A stretch of DNA of 64,000 bases from Bradyrhizobium elkanii USDA 76 (GTDB lineage Bacteria; Pseudomonadota; Alphaproteobacteria; Rhizobiales; Xanthobacteraceae): the NCBI RefSeq assembly GCF_023278185.1, contig NZ_CP066356.1, positions 6,936,001 through 7,000,000 of the forward strand, given 5' to 3'. The position numbers were made by a program, and so were the translations under genes. This document shows, piece after piece, positions 1 through 64,000 of this stretch. Below the pieces are notes generated by a model that made no database searches, was not told the origin of the DNA, and saw only the letters and a program-made list of their open reading frames with translations. Positions within the stretch are counted from its first letter, which is position 1. Each line of letters starts with the position of its first letter.

Positions 1-383
1 GAGGAAAAGCCGCTTCAGGATGGCGAGCTCTATTGCTTCGTTCTTGAGCGCAAAAGTCAGATTTCTCTCAAGGGTCGCGGCAGGCGCATGACGCGGCGTG
101 TAGATGCGCCATCTTCTCACAGTCGAGCGCGAGCGGCCGGCTGTTTGCGCTTTTGCAATTCGAGGACGAGAAGGTTCTTGCCCAAAGCCAGGCCCGCCTT
201 CGCCGACTCGCTCCGCCTCGCAGAAGGCCGCGCTTATGCGCGCACAGGCGGCGACGAACGCCCCCGTGTTTGAAGCCGCTAAGACGCGCGCAAAACCTGG
301 GCGGGGGGCCGGCGCCGGAGGAGCCGGCCCAGATCGATCCGTGCAACCTATCCAACAGCGAGATATTCTCGCTGGCTCGCGCA
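1..383. other. Window edge without a recognisable gene
   Basis: One plus-strand frame is open from the first base to position 273, so the C-terminal end of a gene that begins outside the window cannot be excluded. Its product is arginine-rich, matches no family I know, and has no convincing codon bias. I see no other gene, repeat or promoter here. Confidence 0.3.
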
Positions 384-418
384 GAAAAAAGAACCCCGCC
401 CAATAGTCTGGGCGGGGC
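384..418 (-). terminator. Rho-independent terminator of the DUF736 gene
   Basis: Read on the minus strand, a perfect 9-bp GC stem (CCCCGCCCA paired with TGGGCGGGG, positions 394-402 and 409-417) with a 6-nt loop is followed by a run of T. It begins 17 nt after the stop codon of the DUF736 gene. Confidence 0.85.
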
Positions 419-434
419 TCTGAAGGATCGAGGC

Positions 435-755
435 TCACTCGCCGTTCTTGCGCGGGCGCGACCACAGCAGCGTGTAGCCCTCGCCGCCTTCGTCGTCGAA
501 CAGGTTCGCGTAGATCGGTGCGTTGAACGAGGGGTCGTCGAGCTTGAGCGAGAGGTAATCGCGGCCCTCTTCGGAGCGCTTCGACCAGGCTGCGCCGATC
601 TCGGCCCGGCCTACATAGATGCGGTGGCTCGGAGCGTTGTCGTTGGAGCGGTTGGTCTCGGCGACGATGCGGACGCCCTTGGCTTGCAGGCTCAGGGTGA
701 CAATCTCGCCCTGGAAATCGTTGCCCAGCTTCTTGAAAGAACCGATGTTAGCCAT
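435..755 (-). CDS. DUF736 family protein
   Basis: A 106-residue protein that starts MANIGSFKKLGNDFQGEI and carries the core YVGRAEIGAAWSK followed by LDDPSFNAPIYANLFDDEGG, both hallmarks of the DUF736 family. The function of DUF736 is unknown. In rhizobia and other alphaproteobacteria it is usually found on plasmids, integrative elements and symbiosis islands, often near conjugation genes, so it suggests accessory DNA. I chose the ATG at 755 over an upstream start because AGGAGAA lies just before it and family members begin MANIG. A strong terminator follows. A decayed paralogue lies 300 bp away on the opposite strand (1039-1339). Confidence 0.9.
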   Translation of the reverse strand: MANIGSFKKLGNDFQGEIVTLSLQAKGVRIVAETNRSNDNAPSHRIYVGRAEIGAAWSKRSEEGRDYLSLKLDDPSFNAPIYANLFDDEGGEGYTLLWSRPRKNGE

Positions 756-1038
756 GTCACTTCTCCTGTTGTGTTTCGAGCCCGCGACCACCGCGGCCTC
801 GATGGCGATCTAAAGGCCGAGGACGATCGGCGACGCACCCGTTCGGGCCGGAGCGCAGCGGAGGACGTCGTTGTGGCGACTTTCTTGTCTCGCGAGGAAT
901 GGGCGAAGCCCAGGGGAAGAAAGTCGCATCAACGGCGTTGCGGCTCAGACGATCGAGGCAAAGCCGGTCTTCGGCCAGATCAAGCCATCAAAGAGGCCAC
1001 GTGCGTCCGCGTGCTGAAGCGCAATTTCAAGGAGAAGA

Positions 1039-1339
1039 TTGGCCAATCTCGGTTCAGCTGTACAAGATGTTGGAACGATTCAGCGAAGAAAGAGAAACGA
1101 TCTGCTGCAAAGGACGGTATCGTCCGTGAACGAACATCGAGAGCGCGCAATCCGCCACCGCGACGAGTGGGCTAGGCCGAGATTGCTGCAGCCTGGTCGA
1201 AGCGCACCGAAGAGGCGGATTTGCTTCTCGTTCTCGTCATCTTGCCCCCGCATTCAACGAACCGATCTACCCGAACTTGCTCGACGAGGAAGGAGACGAA
1301 GGATCATCCCTCGCGTGTGGCGGCCGTGAGAATGGTTGA
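1039..1339 (+). pseudogene. Decayed second copy of DUF736
   Basis: Read across frames this stretch follows the DUF736 gene at 435-755: it opens with MANLGS, continues after frame changes to AEIAAAWSKRTEEA (just after an in-frame TAG at 1173), and ends FNEPIYPNLLDEEGDEGSSL, the counterpart of FNAPIYANLFDDEGGEGYTL. The length equals that of the intact gene. Several indels and one stop make it non-functional. The pair is convergent or inverted rather than tandem, so it may be an old duplication or the remains of another element's copy. Confidence 0.75.
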
Positions 1340-1953
1340 GGCGGCTCCGCCAAGTCTAGCCGGCTCGAACGGGCGGCTCACCGCAAGCAAGCACAGTCAA
1401 GCGCCTCCGCGTCCTGCCGCCAACACGAAACGCGCCGAGGCAAGCGAAGGCAGCCCGGCAAGCAATGCGATCTGGGGCAGGCAAAACATCTGCCTCTCGA
1501 TGGCCATCTTCCGTTGGACGGTTTCGAATTCCGAGCATGAGCAGCTCGCCATTGCCCAGACCAACGAAAATCCACGTTGCCAGAGAAATTAGGCCTATTA
1601 GCCAGCGCGCTAAAAGACGCTTTCGTCAAGCCCCTTGAGCGACAGGCCCAGACCTGCACGATCCCGGAAGAGCAGCCTGATACCACATAAAAAACGGCCC
1701 CGGGAACGGCGGACTGATAGTCAAACTGCAGAAATCGCTTGAACCTCACGCCACGTCAGGGCGTAGCCTGGAAACCGTCAGCAGATCCTGAAGACGCGAA
1801 GCATCGGATCGGGACGTCACACAACCAAATGACAGAGCTGGTTCGGCGTCATCGTGAGTATTGCGCCGTTGTACCCCTCAACGCGAAGCGAACGGCGCAG
1901 CCGCATTAAGCCAAAATCGCTACCTCGCAAGCAATTCGATCCAGGAGACATGG
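1340..1953. other. Intergenic stretch, nothing recognised
   Basis: Open frames exist on both strands, but their products look like GC-rich noise, and none has a ribosome binding site or family motif. No repeat or terminator was seen. Confidence 0.4.
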
Positions 1954-2208
1954 ATGAAATTAGCGAAGACCTCTGTAATCGCATGCGGCATTTCGGCTTT
2001 CCTCGCATACTCCGTCATTGCGCAAAGCCTCGCCACCGACGCCAGGGCTCGCAAAGGCATGCAAGACAGGAGCGTACAGAGCGGCATGAGTGATGATGAC
2101 GATTCTTCGCCCAAACTCAGGACCGCGGGCGGGAAAGTGGGCAGGAAATCGACCAAGAGCGCGAAGAGTGCAGCCGGCGGCAACGCACCGGACAAGGAGA
2201 CTGATTGA
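1954..2208 (+). CDS. Small secreted hypothetical protein
   Basis: An 84-residue protein. The N-terminus MKLAKTSVIACGISAFLAYS, followed by VIAQSLATDARA, reads as a Sec signal peptide with likely cleavage near A-Q-S or A-R-A. The mature part is short, polar and lysine/serine-rich, with an acidic DDDD patch, and has no domain I recognise. I place the start at 1954 because CAGGAGA lies about 8 nt upstream; longer in-frame extensions would bury the signal peptide. It is not in an obvious operon. Confidence 0.6.
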   Translation: MKLAKTSVIACGISAFLAYSVIAQSLATDARARKGMQDRSVQSGMSDDDDSSPKLRTAGGKVGRKSTKSAKSAAGGNAPDKETD

Positions 2209-2657
2209 TCCGCAACCAACAGCACACCGGTGGGTGGGAAGCGACTGACGCGAGGCCGTGTCCGGGTAACCCTCCACTCGCACCCTCTGGCCGGAGGTTC
2301 AGCCGCACCAAGATGAACTGTGACGGTCGTCGATCTTCAAGGAATACGACAAGGACGAAGGTTCAGCCATTTAACTCGCGCGTTTGCCGTGGCCGCCCGA
2401 CGGAAGCCATGAAACTAACCCTGATCAATAGCAGCGCAACGGCCGCAATGCTCAACTGCCCGATCGAAGAGGAGCAGTTGCAAAGGCTGAACGGTGACCC
2501 GATGCGATCGTTGTGCACGATAGCATTGGGTACTGCCCTCCGATCCCGTACGACCGCGTCAGGTTACCGACATTCATGTTCGGAAGCCGCCCGAGGAGTT
2601 GGCTGGCGCGGCGTGAAAAAGCACAACTTTTTGGTCTCTCGTCGGTTCTTCACAGTC
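2209..2657. other. Intergenic stretch upstream of a sigma-54 promoter
   Basis: No recognised gene. A plus-strand open frame of about 150 codons crosses most of it, but the product has no family motif and runs through the sigma-54 promoter at 2658. I looked for a NifA upstream site (TGT-N10-ACA) and found none. Confidence 0.4.
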
Positions 2658-2673
2658 TGGCACGCCGGTTGCT
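2658..2673 (+). promoter_or_regulatory. Sigma-54 (RpoN) -24/-12 promoter
   Basis: TGGCAC-GCCGG-TTGCT matches the sigma-54 consensus TGGCAC-N5-TTGCW at every fixed position. Transcription should begin near 2684. No protein gene starts within the next 85 nt before a strong terminator, so the product is probably a small RNA. Confidence 0.75.
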
Positions 2674-2683
2674 GAGTGATGCA

Positions 2684-2774
2684 CGGCTTGGTTGCTTAAT
2701 CACGACCTCCTGAGGCCCAAGCCGCTTCGTAGCGCAACTCGTGCGGGCGGATCTCCCGCCGCCCGCACGTTTTT
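2684..2774 (+). ncRNA. Candidate sigma-54-driven small RNA, copy 1
   Basis: This interval runs from the expected start of the sigma-54 promoter to a strong Rho-independent terminator, about 91 nt. It has no ribosome binding site followed by an ORF of useful length. It shares with the next unit (2871-2964) the promoter, an ACGGCTTGG block near the 5' end, an AAGCCGC block before or within the final hairpin, and a GCGGG-rich terminal stem. The arrangement is what is expected for a regulatory RNA under an enhancer-dependent regulator such as NifA or NtrC. This is inference; expression is untested. Confidence 0.5.
2740..2774 (+). terminator. Rho-independent terminator
   Basis: A perfect 10-bp stem (GTGCGGGCGG at 2741-2750 with CCGCCCGCAC at 2759-2768) is followed directly by GTTTTT. 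Confidence 0.85.
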
Positions 2775-2844
2775 CATGGCTTCGACCTGGCGCCGCGCTT
2801 CATGAGCTTATGTTTACCCCGTGAGGACGCTGCGCGGGCCCGTC

Positions 2845-2860
2845 TGGCACGCGAGTTGCT
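2845..2860 (+). promoter_or_regulatory. Second sigma-54 -24/-12 promoter
   Basis: TGGCAC-GCGAG-TTGCT, again a full match to TGGCAC-N5-TTGCW, 187 bp downstream of the first. The two differ only in the spacer (GCCGG against GCGAG). Expected start near 2871. Confidence 0.7.
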
Positions 2861-2870
2861 CGGAGGAATA

Positions 2871-2964
2871 CGGCTTGGCCCTCATGTATCGCGCCCCCCA
2901 GAGATGGCCAAGCTTCCACCCAGACTAGCGCGGGTGGTCCCCCAAGCCGCCCGCGCGACTTTCC
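2871..2964 (+). ncRNA. Candidate sigma-54-driven small RNA, copy 2
   Basis: From the expected transcription start to a terminator-like hairpin: a 10-bp stem (GCGCGGGTGG at 2928-2937 with CCGCCCGCGC at 2947-2956, one G-U pair) followed by GACTTTCC, a weak T tract. A second internal hairpin pairs CTTGGCC with GGCCAAG. It shares the TACGGCTTGG-type 5' block with copy 1, so the two look like a tandem duplication that has diverged. Termination here is less certain than for copy 1. Confidence 0.4.
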
Positions 2965-3148
2965 ATTCGTCGCGGGTCTGCCGAGATCGGCCCCGGCGAA
3001 ACGCTGTGGAGATTATCGGCATGATCCGTGGAGAGCTTTAGAATCGCTAAAGCAAGCGCTCATAGACCAGCCACTCACAGTTGCTCACGGAAACGCGTTG
3101 TGATGGAGAACGGAGTGGACGCCCGATGCATCTTGAGTATTCAATACC

Positions 3149-3274
3149 GTGGGCGCAGCAGCAGCATTAGCGATCGGCGCGCACGATGCTCTCGATGTTG
3201 CGCCGAACGTCGGCATCATGCTTGGCGCATTATTGATTGTCGCCTTTCCGCATCGGTTATCGCTAGCCTTTTAA
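3149..3274 (+). CDS. Possible 41-residue membrane peptide
   Basis: A GTG-initiated frame encodes a short hydrophobic peptide with LAIGAHDALDVAPNVGIM followed by LGALLIVAF. It reads like a membrane segment, either a microprotein or the surviving end of a larger gene. The start has no clear ribosome binding site, and I do not recognise the family. Confidence 0.25.
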   Translation: MGAAAALAIGAHDALDVAPNVGIMLGALLIVAFPHRLSLAF

Positions 3275-3376
3275 GTTGCTGTCAAACCGAACGGCGCGAT
3301 GACAGAACCGGTTGATGATCGCCTATTACTCTTAGATTTCTGCCGGCTCGACCGACATGGCTCCGCCGGCGCAGCG

Positions 3377-3802
<426 letters not shown>

Positions 3803-3837
3803 CTAATTTTATGGGTAGCCACGCAGTAATTGCACGG

Positions 3838-3921
3838 CACAATCGGGCGCCTGCTACGGGGCGCGTGCAGGCACCCGGCAAGTGTCCGGGGTGCTCTTAT
3901 CCATGTTGCTCAAAGGAGCAT
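3838..3921 (+). promoter_or_regulatory. ROSE-like RNA thermometer, Hsp20 leader
   Basis: The leader is GC-rich and can fold into several hairpins. Its last element carries TTGCTC followed by AAAGGAGCATATGG, the arrangement of the ROSE family, in which a U-U/C-G-C-U stretch pairs imperfectly with the AGGA of the ribosome binding site and melts on warming. ROSE elements are known to control Bradyrhizobium small heat-shock genes. Related leaders occur in this window at 8593, 13234 and, as a relic, 30539. Confidence 0.8.
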
Positions 3922-4383
3922 ATGGCTATGACCACGCTTGATCTCGCTCCCCTGTGGCGATCGACGGTTGGATTCGATCGTCTGTTCGACCTTCTCGCGG
4001 ACTCCGGCCGATGGACCGGCGCGGACAATTACCCGCCCTACGACATCGAACGTGTCGGTGAGGACCACTACCAAATCACGCTGGCTCTTGCCGGCTTCCC
4101 GCCTGACACGGTCTCCATCACGGCCGGGCAGAACACACTGACCGTTGAGGGTCGCAAGGCCGACAAAAGCGGCCATCAATATCTCTATCAAGGCATCTCT
4201 GCGCGCCCGTTCCGACAGATCTTCAATCTGGCCGAGTACGTGCAAGTGAAGAGCGCCTCGTTCGAGAATGGCATGCTCAAGATCGATCTGGTTCGGGAGG
4301 TTCCCGAGGCGATGAAGCCGCGCCAGATTGCGATCAACACAGGTGCTGATCACCAGAAAGATGAGAACAAGCATGCGGCGTAA
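3922..4383 (+). CDS. Small heat-shock protein (Hsp20 family)
   Basis: A 153-residue alpha-crystallin-type chaperone that binds unfolding proteins in the cytoplasm without ATP. The core domain spans about residues 35-135: YDIERVGEDHYQITLALAGF opens it, and FENGMLKIDLVREVPEA closes it in place of the usual G-x-L-x-[IV]. The start at ATG 3922 follows AAAGGAGCAT inside the ROSE leader. It belongs to the same subgroup as the genes at 8137 and 30190 (all have YPPY.IER and YLYQGI.ARPF or similar) and is distinct from the next gene at 4462. Expression is predicted to rise with temperature through the leader. Confidence 0.93.
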   Translation: MAMTTLDLAPLWRSTVGFDRLFDLLADSGRWTGADNYPPYDIERVGEDHYQITLALAGFPPDTVSITAGQNTLTVEGRKADKSGHQYLYQGISARPFRQIFNLAEYVQVKSASFENGMLKIDLVREVPEAMKPRQIAINTGADHQKDENKHAA

Positions 4384-4461
4384 CACCGCCTGCTCACAAT
4401 TGAATTTTGCGGCGAGGCTTTATCGCGTCGCGAATTTTGGAACAAAGAAAGGAGAAAATCC

Positions 4462-4959
4462 ATGCCTATCACCGATCTGACCCCCTGGGGCCGCGGTCGT
4501 GATCTGACCACCCGTCGCTCCGAAAACTACAATCCGGTTCTAACCCTGCACCGGGAGATGAACCGGCTATTCGATGACGCCTTCCGCGGCTTCGATGTCG
4601 CGCCATTTGGCGGCAGCTTTCTCGAGCAGTCGATGAATTGGCCGAGCATCGAGGTCAACGAGAGTGACCAGGACGTGAAAGTCACGGCGGAGTTGCCAGG
4701 TCTCGACGAGAAAGACGTCCAGATCGAGCTCGCCAATGGCGTTCTCTCGATCAAGGGAGAGAAGAAGACTGAGACGGAGGAGAAGGATCGCCGGTTCAGC
4801 GAGCGGTACTACGGCAGATTTGAACGGCGCATCCCGATCGAAGACGTGGACCAGGACAAGATCTCTGCTGCGTTCAAGAACGGAGTTCTGACTGTCACCA
4901 TGCCAAAGCTGCCGCAAGCAGAATCCAAGGTGAAGCGTATTGCGATCAACTCGAAATGA
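4462..4959 (+). CDS. Small heat-shock protein (Hsp20 family), second type
   Basis: A 165-residue Hsp20 with N-terminus MPITDLTPWGRGRD, alpha-crystallin domain at about 58-160 (WPSIEVNESDQDVKVTAELP, then KNGVLTVTMPKLP with the classic G-V-L), and a C-terminal I-x-I-type tail (RIAINSK). It resembles the class that pairs with the first type in rhizobia to form separate oligomers. It lies 78 nt after the Hsp20 at 3922 with its own ribosome binding site (AAAGGAG), without a clear ROSE motif, so it may be co-transcribed. A terminator follows. Confidence 0.93.
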   Translation: MPITDLTPWGRGRDLTTRRSENYNPVLTLHREMNRLFDDAFRGFDVAPFGGSFLEQSMNWPSIEVNESDQDVKVTAELPGLDEKDVQIELANGVLSIKGEKKTETEEKDRRFSERYYGRFERRIPIEDVDQDKISAAFKNGVLTVTMPKLPQAESKVKRIAINSK

Positions 4960-4970
4960 CACAAATCGAT

Positions 4971-4998
4971 GGGAGCGGTCTCCGCTCCCGTCCTATTT
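4971..4998 (+). terminator. Terminator after the second Hsp20 gene
   Basis: An 8-bp stem (GGGAGCGG with CCGCTCCC) with a 3-nt loop, followed by a modest T-rich tail, 12 nt after the stop codon. Confidence 0.6.
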
Positions 4999-5029
4999 CC
5001 AATAAGAGCGGGCGGGGGTGTGCCCGACC

Positions 5030-5224
5030 ATGGACACAAAGCGGAAATCCAGTTTTGCAGGCGCTGCGGATGTTGTTGCGCATGCAAAGATCGCGGCTCA
5101 ACACATCGAGGAACTGAAGGTCGCCTGTGCGAATGGAGATAAGAGCGCGGCCCGCCGTTCGCTGCGCCAGGCTATCAGCGAGCTCGAGCTGGCGCGCGCT
5201 ATGGTGAGGACCGGTATTGATTGA
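5030..5224 (+). CDS. Small conserved hypothetical protein
   Basis: A 64-residue, mostly helical protein (HAKIAAQHIEELKVACANGD, then ARRSLRQAISELELARAMV). A heptad-like spacing suggests a coiled coil or helical hairpin. The function is unknown. I use the ATG at 5030 rather than a GTG 12 nt upstream because a purine-rich AGAGCGGGCGGGGG tract precedes it. Its end overlaps the convergent response regulator by 26 bp. Confidence 0.6.
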   Translation: MDTKRKSSFAGAADVVAHAKIAAQHIEELKVACANGDKSAARRSLRQAISELELARAMVRTGID

Positions 5225-5630
5225 GTCCGCGCGGATTTGGCGCTGCGTCCGAGTCAAGCAGACGGCTGGTGCGTAGCATCGCTTCCAGCTTGGCTGAGAG
5301 TTCCTTGGAGAAAAACGGCTTGCTGAGAAGCAGACTGCCGTTCATGTGTTTGCTAGGCTTTTCGATGAGACTTGGATAGCCACTGCAGTACACGATCGGC
5401 AAGCCCGGCTGCTGCCGTTGAAGCTCAAGTCCGACGTTGAGTCCAGAACCGCCGGGCATCGCGAGATCAATAATCGCCACATCGATTGCTTGATGAGAAA
5501 GGGTCGACAGCGCGGCATCCAGATTATCAGCCGCCATCGCCTGGTATCCGAGATCGTCAAGCATGTTCCGTGTCGTTTCGAGCACGCTCGCGTCGTCGTC
5601 CACAGCAAGGATGCACTCCCGTGCGCCCAT
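5199..5630 (-). CDS. Single-domain response regulator
   Basis: A receiver domain of about 125 residues: acidic cluster VDDDAS near the N-terminus, phospho-acceptor Asp in VAIIDLAMPGGSGL, and the conserved Lys in LLSKPF. There is no output domain, so it acts as a phosphorelay shuttle or through protein contacts. It could also be the detached receiver of a hybrid kinase, which its sequence style resembles. No kinase is adjacent. I place the start at the ATG at 5630; a TTG 15 nt upstream is possible. It is convergent with the 5030 gene. Confidence 0.8.
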   Translation of the reverse strand: MGARECILAVDDDASVLETTRNMLDDLGYQAMAADNLDAALSTLSHQAIDVAIIDLAMPGGSGLNVGLELQRQQPGLPIVYCSGYPSLIEKPSKHMNGSLLLSKPFFSKELSAKLEAMLRTSRLLDSDAAPNPRGLNQYRSSP

Positions 5631-5876
5631 GCAAGGAGTGCCCAATTGGCGATCTTCGCCTCATACAACTGCACTGGTCGATATTCGCACGGCAAACCCG
5701 TAGACCTGCGACAACCCAAGTTCCGTTCTCTTGTCGGGCTCCTTGGACCGGGCGCTCCTTGGAACAGGTAAAGGCCAGCATAGTTGCCAGCCCATAGTAC
5801 CGAGATAGGTAGGCCCGGCAGGCGACCGCGGCCGCTCTCGGCTCTGGGCGGTGCTCTCACAAGGCGGTCCGAATTG

Positions 5877-6356
5877 ATGCCAACCCTCCCCATGACTGCG
5901 GCCGGTCATGCCGCCCTTAACGACGAACTGGCCGACCGCACTAGAATCAAGCGGCCTCAGCTTGCCGAGCGCATTCAGCAAGCGATTGCCGACGAGCCCA
6001 ACCTTATTGAGAATTCGGAATATCAGGCTGCGTTGGGCGAGCAAAGGATCAACGAAGCTCGCATCGCCGAGTTAGAAAGCAAGCTTGCACGTGCAGAAAT
6101 CATCGATGTGTCAAAGCTCTCCGGCGAGACCATCAAATTCGGCGCGACGGTCACACTGACGGACCAGGATACGGGCGAGGAGCGAATTTGCCAAATCGTT
6201 GGCGAGGCGGAAGCCGACCCGGCAAAAGGCAAGATCTCGTTCAGTTCCCCGCTCGCACGGGCGTTGATAGGCAGGTCCAAAGGGTCAGTCGTAGCCGTCC
6301 AGACGCCAGGCGGTGACAAGAGTTACAAAGTTGAGCAAGTAAGATGGCTGCCCTAA
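5877..6356 (+). CDS. greA: GreA/GreB-family transcript cleavage factor
   Basis: A 159-residue protein with the two GreA parts: an N-terminal coiled coil (about residues 10-75, ALNDELADRTRIKRPQLAER, with the acidic tip D-E-P-N-L-I-E-N) and a C-terminal FKBP-like domain (VTLTDQDTGEERICQIVGEA to SPLARALIGRSKGSVV). It rescues backtracked RNA polymerase by stimulating its RNA cleavage. Start MPTLPMT is typical of GreA. It lies inside the heat-shock block, so it may be an accessory copy rather than the housekeeping greA. Confidence 0.88.
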   Translation: MPTLPMTAAGHAALNDELADRTRIKRPQLAERIQQAIADEPNLIENSEYQAALGEQRINEARIAELESKLARAEIIDVSKLSGETIKFGATVTLTDQDTGEERICQIVGEAEADPAKGKISFSSPLARALIGRSKGSVVAVQTPGGDKSYKVEQVRWLP

Positions 6357-6444
6357 AAGCAGAGGGGCTGGGCTTTTGAGCCAATACGTCTGCCAGAGCA
6401 TGAATTTGGCAGTCGACCGGCCAGATTGTCTTGAACCTTTTGCA

Positions 6445-7542
6445 TCAATGCAGCAGGCGAGTGGATGTGCTGCTTGCCTGGACAGGCGGAGCAACTTTCA
6501 CGACGGCGGAACTGGTTTGACCGCCCCGCACGATGGTGAGCTTCACATCTTGACCGACACGCGCCAGGCCGATCTTGTTACGAAGTTGCGACGCGCTGCG
6601 GATCCGACGGTCGTCTGCCATGACAACAATATCGTCCTTCCGCAAGCCGGCCCTTGCAGCCGGAGAGTCTGCCGCGACCTCTGCGATCACCGCGCCCTCG
6701 TTGCGCCCTTGTTTGGTCGACGGTTGGAGTTCGCGCAGTGAAACGCCAATGCGGCCTCGCTCAACGTGTCCCTTATCTACAATCTGCTCCATAACGATCC
6801 GGGCCATATTCGCGGGAATTGCAAAACCGATCCCGACATTCCCTCCGCCCGGCGAAATGATTGCGGAGTTGATGCCGACCAATTCGCCGCGGAGATTCAC
6901 CAATGCGCCGCCGGAATTTCCCGGATTGATCGCAGCGTCGGTCTGGATGAAGTCCTCAAAGCCTTCCTTGCTCAAGCCAGTGCGACCCAGCGCACTGACG
7001 AGCCCGGACGTGACGGTCTGGCCGAGTCCAAAGGGATTGCCGATCGCGAGCACGAAATCCCCGACCTCAAGCGCATCACTGTCGCCGAAAGGAAGCGCCT
7101 GAAGGCCGGCAGGGTCTTGGATCTGCAGCACTGCAACGTCAGTTGGCGCATCGCGCCCGATTACCTTCGCAGTTAACTGCCGGCCGTCCTTGGTCGTAAT
7201 CCGAACGACCGAGGCGCCTTCGACAACATGATTGTTGGTCAACACATAGCCGCGCCTGGCATCGACGATGACTCCCGAACCGGTCGAATTGATTTCCTTC
7301 TCGACCTGCTTGGGAATGTCGAAAAACTCACGAAAGAACGGGTCGCGGTAAAGCGGATTGTCCTCACGAATACGGCCGTGCACGGAAATATTAACGACCG
7401 CGGGTGTCACCTGTCGAACTACCGGCGCCAATGTTGGCACAGAACCACCTGTCTTCAGGTCTGGCACTTGAGCTACTGCCGGATGAGACACGCAGAGCAC
7501 AACAAGCAGGAGCCATGCCAATATTGTTCGACGTCCTAACAT
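6445..7542 (-). CDS. HtrA/DegP-family periplasmic serine protease
   Basis: A 365-residue protease. Signal peptide: MLGRRTILAWLLLVVLC ending in A-V-A-Q. The trypsin-like domain shows the full triad: His in TNNHVVEGA, Asp in DAPTDVAVLQI, Ser in NPGNSGGALVN. One PDZ domain follows (about 265-345, GVSLRELQPS to DIVVMADDRRIRS). With a single PDZ it resembles DegS or a short DegQ rather than two-PDZ DegP. It degrades or refolds damaged envelope proteins. It is the last gene of a tightly packed set: it starts 1 nt after the stop of the 40-residue gene at 7544, which overlaps the gene at 7663. Its place in a heat-shock cluster fits the known rhizobial arrangement. Confidence 0.92.
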   Translation of the reverse strand: MLGRRTILAWLLLVVLCVSHPAVAQVPDLKTGGSVPTLAPVVRQVTPAVVNISVHGRIREDNPLYRDPFFREFFDIPKQVEKEINSTGSGVIVDARRGYVLTNNHVVEGASVVRITTKDGRQLTAKVIGRDAPTDVAVLQIQDPAGLQALPFGDSDALEVGDFVLAIGNPFGLGQTVTSGLVSALGRTGLSKEGFEDFIQTDAAINPGNSGGALVNLRGELVGINSAIISPGGGNVGIGFAIPANMARIVMEQIVDKGHVERGRIGVSLRELQPSTKQGRNEGAVIAEVAADSPAARAGLRKDDIVVMADDRRIRSASQLRNKIGLARVGQDVKLTIVRGGQTSSAVVKVAPPVQASSTSTRLLH

Positions 7543-7543
7543 T

Positions 7544-7666
7544 TCAATTGTCCTTGGAATCGCCAGTCAGCGGCAGACGCGCCCGTTGCAATGCTACGAT
7601 CGGAATTGCCCACAACGCCGCGGCGTGGCCGAGCAGCACGATGCCTAGGACAGCGCCCGTGATCAT
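7544..7666 (-). CDS. 40-residue membrane microprotein
   Basis: ATG at 7666 overlaps the TGA of the upstream gene (ATGA), and the stop lies 1 nt before the start of the HtrA-type protease. The product begins MITGAVLGIVLLGHAAALWA and ends in a short polar tail, so it is a single membrane segment. The double overlap strongly suggests it is translated and coupled to its neighbours. It may assist or anchor the protease; that is inference. Confidence 0.6.
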   Translation of the reverse strand: MITGAVLGIVLLGHAAALWAIPIVALQRARLPLTGDSKDN

Positions 7667-7998
7667 CGCAGAGACCTCCGCTGTGCGGCGGCCCAGGGCC
7701 GCCGCAGCCGCATGGGGACGCCACCGCCACCGGGCGGATCGTCATCGCCGTCTCTGTCGAGTAGCCGCAACGCTGCCATTATGTCGGCCAACTTCACAGC
7801 GTGGCCCATTCCGGGGACCTCCCGCATGCCGGGACAGGATTCAACGGCGTACATATCCGACGCCCACGAGGACAGGATGATTCGCTTCTCAGGCGTCGAG
7901 AGCTCCATGTCATTCAGGACTTCCGCCGGAGAAATGTAGTGAGCGGCGGGGTGGAAGAATGGGTGCAGATCGCCGCCGTCGATTTTTACGTTAGTCAT
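7663..7998 (-). CDS. Conserved hypothetical protein upstream of HtrA
   Basis: A 111-residue protein. The conserved part reads LHPFFHPAAHYISPAEVLND, then KRIILSSWASDMYAVESCPG and HAVKLADIMAALRLLD. I know this family as a protein of unknown function in Bradyrhizobium and relatives, often near stress genes. The C-terminal 20 residues are arginine-rich and probably disordered. It heads the three-gene set ending in the HtrA-type protease; its own ribosome binding site is GGGAGG. Confidence 0.75.
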   Translation of the reverse strand: MTNVKIDGGDLHPFFHPAAHYISPAEVLNDMELSTPEKRIILSSWASDMYAVESCPGMREVPGMGHAVKLADIMAALRLLDRDGDDDPPGGGGVPMRLRRPWAAAQRRSLR

Positions 7999-8136
7999 GG
8001 CTCGCCTCCCTATTCACTCCTTTCCAGGGGATGGTGCTCGTGATTTGGGTGGCGGCGTAGTCGATGCGCCATCCACGTTGAGATGAGATCGGTCAGGAAC
8101 GTCCGATGACATCGCCGGTCCACGGATCGAAGCTAC

Positions 8137-8592
8137 CTAAGCTGCCTTCTTCCGCTCAATTTGCGACGAAGCAGCCGTTGCACCGATCTGGATCTTGCGC
8201 GGCTTCATCGCCTCCGGAATCTCTCGAACGAGATCAATGGTCAAGAGACCGTCCCGGAAGGATGCCTGCTTGACCTGGACGTACTCGGCCAGACTAAAGA
8301 CTTTCCGGAACGGTCGCGCCGGAATACCTTGGTAGAGATACCGGCGCGCAGCCCCGTCGGACTTCTTGCCTTCGATCGTGAGAGCGTTCTGTTCGGCCGT
8401 CACGGAGATATCGTTGGCACCGAAGCCTGCCACCGCCAGCGTGATTCGATAGTGATCCTCACCGGACCGCTCGATATTGTATGGCGGATAGCTGTCCTCA
8501 TTCGGCCGGCGCGACATGCCGTCGATGAGGCCAGCCAAGTGATTGAAGCCGACGCTGGTGCGCCACAGTGGCGTAAAATCAAGTGTCCTCAT
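8137..8592 (-). CDS. Small heat-shock protein (Hsp20 family), ROSE-controlled
   Basis: A 151-residue Hsp20 close to the gene at 3922: MRTLDFTPLWRTSVGFN at the start, YPPYNIERSGEDHYRITLAV opening the alpha-crystallin domain, FRDGLLTIDLVREIPEAMKP near the end. I chose ATG 8592 because GGAGGA lies in the ROSE leader directly upstream and the homologues begin there. It sits between the HtrA set and groESL. Confidence 0.92.
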   Translation of the reverse strand: MRTLDFTPLWRTSVGFNHLAGLIDGMSRRPNEDSYPPYNIERSGEDHYRITLAVAGFGANDISVTAEQNALTIEGKKSDGAARRYLYQGIPARPFRKVFSLAEYVQVKQASFRDGLLTIDLVREIPEAMKPRKIQIGATAASSQIERKKAA

Positions 8593-8690
8593 AGCCAAGT
8601 CCTCCAAAGAGCAATATGGATACGAAGCAAGGCAGGATCGGAGTTTCGATAATCGTCGAACACCCCGGTCCAGCCTCGTGCCGAGCCCGG
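8593..8690 (-). promoter_or_regulatory. ROSE-like RNA thermometer, Hsp20 leader
   Basis: On the minus strand the leader ends ATATTGCTCTTTGGAGGA, with the TTGCT anti-ribosome-binding-site motif a few bases from GGAGGA, as in ROSE elements. GC-rich hairpins precede it. The last 35 nt closely match the leaders at 13234 and 30539. Confidence 0.8.
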
Positions 8691-8843
8691 CCTGGCGCTC
8701 GACACCCGCAGTCGCGGTCGAGAAACGAATTAGAACTAACGTCCGTGAGTTCAAGAGGAGCATGCGCATTTTTCTTCAAGAGGCTCCCTTGGCGGCTCAG
8801 TGACTAGGCGGCCACGCGATCCGCAAGAGCACTCTGGCGTAGA

Positions 8844-9014
8844 TCATCCATTACTTGCTACTTGCTGCTCTCGCTCAATCCGGGCTTGATAGAGCTGGCG
8901 CTCTTGCTCGCTCCTCGCGGTTGAGAGCAGGCGCTCGTAGTGACCGATCACCTTCAGACAACCTCGGATGAGGAAGTCGCGGACGGTAAGCTCAACTGTT
9001 GCTTGAGGTTGCAT
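8844..9014 (-). CDS. Small helical hypothetical protein
   Basis: A 56-residue ORF beginning MQPQATVELTVRDFLIRGCL and continuing through HYERLLSTARSEQERQLYQA. It is strongly helical and charged; I have seen similar short proteins annotated as hypothetical in Bradyrhizobium. The function is unknown. The ribosome binding site is weak, so the case rests on composition and resemblance. Confidence 0.5.
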   Translation of the reverse strand: MQPQATVELTVRDFLIRGCLKVIGHYERLLSTARSEQERQLYQARIEREQQVASNG

Positions 9015-9124
9015 CGGAGTTCCCGCGCACGGAATGCCTCGCCGAACTCAGCCCGGACATGAGTGCCGCTCTTGACCAGATTGCGTAAGGTAGGGAGCGG
9101 CCTTCGCGGGCCGCTCACTGACGT

Positions 9125-9457
9125 TCAGCTTGCTGCCAACGGTCCCGCGGGATGGGGCGACGGCTGCGGCCAGATGCCGGGCGGCGCGGAGGTCGGCGGC
9201 AGCAAGATGTCGATCTTCATCGTTGCCGCCGCAGGCTGCCACTTCAGCCACGGCATCGTGTCGAGATACGGGATTGGCGGCAATGGCAATCCAGTGAAGG
9301 TACCCTGTGTGGCCTCGGCTCCCCGCGGGCTTTCCACGCCGTAAGCACCGAAGGCCGCCAGGGACATTGCGCCGGCCCCTACTAAAGCAAGCAGGCCTCG
9401 CCGCAGATTGCGGTTGGTCTCCGTCCGGGCGGAGAACGTATGGTGATAGCTCAGCAT
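9125..9457 (-). CDS. Hypothetical protein with N-terminal membrane/signal segment
   Basis: A 110-residue protein. A twin-arginine-like basic stretch (NRNLRRGLLALVGAGAMSLA) leads into a hydrophobic segment, then a proline-rich exported part (FTGLPLPPIPYLDTMPWLKW). Strong ribosome binding site GGGAGGAG before ATG 9457. The start directly follows the stop of the microprotein at 9458, so the two form an operon just downstream of groEL. The function is unknown. Confidence 0.6.
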   Translation of the reverse strand: MLSYHHTFSARTETNRNLRRGLLALVGAGAMSLAAFGAYGVESPRGAEATQGTFTGLPLPPIPYLDTMPWLKWQPAAATMKIDILLPPTSAPPGIWPQPSPHPAGPLAAS

Positions 9458-9577
9458 CTATACTCCTCCCATCGTTCGAAAACAGATCCAGGCAATGGTG
9501 ACAAAACTCAGGGAGAACATGAACCAATGGATCGTGTCCTGCCTCATCCTGAGCCGACGACGATTAGACTTGTTCAT
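9458..9577 (-). CDS. 39-residue membrane microprotein
   Basis: The peptide begins MNKSNRRRLRMRQDTIHWF and continues MFSLSFVTIAWICF: a positively charged N-terminus followed by one membrane helix. Its TAG is directly followed by the ATG of the 9125 gene. GGAG lies 10 nt upstream of the start. It lies 46 nt after the groEL terminator hairpin. Confidence 0.55.
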   Translation of the reverse strand: MNKSNRRRLRMRQDTIHWFMFSLSFVTIAWICFRTMGGV

Positions 9578-9622
9578 GGGACACTCCATCTTTGGAAGCG
9601 GTCTTCTCTCCTCTCATCGGTG

Positions 9623-9648
9623 GAGCCCGGCCTTGATCGGCCGGGCTC
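9623..9648 (-). terminator. Hairpin after groEL
   Basis: A perfect 10-bp stem (GAGCCCGGCC with GGCCGGGCTC) and 6-nt loop, 7 nt after the groEL stop. There is no T tract, so it may stabilise the mRNA end or attenuate rather than terminate fully. Confidence 0.55.
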
Positions 9649-9654
9649 TCTCGT

Positions 9655-11647
<1,993 letters not shown>

Positions 11648-11715
11648 GCACATCCTCCTTAGGTAGGTTCAGCGATGTCCAAAACCGGGTCCATAACAGC
11701 CCCCGGGCAAAAATC

Positions 11716-11744
11716 CACCTAGGAGCGAGGGTTCCACTTTCAAG
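11716..11744 (-). promoter_or_regulatory. Possible heat-shock (RpoH) promoter of groESL
   Basis: On the minus strand CTTGAAA (11744-11738) could be a sigma-32 -35 element, with CTCCTAGGT as a poor -10. The -35 matches well and the -10 poorly, so this is only a candidate. Confidence 0.3.
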
Positions 11745-11941
11745 AGGTTGGAAGAAAATTTTTGCGGCGAACGCCGGATCGTCGATATTGCTCGCGGCTC
11801 GTAACCGGAGAGCATTCTCCTGCGTCCGGAAACGCTCAGCGCACCTTGAGAATTGAAAACCGTCAAACCGAGACGTTGTCTCGGCTTCAGAACAACTCTG
11901 CGCGGCAAATTGGAGCATCGTCGAAAGGAGGGTAACCAGAG

Positions 11942-12145
11942 ATGCGGAGCTTAATGGTACTTGCTGCTCCAATCGGGATGGTGATCTCGCTGCAGGCGAA
12001 AGAAGCGGATTCGTCGCGAGCAGTGCGAAGCTCCGAGGCCACCGTTAAGCAGCTTGTCAGTGATCAAAGCGGCCAGCCCCCGGGCAAGAACAAAGTCCGG
12101 CGGCCGCAAGGACCGTGTTTTCTCGGCGGGAGCCATCGTGCTTGA
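11942..12145 (+). CDS. Possible small exported protein
   Basis: A 67-residue ORF with start MRSLMVLAAPIGMVISLQAK, which reads as a short signal peptide, followed by a polar tail. AAAGGAGGG lies 10 nt upstream of the ATG, the best support for translation. It is divergent from groES and convergent with rpoH. No family is recognised. Confidence 0.4.
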   Translation: MRSLMVLAAPIGMVISLQAKEADSSRAVRSSEATVKQLVSDQSGQPPGKNKVRRPQGPCFLGGSHRA

Positions 12146-12209
12146 TATCTGCACCGGCTGCTGATTCATCGATCAGCAGCCGGCCAGCAGTTTCTATGTT
12201 CTGCTTCTA

Positions 12210-13100
12210 CTATGCGCTCGCTGAAGCAGCCGCAAGCTCCGGAAGGCGTGCGCACAGCGTCGACTTGATACGCTGCAACGCACGCTGCTCGATCTGGCGG
12301 ATACGCTCACGCGAAATACCGAAGGTATTGGCAAGATCGTCAAGCGTTCTTTGCTCATCTGCCATGTAACGGGCTTCGACAATGGTGCGTTCTCGCGGAG
12401 AAAGCGCACACAGCGCCTCCGAGAGTGCGGCCTTCTGCCGTTCTCGGTCTCCGGCCTCCACGAGCAGGGTTTCAGGATCAGGAGATGAATCTGCGACCCT
12501 GTCCTGCCACTGTTCGCCTTCCTCGTCACTGAGTTGAACATTCAGCGTCATGTCGCCACGAATCCGCCCGTTCATCTCGACGACGTCGGTTTGCTTGACC
12601 TGAAGATGGTCAGAGATCTGCTTCACGTGCTCCGGCGAAAGCTCGCCATCGTCCGGCGTACCAAGGCGTCTCTTCAACTTTTGAAGGTTAAAGAACAGCT
12701 TTTTTTGCGCCGCGGTTGTGCCGAGCTTGACGAGCGACCATGATCGCAGGACGAATTCCTGTACGGACGCCTTGATCCACCAAGCGGCATAAGTCGCCAG
12801 GCGAAATCCCTTCTCAGGGTCGAACCGCCTGACGGCCAGCATCAATCCGACGTTGGCTTCCGAGATGAGGTCGGCGATGGGCAATCCATAGCGCCGATAT
12901 TTCAGCGCGATCTTGGCGGCCAATCGCAGATGGCTCGTCACCAGACGGTAGGCAGCTTCGCGATCCCCAGAATCCCGAAGCCGCCTTGCATACATCACTT
13001 CTTCGGATGCATCGAGCAGCGGGAAGCTTCGGATCTCTTGCAGATACCGAGACAACCCGGCTTCCGAATGGATGGCAGGGAGTGCTGACTTGATTGACAT
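12210..13100 (-). CDS. rpoH: Heat-shock sigma factor RpoH (sigma-32)
   Basis: A 296-residue sigma-70-family factor that directs RNA polymerase to heat-shock promoters. Region 2.1-2.4 reads LVTSHLRLAAKIALKYRRYG, ISEANVGLMLAVRRFDPEKG and ATYAAWWIKASVQEFVLRSW; the RpoH box lies near LVKLGTTAAQKKLFFNLQKL; region 4.2 has TFGISRERIRQIEQRALQRI. ATG 13100 is chosen because AGGGAGG precedes it by 8 nt. That ribosome binding site overlaps the stop of the 39-residue ORF at 13114, which lies behind a ROSE leader, so rpoH is probably translated in a temperature-dependent, coupled way. Confidence 0.95.
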   Translation of the reverse strand: MSIKSALPAIHSEAGLSRYLQEIRSFPLLDASEEVMYARRLRDSGDREAAYRLVTSHLRLAAKIALKYRRYGLPIADLISEANVGLMLAVRRFDPEKGFRLATYAAWWIKASVQEFVLRSWSLVKLGTTAAQKKLFFNLQKLKRRLGTPDDGELSPEHVKQISDHLQVKQTDVVEMNGRIRGDMTLNVQLSDEEGEQWQDRVADSSPDPETLLVEAGDRERQKAALSEALCALSPRERTIVEARYMADEQRTLDDLANTFGISRERIRQIEQRALQRIKSTLCARLPELAAASASA

Positions 13101-13113
13101 GACTTGCCCTCCC

Positions 13114-13233
13114 TCAGAAGCCATCGCCGCTCTTGAGTTCTAACGAGCGGCCAGACGGAAGATGCAGCTGCGAGACCCCACCGAGGCGAGTAAGGCTGAT
13201 CGGCTGCCAAGCGACAATACGGGTCGTTTTCAT
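13114..13233 (-). CDS. 39-residue leader ORF, probably truncated Hsp20
   Basis: It begins MKTTRIVAWQPISLTRLGGV directly after a ROSE-type leader, at the same place where the Hsp20 genes begin (MRTLDFTPLWRTSVGF). After about 15 residues the resemblance ends, and the ORF stops within the rpoH ribosome binding region, 13 nt before the rpoH start. I infer the remnant of an Hsp20 gene that now serves as a leader ORF linking a thermometer to rpoH. The peptide itself may have no function. Confidence 0.55.
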   Translation of the reverse strand: MKTTRIVAWQPISLTRLGGVSQLHLPSGRSLELKSGDGF

Positions 13234-13325
13234 ATCCAAATCCTCCATGGAGCAAAATGGTACGAGCCGCCGTGTCGCCTGACTTAGCTGGGCCATGAGG
13301 CGCCCAGCGACACTCAGGCCGGCGG
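13234..13325 (-). promoter_or_regulatory. ROSE-like RNA thermometer upstream of rpoH
   Basis: On the minus strand the leader ends ATTTTGCTCCATGGAGGA and then TTTGGAT before ATG, with TTGCT opposite GGAGGA as in ROSE. Upstream, GCCGCC can pair with GGCGGC. It matches the leader at 8593 in its last 35 nt. Confidence 0.75.
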
Positions 13326-13558
13326 CGCCAAAAGAACTGCGAAACCAGCGGGTTGTTCCCCGTATCAGCTAGCCAATTCGTCGGAAGCCAAACTGCCGCT
13401 GCCCGATGAGGCGGAGGAGGAGCCCGACGCCTCAGGCGGCTTCCGAGTGCCCAATCCGTCAAGGGTTTCAAACATCTCGTAGACTTGGGACATTCCGAAC
13501 CTTGGGCGAGACGTATACCTATCGAAGTCGGGTAGCGGTGCGGCACGGCTAAGTTTAA

Positions 13559-13895
13559 ATGGATTGCGCCGCCGGCGAGGCGCTCATCCGCGAGGCCGAC
13601 GATCTGCTCTGCCAGAGCTGGAACAAAAAGATCTGCGCCGACGGCGGGCCCGGTCGACGCATCGCCGTCGATCGACCAGGCCATCAAGCCGGCTATCCGT
13701 GGCTCGAAATCAATTGCTCGCGGTGCAAGACACCGCGCGCGGTCGCGCCTAGCCGCGCTGCGCCACGTTCCGACAACCAATGTGCGCGATCTCGCCGGTC
13801 GCCTGCGCTACGTGAAGTGCAGTACGGCGGGCAAGCGGCCGGCCGCGGAGCTGCTGCAGCTGTGGCGGCGCTTCCCGACCGGAGATGCGACGTGA
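13559..13895 (+). pseudogene. Frameshifted zinc-ribbon-like conserved protein
   Basis: Reading across frames gives a protein I know as conserved and uncharacterised in Bradyrhizobium: ASPSIDQAIK, then YPWLEINCSRCKTPR, then ALRHVPTTNVRDLAGRLRYV and KCSTAGKRPAAELLQL. The Cys pairs suggest a metal ribbon. At least two compensating indels lie before YPWLEI and one after KTPR (about 13740). It is either a decayed gene or one affected by sequence errors. Two further decayed genes follow directly. Confidence 0.65.
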
Positions 13896-13903
13896 CCGAG
13901 CTC

Positions 13904-14348
13904 ATGCGTCGGCGCGACAGAGCCGCAGCCGGGCAGAAATGGAACATCCTCTATAGCGACGTCGTCGTTGGCTCAATCGGGCTGCGCACCGGCGCACCGA
14001 ACCATGCCGATCAGTGGGAATGGAATGCGGCTTTCATCCGGGCTGCGACCGGTCGAGCGGAGGCCCGGCCGCGACCTTTCTGAAGCGCGCGCGGCGTTCG
14101 AAGTGGCATGGGGCGAGTTGCTGCCGCCCCTAACCAAAGCGAATTTCCAGGCCTGGCGCGATCATCGCGATTGGATCGCGCGCAAGCAGGCCATGTGGGA
14201 CCGCGGCGAAAAGCTGCCTTCTCAACTGCCGTCGTCGCTGATGCGCTGTCCCTGCGGCGCGACGTTTGATAGCCCCCGTCCCGCCGAAAGCCAGATTCAC
14301 ACCCCTCACATCTATGCTGCACAAAGGCGGGATGGAATTCGACGATGA
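13904..14348 (+). pseudogene. Frameshifted conserved hypothetical protein
   Basis: The parts GQKWNILYSDVVVGSIGLR, QWEWN-CGFHPGCD and EARAAFEVAWGELLPPLTKA followed by FQAWRDHRDWIARKQAMWDR and LMRCPCGATFDS form one protein family seen widely in Bradyrhizobium as hypothetical. The C-terminal CPCG pair may bind metal. Two frame changes (about 14025 and 14085) break it. Its stop overlaps the next start (ATGA), as in an operon. Confidence 0.65.
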
Positions 14349-14560
14349 AGATGAAGGAAGACCGGCGCTGGGCGGACCCGGAGAAAGGCTGCCCGCCGGA
14401 TCATGGAGCACGCCCGCGCCTTTGAACCGATCCAGGACGACCGGATCTACATTGAGACGATCAACTATCCGATGATCTACCAGGACAAAGGCGACGCCGG
14501 CCGAGTACTGGGCCGGCTTACAGTACACCAAGGGGCGGGACGTTCGTGAGGATGCTGCAG
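14345..14560 (+). pseudogene. Frameshifted small conserved protein
   Basis: Starts MKMKEDRRWADPEK and, after one frame change, continues AARRIMEHARAFEPIQDDRI and YIETINYPMIYQDK; a further change is needed for AEYWAGLQYTKGRDV. I recall this as a short conserved rhizobial hypothetical protein. It overlaps the gene before it by ATGA, so three adjacent genes have all lost frame. Confidence 0.55.
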
Positions 14561-14664
14561 CCGGGCAAAGACCTGTTCGCCTGAGTTGTCGGTTGTGCTG
14601 CTGCGCAAGTAGGCTGAGAGGTTCCTTGCAACCTCTAGCTATCCGGAGCATTGTCTAAACATCC

Positions 14665-14741
14665 CGGCCAAGGCTCTGCCCGTAGGCGCCGGTGGCTGAG
14701 AGACCGATCGCGCTCCCCGCCTGCAGGCTTAAGAGAGCGCC
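14665..14741 (+). ncRNA. Repeated structured leader, copy 1
   Basis: A 77-nt block directly before the ORF at 14742. It is nearly identical to 15044-15120 over GGCTCTGCCCGTAGGCG and GGTGGCTGAGAGACCGAT. A first hairpin pairs CCGGC with GCCGG; a second pairs GCGCTC with GAGCGC just before the start codon. The second stem covers the place where a ribosome binding site would be. It is not a riboswitch class I can name. Confidence 0.55.
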
Positions 14742-14864
14742 ATGCTTGAACAGCCCCATTTCGATCCCTATTCGATCCCGGCGCGTGTCTGTCTCGCTAT
14801 CGCGATTTTCGGCGGTTCCTTGCTTATTGCAGTGCTGTTGCTGACCGCTCTCATTGCGCACTAG
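14742..14864 (+). CDS. 40-residue membrane protein behind the structured leader
   Basis: The peptide begins MLEQPHFDPYSIPARVCLAI and continues through GGSLLIAVLLLTALIAH: a short polar N-terminus and one membrane helix that ends the protein. The structured leader ends at its ATG, and a terminator follows at once, so it is a complete single-gene transcription unit. The function is unknown. Confidence 0.55.
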   Translation: MLEQPHFDPYSIPARVCLAIAIFGGSLLIAVLLLTALIAH

Positions 14865-14900
14865 GGCCGCGCCTCAAATGTACGTGCGCGGCCTAGTCTT
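14864..14900 (+). terminator. Hairpin terminator after the 40-residue ORF
   Basis: An 8-bp stem (GGCCGCGC at 14865-14872 with GCGCGGCC at 14886-14893) followed by TAGTCTTAT. It begins in the stop codon of the ORF. Confidence 0.6.
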
Positions 14901-15043
14901 ATACCGCTTGGCCGCGCTGTGCGCTTAAGTAGGCGGACCAACTGAGGTAAGGCCGCCTACAAACGCGCGGCATTTGTCGTTTCGACCCAAGCATTAAGTT
15001 CAATATTGAACCGTTACGTCCTGAGGTAGTTTACCCTCATCAC

Positions 15044-15120
15044 CGGCCGAGGCTCTGCCCGTAGGCGTCGGTGGCTGAGAGACCGATAGCGCTCCCGCCT
15101 GCACAACAGGGAGCGCGGCT
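15044..15120 (+). ncRNA. Repeated structured leader, copy 2
   Basis: The second copy of the leader at 14665. Here the stem before the start codon is longer (GCGCTCCC with GGGAGCGC), and the first hairpin can extend to CACCG with CGGTG. The changed but still paired bases between copies are what a conserved RNA structure predicts. It ends exactly at the ATG of the next ORF. Confidence 0.55.
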
Positions 15121-15321
15121 ATGGCCGAACAGCGCAACTATCGTCCTGACCAAATGTGGTTTGAAAAGCTCGCCGGTCAGGCACGCGAGCTAATCGAGCA
15201 CTCGCTCAAACTCCTCAATGATCCAGTGCCGGATACGTTTGCGGGCCGAAAATCCCATGAGCCCTTTCCCAAAGAGGAAAGCAGATACGGGATCAACGAT
15301 AGAAAATCGGACGTATCCTAA
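15121..15321 (+). CDS. Small conserved protein behind the structured leader
   Basis: A 66-residue protein beginning MAEQRNYRPDQMWFEKLAGQ, followed by ARELIEHSLKLLNDPVPDTF and GRKSHEPFPKEE. A paralogue at 37652 keeps the helical first half and the PFP/PSKEE end, and is also preceded by a version of the same leader. The function is unknown. The start at 15121 is fixed by the leader and by the match to the paralogue. Confidence 0.65.
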   Translation: MAEQRNYRPDQMWFEKLAGQARELIEHSLKLLNDPVPDTFAGRKSHEPFPKEESRYGINDRKSDVS

Positions 15322-15360
15322 GACAGGGCCGGAACTTAGGCGCTGTAGTACAGCTTGCCG

Positions 15361-15540
15361 ATGATCGATCCACTGTTCGCGCGCTCCCAGCTTGCTATCG
15401 CCGAAAGTCAAGCGTTGCGCATACAACGAAAAACGCTCGCCGATCAGCGGGACGCGCAGCTGGCAGATCTGCGGAAATCCATCCAGGACAGCGCCAGCGC
15501 GCGCGCAGAAATCAAGGCACATCGAGAAAATGGGGAGTAA
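15361..15540 (+). CDS. Small coiled-coil hypothetical protein
   Basis: A 59-residue protein, MIDPLFARSQLAIAESQALR followed by a charged helix (QRKTLADQRDAQLADLRKSI) and SASARAEIKAHR. Short proteins of this form are common as hypothetical in Bradyrhizobium. ATG 15361 is preferred to a TTG 6 nt upstream. The function is unknown. Confidence 0.55.
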   Translation: MIDPLFARSQLAIAESQALRIQRKTLADQRDAQLADLRKSIQDSASARAEIKAHRENGE

Positions 15541-15570
15541 GGCCGCTTCAGTTGTCGACCTTGCTCCTCT

Positions 15571-16050
15571 AAAGAGACGGCCCCAGCGAGGGGACTGGCT
15601 GGGGCCACTACTGATGCCCAGATGCAGTCGGGGGGCAGTGGCGGCATCTGAGCGTCCGATAAACAAGACTCGGCCACGTTCGTTCCTACGCCGTATAGAA
15701 AAGGCCCCAGCACCTTGGGTACCGCGAAAGCTGAACTTTCGTGACGATGCTGCAGCCAAGCAAAGACCTCTTCGCAGAGACAGCGGGGATCCTACTTGCG
15801 AGGTCTAGAAACTTGTAGAATCATTCTGAGGCCAAATCCCGACGCGGGACTGGCAAGTGGCCCCGACATCGGCCTCCGCAGGCCCCCAAGGTTGTCGGGG
15901 CCACTCCTATTTCGGACGGCCTGTCTGATGCGCGCAAAGAGGCCCCAGCGAGGGATACAAGCTGGGGCCAAGGAAACCACTCAAACCAAGCGGTCGCGAA
16001 ACGCCGCGGTTGCAACTTTGTTCCCGAACGGTCCCAGCGAGTAATCGCTT
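15571..16050. repeat. Cluster of GGCCCCAGC hairpin repeats
   Basis: Five members of a dispersed repeat lie within 480 bp (near 15578, 15702, 15857, 15940 and 16026). The type is an A-rich flank, GGCCCCAGCGAGG, a short loop and a pairing GCTGGGGCC. The one at 15856-15906 is a perfect 12-bp stem of GTGGCCCCGAC type. Others lie at about 17331, 17413, 20628, 20726, 20797, 20919, 21195, 32880 and 46889. No gene is recognised in this interval. Confidence 0.7.
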
Positions 16051-16066
16051 CCGCCGTTCTTCGGCT

Positions 16067-16291
16067 TTAGGGGGTGGTTCGTTTGTTCCAACGCTCGGCC
16101 GCCTGCCTAACGGTCGGCGCATTGGGACCGAAAGCTGAACATTCCTTGCAGACTACAAATTTTGGGTCAATGTCGCTGTGGATCCAAACTTCCGAACCGC
16201 CGCAGAAGGGACAGGGCCGCAGCGGTTGTACAGAAATGGGGAATCCGCGCAGCGGATCGATAGCAGGGCTGTCGCTAGTCTTCCTGGGCAT
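16067..16291 (-). CDS. Lar-like zinc-ribbon protein
   Basis: A 74-residue protein with the pattern of the Lar (restriction alleviation) family: PCPFCGGSEVWI, then VVCKECSAFGP, then the C-terminal ERWNKR. The two Cys pairs form a zinc ribbon. Lar of the Rac prophage modulates type I restriction; many phage- and island-encoded relatives have no tested role. It follows the gene at 16306 in the same direction with a 14-nt gap. Confidence 0.75.
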   Translation of the reverse strand: MPRKTSDSPAIDPLRGFPISVQPLRPCPFCGGSEVWIHSDIDPKFVVCKECSAFGPNAPTVRQAAERWNKRTTP

Positions 16292-16305
16292 TTTAACACG
16301 AGCGT

Positions 16306-16506
16306 TTAGGATGATAGTTCTGGGCCGATGTCGACGACCTCGACGAAATGATGACCGACGTCGCTATTGAAGCCGATGAAGTCCCACTTCACGCCGTCGC
16401 CTTGGCAAGTAGCGCAACGCGCCGGCTGCCACTCGGGATGCTTCGTGCTTGAGCGCACAAGGACCCAATAGAAGCCACCTGGAGTCAAATGCGTGACGTC
16501 CGTCAT
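16306..16506 (-). CDS. Small hypothetical protein (phage/island type)
   Basis: A 66-residue protein: LTPGGFYWVLVRSSTKHPEW, a CATCQGDG motif and KWDFIGFNSDVGHHFVEVVD. Proteins of this type (PGGFYWV ... WDFIG ... FVEV ... IGPEL) occur in alphaproteobacterial prophages and islands beside Lar-like genes. The role is unknown. It forms a two-gene unit with 16067. Confidence 0.7.
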   Translation of the reverse strand: MTDVTHLTPGGFYWVLVRSSTKHPEWQPARCATCQGDGVKWDFIGFNSDVGHHFVEVVDIGPELSS

Positions 16507-16612
16507 CGAATCATTTGCAGCAGCGCAGTGAGGCGCGCGCCGATGCGAGTTGCCATGATTACCTGCACGCCAAAACCCACAGTTGGCCGCCTGGTTCCCG
16601 TTTCACGTTGCC

Positions 16613-16771
16613 CTATTTATTCCCGGCGGCACGCTTCCTTAGCATGGCTAGACGTAGGTTTACGGCCGACTCCGAACGCCCGAGCTTCTGACCAATCTCG
16701 CGCTGCGTCAGATCGGTTTCTCGCGCCAACTGCAATAACCTCAGTTCGTCCTCGTGCGACCATACCGGCAT
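16613..16771 (-). CDS. Small helix-turn-helix protein, copy 1
   Basis: A 52-residue protein beginning MPVWSHEDELRLLQLARETD and continuing LTQREIGQKLGRSESAVNLR. It is one Myb/sigma-region-4-like helix-turn-helix with W-S-x-x-D-E at the start, and a basic C-terminus (RKRAAGN). GGAGAAG precedes the ATG. A paralogue with the same pattern lies at 36909. It is likely a DNA-binding regulator; its target is unknown. Confidence 0.65.
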   Translation of the reverse strand: MPVWSHEDELRLLQLARETDLTQREIGQKLGRSESAVNLRLAMLRKRAAGNK

Positions 16772-16976
16772 GGCTTCTCCGAATCATTTCCTCATCAGAT
16801 GCCAAAGATGATTGCAGATTCGATTTTGGCCGTCTGTCCAATTTCATACTCGTATCTCCGATGATCCTGGTCCTCGTTGATAGGAACGATCGGCTTGGCG
16901 ACGAGTCGGCTCACCGCCCCCAGCTTGTTCAGGCGCCCCCCGACTGCTGGAGGAAAACCCGTATCGCTCGGGTTGG

Positions 16977-17000
16977 CGGCCCCCTGGTTGGGGCCGTTTT
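16977..17000 (+). terminator. Rho-independent terminator-like hairpin
   Basis: A 7-bp stem (CGGCCCC with GGGGCCG) followed by TTTT. No plus-strand gene is recognised just upstream, so its partner is unclear. Confidence 0.5.
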
Positions 17001-17033
17001 CAGTTCGCCGCGGAAGCCAGGTGGTGCTTGTCC

Positions 17034-17066
17034 AAAGTTGATCGTCACGATTCACATAGTTCAATG
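17034..17066 (+). promoter_or_regulatory. Conserved 33-bp element before a paralogous gene, copy 1
   Basis: It matches 32178-32210 over 33 bp, with identical core TTCACATAGTTCAATG and about five differences upstream. The core starts 76 nt before the gene at 17127 and, in the second copy, 74 nt before the gene at 32269. A shared promoter or leader is the simplest reading. Confidence 0.5.
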
Positions 17067-17126
17067 CCGACGCTCCATCCTTCGAGCTAATCGACGAAGC
17101 TCGTATTTCGCAGATGGTGGTTGCAG

Positions 17127-17339
17127 ATGGAATTTATTGGACGCCCGATGCGGGGACGTTTCCTCGTTCGGCAGGGTGGCAACGGCTGGATGGTCTACGA
17201 TAGCGAACTCAAAGGGCCGGCTCAGATAGAAAAGAACGGGGCGTTCGCCGAGAAGCTGACAAAAGAGCAGGCTGAGATTTTGGCGAAGCTGTTTACAACT
17301 CGCGAAAACCGTCCCCTGACAAAAAAGGCCCCAGCTTAG
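17127..17339 (+). CDS. Small conserved protein (RFLVR-GWMVYD family), copy 1
   Basis: A 70-residue protein: MEFIGRPMRGRFLVRQGGNG, WMVYDSELKGPAQIEK and FAEKLTKEQAEILAKLF. The pattern RFLVR.G..GWMVYD.E.KGPA then LT.E.A is shared with 32269 and with many short Bradyrhizobium hypothetical proteins. It looks like a small beta-sheet domain plus a C-terminal helix. The function is unknown. Confidence 0.65.
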   Translation: MEFIGRPMRGRFLVRQGGNGWMVYDSELKGPAQIEKNGAFAEKLTKEQAEILAKLFTTRENRPLTKKAPA

Positions 17340-17340
17340 A

Positions 17341-17425
17341 CTGCTGAGGCCGGCAAGTAGTCCCACGTGGCTACTCAACGTCGTTGGACTGCTGCTTGTT
17401 CCCCGAAGCGAAACGGCCCCAGCGA
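17341..17425 (+). repeat. About 85-bp dispersed repeat, copy 1
   Basis: It shares with 20643-20730 the series AAGTAGTCCCAC, CTACTGCTTGTTCCC (here CTGCTGCTTGTTCCC) and AAACGGCCCCAGCGAG in the same order and spacing. It belongs to the wider GGCCCCAGC repeat family. Confidence 0.6.
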
Positions 17426-17671
17426 GGTGCCGGCCGGGACCGCTCCAAACTGATCGAGAATATGCCCCGGGTCTTCGGGAGCAAGAGCCGGGGTCCTGAA
17501 GGCGCTGGCGAAGTCTTGCGGCGTTACGAGGCAGGCCGCGAAAAAGCTGGCGCGCAAGCTGCACGGCGGGCTGTCCGGTCGCTGCCTTGCGAAGCGCCTT
17601 TATGGCGAGCGCAGCATGGTCGGCGGCTTCGTCGTTTCCGGCCTTTTTAATGGGCTCCAGCGTAGGTAGTC

Positions 17672-17851
17672 TCACTTGATTTCTGGAGGGCTTGGTTTCG
17701 GCAAACCATATTTCGCCGCACGCATCTCTGCCAGATGTCGGTATGCCGAGGCTTGCTTTAACAGCTCTGCCTTGAACGCTCCATTCTGCTCAGTGACCGC
17801 TAACTTCTCGAACTCAACGGCGCGTTCCAAGTATTCCGTAAGCATCTTCAT
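17672..17851 (-). CDS. Small conserved helical protein
   Basis: A 59-residue protein, MKMLTEYLERAVEFEKLAVT, then AFKAELLKQASAYRHLAEMR and YGLPKP. It resembles short rhizobial hypothetical proteins in which a helical hairpin carries E-F-E-K-L-A ... A-Y-R-x-L-A. A shorter relative lies at 37380. ATG 17851 is preferred to an upstream TTG. Confidence 0.6.
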   Translation of the reverse strand: MKMLTEYLERAVEFEKLAVTEQNGAFKAELLKQASAYRHLAEMRAAKYGLPKPSPPEIK

Positions 17852-17959
17852 GATTGAAAACAATCCCGCGAGCGCCCTGACAGCGAGCTTCGCGCTTCTG
17901 AACTAGGTAGTCAATCACATCGACGCGGAGAGTAAATCGAGCTTCTACCTTCAAATTAG

Positions 17960-18127
17960 TCAATTTAGCTTTCGTTCCGCGACCCAGTCAGACGGGGCGT
18001 TTGCCCGAACTAGCAGCTGGTCCACTTGTGCGTCGGAGAGGCCGACGACCGCGATCATGTGCTGGACCAGAGAATCTACGCGGCGGATTTCGGTTCGCGA
18101 GATCCGAATCGTCCTGGACGTTCGCAT
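17960..18127 (-). CDS. Possible 55-residue protein
   Basis: It begins MRTSRTIRISRTEIRRVDSL and continues VQHMIAVVGLSDAQVDQLLV, helical and with natural-looking codon use for this genome. No family is recognised and no strong ribosome binding site was seen. It could be the intact end of a degraded longer gene. Confidence 0.35.
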   Translation of the reverse strand: MRTSRTIRISRTEIRRVDSLVQHMIAVVGLSDAQVDQLLVRANAPSDWVAERKLN

Positions 18128-18129
18128 TC

Positions 18130-18884
18130 GCCGCGATCACTACCTTGAGCCGCGGCCCATGTGCCGAGCTCGTCAAAAGGCCCGTTTCAAGCCGAGTTCG
18201 GTAGCAGGAGGACGGCACCGGAGCCGGCGGATTAAGAAAACCAATCACCGCCGGGTCGTCGACGATCTGCTCGGTCACCATCGGCGCCGGTTGCTCACAG
18301 ACAAACCATCCAACCAACGCTGTTTCGTTCTACGAATCCCATCAGCTTTATCCCTCCAACCATCCGCGCGTAAAGCAGCGGTAAGACGTGCTCGTATTGG
18401 ATGATCGCGCGGTAACCTGCGCTGATGTATCAATCCAAATGCGCGGATCATTTGCGTTGCCGGAAGTGGTGGTTGATGCTTCCAAACCGTTCCCGCCGAC
18501 AGAATAGCTAGGTGCGCTGTCGGTAAGGCCGGTTTCGTGCGTTCATCAAACGGTGTTTAACGCCGTCGGACACTGGCGAGCGCAAAGGTCCGCAACGTCG
18601 TCCCGACAGTCGCGTTTATATCCAGCGCTGAACCAGGCCAGAAACATTTTCTACTTCGCTGCAAAAGTCGCCGCATGACCGGATGGTCGACATAGCTCTG
18701 GAATGCCGCTGCGAACTCGACCGTCTCGCCTTCTTCGATCGTTTTGTGATCTCCGGAAATCGCCCCGAGGGGATTTATGGGGATCTTCCGGTTCAGGTTC
18801 AGAGATTAGGTGGTCGCACAGCTGCCAGCGTTGGCCGAGGGCTAGCGCAGTCCCAATCGTTTCGGGACTGGATTTTAGCCCTTG
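18130..18884. other. Intergenic stretch, nothing recognised
   Basis: Minus-strand pieces such as EEGETVEFAAAFQSYVDHPV look coding for short stretches but do not join into one frame, so decayed genes are likely. No known family was identified. Confidence 0.35.
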
Positions 18885-19270
18885 CTAGCAGCTAGGGCTA
18901 ATCGCCGTTGAGTTTACTTGGCTTTCGTCGACGTCACGACCGGCAGCACGCGCCTCGATCGCCGCGATACCGGCATCGACCGGCAGCTGGATCGGATCCG
19001 TGGTGCGCTTGCCGCGGCCATCGCCATTGCGGCGGCCGTTCTCGTCAAGTGCGGTCAATCGCGCCGATCTCCTCGAGCCAGGCAAGCCGCCGGCGGACCG
19101 AATCCTGCGATAGGTCGCAATCCGCCGCCGGCGACGGGATACCGACCCAGCACATGCCGTCGCCCTCGACATACTCCCCGAACGCGCGAAGCACGCTTTT
19201 TGCGGGAGCAAATGAATTCGCGCGCGAGAGTTTCCTCTCGCGCAGCGAGCGACGTATCGCGGGAATTGAC
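18885..19270 (-). pseudogene. Frameshifted helix-turn-helix protein
   Basis: Two overlapping frames combine into one protein: a winged-helix-like part (SVLRAFGEYVEGDGMCWVGI, SQDSVRRRLAWLEEIGAI) and then LTALDENGRRNGDGRGKRTT and DPIQLPVDAGIAAIEARA. I know this as a helix-turn-helix family found on rhizobial islands. The break is at about 19045, where the first frame meets a stop just as the second takes over. No start codon is evident, so the N-terminus may also be lost. Confidence 0.6.
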
Positions 19271-19303
19271 AGAAGGCCCGGCCGGAACCGCGCCTTCTCC
19301 TCG

Positions 19304-19576
19304 TCACCAGCCGTACCAGTAGGGATAAACCGGCCGATAGTAGCGGACGACCCGATACGGGCGGCCGTAGTAGTAGGGTGGCGGGCCGTAGACCGGTCCA
19401 TAATAGACCGGGGGTGCGGTGGCGGCCGCTAATGTTCCAGCGAACAGCCCGAGAGCAAGCCCGGGGCCAATACCCGGACCGCCCCAACCATGGTGACGCC
19501 AATGGGCCGAAGCCGGCGCAACCGTTCCAATGAGGAGCGTTGCCGCCGCGACGACTGCAAAAGCAAGCTTTCTCAT
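19304..19576 (-). CDS. Small secreted tyrosine/proline-rich protein
   Basis: A 90-residue protein with a clear signal peptide (MRKLAFAVVAAATLLIGTV, cleavage after A-S-A) and a mature part made of H-W-R-H-H-G, a Gly/Ala-rich hydrophobic stretch, then repeats of Y-Y and P-x-Y (PPVYYGPVYGPPPYYYGRPY). Such proteins are common and uncharacterised in the envelope of Bradyrhizobium. Start preceded by AAAGGGA. It is immediately upstream of the decayed helix-turn-helix gene. Confidence 0.75.
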   Translation of the reverse strand: MRKLAFAVVAAATLLIGTVAPASAHWRHHGWGGPGIGPGLALGLFAGTLAAATAPPVYYGPVYGPPPYYYGRPYRVVRYYRPVYPYWYGW

Positions 19577-19599
19577 GTCCCTTTCCTCAACTTCTTAAG

Positions 19600-20600
19600 C
19601 GCTTACGCGCTTGCCTCTTATCATGCTCCAATTGGCCGAAGCTCGGTTCGGCTATACATTGAATTAGAACCGTCCGGGCCGAGTTCAAGTAACTCGTTGA
19701 CCAAAGAGGGTGAGAGCCATGGTGACATGACGCGCAGACGATCTCGCAAGCCTAGAACGGCGGCGCCTATTCGGGAGGGAGAGCGACGTCAGACCACCGG
19801 AGGCTTTCCTTCGGCAGCTCCTTGATCGGCAGATCAACATCGCTCTTTCCCAGCGTCTCCTTCAGGGAGCTTGCGGCGGAACACCTGATCCAACAATATC
19901 CTTTACCTAACGGTCGAAAATTGCGGCGGTCTTCTCCGCGTAGCCGCGCTTGTGGCCCGGGTCAGGCCCGCGGCCATGTTCTCAAGCTCAAGTGACCAAA
20001 AGCCGCTCGTACTCACGCATGATGATTTTATAGCAGCTGTATGACGAAGCCCTCTAAACTCTTGCAATCCACAATGGTGATCAAACCTTTGGCCCATCAG
20101 CATCGGCTGCAGTTTCGGCGTCTTGTGAGCAATGAAACGAGCGGCTTGACTTCTGCGCTTCCTCCAGTCGGGAAAAGCTTTCCGGCGCCCGCCGTTAATA
20201 TGGAGCTGGATACGCTAGCCATCGTATTGATCTCGTGCAGGTGGTTCCCCAAGTGAGCCTTGCTCCGCAGGCGCGCGAGCGGGTTTAATGAAGCCCGGCT
20301 TCACAGGCGCACTGCTTCCAACTAAAGCGGGCCCCGCCTGGTTCGCGACCTGGCGAGCGGGTCGCCCCTTTATCGAGCGGCGCACCCGCTGAATGGAAGG
20401 CCGGGATTGAATGCGCCGTCGATCGTGACCGGCTCAGAAGCGCGTAAGCGGCACCTACTATAAGTCCACGAAGCCGGCAAAGACGTATTGGCTAGTCCTC
20501 GAATGGACAACAGAGGGGCTAGAAGATAAGGTCAAACAACAGCACTGCGCCGGCAATGCTGAGAAAAACGATAATGAGGTCCAATCGCGGCCTTCTTCCG
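19600..20600. other. Intergenic stretch, nothing recognised
   Basis: No open frame has a recognisable product or good start. The sequence looks like degraded island DNA. No repeat beyond the family that begins at 20628 was seen. Confidence 0.4.
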
Positions 20601-20619
20601 ACATGGTCCCACCTTAGAA

Positions 20620-21240
20620 ACGAACGGCCCCGGCGCACTGGGGAGCACCGAAGCCGTTAAGTAGTCCCACTCCATCGTGGAGAGATAACTTCGCGGGCTA
20701 CTGCTTGTTCCCGGAAGGAAACGGCCCCAGCGAGAAGGTAGCTGAGGCCGATCCGACGCCAAGCGAATCCAAGTCGGCAAAGACCTGTTGGCCGAAAAGA
20801 AAGAGCCCCAACTGCGAAGCTGGAGCCAGTGTGAGGCTGGGCGTCTCAGTGCCAGTAGCGGTGCGGCACCGAACAGGCGGCCGATGCCGCGGCATGCGCT
20901 TCGTTCCTATTCACAAAAAGGCCCCAGCATCCGGATCATGCTGGCGCCAGGCCGGATCGCCCGAACCGCTGTCCACCGAGAGGCAGCGGTCGTCGTTTTA
21001 GGGCTGAAGGAATACGGAATAAAAATTGCCTGCCCTATTGCTCGGATAATGCAAACGACGCCGGTTCCGGAAATAACCCGTGTGAACTTTGGAAAGCAAA
21101 AGTGCCGTTTTTTCCTGCCCCTTGACGGGATTGCCGAAGACAGTTTCACTTGGGGTCTCAGCTCTCTCCAGGCTGAGAACCCCTACCGTGCAAGGCGAGG
21201 CCCCGTAGGACCCCACAACGGGGCCTCGCTGCGGATTGGT
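20620..21240. repeat. Second cluster of GGCCCC-type hairpin repeats
   Basis: Members at about 20628 (ACGGCCCCGGCGCACTGGGG), 20726, 20797 (GAGCCCCAACTGCGAAGCTGG), 20919 (AAAGGCCCCAGCATCCGG) and 21195, where GCGAGGCCCC pairs with GGGGCCTCGC as a perfect 10-bp stem. The 20643-20730 part repeats 17341-17425. No gene is recognised. Confidence 0.65.
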
Positions 21241-21556
21241 ATGCGACGGTGGGCCGGCAAGCTGTAGCAACTCGACTTGACGTACCCAAGCCAAACTTGG
21301 CTCTTGGTTTTGCGTGGAGTTGCGTTATGCCCTGGTCCCGTTGGACACCCTCGATGGTCTCTTTGCCTGGTCAGACCGTCTTCCCGGTCGCGCGCTGACG
21401 ACTTCGGGAAGGTCGGCCCGGCATGGCCTTAGGCCGACCTTGAGGCGACCGGCCTTAAGAGGGTCATTCAGCAGAACACCGCGGTCCGCTCCGGGCCATG
21501 GCTGCGATCATGCGCTCCATCGTTGCGCCCGGCCGCGACGGGGCATGCACCTCAGC

Positions 21557-21998
21557 TTAATTGGCGCTGATATCCGTCTCTCCGCCGGCAATGATGACCG
21601 TATCGATGCCATCGCTGCATAGCTGCTGATGAAGATCGCTGCCTTTCCACGGCGAATAAACGTGTTTGTCGAAAGTGCAGGCCGGGGGAGCAAACTTCGC
21701 GAGGTCGGGGACTAATCCCACCACCTCTGGCCCGATGCTGTCGATTGTCATCGCCCCACCGTTCGGAGTCGTGCCGCCACATACCCGCTCATTGGCCCGG
21801 CTTGCCGGCCGGAATGAAAGGAGTGAACAAGCTTCTCTCGGGATGGGCAGCTGTGACGGCGAGGATATTCGGGAGAACTCGCGGGAGCCACGGCATCTTC
21901 CAGTCGGTGGCTTCAGCGAGCATTCGCTGCATATCGACGCAGATATGAACCTCGCTCTCACCGGGCGGCCCGTACCGAAGTTCATCGTCCTTCGCCAT
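21557..21998 (-). pseudogene. Truncated isochorismatase-family hydrolase
   Basis: The frame from ATG 21998 reads SEVHICVDMQRMLAEATDW, then KMPWLPRVLPNI; after one frame change near 21800 it continues ANERVCGGTTPNGGAM, FDKHVYSPWKGSDL and DGIDTVIIAGGETD. This is the cysteine-hydrolase (isochorismatase-like) fold with the catalytic Asp in V-D-M-Q. The usual next block with the catalytic Cys is absent, and a stop follows, so both a frameshift and a 3' truncation inactivate it. Confidence 0.7.
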
Positions 21999-21999
21999 T

Positions 22000-22509
22000 G
22001 TCTTAAATCCCGGAAAGCCAGCTCCAACAGAGCGAGACCCATTAGTTCCTGCGTGCTCGAGGGTTGTCGCCAGAAACTCGCCGAGCCCGGCAGCAGGTGG
22101 ACGTGGCGTGATAGATTTTAGCAAGAATATCGACGCGGGCTATCGGAGCGGTCCCGGCCAAACCTGACGGCGCTAGCAAGGCGACCGACCCGGGTTAGCA
22201 TGACGACGTTCCCGAATGGACGGCTCCGGCGAAATGCGCCATTCGTTTGTCTTGGCATGCGAGAAGATGAGCGCGCGGAAGGTGCAGTTCTTGAACTCAG
22301 AAGCATCGCACCCAAAAGAAAGCGCGCGGGCCCCGCTCCTGAGATCGCGAGCATACCGCGCGCCTTCGGCTGATCTTTTCTATCGCTTTCCGCGAATGTT
22401 CTGCACCTAGCTGAAAATGCTTGATCGGAAAATGCCGTTTATCGGACCCAGCATGTTCATCTTACTGCAGCCCGAGCAGAGCTTCTGAGGCAAACCAGAC
22501 ATTCGCACC
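22000..22509. other. Intergenic stretch, nothing recognised
   Basis: Short open frames only; none has a ribosome binding site or known motif. Confidence 0.4.
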
Positions 22510-22596
22510 TCAGTGATGCATGAAGATTGCAAGAAGAATGATGATCGGAAGCGGTATGCCAATCAGCCAGAGAAGCGCTCCTTTGCCGAAACCCAT
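22510..22596 (-). CDS. 28-residue membrane microprotein
   Basis: The peptide starts MGFGKGALLWLIGIPLPIII and ends with F-M-H-H: nearly all of it is one membrane helix. A strong ribosome binding site (GAGGAGGAAATT) precedes the ATG. Near-identical short proteins of this form are found across Bradyrhizobium. The function is unknown; a small envelope stress peptide is plausible. Confidence 0.65.
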   Translation of the reverse strand: MGFGKGALLWLIGIPLPIIILLAIFMHH

Positions 22597-22833
22597 AATT
22601 TCCTCCTCAGGTTTGTGAATGACGTCAGACCAACCCAACCTCGAAATCGTTGTTCCTGCAGCTGGCAACCAAATCGGCCAAGCAGTCAGTACCGCCAGAA
22701 GCCCCTCCCAGTGGCCTTCTTGCTTCCGACTCCGTAACGCATGACGCGCGCTCGGCCGAGGGTCCGCTATGGTCCTAATTGGAACCGGGTTCCCTGCCAA
22801 TTGTTGTTGTGCGCCACTTATGAGGAGCACCGC

Positions 22834-23346
22834 ATGGCTAGGAAGCCGAAGAAGCTGGAAGACCTTTTCCACGAGACGCTAAAGGACATTTATTTCGCTG
22901 AAAACAAAATCCTCAAAACCCTTCCGAAGATGGCCAAGGCGGCGCAGTCGCCCGACCTCAAGGCGGCGTTCACGCAGCATGAGCGCGAGACGAGAGCCCA
23001 GGTTAAGCGGCTCGACCGCGTATTCAAGATCATCGGCAAGCCCGCGCGCGGCAAAACCTGCGCCGCCATCAACGGCATCGCCGAAGAAGGCTCCGAGATC
23101 ATGAAGGACTTTAAGGGAATGCCCGCGCTCGATGCCGGTCTTGTCGCAGCCGCCCAGGCCGTCGAGCACTATGAGATTTCGCGGTATGGCACACTGTCCA
23201 CATGGGCTGAAGAGCTGGGCTACGATGAAGCGGTCCAGCTACTTGAAGAGACCCTGACCGAAGAAAAGAAGACTGACAAGACCCTGACGGGCATCGCCAA
23301 GTCAGTTGTCAACGTTGAAGCCGAGAACGAAGAGGAAGACGCCTGA
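22834..23346 (+). CDS. DUF892 (YciE-type) ferritin-like protein
   Basis: A 170-residue four-helix-bundle protein: LEDLFHETLKDIYFAENKIL, the typical start of the YciE/DUF892 family with its E-x-x-x-D-x-x-x-A-E ligands; then AFTQHERETRAQVKRLDRVF, AAAQAVEHYEISRYGTLSTW and LLEETLTEEKKTDKTL. Members are induced by stress and may bind iron at a di-metal site. The ATG follows ATGAGGAGCACCGC. Its end overlaps the convergent gene at 23302. Confidence 0.9.
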   Translation: MARKPKKLEDLFHETLKDIYFAENKILKTLPKMAKAAQSPDLKAAFTQHERETRAQVKRLDRVFKIIGKPARGKTCAAINGIAEEGSEIMKDFKGMPALDAGLVAAAQAVEHYEISRYGTLSTWAEELGYDEAVQLLEETLTEEKKTDKTLTGIAKSVVNVEAENEEEDA

Positions 23347-23640
23347 CTGATGCCAAGCGCGACTCCAGCTTGAACGACGCCACTTTTGACAGGTTTCTAG
23401 CAGGCGATCCAGAAAGATCGCCTGCCCCCTCAGGATTTTCACCCACGCCTCTTCGACGCCCAACCATGCGACACGGTCGAACTCTGCAAAGCGCTGCAGC
23501 CGTCCGTGGCGCCACACCATTTCAAAGCAGCTGCTTTGAAACTCGACCGCACTCCAACGGCTCGCCGACGCCCAGCCATGCACGAATTTGCCGCCGAGCT
23601 GCTTTGCCTCCCTCAGTGCTATGAAAATGCTAGGCGGCAC
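23302..23640 (-). CDS. Conserved-looking hypothetical protein
   Basis: A 112-residue frame from a GTG: FIALREAKQLGGKFVHGWAS, AVEFQSSCFEMVWRHGRLQR and WVKILRGQAIFLDRLLETCQ. Codon use is like that of real genes nearby. No family is recognised. It overlaps the end of the DUF892 gene by 45 bp on the opposite strand, so its true end or its reality is uncertain. Confidence 0.4.
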   Translation of the reverse strand: MPPSIFIALREAKQLGGKFVHGWASASRWSAVEFQSSCFEMVWRHGRLQRFAEFDRVAWLGVEEAWVKILRGQAIFLDRLLETCQKWRRSSWSRAWHQSGVFLFVLGFNVDN

Positions 23641-23726
23641 ATGACCTGTTTCTTCCGCGAACTCGCGTTTAACTGCGGCGGAGCTTCACTTCAAAAATCG
23701 GACCTTTGGGAATAGTCCACGCGCCC

Positions 23727-24030
23727 TCATCCTTGTTCGTCCAGACGGCCTCCCACGATGCCCAAGCAGGACTTCAATCGAGGCACATTCTTGCGGAGTT
23801 TCTCAAGGCTCGGATGCGAGCCGGTCTCGTAAAGTTTGGCAACCATATCGGCGATGGCATCGCCTATGCCCGTAATGTTGGAGAGCGCGCCTGCTTCGAT
23901 GAGCCTCCCCGCTGCTGCGACAACGCTGACAGGCTGGTGGCCGCACGCAGATAGGCCTTTACACGGTAGGGATTACGGCCGCAATCCGCGACAGCTGGCC
24001 GATCAGGCTGGTGGTCGGTCGTTTCCGATG
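23727..24030 (-). pseudogene. Fragment of a PolX-type DNA polymerase
   Basis: The pieces CGRNPYRVKAYLRAATSLSA and, after one frame change, GRLIEAGALSNITGIGDAIA, DMVAKLYETGSHPSLEKLRK match the N-terminal helix-hairpin-helix domain of PolX polymerases (N-P-Y-R-V-x-A-Y ... G-I-G-x-x-I-A-x-x-I). Nothing of the nucleotidyltransferase or PHP domains follows. It is a remnant of a larger DNA repair gene. Confidence 0.65.
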
Positions 24031-24093
24031 AGCTGGATCAGCACCCAGTGCTGCCGCAAGAGGCTCGGTTTCTCAGGAAGCCTTCTGCTCCGC

Positions 24094-24513
24094 CTAAATT
24101 GATCGCGGCGCTGCGGGGGCTGATAGCGTCGACCCCCGCTCGGCCAGCAGGTTGATCTGCAGCTCCAGGTGATTGCGCCGCTCGAAAGCCCGATCCGAGA
24201 TGTTTTGCCGGATCAGGACGCAGGACGTCAAAAGGACAGCCTCAAGCGCAAGCACGAGGGAAAGAAGCGGAAAGGGATATTCATCAAAGTGCCAGCTGGC
24301 TTTCGGTGCGAGCGTGTTAATCCACAGCCACAGGCCTACGCCGCAAGACTGGATCGCAAAGAAATAGGGCGTGCCGACGAAACGGCCGACGGCGTGAAGC
24401 GCGCGATGATGGAGGAGGAGTTGCTCCTCGTCCTCCTTTTCAATTCGCAGGATCGCCTCAATATTTCGTGCCGAAGCGCCCGAGGCGTGATCGGATGGCG
24501 CAGCGTCCTCCAC
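24094..24513 (-). CDS. DUF1003 membrane protein
   Basis: A 139-residue protein: a cytoplasmic N-terminus, two membrane segments (PYFFAIQSCGVGLWLWINTL and LSLVLALEAVLLTSCVLIRQ) and the DUF1003 signature RRNHLELQINLLAERGST. The function is unknown. It begins with GTG at 24513, sharing one base with the TAG of the iron-permease gene, so they are coupled. Confidence 0.85.
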   Translation of the reverse strand: MEDAAPSDHASGASARNIEAILRIEKEDEEQLLLHHRALHAVGRFVGTPYFFAIQSCGVGLWLWINTLAPKASWHFDEYPFPLLSLVLALEAVLLTSCVLIRQNISDRAFERRNHLELQINLLAERGSTLSAPAAPRSI

Positions 24514-24974
24514 TAGTCAGCCGCCCGTTCGGCGGCGCGCCGGGCCCTTCGCCCCGTCGCCTTGACGCTGTCCTCGCCGGCTTTCTCCGCTTTCGCGCGA
24601 GATTCGCAGGTCTTGCGCAGCTGTTCGAGCTCCTCATCGGTCAGGTGCTCAATGCCGACCAGAGAATTTCGGGCGGCGCCGACGCGGATCAACTCATCGA
24701 GTTTTACCTGCATGGCAGCGCTGTCGCGGTTCTGCGAATTCTGGATAAGGAAAACCATAAGGAAGGTGACGATCGTCGTGCCGGTATTTATGACGAGCTG
24801 CCACGTATCCGAATAGCCGAACACTGGTCCGGTCACAGCCCAAATGATGACGACCGCCGCGGCGAGCGCAAACGTCGAGGCATGCCCCGCGGCTTGCGCC
24901 GTCCGGCTCGCGAAGGCGCCGAAGAACTTTGCGGGACCGCTCTGCTGTTCCTGCAATTGCTTTTTAGTCCTCAT
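24513..24974 (-). CDS. Low-affinity iron permease family protein
   Basis: A 153-residue protein with two membrane segments (HASTFALAAAVVIIWAVTG and LVINTGTTIVTFLMVFLIQN) and the family pattern NSQNRDSAAMQVKLDELIR plus LEHLTDEELEQLRK-type text (here IEHLTDEELEQLRK). The name comes from fungal Fet4; transport has not been shown for most bacterial members. ATG 24974 is chosen; an ATG 6 nt upstream is equally possible. Confidence 0.82.
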   Translation of the reverse strand: MRTKKQLQEQQSGPAKFFGAFASRTAQAAGHASTFALAAAVVIIWAVTGPVFGYSDTWQLVINTGTTIVTFLMVFLIQNSQNRDSAAMQVKLDELIRVGAARNSLVGIEHLTDEELEQLRKTCESRAKAEKAGEDSVKATGRRARRAAERAAD

Positions 24975-24980
24975 GATCAT

Positions 24981-25382
24981 CTCGCCGGACAGCAACGGCA
25001 CGGAACCTGCAAAGTTCCACTGGCGTCAGCAGGCGGCCAAGACAACAGGCTACCCCGCGGAACCGCTGTTTGATCCTCCCGACTTGACTCGGTCGGGGTG
25101 ACGCCTCGGACTTCCCGACGCTGGCCTGCGAGCGATCCGGCCATATCTCCTGCGCCGCGTCTCGACAACGGAGCGGCGGACGTCGAACCCGTCGCGGGAA
25201 TGCTATCAAATCCCGACGTACAGGGCGTCTTCGCCGTCCCGGAGACATATCGCACGCAATTGCGTCTATGGTCAGGCCCTTCGACACGGAGGCCGGCAGA
25301 CAGGAAGTTCTCGTCGGATTGACACGTTCGACGGCCTCGGCTCGCGACCGGCCGGATAAGTGCCCGGTGTGGTTGCCTTCGC
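24981..25382. other. Intergenic stretch, nothing recognised
   Basis: About 400 bp between the iron-permease gene and the YihY gene. Open frames on the minus strand give low-complexity products. No clear terminator or promoter was seen. Confidence 0.4.
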
Positions 25383-26303
25383 TCAGGGCGCGCTCTTGGA
25401 ACGCCGTGCTTGCTCGCCTCTCTGACGCGCCGGCTGCGAGAGTGGTCGCACGTTCGTGCGATTGCTTCGCTCTCGTGGCTTGACCGAACCGCGCTGCTTG
25501 GCGTAGGCGTGGGTGATCTCCGCGCCCATCAGGATGATCTGCGAGGTGTAGTAGACCCAGATCAGCACGACGACGATCGAGGCAGCCGCGCCGTAGGTCG
25601 ACTCCAGACCTTGCTTGCCGATGTAGAGGCCGATCGCAGCCTTCCCTACTTCGAAAAACAAAGCCGTCAGGAGCGCACCGAGCCAGACATCGCGCCAAGC
25701 GACCAAAACATCCGGTAGCCATTTGAACATCATTGCGAACATTATCGTGACGACGGCAAACGACACCAACGTACTGACGACATGTAGCAAGCCCTCCGGC
25801 AGGTAGGGAGCTACGAATTTGCCGGCCGCGGCCAGGCATGCGGTCACCAGGAGCGAAACGAGCAGCAAAAAGCCGAGGGCCAAAACGGCGGCGAACGATA
25901 GCACGTAGTTGCGGGCGAAATGCCAAATCCCGCTCTCTTCCGATTCTTCGACCTCCCACACGACGTTGAGCGCGTCCTTCAACTGTACGACGACGCCAAT
26001 CGCGGCGAACAAAAGGGCGCCGAGGCCGAGAACCGTCGCCAGAATGCCCTCGGCGGGGCGGCTGGCTCCCGCCAGCATCGCTTCGATTGCTTTGGCTCCG
26101 GTGTCCCCGAGCATGTCCTTCAAGGAGGAGGTGACTTGTGAGGTGACGGCGTCGTAGCCGAAGAACAGCCCCGCGATCGCAATCGCGATCACGATAATAG
26201 GACCCAAGGAAAACACCGAGTAGTATGCAAGGGCGGCGCCCTGCCGCGCATCCTTGTGGCTCGACCAACCGGTCGCCGCCTCTTTCGCGACCGTCCACCA
26301 CAT
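25383..26303 (-). CDS. YihY/BrkB-family inner membrane protein
   Basis: A 306-residue protein with about six membrane helices. Family marks: ARQGAALAYYSVFSLGPIIV near the start, QLKDALNVVWEVEESEESG, and the end block STYGAAASIVVVLIWVYYTS followed by QIILMGAEITHAYAKQRGS. Once described as ribonuclease BN, now of unclear function (possibly transport or envelope stress). The C-terminal 40 residues are basic and disordered. ATG 26303 follows GGAGAAG. It is the last gene of a five-gene minus-strand operon. Confidence 0.9.
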   Translation of the reverse strand: MWWTVAKEAATGWSSHKDARQGAALAYYSVFSLGPIIVIAIAIAGLFFGYDAVTSQVTSSLKDMLGDTGAKAIEAMLAGASRPAEGILATVLGLGALLFAAIGVVVQLKDALNVVWEVEESEESGIWHFARNYVLSFAAVLALGFLLLVSLLVTACLAAAGKFVAPYLPEGLLHVVSTLVSFAVVTIMFAMMFKWLPDVLVAWRDVWLGALLTALFFEVGKAAIGLYIGKQGLESTYGAAASIVVVLIWVYYTSQIILMGAEITHAYAKQRGSVKPRERSNRTNVRPLSQPARQRGEQARRSKSAP

Positions 26304-26329
26304 TGCAGCTTCTCCGGTTCGGTTCAGGC

Positions 26330-27040
26330 TTATGGCGACTTCACCTTTTCCCGTGCCGCATTCGCAGCATCGATGCCAGCTTGCTTCACCCGATCGATGG
26401 CTTCGGCGCCGACTTCGGCGCTCAGCGTATCGGAGGCTTCGCGCAGGCTTTGCGATACGGCGCTGGCGCGCGTGTTCAAGTCGGTTTTGATATCGTCGCT
26501 GAGCTCGCCCACCCATTCGTTCTCGATGTCGGAAGTCTGGAACGCACCCGCAATTGCCGCACCGATTGTCAAGCCCACGGCACCGAGGACGAGCGGCTGC
26601 CGGTCAAGCATGCCTGCCAACGATGACTGCGCTTTCGTGAAAGCCTCTTTTCCGGGCATGCTGAGGTTCTCGCGCGCATAGGCGACGCCATCGTCGAATC
26701 GATCCTTGATCTTGTCCGCCGCTTCCGACATGGCATCTGAAGCCGCGCTAGCGGCCTCGCGTGTGGTTTCACCGAAGCCCGTGGCGTCATCATGATCCAT
26801 TTCTGGCGCGGTCGGCGGCGCAGCGGTCCTTTGGAGCCCGGACGCGGCCGCGCGAACATTGCGCGCGCCGAGATCAACGATCGGCGAAGCCCCCGCTGTC
26901 GCCGATCGCGTCGCGCTCTTGAGCTTCTCGTCGCCTGCCAACAGCCAGACCGCACCGCCTCCGATCAGTGCTGCGGCGAGCGGGTTTTCCCGCACCGCCG
27001 TTACGAGACTATCGAAAAAACTCGTCTGCGTGCTGCTCAT
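26330..27040 (-). CDS. Ala-rich stress/envelope protein, YtxH-like
   Basis: A 236-residue protein: one hydrophobic segment near the N-terminus (LAAALIGGGAVWLLAGDEKL), a long amphipathic middle (TREAASAASDAMSEAADKIK) and a second glycine-rich membrane segment (LVLGAVGLTIGAAIAGAF). It resembles the general class of DUF3618-associated proteins that tether coiled coils to the inner membrane. Its start overlaps the stop of the holin-X gene (ATGA). Confidence 0.75.
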   Translation of the reverse strand: MSSTQTSFFDSLVTAVRENPLAAALIGGGAVWLLAGDEKLKSATRSATAGASPIVDLGARNVRAAASGLQRTAAPPTAPEMDHDDATGFGETTREAASAASDAMSEAADKIKDRFDDGVAYARENLSMPGKEAFTKAQSSLAGMLDRQPLVLGAVGLTIGAAIAGAFQTSDIENEWVGELSDDIKTDLNTRASAVSQSLREASDTLSAEVGAEAIDRVKQAGIDAANAAREKVKSP

Positions 27041-27453
27041 CGCACCATCCCTTTCACGGTATCCTTGTCCTTATCGAGCTGCCGCATGGTTTCCCGCGGC
27101 ACCAGACCGCGGGCATCTAGCCGGTTGATGCCGATCGCGAACAGTATACCCGCGATCACCGCGGCCACGATCGCCGACGTCAAATAGGAGAGCGGCTGTG
27201 ACCATCCTGCGCCGATCATCGCCGCCGATAGGGCGAACAGCGCCATCACCAAGGCTGGGATCACCAGGAGGACACCGCCGGCGATGAAGACCAGCGCGCT
27301 GCCGACCTTCTGAACCTTTTCGCCTAACTCGGCTTTGGCGAGATCCACCTCGTTCTGGAACAGTTTGGCGAACTGCGACAACGCGTCGCCGAGCAGCGTC
27401 GAGATGGTTCTAAGATCGTTCTGACTTGTCCTGATATCGTTTTGGATGCTCAT
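27037..27453 (-). CDS. Phage holin-X / DUF1469 family membrane protein
   Basis: A 138-residue protein with the family layout: an N-terminal helix (LLGDALSQFAKLFQNEVDLA, AKAELGEKVQKVG) and two close membrane helices (ALVFIAGGVLLVIPALVMAL and LTSAIVAAVIAGILFAIGI). The name reflects similarity to actinobacterial holins; in rhizobia it is part of membrane stress operons. Overlaps both neighbours by ATGA. Confidence 0.85.
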   Translation of the reverse strand: MSIQNDIRTSQNDLRTISTLLGDALSQFAKLFQNEVDLAKAELGEKVQKVGSALVFIAGGVLLVIPALVMALFALSAAMIGAGWSQPLSYLTSAIVAAVIAGILFAIGINRLDARGLVPRETMRQLDKDKDTVKGMVR

Positions 27454-28019
27454 GACACGTTGCTTTGCTGCGAGGATGACGATTGTTCGCGGTGTTTCGA
27501 AGATGAGGAACGCCCGCCCGACGCCCTCAGAAAACGGACTGCCGCGAAACCGGCAAGGACCGAAATCCCTAGAAACGCGGCCGGCTGCCGCTTCGCAAAA
27601 TCGGTGGCGCCGTCGACCAGGTCGCGAAAACTTCCGTCGCGGACTTTATCGGCCGCGTCATCGACATATTCGGCGGCGGAAGTCATGCCACGAGCAGCAA
27701 ACGGCGCATCGCTCTCGAAGGCGCGCGCCGCTTCACGAATGTTATCGGCAAGGCGCGCCATGAAGTCCGCACCCGACCGCTGCTTGTCGCGCGCCTGGTC
27801 CTCGATCTGGTCCACTGTCCCGGAAGCCACGTCTTTGGCGGCGTCAGCCGCTTCCTTGAACTTGTCGCTGGCGACATCGGTCGACGCTCGGAGGGCGTCG
27901 CCGGCGCGCTGCTTCACCTCCGCGCCGGCATCGGCCATCTGGTCCTTCAGGGTCTGCGAAGGGCCGGTATTCTGGTTCTGCGTGAAATTCGTCTCTTTAG
28001 TCAGGTCCACATCGCTCAT
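27450..28019 (-). CDS. Coiled-coil stress protein with C-terminal membrane anchor
   Basis: A 189-residue protein. The long middle is made of alanine- and charge-rich helices (KEAADAAKDVASGTVDQIED), like CsbD/YtxH or late-embryogenesis-type stress proteins. Near the end, FAKRQPAAFLGISVLAGFAA forms a membrane helix, followed by a serine-rich tail. Start MSDVDLTKE at 28019. Overlaps the next gene by ATGA. Confidence 0.75.
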   Translation of the reverse strand: MSDVDLTKETNFTQNQNTGPSQTLKDQMADAGAEVKQRAGDALRASTDVASDKFKEAADAAKDVASGTVDQIEDQARDKQRSGADFMARLADNIREAARAFESDAPFAARGMTSAAEYVDDAADKVRDGSFRDLVDGATDFAKRQPAAFLGISVLAGFAAVRFLRASGGRSSSSKHREQSSSSQQSNVS

Positions 28020-28029
28020 GATCGTTCTT

Positions 28030-29013
28030 TCAAGTGTTCGGGTTTGGGGAAGGACTGAAGGCCGCCCTGACGACGTCATCGGCAGCCTCTTTGAGTCTGG
28101 CGGCCACGTCTTCTGTCATGCGGCTGGCGTGCCCGCCGAGATCGGCCTCGCCGACGCTTCTTGCCGCCGCGTCGGCCGCCGACATCGTCGCATCCTTGGC
28201 TGCTTCGAAACCGGATTGTGCAGCCCCGCCCGCCGCCCGTTTCACGCTGTCGCTCGCCGGGCCCATCGCCTTGGCTTCGGCGGTTGTTTCGGGAAGAGCC
28301 GCGGCAAGGATGGCGCCGATCGCGATCCCAAGACCGGCGATCAAGGCGGCATTGTCGCCGATGACCTGCCGGGCCTTTGCAGGCGCCGTGGCCGCCGCGT
28401 CCTTGACCGCGCCCGCTCTCCCCTTGACGGCATCCATGCCGCTCTTGAGCGTATCGCCGACAGTGCCGGCGGCCTGCGCCGCCCGCTTGCCAAGATCGTC
28501 GGCCAGGGCGGCAGCGGCATCTTGCGCATCGCTGGCCATGTCGCTGGCCTGACTTTGAGCCGAATTCAGCCGATCTCTCATGTCGCTGCTCGGCGCGTCC
28601 ACTCGGTCGGCGGGCTGATCCAGCATCTCTCCCGCCTTCTCCATCACCGGTGCGGCCGCTTCCGCGGCCCGCTCGCGCACCGTCTTCGAGGTCAGGGCAA
28701 GGCCAGCCCCGATCATCAGAAGTGGTAGTGGAAAACCGCGCGCCAGGCGCAGCAGCGGGATTGCGACCGCGGTGCCCGCAGCGACCGCCTGCATCGGATT
28801 GTCCATGGCTTGTTGCTTCAGCGCCTCGACCCAGCTCTGGGTCTTGTTGCTGATGTAATCGGAGACTTCCGACTTGATGTGTTGGGGCGAGACCTTGTGA
28901 CGGAGGTCGTCAGCGGTATCCGATATCCGTTCCCTCAACCTATCGACCGTCGCCGCGAACTCGGCACGGCTTCGCTCGCACTCCCCCCTCAGCTCCTCCA
29001 CTGATCGCGTCAT
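28030..29013 (-). CDS. DUF3618 family membrane-associated protein
   Basis: A 327-residue protein. The DUF3618 signature is at the N-terminus: EELRGECERSRAEFAATVDR, LRERISDTADDLRHKVSPQ. A glycine-rich hydrophobic stretch (LPLLMIGAGLALTSK) is followed by long alanine-rich amphipathic helices and a second one near 225 (LIAGLGIAIGAILAAALPE). It probably bridges membrane and cytoplasm as a structural stress protein. First gene of the operon running to 25383; ATG 29013 follows AAGAGGG. Confidence 0.85.
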   Translation of the reverse strand: MTRSVEELRGECERSRAEFAATVDRLRERISDTADDLRHKVSPQHIKSEVSDYISNKTQSWVEALKQQAMDNPMQAVAAGTAVAIPLLRLARGFPLPLLMIGAGLALTSKTVRERAAEAAAPVMEKAGEMLDQPADRVDAPSSDMRDRLNSAQSQASDMASDAQDAAAALADDLGKRAAQAAGTVGDTLKSGMDAVKGRAGAVKDAAATAPAKARQVIGDNAALIAGLGIAIGAILAAALPETTAEAKAMGPASDSVKRAAGGAAQSGFEAAKDATMSAADAAARSVGEADLGGHASRMTEDVAARLKEAADDVVRAAFSPSPNPNT

Positions 29014-29206
29014 GGAATTACCCTCTTGGATTTTTGGTCGGTTCTTTCGGGACGAACTCACGCTTTGTTGAATCGTTCCTCAGGAGCAGAAGAGAGGCAG
29101 GCCCAGAGCACCCCACTTTGGTTTAGGCTCAGCAGTCCGCGCGCCCGGCCGAAGCGCTTGAAGCAAGCGACAGGAACGCGCCGACAAGCCGGTTCGTTGC
29201 TTTTCC

Positions 29207-30156
29207 ATGGACCGGCTCCTGCTTCGCTTCATGTCCGTCACGCCCAGATATCCCCTGTGGGTGCGGTACCTCTTGAGCCTCGGGCTTGTCGGGTTGGCAT
29301 TTGTCGCCAAGCTCCTGCTGGACGATCAGTTGAGACCCGATCCGCTGATGCTGTTCATCCCGGCCATTTTCCTGGCCTCAGTCATCTTCGATCGCGGCTC
29401 AGGCGTTCTCGCCACCGGCGCGAGCGCGGCGCTCGCGGCGCGATACTTTATCCCCCCGCCTCCGAGCGCCGCTATCGCGCCGCTCCTGATCTTTCTCGCT
29501 AGCGGGCTATGTCTTGCAGGGGTAACGGAAGCCCTGCGCACGGCAGAAGCACTCGGAGGCAAAGGCCTACGCGGACGTTCTCATGATGGAGTTGGCGCAC
29601 CGGACCAGGAACGACCTCGCGACGATCATGTCGATCCTCCGTCTGCAGGCGCGATCGGACCCTAATCCCGCCGTGCAGGCGGCGATCCGCGCTGGCGCGG
29701 ATTGAGGTTGTCGCGAAGGTTCATGACCGCCTGCGCGACACGCCGGTCAACAGCTCGGTCGACCTCCCCGCTTATCTTGAGGCGTTGTGCGGGAGCCTTT
29801 CGGATCTGCACCGGGGAGTGCGCCCGATCGCGATACGGGTGTCCTGCGACGAAATCGCCGTCAAGAGCTCGCAGGCCGCATCCGTCGGCTTGATCGTCAA
29901 CGAGCTGGTGACAAACGCGTTCAAGTACGCGTTTCCGGAGGGGCGCCCGGGCGTCGTGGAAGTCGAAGTCCGGAAGAGAAACGAAAAGGTCGTGATCACG
30001 GTGAGGGACGATGGAATCGGATGCCCCACCGAGGCGAAGAGCGGTTTGGGAACCCGCCTGATCAATCTGATGGTGGCCCAGATGCAGGGAGGCATGACCA
30101 GGGCGCCGATGGCGCAAGGCTGCGAGGTGAAAGTCGTGGTCGTCATCGAAAGCTGA
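29207..30156 (+). pseudogene. Frameshifted sensor histidine kinase (DUF4118 + HisKA_2)
   Basis: Three frames join into one kinase of about 315 residues. N-terminal membrane part, DUF4118-like: PLWVRYLLSLGLVGLAFVAK, then LMLFIPAIFLASVIFDRGSG. After a frame change near 29562: LMMELAHRTRNDLATIMSIL with the phospho-accepting His of the HisKA_2/HWE type. After another near 29697: RIEVVAKVHDRL and the ATPase domain with N-box GLIVNELVTNAFKYAFPE and G-box VRDDGIGCPTEAKSGLG. Two indels break it, or they are sequence errors. It is divergent from the DUF3618 operon. Confidence 0.75.
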
Positions 30157-30189
30157 TCACGAACGCCTACCCGAAGTTGGAGAATTCAA

Positions 30190-30538
30190 TCGCTGATGCA
30201 TCCGACTCTCAACATGCGAGAAGCCGCCTTGGCTTCGAGCTTCTGCACATAGTCCGCAAGGCTGAATTGGCGCTTGAAATTGCGGGTTGAAATGCTGCGA
30301 TGGAGGAACTGGCGCTCGCCTTTTTCAGGCATACTGCCCTCGATGGTGACTGATCGGCGTGATCGAGATGTTCTCAGGCGCGAAGCCCGCCACGGTCAGC
30401 GAAATCTGGTAACGGACGTCATCCGCTCGATATTGTAAGGCGGGTAATTGTCCTCGCCCGCCCGCTGGCCATTTCCGCGAGGTCAAGATCGAAACCGATG
30501 GTCGAGCGCCGGAGAGACGAAAAGTTGTGACTGCGCAA
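30190..30538 (-). pseudogene. Decayed Hsp20 gene
   Basis: After the ROSE-like leader the ATG is replaced by TTG, then RSHNFSSLRRSTIGFD, EDNYPPYNIER, VRYQISLTVAGFAPENISIT and QFLHRSISTRNFKRQFSLAD follow in different frames. These match the Hsp20 genes at 3922 and 8137 in order. The closing strand of the alpha-crystallin domain is missing. Several indels make it non-functional. Confidence 0.8.
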
Positions 30539-30640
30539 GCCAAATCCTCCAAAGAGCACGATGGTTACGAGCGGCAGCGGGCAGGACCGGTGCCCGTCTC
30601 ACCTGACCAAGCCTCGACGCCATCCTTTGAAGGCGACAAA
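30539..30640 (-). promoter_or_regulatory. ROSE relic before the decayed Hsp20
   Basis: It ends ATCGTGCTCTTTGGAGGA then TTTGGC, the same layout as at 8593 and 13234, but TTGCT has become GTGCT. It probably no longer matters, since the gene behind it is dead. Confidence 0.6.
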
Positions 30641-30793
30641 AAAGCAAAGCGGATTTTGGTTTCAAGAGGGACCCGAAAAATTTCGAAGCCGTCGCCCCCA
30701 ACCGGGCGTGCCGGGTGCCGGGCTGGATCGCTCAAAGCGCCGAGCCCGCCCGCCGGCGGCTCTTAACTCGCGTTTAGCAGGTCCATCAGGAAT

Positions 30794-31249
30794 TCAATTA
30801 AGGCGGTACAAAGCAAAGTTTAAAAGCGATGCAAACGCTACCCAGCCCGCATACGGGATAAATAAGAGCGCAGCAAGCCGATTGGCCCGCCATTGCAGGC
30901 CTATAAATAACAGAATCAGGCCCAGCAGCAGAATGATGACCGAGAGCCCCATGGCCAAGTTGTGCAAGCGGAAAACAATAGGAGACCAAAGAAAATTAAG
31001 CGCCATCTGTCCGAGCCAAACCTGCAAGGCCAGGCCATTGACCTCCTGCAGGTAGGTGCGCCAGCCCGCGATTGCGATCATCACATACAGAATTGTCCAA
31101 GTTGGCGCGAACACCCAATTCGGAGGATTGAATGTCGGCTTCTGCAGTGCGGCATACCATGCACCAGGCAAGTTGGTTGCGCCAATTAGCCAACCAATAC
31201 CCACGACGGCAACAAGAAAGATGAGCAGACTTCGATTTCGTGCTTTCAT
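30794..31249 (-). CDS. tspO: TspO/MBR family membrane protein
   Basis: A 151-residue protein with five membrane helices and the family marks WYAALQKPTFNPPNWVFAP, WTILYVMIAIAGWR, LALQVWLGQMALNFLWSPIV and YAGWVAFASLLNFALYRLN. TspO binds porphyrins and steroids, and in alphaproteobacteria modulates oxygen-dependent gene expression and tetrapyrrole export. I start it at ATG 31249, where the first helix begins (MKARNRSLLIFLVAVVG). Confidence 0.93.
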   Translation of the reverse strand: MKARNRSLLIFLVAVVGIGWLIGATNLPGAWYAALQKPTFNPPNWVFAPTWTILYVMIAIAGWRTYLQEVNGLALQVWLGQMALNFLWSPIVFRLHNLAMGLSVIILLLGLILLFIGLQWRANRLAALLFIPYAGWVAFASLLNFALYRLN

Positions 31250-31429
31250 GATCCAATATTGCACGTTCAGCAGAGGCGGGAATAGGCAGTCCAGACATCG
31301 GCGGGCCAATAGTCCTGAGGCGCCCCTCGCGGCGTCTTGCCCGACGGTAAGCTATGTTGTCCGGCTGGAGCCGCGATCCGCCGGCATTTACAACAGGAAC
31401 CATCGATATCGACGTCTGTTTTGTCTCGT

Positions 31430-31645
31430 ATGAGTGAATCGTTGCCAGTCCTCGTGGAGAGGTCGATCCAGATCGCCTGGGACTTGCTCGAACGCTCCGG
31501 CGAGATCACAGATCCTGGCGATGTGAGCCGCTTTCTTCTCAGAAATATCGATGACATGGTGCGGGCTGGAGAGCATCGGCAGCTCATGCTTGCGAACAAT
31601 GCGATCGACGCTTATCGCCGCTACAAGCGTCTGCTTGCGGCATGA
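31430..31645 (+). CDS. Small conserved hypothetical protein
   Basis: A 71-residue helical protein: LVERSIQIAWDLLERSGEIT, DVSRFLLRNIDDMVRAGEHR and LMLANNAIDAYRRYK. I recall this as a common short hypothetical protein of Bradyrhizobium. The function is unknown. It is divergent from tspO. Confidence 0.65.
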   Translation: MSESLPVLVERSIQIAWDLLERSGEITDPGDVSRFLLRNIDDMVRAGEHRQLMLANNAIDAYRRYKRLLAA

Positions 31646-31873
31646 TCAACTCCAATTGTCCGTTCTGCGGCGGCTGGGCTGGCTCCGTGAAAACCATTCG
31701 CATCTGACGAGACCCGCGCGACTTGCAGTGTAGTGCAGCAACGAGGTGTGCAACCGTTCCGACGATATTGACCAAGGCGTGGAGAAGCCCAATGTGAGCG
31801 GGCCGTTCGAGGAGAGCCGCTCGCCACGAACCAGCAGCTCGCGGTGTTGTTGCAGCCGTTGTAGGGTGATAGG

Positions 31874-32179
31874 TTGAGCGAGATACCCTCGCGCCAGCGT
31901 TCGAAGCCGCCTAGATTCCGTGTCGGTTTAGGGCTAGCGCAAACGGCATTTGTACTTTGGGCTGGCTTTGCGTGGGCCATTCTTGTCGAGGGCTACGGCG
32001 CTCTGCAAAAGATCATCGGCCGCTACGCTGTCGACCGTGCCGCTGAGATGAACCGCAGCGAAGCCGCGGTACGGCTCGGAGCCAAGTTTCTCAGTCTAAC
32101 CTTGGCGGAAAAATTGCTGCTCTTCCCGTCCACAGCAACGGTCCTAATGGAAATGTGCCTGGTAAACCTATTCGTCTAA
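31874..32179 (+). CDS. Possible membrane hypothetical protein
   Basis: A 101-residue frame starting with TTG. One membrane segment (GLAQTAFVLWAGFAWAILVE) follows a basic N-terminus; the second half is helical (RSEAAVRLGAKFLSLTLAEK). Codon use is plausible, but there is no clear ribosome binding site and no family is recognised. Confidence 0.4.
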   Translation: MSEIPSRQRSKPPRFRVGLGLAQTAFVLWAGFAWAILVEGYGALQKIIGRYAVDRAAEMNRSEAAVRLGAKFLSLTLAEKLLLFPSTATVLMEMCLVNLFV

Positions 32180-32210
32180 AGTCGATTGCCAAAATTCACA
32201 TAGTTCAATG
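32178..32210 (+). promoter_or_regulatory. Conserved 33-bp element, copy 2
   Basis: The counterpart of 17034-17066 with the same core TTCACATAGTTCAATG. It lies 58 nt before the start of the paralogous gene at 32269 and overlaps the end of the preceding frame. Confidence 0.5.
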
Positions 32211-32268
32211 ACCGCTTAGCTGGCGGAAAGCCCAATTGTGGGATTGCACCTGCCTATTGGGGGCGCCA

Positions 32269-32454
32269 GTGAATTACGCCGAACACCCTACGCAATCCAG
32301 ATTCCTTGTTCGAATGGGAAGGACGGGCTGGATGGTCTACGATCGAGAACGCAAGGGTCCAGCACTGCTACAGAATGATGATCGAGCTGAGAAACTTACA
32401 AAGGAGCGCGCTGAGTTCATGAAGCAAATCTTGCAGAGCCAGGGCGACAGGTAA
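32269..32454 (+). CDS. Small conserved protein (RFLVR-GWMVYD family), copy 2
   Basis: A 61-residue paralogue of 17127: QSRFLVRMGRTGWMVYDRER, then KGPALLQ and AEKLTKERAEFMKQIL. I take the GTG at 32269 because its distance to the shared upstream element then equals that of the first copy (74 against 76 nt) and the protein lengths agree. The function is unknown. Confidence 0.6.
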   Translation: MNYAEHPTQSRFLVRMGRTGWMVYDRERKGPALLQNDDRAEKLTKERAEFMKQILQSQGDR

Positions 32455-32459
32455 GAGAC

Positions 32460-33378
32460 AGCACCCGCTGGACTTGGTGTTTGCGGAGCCATCCGATGAA
32501 AATGGTTGCCGAGTATCCAGCGCGCGCACGAGTTCGAGCGAACGGCTACGCATGAAAGTGAACTCAGGAAATGGGATTGCCGTCGCCAAGGACGGAAGGC
32601 CAGTCCAATCAGGCCTCCGGCTGGCTAGCTCACTCGGACCCGCGTTTCATACGAACGACTGGCCGATGGTCAGTCCAACGCTCGATGAACTCGTGGACAT
32701 TCAGATATTAGCCCGCCTTTTTGCCTCGTCATCACCTTGGCTAGTGAACCCATAGTAGCCCGAAAAACGCCCGCAGCATCGAGGACGAAAGCTTCACAAA
32801 CCCTTTAACCCATCTTTCGATAGATCAACAGGGCGCTCTAGCCCACGTAATGGAAAAGCGCTTGTCAACGAGCCAGAATGCGCCCCAGCCCTTTTGGGAG
32901 CAAGAGCCGGGGCACGTTCATCCGCCGATGCCGCTCTTCTTATGAGCGACGACCAACGCTCAACGCGCGAGCATCATTCCTAGCGACCTCTTCATTGCTG
33001 CTCCGAGCCGACGCTCAATCTGCTTCCGACCGGTACCGCCCTTTTGCGTTCGTTTTCGCCAATCGGAGCAAGGGATCTAGCCAAGGCGGATCGGCAACTG
33101 CTATCCGCCGAGCGATCCTTGGGGCACTGACGGGCGTTTTGATCCCGGCGAGGGATTTCGCTCAATCCCGATATCGAAGGTAAAGGCTGGCCGCTCTCCA
33201 GGGGGTTCGGCGCTGACGCAAGTCGAGACTTCGACTTAGTTCCGGCGCCTCACGGCTGCATCGAGCACTTATCGCTCCGGAGAAGCTTCGTGTCTTGAAA
33301 TTGCCGTGGCACAAATTGCACTAGCGGCCACCCAGCATCCGGGCATAGGATTTCAACCTTAATCGCGAGGGTTGTGTC
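32460..33378. other. Intergenic stretch with one GGCCCC-type repeat
   Basis: A repeat-family hairpin lies near 32880-32915. Otherwise I see no recognisable gene; open frames give products without motif or start. Confidence 0.4.
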
Positions 33379-33465
33379 ATGGGCAGTGATATACCTTTTA
33401 GTGCGCTCATCGTGGCGCTCGGGCTGAGCCCCATCGCAATCATGGCTATTGCCCTATTCATGTAG
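33379..33465 (+). CDS. 28-residue membrane microprotein
   Basis: The peptide starts MGSDIPFSALIVALGLSPIA and ends MAIALFM: one membrane helix. GAGGG lies 9 nt upstream and a terminator begins 9 nt after the stop, which makes a complete small transcription unit. Confidence 0.55.
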   Translation: MGSDIPFSALIVALGLSPIAIMAIALFM

Positions 33466-33473
33466 AACCAACG

Positions 33474-33500
33474 CAGGCCGCTTGACGGCCTCTTCTTTTG
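33474..33500 (+). terminator. Rho-independent terminator after the microprotein
   Basis: A 6-bp stem (AGGCCG with CGGCCT), 5-nt loop, then TCTTCTTTTG. Confidence 0.65.
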
Positions 33501-33584
33501 GCCTCAAGCAGCTTGATGAGCCGTGTGCCGGTCCTCACGAATGGGTGTGAAACTGTATTGTGGGTGCCGGTGAAGCTGCCTATC

Positions 33585-33804
33585 GTTTGACGAAGTATAT
33601 CTCACCGGCGAAGGCCTCTTGGTGAAGACGAAGACTGGGTTAGCGACATTGCCATCGAAATGCAGATCGAGGACGGCTTGATCTGGGTCTATGGCGTCGG
33701 CGAAGATGGCGTTCAGGCGTTCACCGACTTTGGCATCGAAAACCTGGAGTTCGTCGGGTTACAAGGAAAACCCCAAGCTGCTCACGCGCTCGCAACGGGA
33801 ATGA
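33585..33804 (+). pseudogene. Frameshifted conserved hypothetical protein
   Basis: GEDEDWVSDIAIEMQIEDGL, WVYGVGEDGVQAFTDFGIEN and, after a frame change near 33760, YKENPKLLTRSQRE. I know the WVYGVGEDGV.AFT..GI pattern from a conserved rhizobial hypothetical protein. The N-terminus is missing. It lies just outside the IS21 element. Confidence 0.6.
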
Positions 33805-33937
33805 TTATAGCGCGACGATCTGGGTCGGAAGAGCGCGGCGATCAGGATGGCGAGTCAGTGTCGCGGCGCGATGATGATCGCCGCGATGATTGTCGCGCGC
33901 AAGAGTTTTGTTTGCTTTGATTGTCGCGGAGCGTCAA

Positions 33938-36908
<2,971 letters not shown>

Positions 36909-37070
36909 TTAATCCGCCCTCTCCGCGGCGCGCTTCCTAATAAGGATCAATCGCCCGCTCACCGCTGCCTCAGTCCGCCCGAGCTTCTGAGCGATCTCGC
37001 GCTGCGTGAGGCCTGTTTCTCGAACCAATTGCAGTAGTCGCTGTTCGTCCGCTGCGGACCACGCGGGCAT
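36909..37070 (-). CDS. Small helix-turn-helix protein, copy 2
   Basis: A 53-residue paralogue of 16613: MPAWSAADEQRLLQLVRETG, then LTQREIAQKLGRTEAAVSGR and RKRAAERAD. The shared frame is MP.WS..DE.RLLQL.RET, LTQREI.QKLGR.E.AV. GGGGAG precedes the ATG. Probably a small DNA-binding regulator. Confidence 0.65.
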   Translation of the reverse strand: MPAWSAADEQRLLQLVRETGLTQREIAQKLGRTEAAVSGRLILIRKRAAERAD

Positions 37071-37379
37071 TGGAAACTCCCCAAAATTGTTCCGTCCTGA
37101 AATGTCGGAGAGGATCGCAGATATTGGCTAGCCTGTCTGTCCGGTTTTTCACCGGGCTCTAATCTGTCGCAGGGCGTGTCCTTGCCACAACGAGCACGAG
37201 TAGAGCGCTATCCGTATCCAGGCCCCGTGTCCTGATTTGATTCTTGGCGTGTCCTAGTTCGGATTAGACGAACGGGATGTGCTCAGCCCATCTTTTCCAT
37301 CGGTCGCCGTCTGTTGTCATAGCTTGTTCCCGTCAGGTTCCCCATGAGATGATCCCCGCCTCTTGCGGGGAGGCCTTCC

Positions 37380-37553
37380 ATGAAGAACATGCAGGCGCGC
37401 TTGGAAAAACTTCGGATCGAGGCGGAAGAGTGTGAGCTAATCAGCAAGCTGGCGACCAGTCCGACTAAGAAAGAGCTATTCGCCAAGCTGGCAGCTCATC
37501 ATCGGACACTGACCGATGAGGTCGAGCGGACGATAAGAGCAACAAAGCCTTAG
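37380..37553 (+). CDS. Small conserved rhizobial protein
   Basis: A 57-residue protein: MKNMQARLEKLRIEAEECEL, ISKLATSPTKKELFAKLAAH, HRTLTDEVERTIRA. I recognise the K-L-R-x-E-A-E-x-C-x-L-I-S-x-L-A pattern from many short rhizobial hypothetical proteins. Just before the ATG a perfect hairpin (CCCCGC with GCGGGG) ends in the ribosome binding site GGGGAGG, so translation may depend on opening it. Confidence 0.7.
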   Translation: MKNMQARLEKLRIEAEECELISKLATSPTKKELFAKLAAHHRTLTDEVERTIRATKP

Positions 37554-37584
37554 TTCCCTTAACAACATAGGATGCATCGGCGCA

Positions 37585-37651
37585 TTGTCTGCGTCACGCT
37601 GTCGGCTGGGAGACCGAGCGCGCGCCCGCTGCCGAAGCAATAAGCGCGGCC
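37585..37651 (+). ncRNA. Repeated structured leader, copy 3 (diverged)
   Basis: It keeps GTCGGCTGGGAGACCGAGCG, the counterpart of the GTCGGTGGCTGAGAGACCGA block in copies 1 and 2, and a stem (GCGCGC with GCGCG) just before the start codon. It leads into a gene homologous to the one behind copy 2, which supports a real association of leader and gene. Confidence 0.4.
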
Positions 37652-37858
37652 ATGGCCGACACCGATCGCGCTTCGCGCGTGCACCATGAGGCTTTCCAAG
37701 ATTACGTAGGGCGCGTTTGTGAGCTGATCTCGCGGGCTGCGGAATTACTTAGAGTGCCAGGCCGGACGCCTTCATCGGCCGCAAGACGCGGGAGCCTTCC
37801 CTCCAAGGAGGAGGAGCAACTCACCAATTGGAGCGCTCGTCCGCCTGCTGCTAAATGA
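37652..37858 (+). CDS. Diverged paralogue of the 15121 protein
   Basis: A 68-residue protein beginning MADTDRASRVHHEAFQDYVG. The first half aligns with 15121. In the middle (RVPGRTPSSAARRGS) the homology continues in another frame, which reads PDAFIGRKTREP as in 15121 (PDTFAGRKSHEP); the original frame then returns at PSKEEE. Two compensating indels have therefore rewritten about 14 residues. Whether the altered protein works is unknown. Confidence 0.5.
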   Translation: MADTDRASRVHHEAFQDYVGRVCELISRAAELLRVPGRTPSSAARRGSLPSKEEEQLTNWSARPPAAK

Positions 37859-37932
37859 GAGCATGGATGACTTATTGAAACCGGCCGATCAGTTGATGCT
37901 TGGAAGGCGCCGGTCTGTACAGCTCAAGCTGG

Positions 37933-39267
37933 CTAAATGATCTCGAAATACCGCCGGCGTTCAAAGTCTGTGACCCGATGTTGAACGGCCTCCCATTCCC
38001 AACGGCGGGAGCAAGAAAACGCTTCAACAAACCTTTCACCGAAGACATCATTGGCTGCCGGAGACTGTGCAAACCGATATGTTGCCTCTGCCAAGCTTTG
38101 AGGCAGCCTCCCAGACGGAAGGCAGGCCTCCGCGCTTGCATCACCGACGATCGAAGCCGGGAGCGCCGCGTTTGTCTCGATACCCAATATGCCGGAACCG
38201 ATGGCACATGCGAGGGCAAGATATGGGTTCAGGTCTGCACCGGGCAGCCTGTATTCGAGACGATGTGCAGACGGGTCTCCCGGAATGACGCGTACCGCGC
38301 AGGATCGGTTGTCGATTCCCCAGCTCGGATAGATTGGTGCCCAACAACCAGGTACCAATCTCTTGTAGCTATTGAAATTCGGCACAGCGAGCACACAGAA
38401 ATCATTCATGTATTTCAATTGTCCGCCGATGAATTGCCTCATGAGCTTCGAGACGTTGCGAAACGCCTCACTATCGTAAAACACATTCTGACCATCTGCG
38501 GACATCGAGACGTGAATATGGCCGGACTGGCCCGGCCAATTCTCTGAAACCTTGGCCATGAATGTAGCCATCATGCCGCGCGTCTGCGCCCAGGCCTTTA
38601 TCATCGACTTGAATATGATTGCTCGATCGGCGGCTTCCAGGGCATCACAATGACGAAGTGACGCTTCAATCACGCCTGGTCCCGTTTCAAAGTGCAGCCC
38701 GCTGAGAGGGATTCTGGACTTCTCACAAAGCGCCAGGATCTCACCGAACAGCTCCCTGTGCGCGACAGACCGCGCAATCGAGTAGCCGAATGGGCCCCGC
38801 GTCAAAGGAGCCCATTGGCCGAACGGCTTGTCTTCAATTATGTCGGCGTTCTCCTTGAACAGCATAAACTCAAACTCGAACCCGGCGCTGCAGCTGTATC
38901 CGCGGTCGGCAACCCTTTGCAGGACTTTACGCAGAATACCGCGCGGGCAGACGCTCTCATGTGCGCCCGCAAACTCAGCCAGATAGAGATATTGATCGCC
39001 GGCATAAGACACCGAACGGCCGGTGCCGGACAGAACGCGCAGATCGGCGTCCCCAAATACTGACTGCGGCTCTTGCGTGAAGCCCGCCGGAATGACGCGG
39101 TCCGAACAATCCCACGCGAGCACCGCTTCAGAGAACTTGATGACCTTATTCCCGACGGAAAGATCTTCACCCAGGACGTGTTTGCCTCGAAGGATGCCAT
39201 CGAAGTCGCTCACACCGATCATCGCCGCAGCGGCTGAATTCGTGCAACTGTCGCAGATGCCGGTCAT
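37933..39267 (-). CDS. rtxG: Glutamine-synthetase-like ligase of the rtx operon
   Basis: A 444-residue protein of the glutamine synthetase fold (gamma-glutamylpolyamine/amide synthetase type). Metal and substrate motifs: SAGFEFEFMLF, HFETGPGVIEASLRHCDAL, SGHIHVSMSADGQNVFY and ATP-site NSYKRLVPGCWAP, then NRSCAVRVIPGDPSAHRLEY. Last gene of the operon; its ATG overlaps the stop of the ATP-grasp gene. The symbol follows the known gene order rtxACDEFG; its role in rhizobitoxine formation, modification or self-protection is not clear to me. Confidence 0.85.
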   Translation of the reverse strand: MTGICDSCTNSAAAAMIGVSDFDGILRGKHVLGEDLSVGNKVIKFSEAVLAWDCSDRVIPAGFTQEPQSVFGDADLRVLSGTGRSVSYAGDQYLYLAEFAGAHESVCPRGILRKVLQRVADRGYSCSAGFEFEFMLFKENADIIEDKPFGQWAPLTRGPFGYSIARSVAHRELFGEILALCEKSRIPLSGLHFETGPGVIEASLRHCDALEAADRAIIFKSMIKAWAQTRGMMATFMAKVSENWPGQSGHIHVSMSADGQNVFYDSEAFRNVSKLMRQFIGGQLKYMNDFCVLAVPNFNSYKRLVPGCWAPIYPSWGIDNRSCAVRVIPGDPSAHRLEYRLPGADLNPYLALACAIGSGILGIETNAALPASIVGDASAEACLPSGRLPQSLAEATYRFAQSPAANDVFGERFVEAFSCSRRWEWEAVQHRVTDFERRRYFEII

Positions 39268-40553
39268 TGGTTCGCTTCCTGCGGCACCAAATCGAACACC
39301 TGGTCCATCCGCATCGCACGCAGTTGGCGATAATCTTCCTCAAGCTGTATCAGGTCGTTGTTCACGAGATACACAATGCCTGGCGTCGACGCCAAGTCGA
39401 TCGTCGGAACCAGGTTTTGCCCTATCGGAACGAACGCAATGGCATCCGCGAAGCTCGGCAGCTTGCCGATCGCATCGAGTCCGGGATAGCCGGCAACAAC
39501 ACCGCCCATGTCGGAGATCAGCGAGACGCACAGTGCATGAGCCTGCCGCTTGTAAACCCCGCGTCGCCTCATATACCCAGCAAAGCCTTTGGGATCTGCG
39601 TAACGCCACGCGGTGAGCGTCAAATGGTTATGGCCCAACGCCATCGTCCTGGCTTTTGCCGACATGGTTCCTTGCAGCCTCGCTCCGAAGTCGACCAGAA
39701 CCGGTCCCCGATCATCGACGATGATCTCGGCATGAGCAGGTCCGTCGGTGATCCGAAGCGCCCGCAGCGCACGTTCAAGGTAGTCGGATAGTTCAAGAAC
39801 GATTGGCTCCTTACCTCCCAATAACCGCTCGAGTGAGCAGACCGAAGACGCGCCCTCAATAGGAACAGTGTCATAGGTCCAGGCCTCCGTGACGAAGGTC
39901 TCGCCGTCGATCGAGACGGCATTTACGGTATATTGCTGGCCGTTGATTTTCTCCTGTCCAAGCGCCAATTGATTGAGCGTTCCGACACGGTTCGTCTTAC
40001 CGACGATCGCGGTTACAGCGCGCTGAATATCGGCATCCGTCGAGCAAAAGAACACGTCCTCCGTGCCTGTGCTGTTCAGCGGCTTGATCACAAGCTCATC
40101 GAAGGTCTCTTGACGCTTCCATCTTGCGATCACTTCAGCATTGTCGGACACCACTTGTCTGATCGATCGCACGCCTGCTGAGGCCAACGCTTCAGACAGG
40201 CGCGATTTGTCCCGTCGGGCGGCCGAAAGGGCGGTGCCATTTGAAGGCAAGCCCAGCCGCTCCGAGATCGAATCGGCCAGCTCAACTCCTGTCTCGCACC
40301 CCGCTATGACGAACTCCAGCTCCCTGCCCTGGAGAGCCCGAAGATGATATTCAACGATCTCGTCGTACCCCATGCGCTCGGGCGGGCGAATGACTTCATC
40401 ATACAGATTAGCATTGAAATGCGATTGAAAGATCGACGGAATCTGTGCAGCCGACATCACATGCACTGTTGAAATTCCATACCGCTTGAACTCTTCCGGC
40501 AAGAAGCGGCCGGTCGAATATGCGTCGACGATTACACAGTTTCGCTCGTTCAT
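39264..40553 (-). CDS. rtxF: ATP-grasp ligase of the rtx operon
   Basis: A 429-residue protein. N-terminal Rossmann-like part (CVIVDAYSTGRFLPEEFKRY), ATP-grasp core with FDELVIKPLNSTGTEDVFFC, QQYTVNAVSIDGETFVTEAW and DGPAHAEIIVDDRGPVLVDF-GARLQG. Such enzymes form amide or similar bonds through acyl phosphates and are common in small-molecule pathways. ATG 40553 overlaps the stop of the permease gene. Symbol by operon order. Confidence 0.85.
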   Translation of the reverse strand: MNERNCVIVDAYSTGRFLPEEFKRYGISTVHVMSAAQIPSIFQSHFNANLYDEVIRPPERMGYDEIVEYHLRALQGRELEFVIAGCETGVELADSISERLGLPSNGTALSAARRDKSRLSEALASAGVRSIRQVVSDNAEVIARWKRQETFDELVIKPLNSTGTEDVFFCSTDADIQRAVTAIVGKTNRVGTLNQLALGQEKINGQQYTVNAVSIDGETFVTEAWTYDTVPIEGASSVCSLERLLGGKEPIVLELSDYLERALRALRITDGPAHAEIIVDDRGPVLVDFGARLQGTMSAKARTMALGHNHLTLTAWRYADPKGFAGYMRRRGVYKRQAHALCVSLISDMGGVVAGYPGLDAIGKLPSFADAIAFVPIGQNLVPTIDLASTPGIVYLVNNDLIQLEEDYRQLRAMRMDQVFDLVPQEANQ

Positions 40554-41572
40554 GCGGACCTCCGGTACTGCAAACAGACGTTGCCGACGGCAACAGCCGT
40601 GATGAGAACATTTCCAACGAACGTATGCGGCGAAGGCACGATACGAGAATCGAAGTACTGGAACAGAAACGTGATGACAGGAGCGGTGGACAGGACCATG
40701 TTGACCGTGAAGGGCTCGACGCGGCGAATACCCTCCTGGAACAAGAGCAATGGAACGATGATCGTGGATAGCCCAATCGTTGCGATCGCAAGCCAATGTT
40801 GCGAGATCTCGAGCACGATGGAGGAATGGTCGACCAGTCCCAGCAGCAAAAGGATCGTTCCGTAAAAACGATGCGCCAACACCTGTCGACCCGAAAATCC
40901 GCGGTCGAATAGCAGCTTGACGAGTATATTTGTAAGAGCGAGCGATAGGCCGGCCACGATTGCCAAGACGATGCCGAAGGACGATCGAGCTCCCCACTCC
41001 ACGCCAGCGTTGCCGGTTGCCGAGATCCATATCATGTAACTTCCAACTGCCGCGATCGTCACGCTCACGACGATATCGGATGCTGGAGGAACGCCCTGGC
41101 GCCTGATCAGCGCGTTTAACCACACCGTCGCAGCGGGTCCTAGCGCCACCATGAACGCGACGACGATCGCCGGTTCGGTGTATTTCAGGCCGATAAACAA
41201 CCCGATCCAACTGATCGCGGTCACGACATTGAGCGACACGAACACCAGGAGCGCCGACTTCGCAACCCGTGCCGTTTCTCTCTCGTGACCTGCCAGCAGA
41301 TTAAATGTCAGACAGACCGCGGCAAAGGACACGAGGAGAGCGACGAACGCATCCGCCCGCTGAAAATACGATGCCGCATAAACTTCGCCTGCCGCGCTCA
41401 GGACGACATAGAGCGCTACAAAGAGAACTCCCAGAGCGAAGCGTCTTGTCAATCGCCCACCCGTCCTCTGCGGGCGGGGCGGCGCGGCCCGCCCCCCGGA
41501 CCACGCTTGTCCACCAGTTCCGGAAGACTCACCTTTCGACCTGGGCGGACCGCGCTTGGTTTGAAACGTCAC
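40550..41572 (-). CDS. rtxE: EamA/DMT-family permease of the rtx operon
   Basis: A 340-residue membrane protein with about ten helices and two EamA repeats: FALGVLFVALYVVLSAAGEV, ALLVFVSLNVVTAISWIGLF, then IVAGLSLALTNILVKLLFDR and NMVLSTAPVITFLFQYFDSR. The first 40 residues are polar and basic. Most likely exports rhizobitoxine or moves a precursor. It lies 9 nt after the rtxD gene and overlaps the next by ATGA. Symbol by operon order. Confidence 0.82.
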   Translation of the reverse strand: MTFQTKRGPPRSKGESSGTGGQAWSGGRAAPPRPQRTGGRLTRRFALGVLFVALYVVLSAAGEVYAASYFQRADAFVALLVSFAAVCLTFNLLAGHERETARVAKSALLVFVSLNVVTAISWIGLFIGLKYTEPAIVVAFMVALGPAATVWLNALIRRQGVPPASDIVVSVTIAAVGSYMIWISATGNAGVEWGARSSFGIVLAIVAGLSLALTNILVKLLFDRGFSGRQVLAHRFYGTILLLLGLVDHSSIVLEISQHWLAIATIGLSTIIVPLLLFQEGIRRVEPFTVNMVLSTAPVITFLFQYFDSRIVPSPHTFVGNVLITAVAVGNVCLQYRRSA

Positions 41573-41581
41573 AATCCGCCT

Positions 41582-42400
41582 CTAATGTTTCTTTGTTTGG
41601 TAGTACGCAACACACGCCTCTCCAAAAGCCGTGAACAGTCGCTGGCTCAGGAGATCAGTTGAGGCGTGCCATTCGGGGTGCCATTGCACACCGATTTGCA
41701 ACGTCGGCGCGCCGATGACCGAAGCCGCTTCGACCAGTCCGTCAGGCGCCCATGCCTCGCGCCTCAGTGCGGCGGCAAGCAGCTCGATGCCTTGATTATG
41801 CAGGGAGTTCACTTGCGCTTCGATGGCGCGCACGATCGGAAAGAGCGCACCATCAGGAGATATCCTCACGCTGTGCGCGGCATCGTACTGACGGTCTCTT
41901 GGACGATCTGGTTTCTCGGCATGCATCAGGCCACTTCCCAGTCTCCACTCAGCAAGCGATGGATGGAGAGTGCCGCCAAAATAGACGTTGAGCTCCTGAA
42001 GCCCGCGGCAGATGCCCAAGATCGGCATTCCGAGCGCGATGGCGCTCCCAATGGCTACCGCAGAGAGCCTATCCCGCGGGCGGTCACGAATTCCACCATC
42101 AACGTCCTGTTGGTCAGCCGGCGGAAGTGATGCAGGTGCCTTCAAGACGGCAGGGTCAATATTCGATTCATCCCCTGTCAAAACCAGACCGTCGAGCGCG
42201 CCCATGATCGCCAGGCCGACCTCTAGCCTCACATCTTCCGCGTCGATCGTCGGCAATATGACGCATGCCACGCCCGCATGATGAAGGAGGGCCTTGAGGT
42301 ATTTTTGCCGTAGCCAGTCGCGATGCACACCATCGACCAAAAGACGGTTCGAGGTGACGCCGACCACGGCGCGAGCGTTGTCTGAGCGTTGCAATGTCAC
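41582..42400 (-). CDS. rtxD: Class I amidotransferase-like hydrolase (PuuD type)
   Basis: A 272-residue protein of the gamma-glutamyl-GABA hydrolase family. Nucleophile Cys in MPILGICRGLQELNVYFGGT, catalytic His-x-Glu in IGVQWHPEWHASTD, and GLVLTGDESNIDP. It could remove a gamma-glutamyl group added by the glutamine-synthetase-like protein, as PuuA and PuuD do in putrescine breakdown; that pairing is inference. Overlaps the desaturase stop by ATGA. Symbol by operon order. Confidence 0.83.
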   Translation of the reverse strand: MTLQRSDNARAVVGVTSNRLLVDGVHRDWLRQKYLKALLHHAGVACVILPTIDAEDVRLEVGLAIMGALDGLVLTGDESNIDPAVLKAPASLPPADQQDVDGGIRDRPRDRLSAVAIGSAIALGMPILGICRGLQELNVYFGGTLHPSLAEWRLGSGLMHAEKPDRPRDRQYDAAHSVRISPDGALFPIVRAIEAQVNSLHNQGIELLAAALRREAWAPDGLVEAASVIGAPTLQIGVQWHPEWHASTDLLSQRLFTAFGEACVAYYQTKKH

Positions 42401-43455
42401 GCCACGTGCCCCTTCGCATGGGCATCAGCAAGCGATTGCTCATACAAGCGTCGATTTCGCTCCTTCAACTGAGTTATGACACTGGGTTGACCTTGCGGCC
42501 CCTTGACGAAGAGCCCTCCCCAGCTCGCGGCAACCTTTGCGTAACCCGGATCCTGCATCCGGATCTTCTGGGCCTTGTGCAACAGCCAGAATGGGATACC
42601 CGGCGAGAGGTGATGCTCGAGGTGATACTCGTCCAGGTTTTGTCCAAGGATCGCCCGCTCCAGGAAATTGCCTTTCCGATTCCTGGTTAGATAGACGTTC
42701 TTCGTTTCGCTCTCGCACATCGGCGAGTGCTCGGCGAGCTCGACAAACCAGCCAAGAACCTGAAACGTTGTGAGATAGGGGACGATCCAAAACAGGATCA
42801 CGATGTGGAGCAGCCCAAGAGCGTATGATCCGGCCAGGATGCCGATCCAGAAGAGGTAAAAGCCATACTTGTCGACAAGTATGCTTGACCGGCTCTGGTC
42901 CTCGGAATCTGTGATCGAAAACCGGTTGGTCCAGAGATACTTCAGGTAGGCCAGTGTCGCGCCACCAAATATCGGCTTCCAGATGATATTGAAGGCGTAC
43001 CGCTTGGGAGGCTGGACGTCGTAAACACCATTGGCCATGAAGAACTTCAGGTCGGGATCCTTCTCCGGGTCGCCGAGATACGGATGATGCAGATAGACGT
43101 GCGAGATCCGGTAGGCCCAGTGGCGCTGGAACAGGGGATAGGCCGCGAACAGAATGCCGAGGACGTAGTTCCAGGTCGTGTTCTTCGCGAGCGTACGGTG
43201 AGCCGCATCATGAGCGATCGTCGTCAGGCCGCGCTGGTAGGCACCGATCAGAAGAACGGCGAGCGGGTACAGCCACCAGGAGACGCAGAGCGTCGCGAGC
43301 GTGCAAGCGGCAATTACAGCGTAATCCTTGGCGATGTAGATCGCTCCCATCACATTGTCCGGCCTCAGCTCGGACAATTGCTTATTGATCTCCCGGCTGA
43401 ACTGAACAGCCTCATAACGAGACGACCTCAGTTTCCAAGCGTCTGCCTGATTCAT
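42397..43455 (-). CDS. rtxC: Dihydrorhizobitoxine desaturase
   Basis: A 352-residue integral membrane di-iron enzyme of the fatty acid desaturase family with all three histidine boxes: TTIAHDAAHRTLAKN, ISHVYLHHPYLGDP and DEYHLEHHLSPGIPF. RtxC of Bradyrhizobium elkanii introduces the enol-ether double bond into dihydrorhizobitoxine, the last step of the pathway. The position directly after the rtxA fusion gene makes the assignment firm. Start ATG 43455 follows AGGAGG. Confidence 0.92.
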   Translation of the reverse strand: MNQADAWKLRSSRYEAVQFSREINKQLSELRPDNVMGAIYIAKDYAVIAACTLATLCVSWWLYPLAVLLIGAYQRGLTTIAHDAAHRTLAKNTTWNYVLGILFAAYPLFQRHWAYRISHVYLHHPYLGDPEKDPDLKFFMANGVYDVQPPKRYAFNIIWKPIFGGATLAYLKYLWTNRFSITDSEDQSRSSILVDKYGFYLFWIGILAGSYALGLLHIVILFWIVPYLTTFQVLGWFVELAEHSPMCESETKNVYLTRNRKGNFLERAILGQNLDEYHLEHHLSPGIPFWLLHKAQKIRMQDPGYAKVAASWGGLFVKGPQGQPSVITQLKERNRRLYEQSLADAHAKGHVA

Positions 43456-43486
43456 GAGAACCTCCTCCTGATCGCCTTACAAGTTG

Positions 43487-45964
43487 TCAGATTGCGGAAA
43501 GCGCCCTGTCCAGATCGCGCACGATGTCGTCGACATCTTCGATGCCCACGCAAAGTCGGATCGAGCCGCCAAATATGCCGGCGGCTTCGCGCTTCTCCCG
43601 CGGAACAGTGGTGTGGGTGGTCGAAACAGGATGCGTTACGAGCGTACGGGCGTCCCCGACATTCGAGACGTGATACATCAGGTCGACATTCTGGATGAAT
43701 TTCCGCCCGGCCTGCTCGTCCTCAACTTCGAACATGACCATCGCGCCGTGTCCGTATGCGGGATTGAGTGTCTGGTCGACAGTTTCCCGATCGGCTCCCT
43801 CGAACAGCCCCGGGTAGAAGACGCGGCGCACTTTTGGATGCTCCTTAAGAACGTCGGCCACGATCCTGGCGTTTGCGCAGTGCTGCTTCATGCGAAGGGG
43901 CAGCGTTTCAAGGCCTTGGATCAGCTGAAAGCTCGCAAAGGGGGCAATGGCCGCGCCAGTATCGCGCAACCAGGTCATGCGAGCCTTCAAGAGAACCTCG
44001 CTTTTTCCGAGATCGTCGACATCTTGCAGCGCGTTGCGCCAGATGATCCCGCCATGCGCCTCGTCAGGACTGTTGAACAAGGGAAAGCGAGAGGCGCCGC
44101 GGTAGCTGAACTTGCCGTTGTCAACGATCAGACCGCCCAGCGTTGTGCCATGGCCGCATATGTATTTCGTAGCGGAGTAGGTCGTAATCGCAGCACCGAG
44201 ATCTGACGGCCGACATACCAGCGGGGTCGTCGTATTATCCACCACCAACGGAACGCCGTGCTTTCGGCCGATCTCAGCCAGCTGTTTGACCGGAAGCGGA
44301 ATCAGGCAAGGATTTGAAATCACCTCTCCGAACAGGCAGATCGTGCGATCATCGATGGCACGTTCGAAGGTCTCGGGCCTTCGGGGGTCTGCCGTTCTGA
44401 CGCTGATACCAAGACGCTTCAGCGTGTTATGGAGCAGATTCCACGTGTTGCCATAGAGATACGGTGAGGCGACGATATTGTCCCCCACCTCGCCGCTTGA
44501 CAGGTTGACGATGGCAAGGAAGGTTGCCGCTTGACCTGATGCGACGGCGAGCGAGTCGCTTCCCATGTCGACCGCGGCATACCTTTTTTCCAGCGCGCGG
44601 GTCGTCGGGTTGATGATCCTCGTATAGGTGAATCCATCAGCCTTGACGTTATAGACGTCCGCAATGTGATTCAGATCGCCATCAAGTTCGTAAGCCGTGT
44701 TCTGATAGATCGGCACTGCGACAGCTTTCGTCACCGGATCGCGTCGGTAGCCGGCGTGCAGAACAGCAGTTTCGGCAGAGAACGGCAGCTGCGAGTCCTT
44801 TGCGAAGGACGATGACATCTCGACCCCACGCTCGCAGGCCTGGCGGGTTGACGGCGTCCCCATGGATGAAGCCGGGCCGGACCGAAAATATGTACGAAAG
44901 GCGCACCCCAACTGCTCGATCCAACTGGGCTGGATCTCGCCAATGCAGCCGACCCGAAAACTCCGCGTCGCAAGATGCAGCTTCGAGTAGATATAAAGAT
45001 TGTGGGCCGCCAAGTGACGATATAGCCCATCGAAGCCTGCCTGATCCGCGATTCCGGACGGCGCGCTGAACGCGACGCAGACCGGAGACTGCAATTCGGC
45101 GGATAGCAGCGGAGACACTACCCCTTCGAGTTCTTGGACGAGATCGTCTCTGACCTTCTCATACCTGCGGCGCCTGGCATCAATGCCCTCCCCCTCCAGA
45201 ATCTCCAAAGCCTTCGTTGTTGCCTGAACGATGTGGGTGGGTGGGGTCGATCGCCACTCTCCGGTACGCTCGAGCGAGAGCCATTGGTCTCTCACGTCGA
45301 GCACAAATGACCTTGGTTCTTGAACCGCTTTTTCCAGCAGCTCGCGAGACGCGATGACAAAAGCTACTCCTGGCGGCCCTTCGATGCACTTATTGCTCGA
45401 TGTGACCAGGACATCCGGTCCACCACGGCTTAGGTCGATGTCAATCGCGCCAAAAGAGCTCATGCCGTCGACGATCGTCTTCACACCACGCCGCCTCGCC
45501 TCCTCTATGATCGCGTCAAGCGGATTGACGATTCCGGTTGTTGTCTCGCAATGCACAAGACATAGGTGAGTAACGCCGGGATTTCGGCTCAGCTGCTCGG
45601 CAACTTCCTGGGGGTCCAGGGGCTCGGTCGCTCGCTTGACAAGCTTCAGCGCTTCGACGCCCCACAGCCGCAGAATCTTGAAAATGCGCTCGCCATAGAT
45701 GCCGTTTATGCAAACGAGCGGCTTGTCGTTCCTGGACACGAATGAAGAGAGCGCGGCTTCCATTGCAAAGGACCCGCCCCCCTGAATGGGGACCACCGAA
45801 TAGTCCTTGGCACCTCCCAGCAGATTGAGCATCAGCCGCCTCATGCGGGCGGTCACTTCCTTGAACTCACCATCGCGCGATGCGAGGTCGAGCAGCATCT
45901 GGCTCCTGACCGCCAGCGACAGCGACAATGGACCAGGCGTCAGCAGAGAGCGTTGTCTAGTCAC
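43487..45964 (-). CDS. rtxA: Bifunctional rhizobitoxine biosynthesis enzyme RtxA
   Basis: An 825-residue fusion of two PLP enzymes. Residues 1-370: class V aminotransferase (LLTPGPLSLSLAVRSQMLLD, HCETTTGIVNPLDAIIEEAR, PLP lysine in VTSSNKCIEGPPG). Residues about 395-825: O-acetylhomoserine sulfhydrylase (FTYTRIINPTTRALEKRY, PLP lysine in TYSATKYICGHGTTLGG, STTHTTVPREKREAAGI). In B. elkanii the first half is assigned to making serinol from dihydroxyacetone phosphate, the second to joining it to O-acetylhomoserine to give dihydrorhizobitoxine. This domain order is diagnostic. First gene of the operon, with about 1.4 kb of gene-poor DNA upstream. Confidence 0.95.
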   Translation of the reverse strand: MTRQRSLLTPGPLSLSLAVRSQMLLDLASRDGEFKEVTARMRRLMLNLLGGAKDYSVVPIQGGGSFAMEAALSSFVSRNDKPLVCINGIYGERIFKILRLWGVEALKLVKRATEPLDPQEVAEQLSRNPGVTHLCLVHCETTTGIVNPLDAIIEEARRRGVKTIVDGMSSFGAIDIDLSRGGPDVLVTSSNKCIEGPPGVAFVIASRELLEKAVQEPRSFVLDVRDQWLSLERTGEWRSTPPTHIVQATTKALEILEGEGIDARRRRYEKVRDDLVQELEGVVSPLLSAELQSPVCVAFSAPSGIADQAGFDGLYRHLAAHNLYIYSKLHLATRSFRVGCIGEIQPSWIEQLGCAFRTYFRSGPASSMGTPSTRQACERGVEMSSSFAKDSQLPFSAETAVLHAGYRRDPVTKAVAVPIYQNTAYELDGDLNHIADVYNVKADGFTYTRIINPTTRALEKRYAAVDMGSDSLAVASGQAATFLAIVNLSSGEVGDNIVASPYLYGNTWNLLHNTLKRLGISVRTADPRRPETFERAIDDRTICLFGEVISNPCLIPLPVKQLAEIGRKHGVPLVVDNTTTPLVCRPSDLGAAITTYSATKYICGHGTTLGGLIVDNGKFSYRGASRFPLFNSPDEAHGGIIWRNALQDVDDLGKSEVLLKARMTWLRDTGAAIAPFASFQLIQGLETLPLRMKQHCANARIVADVLKEHPKVRRVFYPGLFEGADRETVDQTLNPAYGHGAMVMFEVEDEQAGRKFIQNVDLMYHVSNVGDARTLVTHPVSTTHTTVPREKREAAGIFGGSIRLCVGIEDVDDIVRDLDRALSAI

Positions 45965-47376
45965 ACCAATTCCCCTTAAACCGTATTCGTCGATGGATCT
46001 GAAGCGCGATGATGCGACCTCACCCCCTTGGGCGCAGGCTTTCTCGATTCATCTGCTGCTGGGAGAAACACCATAGGCGCGGGCAAGCATCGCCAGCAGC
46101 CCACCACATCATGCATGCAAGGATTTGAGCGCCATCGCATTGCTAGCTAGGCGTCGATCGGTTTACGCCAAACCGTGCATTCAGGCGAACGTTGAGGTTC
46201 GGACGAACGTGCACATCGGGTCCATCGCGTGCGGATATCGATCCGCGCCTGACGGACATGATGCGTTCCGTTGCTGATGAGCCTGATCCTGCGTGAGCCT
46301 GAGACTTGGGACATTCGCATACTGTCACTCGTTGGAGAATTCGGGACGTTGACGACCTTTGCCGTCCATTTTCAGATCGTACAACTTGACGTTAGGTGCG
46401 TTTCAACCCTCTCCCGAACTCTTCTCGTGTGAATTTTTTCTGACGTGCACCTCCAAAAGGAGCGATAAGCCAACTCGAGCGGCTGAACGATGTGATTTGC
46501 GGCAAGCGAGCTCGGAGTTTTCATAGTTCGACGTCAGGATCGTCCCGCAGTCCATCATCACGGCGGTGGGCGTGTCGTGGTTGACGGCTGATCCAGAGTG
46601 TCGCCGCGGGGAGTGCGCCGTCGTGGAGCTCGAATGCTCAACTCGATCGCGGAGCAGCTCAACGGCTTGCGGACCGATGAGCCTGCCCGCAGTCATGAGG
46701 CGTTTGACCTCGACGGCTAGCTCCTTCGAGCCGTTCTGCTCGGTTGGCTCCTCTGCTAGATCTGCCAAATGTCGAGCGCACTCTCGATCCGGCGTCCGGC
46801 TCGAGGCCGGTGTCGCTCAAGCTCAAGACAGAGCGTCGAAAATGCCGGAAATCGAGCCAGCGATAGCCTCGCCCTTAGCGTCTACCCCCTCGCTGGGGCC
46901 GTTAGCGGCCTTGGGTCGAGTTTTTCCCCACGAGAACTGACGCCAGCAAGCTGCAGGCTCATTGAGGAGGTGAGCGGTCCGGCATGAATTGAGTGTGGGG
47001 GGCGACCCGCGTCGCGAGCCTGTCCCGCGGCTTTCGCATTGTCCCCTGCCGGCCCGCCTCGTGCAGACATGTTCACAGCCAGCCCCGCAGACGGCCCTTT
47101 GAAGCTCGCGCGCAGGTGAGGGATACGGCCCAAACTGAAGACAGCGCGCCGGAGGGTAGGCCTAGCGCCCGAGCGTCGGGACAGGCTGCTCCTGCTTCCC
47201 AAGTCAATGTACTGGCAAACAATTGCGCCGGATGCGGCTAGACCCGGAGGAACGAGTTGCCCTTCTTCATCGTGCGCGAGAGATCGAAGCTGGATGTCCG
47301 AGACGCCGGCAGCTCGGTTACGAGAGCCTAGGCATGACGCTAGTCGGACGCGCGGGAAACGGCATCAAGCGAAACT
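45965..47376. other. Gene-poor region upstream of rtxA
   Basis: It should contain the rtx promoter. I found no match to TGGCAC-N5-TTGCW, no FNR/FixK box and no nod box. One GGCCCC-type hairpin lies at about 46889-46920. One weak minus-strand frame is listed separately. Confidence 0.4.
46403..46768 (-). CDS. Possible hypothetical protein
   Basis: A 121-residue frame; the first third (NGSKELAVEVKRLMTAGRLI, GPQAVELLRDRVEH) is helical and coding-like, the rest polar. No family is recognised and there is no clear ribosome binding site. Confidence 0.3.
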   Translation of the reverse strand: MADLAEEPTEQNGSKELAVEVKRLMTAGRLIGPQAVELLRDRVEHSSSTTAHSPRRHSGSAVNHDTPTAVMMDCGTILTSNYENSELACRKSHRSAARVGLSLLLEVHVRKNSHEKSSGEG

Positions 47377-47574
47377 TCAAGCTACTGGAAGTCGGACTTC
47401 CTCTCTGGCCTTTGTCCTGGCGTCATAGATTCTGACCTGGAGCATGGGACGGCGCTTCTTGAGCTCCTGGGCTCCTGCGAAGGCCCCATCCCTGGTTGCG
47501 AATTCGGTTTTCAATTGACCGTCGATTTCGAGCACATAACCAGAAGCGGGCAATCGACGTGTGGACGCAACCAT
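47377..47574 (-). CDS. Small conserved Bradyrhizobium protein
   Basis: A 65-residue protein: MVASTRRLPASGYVLEIDGQ, LKTEFATRDGAFAGAQELKK, MLQVRIYDARTKAREEVRLP. I recognise this as a frequent short hypothetical protein of the genus. It looks like a single small alpha/beta domain. AAAGGAAC precedes the ATG. The function is unknown. Confidence 0.75.
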   Translation of the reverse strand: MVASTRRLPASGYVLEIDGQLKTEFATRDGAFAGAQELKKRRPMLQVRIYDARTKAREEVRLPVA

Positions 47575-47705
47575 TTTGTTCCTTTGGAGCCTGAGTCTGA
47601 TTGATGCCTTTGCTTAACCTGAGTCGCCGTGGCCGGGCCAGCAGGTTAGTGGGGGGCATCTCCTGCTATCGATGGTGCGATGCGAGGTGACAGGTTTGAC
47701 GAACA

Positions 47706-49227
47706 CTAACGGCCAAGAATTGCGCGAGCCATCAACACATCGATCACGGCCTGGGCCATTTGCTCAGGTGTCTGCTCCATGGTCCTGAGATGAATTTCGG
47801 GTCTTATCGGCGCTTCATAGGACGCATCGATGCCGGTGAAGTTCTTGATCTTACCGGACTTCGCCTTTGAATAAAGACCTTTGGGATCGCGACGCGCGCA
47901 TTCTTCGATCGGCGTATCGACAAAGACTTCGACAAACTCCTCCTTGCTGACCAGACTGCGCACCATGTCTCGTTCGCTCCTGTGGGGCGAGATGAACGAA
48001 CAAATTACGATCAAGCCACTGTCCGCCATCAGCTTGGCAGCCTCCCCGGCGCGCCGAATGTTTTCCATGCGGTCGACCTCGGAGAAGCCGAGGTCCGCAT
48101 TTAATCCGTGCCGCAGGTTGTCCCCATCCAGCAGCATGGCATGCCGGGACATTGCGAACAGCTTTTGATCGACGATGTTGGCAATCGTCGATTTTCCTGC
48201 GCCGGACAGGCCGGTGAACCAAATGATGCAGGGCTTCTGGTTCTTGAGGTCGGCCCGCTCCTTCCGTCCCACTGCAACGGGTTGCCAAGCGACGTTGGTC
48301 GCCCGCCGCAGTGGACATGCGATCATCCCGGCCGCGACCGTACGGTTTGTATACCGGTCGATGACGATAAATGATCCGGTCTTGCGATTGGCCTCGTAAG
48401 GATCGAACGCCGCAGGCCGGGTGGTTGATATATTGCAAAAGCCGATCTCGTTAAGGCCAAGCGTCCCGGCTGACAGGTGCTCCCGTGTATTGACGTCGAT
48501 CCGATGATTGATCGCGGTAATGCTGCCGGCTATGGTCTGCGATCCAATGCGCAGAATGTAATTGCGCCCGACAACGAGCTGGTCCTCATCCATCCAGATC
48601 AGATGAGCGGCGAATTGGTCGGCGAGCTCCGGCCGCTCGGTCGGACGTGCCAGGAGATCGCCACGGCCGATATCGATTTCGTCTTCAATGGTGATCGTGA
48701 TTGCATCGCCGGCCTCGGCGCAGGTACGCTGCGACGACGATGTCGTCGCCCACCGAGATGCTTCCCGAAGCCACGGACCCGGCGTAGCCGCGGAAATCCA
48801 GGTCCGGCCGGTTCACCCACTGTACTGGAAAGCGGAAGGCCTGCCCGGAGCTGTCGCACCGGATATCAATACTCTCCAACTGGCCGAGCAGGCAGGGACC
48901 ATCGTACCAGTGAGTGTTGCCGGAGCGGTCGACGACATTGTCGCCGTACCTGGCAGAGATCGGGATCGGAACGATCGATTCGAAGCCAAGATCGCTGGCA
49001 AAGGCCACATAGTCGGCGACGATCCGATCAAAGCTCTCTTTGCTGTAGTGGACGAGGTCGATCTTGTTCACTGCCAGGACGAGATGGCGGATACCAAGGA
49101 GCGAACAGATGAACGAGTGGCGCTTGGTTTGAACCAGCACGCCCTTGCGGGCATCGATGAGGATGATAGCGAGCTGGGCGTTTGAGGCGCCCGTTGCCAT
49201 GTTGCGAGTATACTGCTCGTGGCCGGG
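47706..49227 (-). pseudogene. Damaged CysN-CysC (NodQ-like) sulfate activation gene
   Basis: NodQ proteins join a GTPase subunit of ATP sulfurylase (CysN) to APS kinase (CysC). Here CysN starts abruptly at [20 protein letters not shown], so the P-loop and about the first 100 residues are gone; a second short deletion and frame change lie near 48715, after [12 protein letters not shown]. From there the frame is open: [20 protein letters not shown], the rest of CysN, and a complete APS kinase with Walker A WFTGLSGAGKSTIANIVDQK and DGDNLRHGLNADLGFSEVDR. The APS kinase part (ORF from ATG 48593) may still be made; the GTPase cannot work. Confidence 0.75.
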
Positions 49228-50041
49228 CGTCTGCATCTCTGCGACGATGTCTTCGATCGTTCGTCGCGTCGGATTCAATAGCCCCGCTCAACGGATAGCA
49301 GCCCAGCGTGCGGAAACGGATCATCCGCATTTGTGGCGTCTCGCCAGACCGAAGCGGCAATCGCTTGTCGTCGATCATGATCGTCGCGCCATTTCGACGC
49401 ACGATCGGTCTTTGCTTGGCGAAGTAGAGCGGGACGACCGGGATCTTCTCGCACATAATGTATTCCCACACGTCGAGCTCAGTCCAGTTTGACATCGCAA
49501 AAACGCGCATGGTTTCGCCCTGGCGAATCCGCGTATTGAACAGGTTCCAGAGCTCCGGCCGCTGATTGCGGGGGTCCCAGACGTGCCCGGACGAACGGAA
49601 GGAGAGTATCCGTTCTTTTGCGCGGCTCTTCTCCTCATCACGCCGGGCGCCGCCAAAGGCGGCATCGAATTCGTGGAGGTCGAGCGCCTGCTTCAGGGCG
49701 TCGGTCTTCATCACCCGGGTATGAAGCGCGGAGCCGGAGTCGATCGGATTGATCCCGCGCGCGATGCCCTCCTCGTTTACATGGACGATCAGGTCGAGGC
49801 CGAGGCGCTTGGCTGTCGCGTCCCGGAAGCTGATCATCTCACGAAACTTCCAGGTCGTGTCGACGTGAAGCAGGGGAAACGGGAGCTTTGCGGGATAGAA
49901 GGCCTTGATCGCAATATGCAGCATCACGCTCGAGTCTTTTCCGATCGAGTAGAGCATGACCGGCTTTTTGAACTCGGCGACCACGTCACGCATGATTTCG
50001 ATCGATTCAGCTTCGAGACGGCGCAGATGTTTCGGCAGCAT
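49228..50041 (-). pseudogene. Truncated CysD (NodP-like) ATP sulfurylase subunit
   Basis: From ATG 50041 the frame reads [20 protein letters not shown], the PP-loop [39 protein letters not shown] and [14 protein letters not shown], as in adenylyltransferase small subunits. A one-base insertion near 49268 shifts the frame at [12 protein letters not shown], and the text then runs straight into the middle of CysN. The last 25-30 CysD residues are lost. An upstream extension of the open frame (to 50206) has [20 protein letters not shown] and may be part of another lost gene. Confidence 0.75.
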
Positions 50042-50581
50042 GTGTCTTCTACGATGCGGGATCTTTAGTTCGTTCAGTACCGCGTTTGCCTTGCGATAGG
50101 CCCGATAGGCGTTGCAGCGATCGGCTGCCTGCCATAGCGCATCGGCGTCCACCGGGTCAAACAGCGGATAGCGTCCATCCTTCGTTCGGCGTCTGCCAGC
50201 AACCAATCGAAGCGCGGCTGGACACGCGAGCCGGCGGACTTACTTCCGCTTGCCAGCTAGACAACGAGCTCGATAAGGCAGGCAGCACATTTTGACCATA
50301 GTCCTGGGAGGATCATCGCTCGTGATTGTTGCTCCCCTCCTTGAGCCGCACAATCTCGCCCCGCAGCGCCTCGATAACGGCGTCGCGATGCCGAACGGCC
50401 TCTTGCAGTGCACCTCGATCCGATTCCGAAGCCAAGAGTGCCATGCGCAACTGCGCCTCCATCGAACTCGTCAGCTCCTGATTTTGGTCGAAGTCGGTTC
50501 CGGATAGATGCTGCGCATCGTGCCCTGTGGACGCATTTGGTGTGGAGCATGAGTTCTCGATTGGCCGCCGAATGCCAGGGG

Positions 50582-51763
50582 TCAGCTTACCGGGGTTGGC
50601 TGAAATGCTCGACCATGCCCGTTCCTTGCTGAGGCGCAGATCCCACCACATTCGAAATATCTGACGATATAGCTCGGTGACCTCGCGCCCTTTATCAACC
50701 ACCGCAATTCCGCTTCATATCCGAGCTGTATCATCAGCTCGACGCCGATCAGATCGGTTATCGTTTGCATCTCTTCGACGCTCAATTGGACCTGCCACGC
50801 GTCGACAGACTTCTCATCGACGGTCCTTCTTTCAAGGATTTTCCGATCTCCAAAGCTGCTGGAGTGAAGATAATCGGCCCGAGCCGTCGACGTAGCTGCG
50901 GTGTCTTTTGGATCACAGCCAAGGCCAGCGATGAGACGCTGGATTTCCTCCTCCGGACACGCCGCCAGGCGTTCGTACTGCACCACCATCGTCTGCCGGC
51001 GATCGCGGTGCGCAGCGAGTTTGGGCAGGCCGAGAACCAGATCAGCAAGCGAAGAGGCAATAACGTCAGGCAGGCGGAGCATGAGATCAGCAAGCGAGGA
51101 CAAGCTGACCGAACGGGAGCTTTTCGCCTGAAGGGGGACTCCCCAAGTCGACTTCAGGGATGCGGCAATGGCGTAGGGATTGCGCATCAGAAGAATATGC
51201 GGCGCCTCAGGATAAAGAAGATCCAAATAGTCGAGCACCATCCAGTAGCGTGGTGTCTTGTCCACGATGATGCGCTTGCCCGCCGAGGACAGATACGCAC
51301 CGTACGCCGCATCCGCAAAGGCACGGCTGACGGCAGCGCGATCGATCCTGCCCAAGAACTCGGAAGTTGCCGTTTCGATCAGAGATGTTCCGGCCGGGTG
51401 ACGATGGTCCACCCTGCCAAACGCCTCAAGAGCCAGCATGAGCCAAGGCTCTGGTGGAGCTGTAATTTCCGGATGCTGTTGGAGCAAATGCGCCAACAGC
51501 GTCGTTCCGGACCGTGGAAGGCCGAGCAGAAAGCAGACCGTGGCCCCGCGGTTTGCATCCTGGCTCAAAATACCGCTCCTGATGCGCTCGAGGAAAGCGC
51601 CCCCCGGACCACACACTTGTTCGCTCGAGGACGACGGCGGCCGCGCAATTTCCCATCGGCCGATCGCTCGCGACACTTTGCCATACGAGGAGGGAGGCGC
51701 CTGCAATTCATGGTCTGAATCCGTCGAATTGATGAATCGCGCAAGCGTTTTTGGCAATTGCAA
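50582..51763 (-). CDS. Sulfotransferase family protein
   Basis: A 393-residue PAPS-dependent sulfotransferase. The 5'-phosphosulfate loop is CFLLGLPRSGTTLLAHLLQQ, the 3'-phosphate motif HILLMRNPYAIAASLKSTWG, and YLSSAGKRIIVDKTPRYWMV is typical. An in-frame tandem duplication (SSLADLMLRLPDVIA, SSLADLVLGLPKLAA) lies at about 51017-51100. The start is uncertain: the first codon is TTG and no ATG precedes the P-loop. After YEAELRW the homologous reading may shift into the frame ending at 50313 (DKGREVTELYRQIFRMWWDL ... a coiled coil), so the C-terminus printed here may be wrong. Lies beside NodPQ-like genes that would supply PAPS. Confidence 0.75.
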   Translation of the reverse strand: MQLPKTLARFINSTDSDHELQAPPSSYGKVSRAIGRWEIARPPSSSSEQVCGPGGAFLERIRSGILSQDANRGATVCFLLGLPRSGTTLLAHLLQQHPEITAPPEPWLMLALEAFGRVDHRHPAGTSLIETATSEFLGRIDRAAVSRAFADAAYGAYLSSAGKRIIVDKTPRYWMVLDYLDLLYPEAPHILLMRNPYAIAASLKSTWGVPLQAKSSRSVSLSSLADLMLRLPDVIASSLADLVLGLPKLAAHRDRRQTMVVQYERLAACPEEEIQRLIAGLGCDPKDTAATSTARADYLHSSSFGDRKILERRTVDEKSVDAWQVQLSVEEMQTITDLIGVELMIQLGYEAELRWLIKGARSPSYIVRYFECGGICASARNGHGRAFQPTPVS

Positions 51764-51764
51764 T

Positions 51765-52535
51765 CGGCAGCCTGCCGCCTACTCGCAAGGCTAGTTGTGA
51801 CCAAAAGCCCGCTCAACTATACGAAGGCAAGCCGCCGATATGGAATCGGATGAGAAGACTATACTGCGGTTTATCGGGCAACCACCACACAACACTGTTG
51901 GCGAAGGCGTGAAGCGACGACACTAGCCCCAGGCAACCGAGCGTCAAGACGTATCGTCTCGGCTTCGGAAGCAATTTGCATTGGCTTCGATGATAGCCCA
52001 CCGGCGGACCTCGTCGTTGAACTTGCCTTGTCGCTTATCGATCGCTTTCTGCATAATCGGCCCGATCTCATCGAGGCTGATGGTCTGCGCCCAACGGCTC
52101 GCGGTGCTGGACATTGCAGTCCGACCGCGTGGGAAGAGCAAGTCGTATCCTTTAATCAGAGGGAAAGATGGCGCGTCGAGATTTCGCGACACGCGGCGCA
52201 GATGTTCTAACGTTCCTCGCTCGAGACTTTGACCGCTCGATGATCCGGCAAAGGAGTGAGCAAGCCGGCGAGTAACCAATGAAGCAGACCATGGACGTCT
52301 CGTTGGTAGGGGCATCAATCTTACCGGCGTGTGGGATCGACCCGACAAGTGGATGCCGCCGGTTCGTCAAGACAATGAGCGCTCTGTTGCCGCAACTGCT
52401 CCGGCCAGTTCATGATTGGCACACTCCCCTTTCGTCCGTACCGTACCAAGCATTTGATTTGCCTGCTCTTACGGCGTTGTCGCCACTTCTCATTCGCGCT
52501 AAGGCAAGCTGGTAAAAGATGGAACCAGAGCTTCG
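51765..52535. other. Intergenic stretch, possible gene remnant
   Basis: A minus-strand frame (51944-52348) has a coding-like end, TISLDEIGPIMQKAIDKRQG followed by EVRRWAIIEANANC, but no recognised family and a poor N-terminus. It may be the remains of a gene upstream of the sulfotransferase. Confidence 0.35.
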
Positions 52536-53087
52536 ATGCCGCCGGATTTGCCTGGCCCAGCAAACGCGCTTGGCAGTACCTCTACTGACGAACTGGAGAC
52601 GATCCGGCCGTTCATGTGGGAGATCAGATCGATCAGTGCGTGGCTCGAAGAGCTTGCGAGATCCCGAGCCGATGTCCTTGGCATCACCGGGCCACAGTGG
52701 ATGATCCTGATGGCCGTGGCCTATTTGGGGAAAGAGAATGGTGTCCCCGTCAACATGGTTTCAAAGTTGATGCACGTCGATCCTTCCTTCGTCACGACCC
52801 ATTCAAAGCTGCTCGAGAAAAATGGATTCCTGCGGCGCAAGCACTGCGCAAGCGACGCTCGGGTCGTGCAGATGACGCTGACAGCCAAAACTCGTAAACG
52901 TCTGGCATCTTTGGCAGGGCAGGAAGCACTGGATGAGCTCGCTTCTGATGAATTCGGGGTTAACGGATCAAGCGAGTTCATTGCCAAGCTGGCTGCAGTC
53001 AGGCGTCGTCTGGAGAAGGTCTACCGCGAGAGCGGTTCTGGCCTTCCGAAGACCAAACGCACGTCCGTCAGAAATGATGCCACGTAG
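52536..53087 (+). CDS. MarR-family transcriptional regulator
   Basis: A 183-residue winged-helix regulator. The helix-turn-helix is at about residues 60-110: LGITGPQWMILMAVAYLGKE, GVPVNMVSKLMHVDPSFVTT, and the wing LRRKHCASDARVVQMTLTAK with the D-x-R typical of MarR. Dimerises and usually responds to a small ligand or redox state. It is divergent from the sulfotransferase gene (about 770 bp apart), and no target site was identified. Confidence 0.88.
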   Translation: MPPDLPGPANALGSTSTDELETIRPFMWEIRSISAWLEELARSRADVLGITGPQWMILMAVAYLGKENGVPVNMVSKLMHVDPSFVTTHSKLLEKNGFLRRKHCASDARVVQMTLTAKTRKRLASLAGQEALDELASDEFGVNGSSEFIAKLAAVRRRLEKVYRESGSGLPKTKRTSVRNDAT

Positions 53088-53089
53088 CC

Positions 53090-54257
53090 ATGTCAACGCT
53101 TCCAGTCTTCGAGTTTTCCTTGAAGCAGCGCCGACGAAGGTGGTTGTGGTCCGTGCATACCGACGAGGGCAAGCAGATGATGACGGGCTCAGGGCGCAGC
53201 CGCTCGGCCGCCAGATATCAAGCCAACCGAGCGCTGTTTTTATTGCTGCTGAGCGCGCCGTATCGTTCCGAAGCTCGAGCTCACCAGCAGGCTGGGCGGG
53301 GCACTCTTGCGCCCAAATGATCTTCGAGGAACGCCCCACTCGCAAGGTTGTTTCTATCGGCTAACCCGTGGGCCCATGACTGCGCCGCGTCCCAATTTTT
53401 GCAGAATCCACTCTTAGGCCATAACGACGACCTTCTCAACTGTGGTCAGCCAAAGGGGACCGTCGCAGTAACAACGAGGTAGCTACGAGCCGACCCCTGA
53501 TGAAAGCTGAACATTCTTGAGCGGTTTCGGGCGCGTCGTCTGTACAGACCTCGATGTGGCGGGAGCTGAATCTCGCGCTTAAGCAAATCGCGCAGAGCTG
53601 GCTTAGATCTGCGGGCTCATGTGACTTAGCGTGTCACCAGCTTTTTGCCGAGATATTGCCACAAAGCGCTTTCCAAAAATCTCATCGAAGATGCCGGACG
53701 CTCGAGGCCGCTCCGCCATCGCCAGGCTCCGCCCAGCACGTGGTGTGAAAAGCCCATCTTCATCTGCAAATCGATCGTCGGTCGAAGCCACGAAGATCTT
53801 TGACGCGCCGCCGATCGTGGACACACACGCCCTGCCCTGTGTTGGAGAAGCTCCTTGTTGAGGTAACCGCCCCTAACGTCGTAGGTGAGAAGCTCTCCTC
53901 TCATCAGCCAGCTGAGGACTCCGGGACCTCGTCAAAGCTGATCGGCTGCAGAACCAAGCGGCCAGTCCTCTGGCAGGTACACGCCGAGAAGCAGACCAGA
54001 CGTTCGTCGTAGCAGGAATGCAGACTGTACTCACTGAGTTCGCTGGATTCGATCACCTCACTTTATAAAGCTCCGACAATGCTACGTTCTCGGACAGCAG
54101 CAACAATCGCGGCGCTGAAATCGATAGGAAATTACCCGGGCTCGAAGCTGGTTGATCAACGGTTGGGCGGAACCAGCTGTTGCGACACAATCCAACAGCC
54201 AATAAGGGCGGCCCGGGAGCCGCCCTACTGTAGCAATCAACAGCGCAGCCCAATTAG
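53090..54257. other. Long stretch without a recognised gene
   Basis: Minus-strand frames at 53603-53904 and plus-strand pieces look partly coding, but none has a known motif or good start. No repeats or terminators stand out. Probably degraded DNA. Confidence 0.4.
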
Positions 54258-54443
54258 CTACCGCTGATGTCCCAGTCCGATTCCGAGATGTAAGGCCTTC
54301 TGGCGTAGCGCACCGACAGAGCGTTTGGTCATTTTTGATATTTTCGTGACCGGGGTCCGAGCCTTTGAATGGACCTTGAGTTCTTTGATATCTGCCTTAG
54401 TCCACTCGCGCCGCTTAACGCGTTTCTTGGTTGCTTTTTTCAC
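54258..54443 (-). CDS. Small basic helix-turn-helix protein
   Basis: A 61-residue protein: MKKATKKRVKRREWTKADIK, ELKVHSKARTPVTKISKMTK, RSVGALRQKALHLGIGLG. The W-T-x-x-x-x-x-x-L ... K-I-S ... R-S-x-x-A-L-R-x-K-A pattern is a Myb/SANT-like helix-turn-helix with a basic arm, a common conserved short protein in Bradyrhizobium. AAAGGAGC precedes the ATG. Probably binds nucleic acid; target unknown. Confidence 0.75.
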   Translation of the reverse strand: MKKATKKRVKRREWTKADIKELKVHSKARTPVTKISKMTKRSVGALRQKALHLGIGLGHQR

Positions 54444-54444
54444 A

Positions 54445-54950
54445 ATGAATGCTCCTTTTGAGAGGAGCGGCTTCTAACATAGTTTTTTCACAGCGACGAC
54501 CGTAAAAAGGAGGCAAGCATAGACCTCGCGCAAAGGTGCAAGGCTCTGTCATGTGTTCAGAAGCAATAGCTACAGCGCCTTCCCAGTTGTTAGTTTCGTG
54601 GAGGTTTTCGTATCGAGAAATTTGGCCATGAATTGGCGTATCCAGTCTCCTAATTGACACATCGTTGTTGGAACCTAGCAGGTTGTTACAAGTCTTTGAA
54701 ACACCATGAGAAAGGGAATTGCGATTAGCCAGAGAACTTCAGGTAGGGTCGAGATTTGTATCCAGCTCAGAGGGGATCAGGCATTGAATCCGGCAGACAC
54801 CATCGCGCTCTCATACTATGGTCATCGATAGCGAGTGGGCCACTGAGCAGCCGCTGCTGATCACGGCGCCCTGCCGCCATCAACAGGCTGCTAACCGTCC
54901 GACCTTCGCCTGTCCCACAGTTGCGGCGGTGGACCGCCTGGACGGGCGAG
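54445..54950. other. Intergenic stretch before fixS end
   Basis: No gene recognised. It receives the end of the fix operon on the minus strand, but I see no strong terminator hairpin. Confidence 0.4.
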
Positions 54951-55169
54951 TTAGTACTCGCGTCGACGCCCGCTTCCACAAATGCGCTGGTCCGTTGGCA
55001 CTATTTGGACCGGCACTGGAGGCTGATCGGGCTCCTCATCGGCGATGGCGCGCCAGGCCGCGCCGTCGAGATCGTCATATTGGCCGCTCTTCAGCGACCA
55101 CAGAAAGCCAAGCAGACCGAGGAAGCCGAGTGAAAGGGCGAGCGGAACCAGATAGATCAGCACTTCCAT
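54951..55169 (-). CDS. fixS: cbb3 oxidase maturation protein FixS (CcoS)
   Basis: A 72-residue protein whose first 48 residues are CcoS: one membrane helix (MEVLIYLVPLALSLGFLGLL) and the conserved FLWSLKSGQYDDLDGAAWRA. Needed for insertion of redox cofactors into cbb3 oxidase. The 24 residues after EEPD are longer than usual and lack similarity, so the gene may have lost its original stop. Starts within the fixI stop (ATGA). Confidence 0.9.
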   Translation of the reverse strand: MEVLIYLVPLALSLGFLGLLGFLWSLKSGQYDDLDGAAWRAIADEEPDQPPVPVQIVPTDQRICGSGRRREY

Positions 55170-57355
55170 CAGAGGGCCTCGCCTCTTCGCGCCCGCAGCG
55201 CGTTAAGCATGACCAGCACCGACGAGCATGACATTGCCGCGGCGGCAATCAGCGGCGTCACCAAGCCGGCGATCGCAACGGGCACAGCCAGGACGTTGTA
55301 GACGACAGCAAGACAGAGATTCTGCCGCATCAGCCGCAGCGCCCCGCGCGAGGCAATGACCGCCTTTATCACGGGCCCAAGATGCGCACCGAGGAAGATC
55401 GCATCAGCGACCGCCTGGCTCATATGGGTAGCGGTGACAGGCGACATCGAGGCATGGGCTGCTGCGAGCGCGGGCGCGTCGTTCAAGCCATCGCCGACCA
55501 TCAACACCTTGTATCCCCTGCTCGTCAGATCTTCGACCCGGGCGACCTTGTCCGTCGGCGAGACGTTGGCCCGCCACTTGTGAATGCCAAGCGTCTCGGC
55601 CGCCCGCCGAACAGCCGGCTCGCGATCCCCGGAAACGATCTCCACCATGATGCCAAGGCGTGCGAGGCTTGTGACGACCTCGACCGCGTCCGGCCGCATC
55701 CTTTGCCTGATGGCAAAGACATGCCTCGCCTCGCCGTGGCTGAACGCGACGACGGAGGCCTCGGGATCATGGCACAGGATCTCGTCAGCGAGGCTGTCAG
55801 CGCCGCAGAACAAGGGGCGGCCCAGCCGGATCGGCGCGCCCTCATAGTAACCGCGGACGCCCCGTCCCGGCTCCTCTTCGATATCGGCCAACGGCTCGTT
55901 TGCGCCGGCAGCACGCGCCAGGGCGGCGGCGACCGGATGGCGGCTCGACAGCGCCAGCCGGCCCGCCAATTTGACGACATCCTCGGGAATGCCAGCGAGA
56001 TTGGCGACATCGAGTTCAGGCAGCGTCAGCGTCCCGGTTTTGTCGAAGATCACCCGATCCACCTCGGCGATACGCTCGATTGCATCCCCGGCATTGAGCA
56101 GCACGCCGGAACGGAACAGTGCGCCGGCGGCCACCGTCTGCACCGCGGGGATAGCCAGACCCAGCGCGCAGGGGCAGGTGATGATCAAGACTGCGATCGC
56201 CGTGACCACCGAATTATGAAAGGTGGCGCCAGAGGCAAGCCAACCCAGCATGGTCAGGAAGGCCGTGATGTGAACGATCGGCGCATAGAGTCGCGACGCG
56301 CGTTCGGCGAGGCGCAGATAGCGCGAGCGCGCTTGCAGGGCATGATCGAGCAGCCTGGAAATCTCAGCAAGCAGTGTGCCGTCCGAGGTCGCCGCTGCAC
56401 GGACGCGCAGGGTGCCGGACCGTACCAATGTGCCGGCGAACACCGCGCTGCCGGGCGTCGCGATCGCCGGCAAAGTCTCGCCGGTAATAAGGCTTTGATC
56501 GATCTCGGAGCTTCCCTCGATCACGTTGCCGTCGACTGTACAGCATTCGCCGGGGCGCACCAGCACGATGTCCCCCGGCTTGATCGCCGCCACCGGAACG
56601 GTTCTGATCTCGGTCGGGCTAATGAACTTCGCCGCAGTCTCCGCCTTGAGTGCTGCAAGGTTGCTGGCGAAGGCGCGGGTGCGTCGCCTCATGTTCTGGT
56701 CAAGATAGCGACCTGCGAGCAGAAAGGCGATCAACATGATCGCCGCATCGAAATAGGCGTGCTCGGCATGAGCGATGGTCTCGATCAGCGATGTCGCCAG
56801 GGCGAGCAGAATGCCGATGCTGATCGGAACGTCCATATTGGTTCCGCGCGCCCGCAGCACGGCAAAAGCGGAAGAGAAGAATGGTTGCGCACAATAAGCC
56901 GCGGCCGGCAGGACGATCAGCGCGGAGAGCCAATGAAAGAAGTCGCGCTGTTCCGGCAGCATATCCGAGACATTTCCGGACCATACCGGGATCGACAGCA
57001 TCATCACGTTCATCGCGGCAAAGGCGGCGACGCCCAGCCGCCGCAGCAATTCCTGCGCTCTCTCCGCCTCCAGCGTCTCCGCATTGTCCCGCTGGAACGG
57101 ATATGCCCTATAGCCTAATTCGGCGAGCCGCTTGACAAATAGAGCTGGATCGAGGGCTCCGGCCTTCCATTCGAGCGCCAGCCGATTATCGGTGAGGTTC
57201 ACGCGTGCCGAGGTCACATCCGGAATGCTCGACAGATTGCGCTCGATCTTGCCCATGCAGCCCACGCAACTGATCCCCTCCACCGCAAGGTCAAGCTGGA
57301 GACGGCCCGCGCCTGTCCTCTTCAGAAAGTGAGAAAAGTCGATGTCGGACTGCAT
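55169..57355 (-). CDS. fixI: Copper-transporting P-type ATPase FixI (CcoI)
   Basis: A 728-residue P1B-type ATPase that supplies copper to the binuclear centre of cbb3 oxidase. Heavy-metal domain with AVEGISCVGCMGKIERNL, membrane Cys-Pro-Cys in LIITCPCALGLAIPA, phosphorylation site VIFDKTGTLTLPE, SRHPVAAALA and hinge MVGDGLNDAPALAAA. ATG 57355 is taken over a GTG 6 nt upstream. Follows fixH by 12 nt and overlaps fixS. Confidence 0.95.
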   Translation of the reverse strand: MQSDIDFSHFLKRTGAGRLQLDLAVEGISCVGCMGKIERNLSSIPDVTSARVNLTDNRLALEWKAGALDPALFVKRLAELGYRAYPFQRDNAETLEAERAQELLRRLGVAAFAAMNVMMLSIPVWSGNVSDMLPEQRDFFHWLSALIVLPAAAYCAQPFFSSAFAVLRARGTNMDVPISIGILLALATSLIETIAHAEHAYFDAAIMLIAFLLAGRYLDQNMRRRTRAFASNLAALKAETAAKFISPTEIRTVPVAAIKPGDIVLVRPGECCTVDGNVIEGSSEIDQSLITGETLPAIATPGSAVFAGTLVRSGTLRVRAAATSDGTLLAEISRLLDHALQARSRYLRLAERASRLYAPIVHITAFLTMLGWLASGATFHNSVVTAIAVLIITCPCALGLAIPAVQTVAAGALFRSGVLLNAGDAIERIAEVDRVIFDKTGTLTLPELDVANLAGIPEDVVKLAGRLALSSRHPVAAALARAAGANEPLADIEEEPGRGVRGYYEGAPIRLGRPLFCGADSLADEILCHDPEASVVAFSHGEARHVFAIRQRMRPDAVEVVTSLARLGIMVEIVSGDREPAVRRAAETLGIHKWRANVSPTDKVARVEDLTSRGYKVLMVGDGLNDAPALAAAHASMSPVTATHMSQAVADAIFLGAHLGPVIKAVIASRGALRLMRQNLCLAVVYNVLAVPVAIAGLVTPLIAAAAMSCSSVLVMLNALRARRGEAL

Positions 57356-57367
57356 GTGCACACGCTC

Positions 57368-57868
57368 TCAATTCAGGACGATGCGGTTCTTCGACAGAAA
57401 CATGCGGCGGTCGTCATCGTCGCCCTCGATCACGAGATCCCACTGTCCGACAGCGACGCCCGAGGCGCTGCCGCGGTAGATCCCAGCATTGGCCTGCGAG
57501 ACATCAATCGCCCGATCGGCCCGGCGGTCGACCGGGCGCTCGAGGCGGGCCACGAAATTCATTCCGGCGAGAGGCGCACCTAGGCGGTCGCGCGCCTCGA
57601 TCGCAAGCTCAGCTTCACCATCCGACTGCCGGTGGATGTATACCTGCACCTGCCAGTTTCGCTCGTTCTGCTGCCGTGCCGCGATGATCTCGCGCTGATA
57701 GGCGAGGCTCGCACGATAGGCGCTGTCAACCTCCGTCCCCGGCAGCGTAACGATGGCAAAGCGCATCATGACCAGATTGGCGCCGATCACGACCGAAAAG
57801 AACGCAAGGATCGCGATCAGGACGAAGCGCCCGGTAATGGGCCACGTGACTTGATTTGATGCGGTCAT
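57368..57868 (-). CDS. fixH: FixH, cbb3 oxidase assembly protein
   Basis: A 166-residue protein with one N-terminal membrane helix (TGRFVLIAILAFFSVVIGAN) and a periplasmic beta domain: VDSAYRASLAYQREIIAARQ, RLGAPLAGMNFVARLERPVD and GQWDLVIEGDDDDRRMFLSK. FixH is required for oxidase assembly, perhaps in copper handover. ATG 57868 is preferred to GTG 57874. Confidence 0.92.
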   Translation of the reverse strand: MTASNQVTWPITGRFVLIAILAFFSVVIGANLVMMRFAIVTLPGTEVDSAYRASLAYQREIIAARQQNERNWQVQVYIHRQSDGEAELAIEARDRLGAPLAGMNFVARLERPVDRRADRAIDVSQANAGIYRGSASGVAVGQWDLVIEGDDDDRRMFLSKNRIVLN

Positions 57869-57890
57869 GGTCACATCCCGTCAGTGATCG

Positions 57891-59360
57891 TCAGGGGAGA
57901 ACAAAATGATCCGATGCGGAGGCGACCTCGCCGAGGCCAAGGTCGGTGACCCGAAACCTCACCGGCATCGAGCGTTCCGCCATGCCGTCAACCGGCGCCG
58001 TCAACAGCACACGCAGTTCTGTCGTCGTATCGCGAGCCAGGACGATCATCGGCCGATCCACGGTCACCGAATCGGCGCCGACGACGTGGACGGACGTCTT
58101 GGGCGGCCCATCGATGTCGATCGCGATTACCCGATCGAAGTCGCGCCTGTTGAGCAAACGCACGGTATAGGCGTTGCGAACCGATCCATCGCTGAGTCTG
58201 ACAGCCATGGGATTACGATCATGCAGAACGCTGAGATCGAGCATCGTTCTCGACAACAACTCATAAACCATCACCGCGCAGATGATCGTGATCAAAAAGG
58301 CATAAACGAGCGTGCGCGGGCGCACCGGCTTGAACAGCTCCGGCTTGCCGTCCATCCGCCGGCGGATATTGATGTCGTTGTCGTAACCGATCAGGCCGCT
58401 TTTGCGCCCGATCTTCTTCATGACGGCATCGCAGGCATCGATGCACAGCCCGCACTGGATGCAGCCCAGCTGGGCGCCATTTCGTATATCGATCCCGGTC
58501 GGACAGACCGCCGCGCATTGATTACAATCGATGCAGTCTCCGACCCTTTCGCCGCGTGCGCGCAGATCGAATGATTTCTTCAATGAGCAGCGCTGCTCGC
58601 CGCGGTCGTATTTGTAGGCGACATTGAGGGCCCATTCGTCGGTGAGCGCGGCCTGGATGCGCGGCCACGGGCACATATAAACGCAAACCTGCTCGCGCAT
58701 GTAGCCAGCCAGCAGATATGTCAAAGCGGTCAGGATCCCAATCCAGATATAGGCGGTTGCGGGCGCTTGGAACGTTGCCAGATCGTGCACCAAGGTCGGC
58801 GCGTCGGCGAAGTAGAGCACCCAGGCGCCGCCGGTCCACCAGGCAATCATCAACCAGATTGCGTGCTTCAGCACGCGCTTTGCCGCGCGCCCTGCTGTCA
58901 TCGGGCGCGCGGCGGCCTTCAGCCGCTCGCGACGGTCGCCCTCGACCCAGCGCTCGACCGCATAGAACAGGTCGGTCCAGACCGTCTGCGGGCACAGATA
59001 ACCGCACCAAATCCGCCCGCCCAGTGCGTTCATCAGGAACAGCACGATGGCAGCAAGCACGAGCAAACCGGTGAAGTAATAGAGCTCTTGGGGCCACAGT
59101 TCGATGAAGAAGAAGTAGAACCGCCGGTTTGGAAAATCGAGCAACACCGCCTGGTCGGGAGCGCCGAGGCCGCGATGCCAACGCACGAAGGGCAGCAGAT
59201 AGTAGATCCCCAGACACACGACCATCAGCCGCCATTTGATCGTGCGGAAAGTACCGCGGACGCTCTGCGGATAGACCTTCCTATGGGCTGTATAGAGGGG
59301 TCCATCCTCGTCACTCACTGGCTCATCGAGCGAAACGGTCTTGTTTACGGTGGGCTTCAT
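57891..59360 (-). CDS. fixG: FixG (CcoG), membrane ferredoxin-like copper reductase
   Basis: A 489-residue membrane protein with about five helices (LMVVCLGIYYLLPFVRWHRG, YYFTGLLVLAAIVLFLMNAL) and two 4Fe-4S motifs: DCIDCNQCAAVCPTGIDI and LGCIQCGLCIDACDAVMKKI; also the GGRIWCGYLCPQTVWTDLFY loop. CcoG reduces copper for cbb3 assembly. The C-terminal periplasmic domain is immunoglobulin-like. ATG 59360 gives the usual family length; an ATG at 59432, just after the fixP stop, is possible. Confidence 0.93.
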   Translation of the reverse strand: MKPTVNKTVSLDEPVSDEDGPLYTAHRKVYPQSVRGTFRTIKWRLMVVCLGIYYLLPFVRWHRGLGAPDQAVLLDFPNRRFYFFFIELWPQELYYFTGLLVLAAIVLFLMNALGGRIWCGYLCPQTVWTDLFYAVERWVEGDRRERLKAAARPMTAGRAAKRVLKHAIWLMIAWWTGGAWVLYFADAPTLVHDLATFQAPATAYIWIGILTALTYLLAGYMREQVCVYMCPWPRIQAALTDEWALNVAYKYDRGEQRCSLKKSFDLRARGERVGDCIDCNQCAAVCPTGIDIRNGAQLGCIQCGLCIDACDAVMKKIGRKSGLIGYDNDINIRRRMDGKPELFKPVRPRTLVYAFLITIICAVMVYELLSRTMLDLSVLHDRNPMAVRLSDGSVRNAYTVRLLNRRDFDRVIAIDIDGPPKTSVHVVGADSVTVDRPMIVLARDTTTELRVLLTAPVDGMAERSMPVRFRVTDLGLGEVASASDHFVLP

Positions 59361-59437
59361 GACCGACCTGACATCGGGCGCGGATGGCTCGCGTTGATCC
59401 TGGGTCACCGGCGCGCAGGTTTTGCGGCGCATCTCGC

Positions 59438-60310
59438 CTATTGTCCGCCGCCGAGCGAATGGACATAGACGGCAAGTGCCCTGACTGTGATGGGATCGAG
59501 CCGCCCGCTCCAAGCCGGCATGATGCCGGCGCGGCCATAGCTGATGGTCTCGACCAGCGTGTCCTCGTCCGAGCCGTACAGCCAAATCCGGTCAGTCAGA
59601 TTCGGTGCGCCGAGCGCCTGATTGCCTTTGGCGTTCTCGCCATGACAGACCGCGCAATTCTCGGCAAAGATCTTGGTGCCGGCCGCAGCATCGAACTTGG
59701 CTGCCGTGGTCAGGCCTGACAGCGATCGCACGTAGTTTGCTACGGTGACAATCTCGGTTTTCGTGAGAATGCCGTCGCGGCCAAAGGCCAGCATTTGTCC
59801 CTCATGCGCCTGGGCATGCCCGGAACGTGCGCCGAACTGGATGGTCTGCAGGATCTGGTCGAGCGATCCGCCCCACAACCAGTCATCGTCATTGAGATTC
59901 GGATACCCCTTGGCACCCGCGCCACCGCTCCCGTGGCATGGCGCGCAATTGTCCGCGAACACCGTCTTGCCGCGCGCGCGAGCCAATCCCAGCAGGGCCG
60001 GATCCTTCTCGATCTCGGTAAGAGACGCTTTGCCCAGCACGGCCATCTTCTCGCCGCGCAGCTCCTCAAGACTTGCGAGGTCGTTGACGACGCTGGCGCG
60101 GGTCGAATAATCAAACACGCCTGTCGTGTAGCTTGAGAGGAGCGGCCATGCCGGATAAACGACCCAGTAGCCTATCGCCCAAAGGATTGTGGCGTAGAAG
60201 CTCAGAATCCACCAGCGTGGCAGCGGCGTGTTGAGTTCCTTTATACCATCCCATTCGTGCCCCGTCGTGGAGCGGCCGGAGATGTGATCGATGTCGTTGT
60301 GCTCGGTCAT
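59438..60310 (-). CDS. fixP: cbb3 oxidase subunit III FixP (di-haem cytochrome c)
   Basis: A 290-residue membrane-anchored cytochrome c. N-terminal helix PRWWILSFYATILWAIGYWV, then two haem c sites: DNCAPCHGSGGAGAKG and ENCAVCHGENAKGN, each with a distal Met region. Passes electrons from cytochrome c to FixO and FixN. It follows fixQ by 6 nt. Confidence 0.96.
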   Translation of the reverse strand: MTEHNDIDHISGRSTTGHEWDGIKELNTPLPRWWILSFYATILWAIGYWVVYPAWPLLSSYTTGVFDYSTRASVVNDLASLEELRGEKMAVLGKASLTEIEKDPALLGLARARGKTVFADNCAPCHGSGGAGAKGYPNLNDDDWLWGGSLDQILQTIQFGARSGHAQAHEGQMLAFGRDGILTKTEIVTVANYVRSLSGLTTAAKFDAAAGTKIFAENCAVCHGENAKGNQALGAPNLTDRIWLYGSDEDTLVETISYGRAGIMPAWSGRLDPITVRALAVYVHSLGGGQ

Positions 60311-60316
60311 GATCTG

Positions 60317-60481
60317 TCAGTCCCGGCGCAGCGGCATGCGCGCCGCAGAATCAAAACGCCTCTTGTTGCGAGGCCACAGCGCGTAAACGACGATGGCTAT
60401 GAAGATGCCGACGAACAGCGGCGTCCAGAGCGTCACAACGAAGCTCGATGCCAGATTCTCGATGGAAATAACCGCTTTCAT
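60317..60481 (-). CDS. fixQ: cbb3 oxidase subunit FixQ (CcoQ)
   Basis: A 54-residue protein: MKAVISIENLASSFVVTLWT, PLFVGIFIAIVVYALWPRN-KRRFD and a basic end. One membrane helix and the W-P-x-N-K-x-x-F-D motif identify CcoQ, which stabilises the complex. It fills the gap between fixO (11 nt) and fixP (6 nt). Confidence 0.92.
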   Translation of the reverse strand: MKAVISIENLASSFVVTLWTPLFVGIFIAIVVYALWPRNKRRFDSAARMPLRRD

Positions 60482-60492
60482 CAGAGGATCCT

Positions 60493-61227
60493 TCAGCGCA
60501 GATTGGCTTTTTCGTCGTAGAGCTTGAAATCGATCAACGTGCCGAGCATCTGCAGGTAGGCGACGAGCGCATCGAGTTCAGTCGGATTGCCGGCCCTGCC
60601 GTCGAAATTGCGCACAGCGGCCTTCGGGTAACGCTTCTGGAACGATTCGACGTTCGCGCTGTCAGGATCGAGTTGCGTCTTCATGTCGGCGACAGCGTTC
60701 TTGATCTGGTCCTCGCTATAGGGGACGCCGATCGCCCGATTGGTGCGCAGATGTGCGACCATGTCGGTCAGGTCGACCTCGGTGTTCGCCAGCGACGGAT
60801 AGCCCGGCATCACCGATTGCGGCACGATCGCGCGCGGATTGGTCAAATGCGTGACGTGCCATTCATCGGAATATTTCCCGCCAATACGTGCGAGGTCCGG
60901 GCCAGTCCGCTTCGAGCCCCATTGAAACGGATGGTCATACATGCTCTCAGCGGCCAGCGAGTAATGCCCGTAGCGCTCGACCTCGTCGCGTAACGGCCTG
61001 ATCATCTGCGAGTGACAGACATAGCATCCCTCGCGTACGTAGATGTTGCGGCCGGCAAGCTCGAGCGGCGTATACGGCCGCACGCCGTCCACCGCCTCGA
61101 TCGTGCTCTTGAGGTAGAACAACGGCGTGATCTCGACCAGGCCACCGATCGCTATCACGGCAAGGATGCCAGCGATTAAGATGATCGAGTTCTTCTCAAA
61201 GATCTTGTGTCGGTTCCAGAGCGACAT
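60493..61227 (-). CDS. fixO: cbb3 oxidase subunit II FixO (mono-haem cytochrome c)
   Basis: A 244-residue protein: N-terminal anchor [20 protein letters not shown], haem c site [14 protein letters not shown], and the typical [20 protein letters not shown] and [20 protein letters not shown]. Relays electrons from FixP to FixN. Starts 8 nt after the fixN stop. Confidence 0.97.
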
Positions 61228-61235
61228 GCGATGAC

Positions 61236-62888
61236 CTATTCCGCGACCTGGAGCGCTCGAGCGTCCTGGATTTGATCAGCTTCCCGCGCATTCACCGTCA
61301 TCCAGAGATTGGCGGCCATGATCAGCGCGCCGATCAGGAACAGTGCGCCACCCGCGGCACGGATGATGTAGAAGGGATGCATGGCCTCGACCGACTCGAT
61401 GAACGAGTACTCGAGGAAACCGAGCGAAGTATAGGCGCGCCACATCAGCCCCTGCAGGATGCCGGACACCCACATCGCGGAGATGTAGAGCACGATCCCG
61501 ATCGTGGCGATCCAGAAGTGCCAGTTGACGAGCTTGAGGCTATACAGCTGTCGATTCCAAAGCCAGGGAATCAGACAATACAGCGCGCCGAATGATACGA
61601 AGCCAACCCAGCCCAGTGCGCCCGAATGCACATGGCCGACCGTCCAGTCCGTGTAATGGCTAAGCGAGTTGACGACCTTGATTGCCATGGTGGGACCTTC
61701 AAATGTCGCCATGCCGTAAAAGGCAACCGAGACCACGAGCATACGAAGTACCGGGTCGGTGCGGAGCTTGTCCCAGGCGCCCGAGAGCGTCATCATGCCG
61801 TTGATCATGCCGCCCCATGAGGGCATCCACAGCATGATCGAGAACGTCATGCCCAGCGTCTGCGTCCAGTCCGGCAGGGCGGTGTAGTGCAGATGGTGCG
61901 GTCCGGCCCAGATGTAGAGGAAGATTAGCGCCCAGAAATGGATGATTGAGAGACGGTAAGAATAGACCGGCCGTTCGGCTCTTTTCGGAATGAAGTAGTA
62001 CATGATCGCCAGGAAGCCGGCGGTCAGGAAGAAGCCGACCGCGTTATGGCCGTACCACCACTGAAACATGGCATCCTGCACGCCGCCCCAGGCAATGTAG
62101 GATTTCGAACCGAACACCGATACCGGCAATGCGGGATTGTTGCCAAGGTGGAGCACCGCAATGGTGACGATAAAGGCGAGATAGAACCAGTTGGCGACGA
62201 AGATATGCGGCTCCTTCCGCTTCAACAGTGTCGCCACGAACACAATGAGATAAGTGATCCAGACAATGGTGAGCCAGAGATCGGCGTACCACTCCGGCTC
62301 GGCATATTCCTTCGACTGGGTGACACCGAACAGATAGCCAGTGCCTGCGATCAGAATGAAGAAATTATAGCCAACGACCACAAACCATGGCGCCAGATCG
62401 CCAGCCAAGCGGGTGCGGCAGGTCTTTTGCACGACGTAGAACGAGGTCGCGATGAGCACGTTTCCGCCGAACGCAAAGATCACAGCCGATGTGTGCAAGG
62501 GCCGGAGCCGACCGAAGCTCGCCCAGGGCAAATCAAAATTCAGTGCAGGCCAGGCAAGTTGCGAGGCGATCAGCAGACCGATGGAAAAGCCTGCAATGCC
62601 CCAGAACATCGCCAGCACCGAGGCGAATTTGATCGGACCGAGATTGTAGTTCGGTCGGCCATTGATCTGCGCCGGCGGTAATTGCGCCGGCCGTTCGTAG
62701 TAGCGATTGAGGATGACGCCCGTTGCGGTCAGACTGGCGGCGGAAGCCAGCAATGCGTGGAAGGTAAACGCAGAATCGTGCCCCATCGCTCCGGCGAAAA
62801 AGAAGACGTAGGCAGAAACTGCAAATACCGACATCAGGCCTGCTTCACCCATCGTCGTGGATTTCGAGGCAAAGGATGGGCTTGTCAT
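61236..62888 (-). CDS. fixN: cbb3 cytochrome oxidase catalytic subunit FixN
   Basis: A 550-residue haem-copper oxidase subunit with twelve or more helices. Ligand His residues are seen in [48 protein letters not shown] and [20 protein letters not shown]. It has very high oxygen affinity and supports respiration in nodules. First gene of fixNOQPGHIS. The 68-bp gap to the upstream DUF6455 gene suggests co-transcription from the FixK box at 63436. Confidence 0.97.
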
Positions 62889-62955
62889 GGCTTGGCCTTC
62901 TTTGAAAGCGGGATGCTTGGGGAATTATTTCCGGCGAGCTAAGCGATTGGGTTCA

Positions 62956-63387
62956 TCAATCGCAAAAGCGCTGCGGGAGGCCGTCGTCGACCTCACGACC
63001 GAGCGCGCGCAGGGTTTGTTCGTTGGGGCAGTCTTTCAGCGGATTTCGATAGTTCCCTGTTTGGAGGTTGGCGACGCAACGGGCTTTGGCCTGACATAGG
63101 CCGCATACTCGCTGCAGATCGCGCAGTACGTCGCCATGGCGGGCGGCAAGCGCATGCTCGGAAAAACCGGCAAGTGCGAGGCGCTTGCTCAAGAGTTCGG
63201 GAGAGCCCGGACTTTGTGCCAGGGTTCGAAAAGCGGATGTAGACAGATTAAGCTCGCGCGCGATCGCATCGATGTCCTGCGGGCTCAAGCAAGCCAGCTC
63301 GGACGTCCGAGACAGGCTCGCTCGCAATCGGCTGAGCAAATTCCTAAACCGCCAAGGACTACCGATATGTGCAGGTTGGCTGACCAT
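62956..63387 (-). CDS. DUF6455 family protein upstream of fixN
   Basis: A 143-residue protein: LVLSRL-type N-terminus (FRNLLSRLRASLSR), LSPQDIDAIARELNLSTSAF, LSKRLALAGF, and a Cys-rich end RVCGLCQAKARCVANL, KDCPNEQTLRALGRE. The family is found in alphaproteobacteria near fixNOQP and may bind a metal or iron-sulfur cluster through C-x-x-C ... C ... C; its role is unknown. ATG 63387 lies 48 nt inside the FixK box, which should drive it with the fix operon. Confidence 0.78.
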   Translation of the reverse strand: MVSQPAHIGSPWRFRNLLSRLRASLSRTSELACLSPQDIDAIARELNLSTSAFRTLAQSPGSPELLSKRLALAGFSEHALAARHGDVLRDLQRVCGLCQAKARCVANLQTGNYRNPLKDCPNEQTLRALGREVDDGLPQRFCD

Positions 63388-63435
63388 GTGTCATGTCCCT
63401 CGAAGCAGCCATAGCTGCTGGAGGCAGGTTTGTTT

Positions 63436-63449
63436 TTGACCTGCATCAA
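63436..63449 (-). promoter_or_regulatory. FixK/FNR box upstream of the DUF6455-fixN unit
   Basis: TTGACCTGCATCAA matches the FixK2 consensus TTG[AC]-N6-[TG]CAA. It is near-palindromic and lies 49 nt before the ATG at 63387, a spacing typical of class II activation. Confidence 0.75.
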
Positions 63450-63674
63450 ATGTAAGAGCAAATCGTTCGATCCGGATCGCTCTACCCCGGGGCGCCTGCG
63501 AGACTGCGCCGAGGCCCATTTCGTGTTGCGGGCAACAGCCCGCCTGCCGCATTAGCGACAGCATCGCGAGCTCCTTCGAATCGACTCGGCGCGATGTTTT
63601 AAAAGATCGCGCTTGAACTCGCGGATTGACCATCGCCATGAAATTCGCAAGGACCTGCGCTAGCCGAACTCAGG

Positions 63675-63902
63675 CTAGCCGCCCCATGCCGGGGGCAACG
63701 CAGGCGGGGTTCGAAGCTCCATCGCATCCGCGAAAATGGTCCAATCGCGGACACCTTTTTGCTTGCAAAAGTCGCTCTCCGCTTGCTGTGCAGCAGCACT
63801 CAGCGATGCGGCATCGACCTTGAACGCTGCCTGACAGGCACGATGCTCGTGGCCGGTATCGTCACAGACGGTCTTAATGAAGCGAACGTTAAATGAAGGC
63901 AT
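63675..63902 (-). CDS. Small FixK-box-controlled hypothetical protein
   Basis: A 75-residue protein: MPSFNVRFIKTVCDDTGHEH, RACQAAFKVDAASLSAAAQQ, AESDFCKQKGVRDWTIFADA. A small alpha/beta domain is likely. The family is known to me only as hypothetical in Bradyrhizobium. AGAGGG precedes the ATG, and a FixK-type box lies 65 nt upstream, so it is probably induced in low oxygen. Confidence 0.65.
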   Translation of the reverse strand: MPSFNVRFIKTVCDDTGHEHRACQAAFKVDAASLSAAAQQAESDFCKQKGVRDWTIFADAMELRTPPALPPAWGG

Positions 63903-63966
63903 GACTACCCTCTTGCGGTGGGTTTGCTTATCCGTGCCTATTCTGCCATTAGCGCGCGGAGAGTAT

Positions 63967-63980
63967 TTGATTTGTCTCAA
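63967..63980 (-). promoter_or_regulatory. FixK/FNR-type box at the window edge
   Basis: TTGATTTGTCTCAA fits TTGA-N6-TCAA. It lies 65 nt before the ATG of the gene at 63675, and it could also serve a gene beyond the window. Confidence 0.6.
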
Positions 63981-64000
63981 GCAGCATCCAAAGTAATCGG

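Follow-up and report, generated by a model that had tools for sequence, protein, structure and literature searches.

Sibling small RNAs (sRNAs), the multicopy Qrr RNAs among them, have been the subject of reviews (PMC7143759, PMC4211561). The Qrr RNAs of Vibrio are described as the products of several homologous sRNA genes per genome, with LuxO as their activator (PMC4211561), and are reported to be under sigma-54 control (PMC10162802). AbcR1 and AbcR2 are sibling sRNAs of alpha-proteobacteria, described as tandem in Agrobacterium and Sinorhizobium (PMC4211561). For Bradyrhizobium, Hahn et al. (2016) report the validation of BjsR1-BjsR10 in B. diazoefficiens USDA 110; imperfect copies exist of BjsR5, 6, 7, and 10, RpoN promoters are predicted for BjsR2, 5a, and 6a, and BjsR8-10 are listed as nodule only (PMC5082802). 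Cuklina et al. (2016) report 1201 predicted RpoN-like promoters in USDA 110 (PMC4842269).

The locus described here is located in a 64,000-nucleotide stretch of Bradyrhizobium elkanii USDA 76 (NZ_CP066356.1, positions 6,936,001 to 7,000,000), referred to as the window. It contains two adjacent units, A and B, each composed of a sigma-54 box and a putative RNA, which belong to a family defined by a covariance model, R1. Like Qrr, the R1 family can have multiple homologous, here putative, sRNA genes per genome and has promoters of sigma-54 type. Unlike the Vibrio genes, which are described as distal, R1 units are often tandem, often lie in a small-protein cassette, and have other hosts. Rfam includes both Qrr and AbcR (alpha-r15). 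It gives no match at E ≤ 1 for positions 2560-3060, which rejects Qrr or another known Rfam family as the identity of the locus, and no AbcR match in the window or at the locus. GlmY and GlmZ of enterobacteria are likewise homologous siblings, and GlmY is under sigma-54 control; they differ in that their genes are described as distal, and the window locus has no Rfam match. As tandem siblings in Rhizobiales, A and B resemble AbcR1 and AbcR2, but they carry sigma-54 boxes, whereas the passages on AbcR1/AbcR2 in the review do not present that pair as sigma-54 driven (PMC4211561).

The BjsR RNAs, as published, resemble the family in being Bradyrhizobium sRNAs, some multi-copy and some with RpoN-like promoters. 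In genome G157, which we take to be B. diazoefficiens USDA 110, nifH lies shortly ahead of the published BjsR8 end. R1 was run on 98 kb of this genome around BjsR2, 5a, 5b, 6a-c, 7a, 8, 9, 10a, and 10b. Scores reach at most 9.6 bits (E 2), and the RNAs of these loci are ruled out as members of the R1 family. BjsR1, 3, 4, 7b, and 10c are covered by the genome-wide search of G157 alone, where R1 finds nothing at E ≤ 0.001. At the gathering score, Rfam matches only a ROSE RNA thermometer in the whole window, away from the locus (RF00435, 54 bits; 8586-8702, minus strand), and five sister loci give one Rfam match, of E 0.77. The ROSE element lies near ORFs that read as Hsp20-like (3745-4383 and 4462-4959) and GroEL-like (9655-11373). 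Among the open-access papers listed, judged by titles and abstract openings, none describes the family. On sequence grounds, we regard the units as a new family of putative sRNAs whose origin is unusual.

The two sigma-54 promoters of the window match TGGCAC-N5-TTGCT on the plus strand without a mismatch and are 187 bp apart, exactly where the original prediction had placed them (Table 1). In the whole window, five sites match with at most one mismatch; shuffled sequences average 2.09, and 6 of 100 have at least five. Since such near-sites are not rare singly, it is the pair and the family, not the single sites, that rule out chance. The sequence ACGGCTTGG forms the 5′ end of both units, about 26 nt from the start of the box, and opens a hairpin closed by CCAAGC; a common block near the 5′ ends had been predicted, and this is it. 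A GC hairpin after each promoter, the first with a T5 tract, is likewise present as predicted, with a weak tail at B. A terminator scan of 2200-4000 returns two sites, against 1.6 on average in shuffles. The terminator of A is among them; that of B, with its weak U tail, is not, and this counts against the sibling-sRNA reading. Because the scan misses B and barely exceeds shuffles, the terminators rest on conservation in the family. None of 200 shuffles folds as well as the strands of about 100 nt from A and B (z -3.71 and -3.66); for longer stretches (121 and 124 nt), the z-scores weaken to -2.59 and -2.03. The original prediction saw no ORF between the promoters. ORFs of 66, 79, and 156 aa in a program-made list overlap the units and are judged spurious; the spacer contains the decayed start of a small gene.

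Table 1. Features of the window locus. Positions are counted from the first nucleotide of the window; R1 is the covariance model of the RNA family.
Feature	Position	Strand	Remarks
Remnant of small protein gene X	2382..2504 (G000:C1:6938382-6938504)	+	Residues 28-68 of X query, 61% identity
Conserved block TTACCGACATTCATGTTCGGAA, candidate enhancer	2564..2585	+	Imperfect dyad, 5/8 here; putative function
Sigma-54 promoter, unit A	2658..2673	+	11/11
RNA A	2684..2774	+	Start predicted from promoter spacing; R1 match 2682-2775, 80.9 bits
5′ hairpin of RNA A (GGCUUGG...CCAAGCC)	2685..2723	+	
Intrinsic terminator of A	2740..2774	+	GC stem 2740-2769, with T5
Decayed copy of Y start behind A	2810..2838 (about)	+	Clearer at L086, L093, L074 (ATGACCCGTGAAGAGGCT and similar)
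Sigma-54 promoter, unit B	2845..2860	+	11/11
RNA B	2871..2963	+	Predicted start; R1 match 2869-2963, 73.3 bits
5′ hairpin of RNA B	2872..2914	+	
Terminator-like GC stem of B	2928..2963	+	Stem 2928-2956, weak tail GACTTTCC; missed by terminator scan
GTGGAG and broken small gene Y	3006..3041 (Y remnant 3021-3041)	+	ATG ATC CGT GGA GAG CTT TAG; intact elsewhere as MTREEALKNAIEAL...

The units have relatives throughout part of the genus. A blastn search with a 381-bp query finds them in 10 of 146 Bradyrhizobium genomes, many as pairs with identical boxes. R1 was built from 25 RNA parts with the promoters left out; the 25 were picked by their boxes and include units A and B of the window. At E ≤ 0.001, it matches 24 of 265 Bradyrhizobium genomes with 1-14 matches per genome, 14 each in G069 and G076, so that the recurrence in other genomes of the genus, for which a covariance search had been proposed beforehand, is borne out. 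The window's own genome has nine matches at this threshold, of which two are those of the window and the other seven lie at 1.296-1.364 Mb. Hosts identified by an exact-pattern scan include B. embrapense, viridifuturi, pachyrhizi, ivorense, uaiense, tropiciagri, and acaciae, B. barranii subsp. apii, and Bradyrhizobium sp. C9; the family is also present on B. elkanii plasmids from soybean nodules (7 records). In USDA 61, a laboratory strain of the B. elkanii group, the plasmid has two R1 matches. The 19 non-Bradyrhizobium stretches among the 42 of that scan have no R1 match at E ≤ 1. In samples of 198 genomes of the taxonomic family and 397 of the order, 11 and 16 genomes, own excluded, match at E ≤ 0.01. 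All these matches score at most 30.3 bits and are taken as background, and on this sampling an extension of the RNA family beyond Bradyrhizobium is rejected.

Promoters were assessed at 107 of the 139 R1 matches, down to 27.1 bits; the remaining 32 are weaker, many of them antisense to stronger ones, and the 107 themselves are not free of antisense or background matches and contain near-identical copies. An 11/11 sigma-54 box is present at 65 of the 107, and one of at least 10/11 at 83. The box lies 22-25 nt upstream in 81 of these 83 and 14 nt upstream in the other two. Random 82-nt windows from the same loci contain a box of at least 10/11 in 29 of 5000. Since R1 holds no promoter, the upstream box is a partly independent check. 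Outside the training set, a box of at least 10/11 precedes 47 of 71 matches, or 33 of 50 after dereplication. The 24 of 107 matches that fall below 10/11 count against the sibling-sRNA reading; broken boxes are commoner among low-scoring matches, where they are read as decay. Four genomes each carry one divergent unit (L120, L121, L122, and L124) with a common degraded promoter, TGCCAAGCTGGTTGCC, and similar flanking ORFs. This subgroup is possibly a dead lineage of the family.

The activator of these promoters was sought in the upstream regions. The motif TGT-N10-ACA is absent from 2358-2683, in agreement with the original prediction, which had found no upstream NifA site. Across 65 dereplicated units of 90, it occurs in 5 upstream 250-bp regions, against a control mean of 1.75 and a largest value of 6 in 200 draws. 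Sites for NtrC, FixK, and RegR are not clearly enriched upstream of family units either. NifA could act without a TGT-N10-ACA site.

The RNA parts share two helices, of 14 and 11 pairs. These are paired in 92.6% of cells, versus 33-46% with slid partners. Compensatory changes are found in both stems. They number 24 cells, against 9.1 in shuffles, and none of 500 shuffles reaches 24; nine pairs show compensatory change, against 4.8, a value reached by 5 of 500 shuffles. Further pair types do not exceed shuffles (28 against 27.2, reached by 202 of 500), which counts against the sibling-sRNA reading. The C-rich loops of A and B resemble the anti-ribosome-site loops of other alpha-proteobacterial sRNAs. 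An ATG near the transcript start is present in 18 of 65 units and is not conserved, and translation of the RNAs is therefore rejected. On sequence evidence, the units have the properties of intergenic sibling small RNAs, in that they are paralogous, structured, terminated, and non-coding.

Units of at least 34 bits (99 in total) form 66 clusters; 37 of these consist of a single unit, and the other 29 contain at least two. The single units, some near contig ends, count against the sibling-sRNA reading. Paired units share a strand, and in most pairs are 142-214 bp apart. A tree was made of 45 different units taken from 26 pairs; on it, one change suffices for the labels first (A) and second (B), compared with a shuffled mean of about 15. 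The branch separating A from B has support values of 80/70 and is found in 80% of bootstrap trees. Because A and B form two groups in the tree, one old A-B duplication probably came first, with the pair copied and spread afterwards.

Many pairs lie in a cassette with the order X, conserved block, A, B, Y, Z, in which X, Y, and Z are small proteins. Nothing in Pfam or NCBIfam matches X, Y, Z, or W above the cut-off. X is 82-90 aa long where intact. Our search gave 22 protein clusters for it, all organism-named ones being Bradyrhizobium, and one cluster record is labelled carbonic anhydrase. Many X copies are partial or contain stops. Differences at codon positions 1/2/3 of X (402/299/661 in 7 sequences) favour the third position. 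Of 52 X matches, 36 are followed by an R1 unit within 700 bp, in many cases at about 161 bp; another 5 have the unit upstream, and 11 have none. These 52 belong to a total of 63, of which the other 11 are in R1-negative genomes. Half of the 24 R1 genomes (12) have X, and so do 10 genomes without R1, which counts against the sibling-sRNA reading. G157 is one of the ten, with a partial X homologue at G157:C1:9099650-9099838 (query residues 7-68, 73% identity).

The conserved block precedes A in 15 of 24 pairs, which were chosen for having both boxes. Its pattern, TT-N3-GAC-N4-6-GT-Y-CGGAA, has 22 matches in 783 kb of retrieved loci, all 22 of them 64-111 bp before a sigma-54 box, and one match in simulated sequence of equal size. 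Its dyad retains 4-6 of 8 positions across copies. The window's own genome contains five matches to the pattern, four of them before family units, compared with six to the reversed pattern, and in ten genomes the pattern and the reversed control are broadly similar in number. Because the 22 matches are homologous and the pattern was written from them, the block suggests an activator site and does not demonstrate one.

Y, of about 50 aa, is located behind the B terminator at several loci and has a GTGGAG-like ribosome site; three relatives were found. It is followed by Z (17 relatives) or by an X-like protein. At loci with intact Y, its ATG lies a few tens of nucleotides behind the B terminator; in the window, Y is broken. 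A Y start is also retained in the spacer behind A at L074, L086, and L093. With a Y start behind A and Y behind B, the two units are most simply duplicated leaders of Y. The original reading of small RNA genes is supported in part. Many pairs belong to the X/Y/Z cassette and B reads as a terminated leader of Y, so that a small RNA gene is not the sole possible role.

Conservation at the window locus was compared with the same locus in three other genomes (L099, L100, and L114). The promoters and RNAs are identical at 236/240, 232/239, and 219/236 positions, respectively (93-98%), whereas the spacer and the X and Y remnants are identical at 299/331, 269/324, and 261/326 (80-90%; Fisher p 4e-5, 2e-8, and 1e-5). 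The flanks, including the X-to-A and downstream stretches, are also less conserved, with 621/669, 581/668, and 480/658 (p 5e-4, 1e-6, and 7e-12). The X-to-A stretch, which holds the block, is itself well kept (149/155, 146/155, and 130/153). Conserved promoters and RNAs beside broken X and Y genes speak for a function of the RNA as such, not for a pure leader.

The family is associated with nodulating strains. Of the 24 R1 genomes, 23 have nodC above the cut-off, as do 112 of the 241 genomes without R1 (p 9e-7), although genomes and copies are related, so that counts and p-values overstate independence. The sole R1 genome without nodC above the cut-off, G255, has a 31-bit match with no promoter. 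Only 23 of 135 nodC genomes contain the family, which is thus not required for nodulation. In nine of the 24 genomes, 22 of 32 loci are no more than 300 kb from nodC or nifH, compared with an expectation of 4.1; this count covers chromosomal units and excludes plasmid units, draft genomes, and G026, which has two overlapping weak R1 matches without a promoter. Of the five loci in the window's own genome, four lie some 2.9 Mb away from both genes, and this counts against the sibling-sRNA reading. The seven units at G000:C1:1296540-1363529 (L069-L072) are spread over about 67 kb and lie far away from nodC and nifH. Some of the ORFs around them look like transposases, and the region is perhaps a second or older mobile island. 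Family, boxes, structure, and tree together support the central prediction of paralogous, duplicated, apparently non-coding sigma-54 units in nodulating Bradyrhizobium.

Three other regions of the window were noted by reading their ORFs. At 1954-2208 (plus strand), an 84-aa ORF starting MKLAKTSVIACGISAFLAYSVIAQSLA appears Sec-signal-like and has no match in Pfam or NCBIfam. At 37933-45964 (minus strand), glutamine-synthetase-like, ATP-grasp-like, exporter-like, and desaturase-like ORFs and an 825-aa aminotransferase/sulfhydrylase-like ORF occur in this order, presumably resembling the rhizobitoxine (rtx) cluster. The region 55169-62888 (minus strand) contains fixNOP/fixGHI-like high-affinity oxidase and copper-pump genes.

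The reading that we favour, with moderate confidence, is that A and B are sigma-54 sibling sRNAs that probably act in trans, derive from the leader of Y, depend on an activator, and spread as a pair in the cassette. The segment 2658-2963 would then comprise a pair of sibling small-RNA genes that depend on sigma-54. Both promoters would be switched on, in a symbiotic or nitrogen-limited state, by an enhancer-binding activator that perhaps binds the 2564-2585 block. Polymerase would stop at each terminator and yield two stable RNAs of about 90 nt, each with a 5′ hairpin and a C-rich loop, which by analogy with other multicopy sibling sRNAs may pair with mRNAs in trans. Transcription, the activator, and this trans action are all inferred. 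The A-B pair would have arisen when the terminated leader of Y, together with the start of Y, was duplicated once; it would then have spread, often in the cassette, via Bradyrhizobium symbiosis regions and plasmids, with single units also existing. Loci with an intact Y could still produce it by read-through of B. The window keeps the RNAs, with both X and Y broken. The mRNAs of the cassette are rejected as targets: pairing of A and B with the X, Y, and Z starts of their own cassettes is not beyond letter shuffles in 26 comparisons (z -2.1 to +1.25), which counts against the sibling-sRNA reading.

The main competitor is a cis-acting leader, in which the unit is the 5′ leader of Y and its terminator sets the level of Y, with A a spare and the window pair a relic. 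A separate Y promoter would hardly fit into the short distance from the B terminator to an intact Y, the Y ribosome site close behind B fits a leader equally well, a Y start persists behind A at some loci, and Y is under coding constraint, with third positions favoured (479/535/819 differences at codon positions 1/2/3 in 9 sequences). However, in none of the 24 pairs is there space for a full Y between A and B, yet A retains its promoter and RNA, and in the window the RNAs remain more conserved than their flanks although Y is dead. The one candidate antiterminator, pairing the loop with a terminator arm, is rejected, its covariation being equal to that of shuffles and its mean z, from a separate test, 0.01. 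We consider the leader a rather unlikely explanation.

Even less probable is a selfish or decaying cassette, whose units hitch-hike with mobile symbiosis-region DNA and whose RNAs are now idle. Copies on plasmids and near insertion sequences, the frequent damage to X, and the weak promoters among the 107 matches would fit such a history, but promoters and both stems are kept beyond the flanks, the stems with compensatory changes. Chance, meaning two unrelated sigma-54-like sites and two GC stems, would be conceivable for one window, where about two sites with at most one mismatch are expected per 64 kb and the terminator scan hardly differs from shuffles; the spread of the family over 24 genomes with a fixed promoter offset refutes it, and its likelihood is practically nil. 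The favoured reading of activator-driven sibling sRNAs can also be taken further. The cassette may be a portable element of symbiosis regions, with one activator at a new enhancer, twin promoters, and duplicated ex-leader sRNAs of two trans-acting types that outlive the protein genes, providing a multi-copy, Qrr-like layer specific to the symbiotic state. We put this forward tentatively, as possible but clearly short of an even chance.

The Bradyrhizobium sRNA papers that we found concern, as far as their accessible parts show, USDA 110, whose presumed genome is without the family. A set of sigma-54 sRNAs almost confined to nodulating strains would link nitrogen or oxygen signals to the control of mRNAs, a layer that lies beyond the maps of the NifA regulon. 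The loci also offer an evolutionary series within one genus, which would lead from a leader to a duplicated leader and to a stand-alone RNA. Handles on the activator are offered by four orphan elements, namely X, Y, Z, and the enhancer-like block. Symbiosis regions may thus carry small-RNA regulators of their own.
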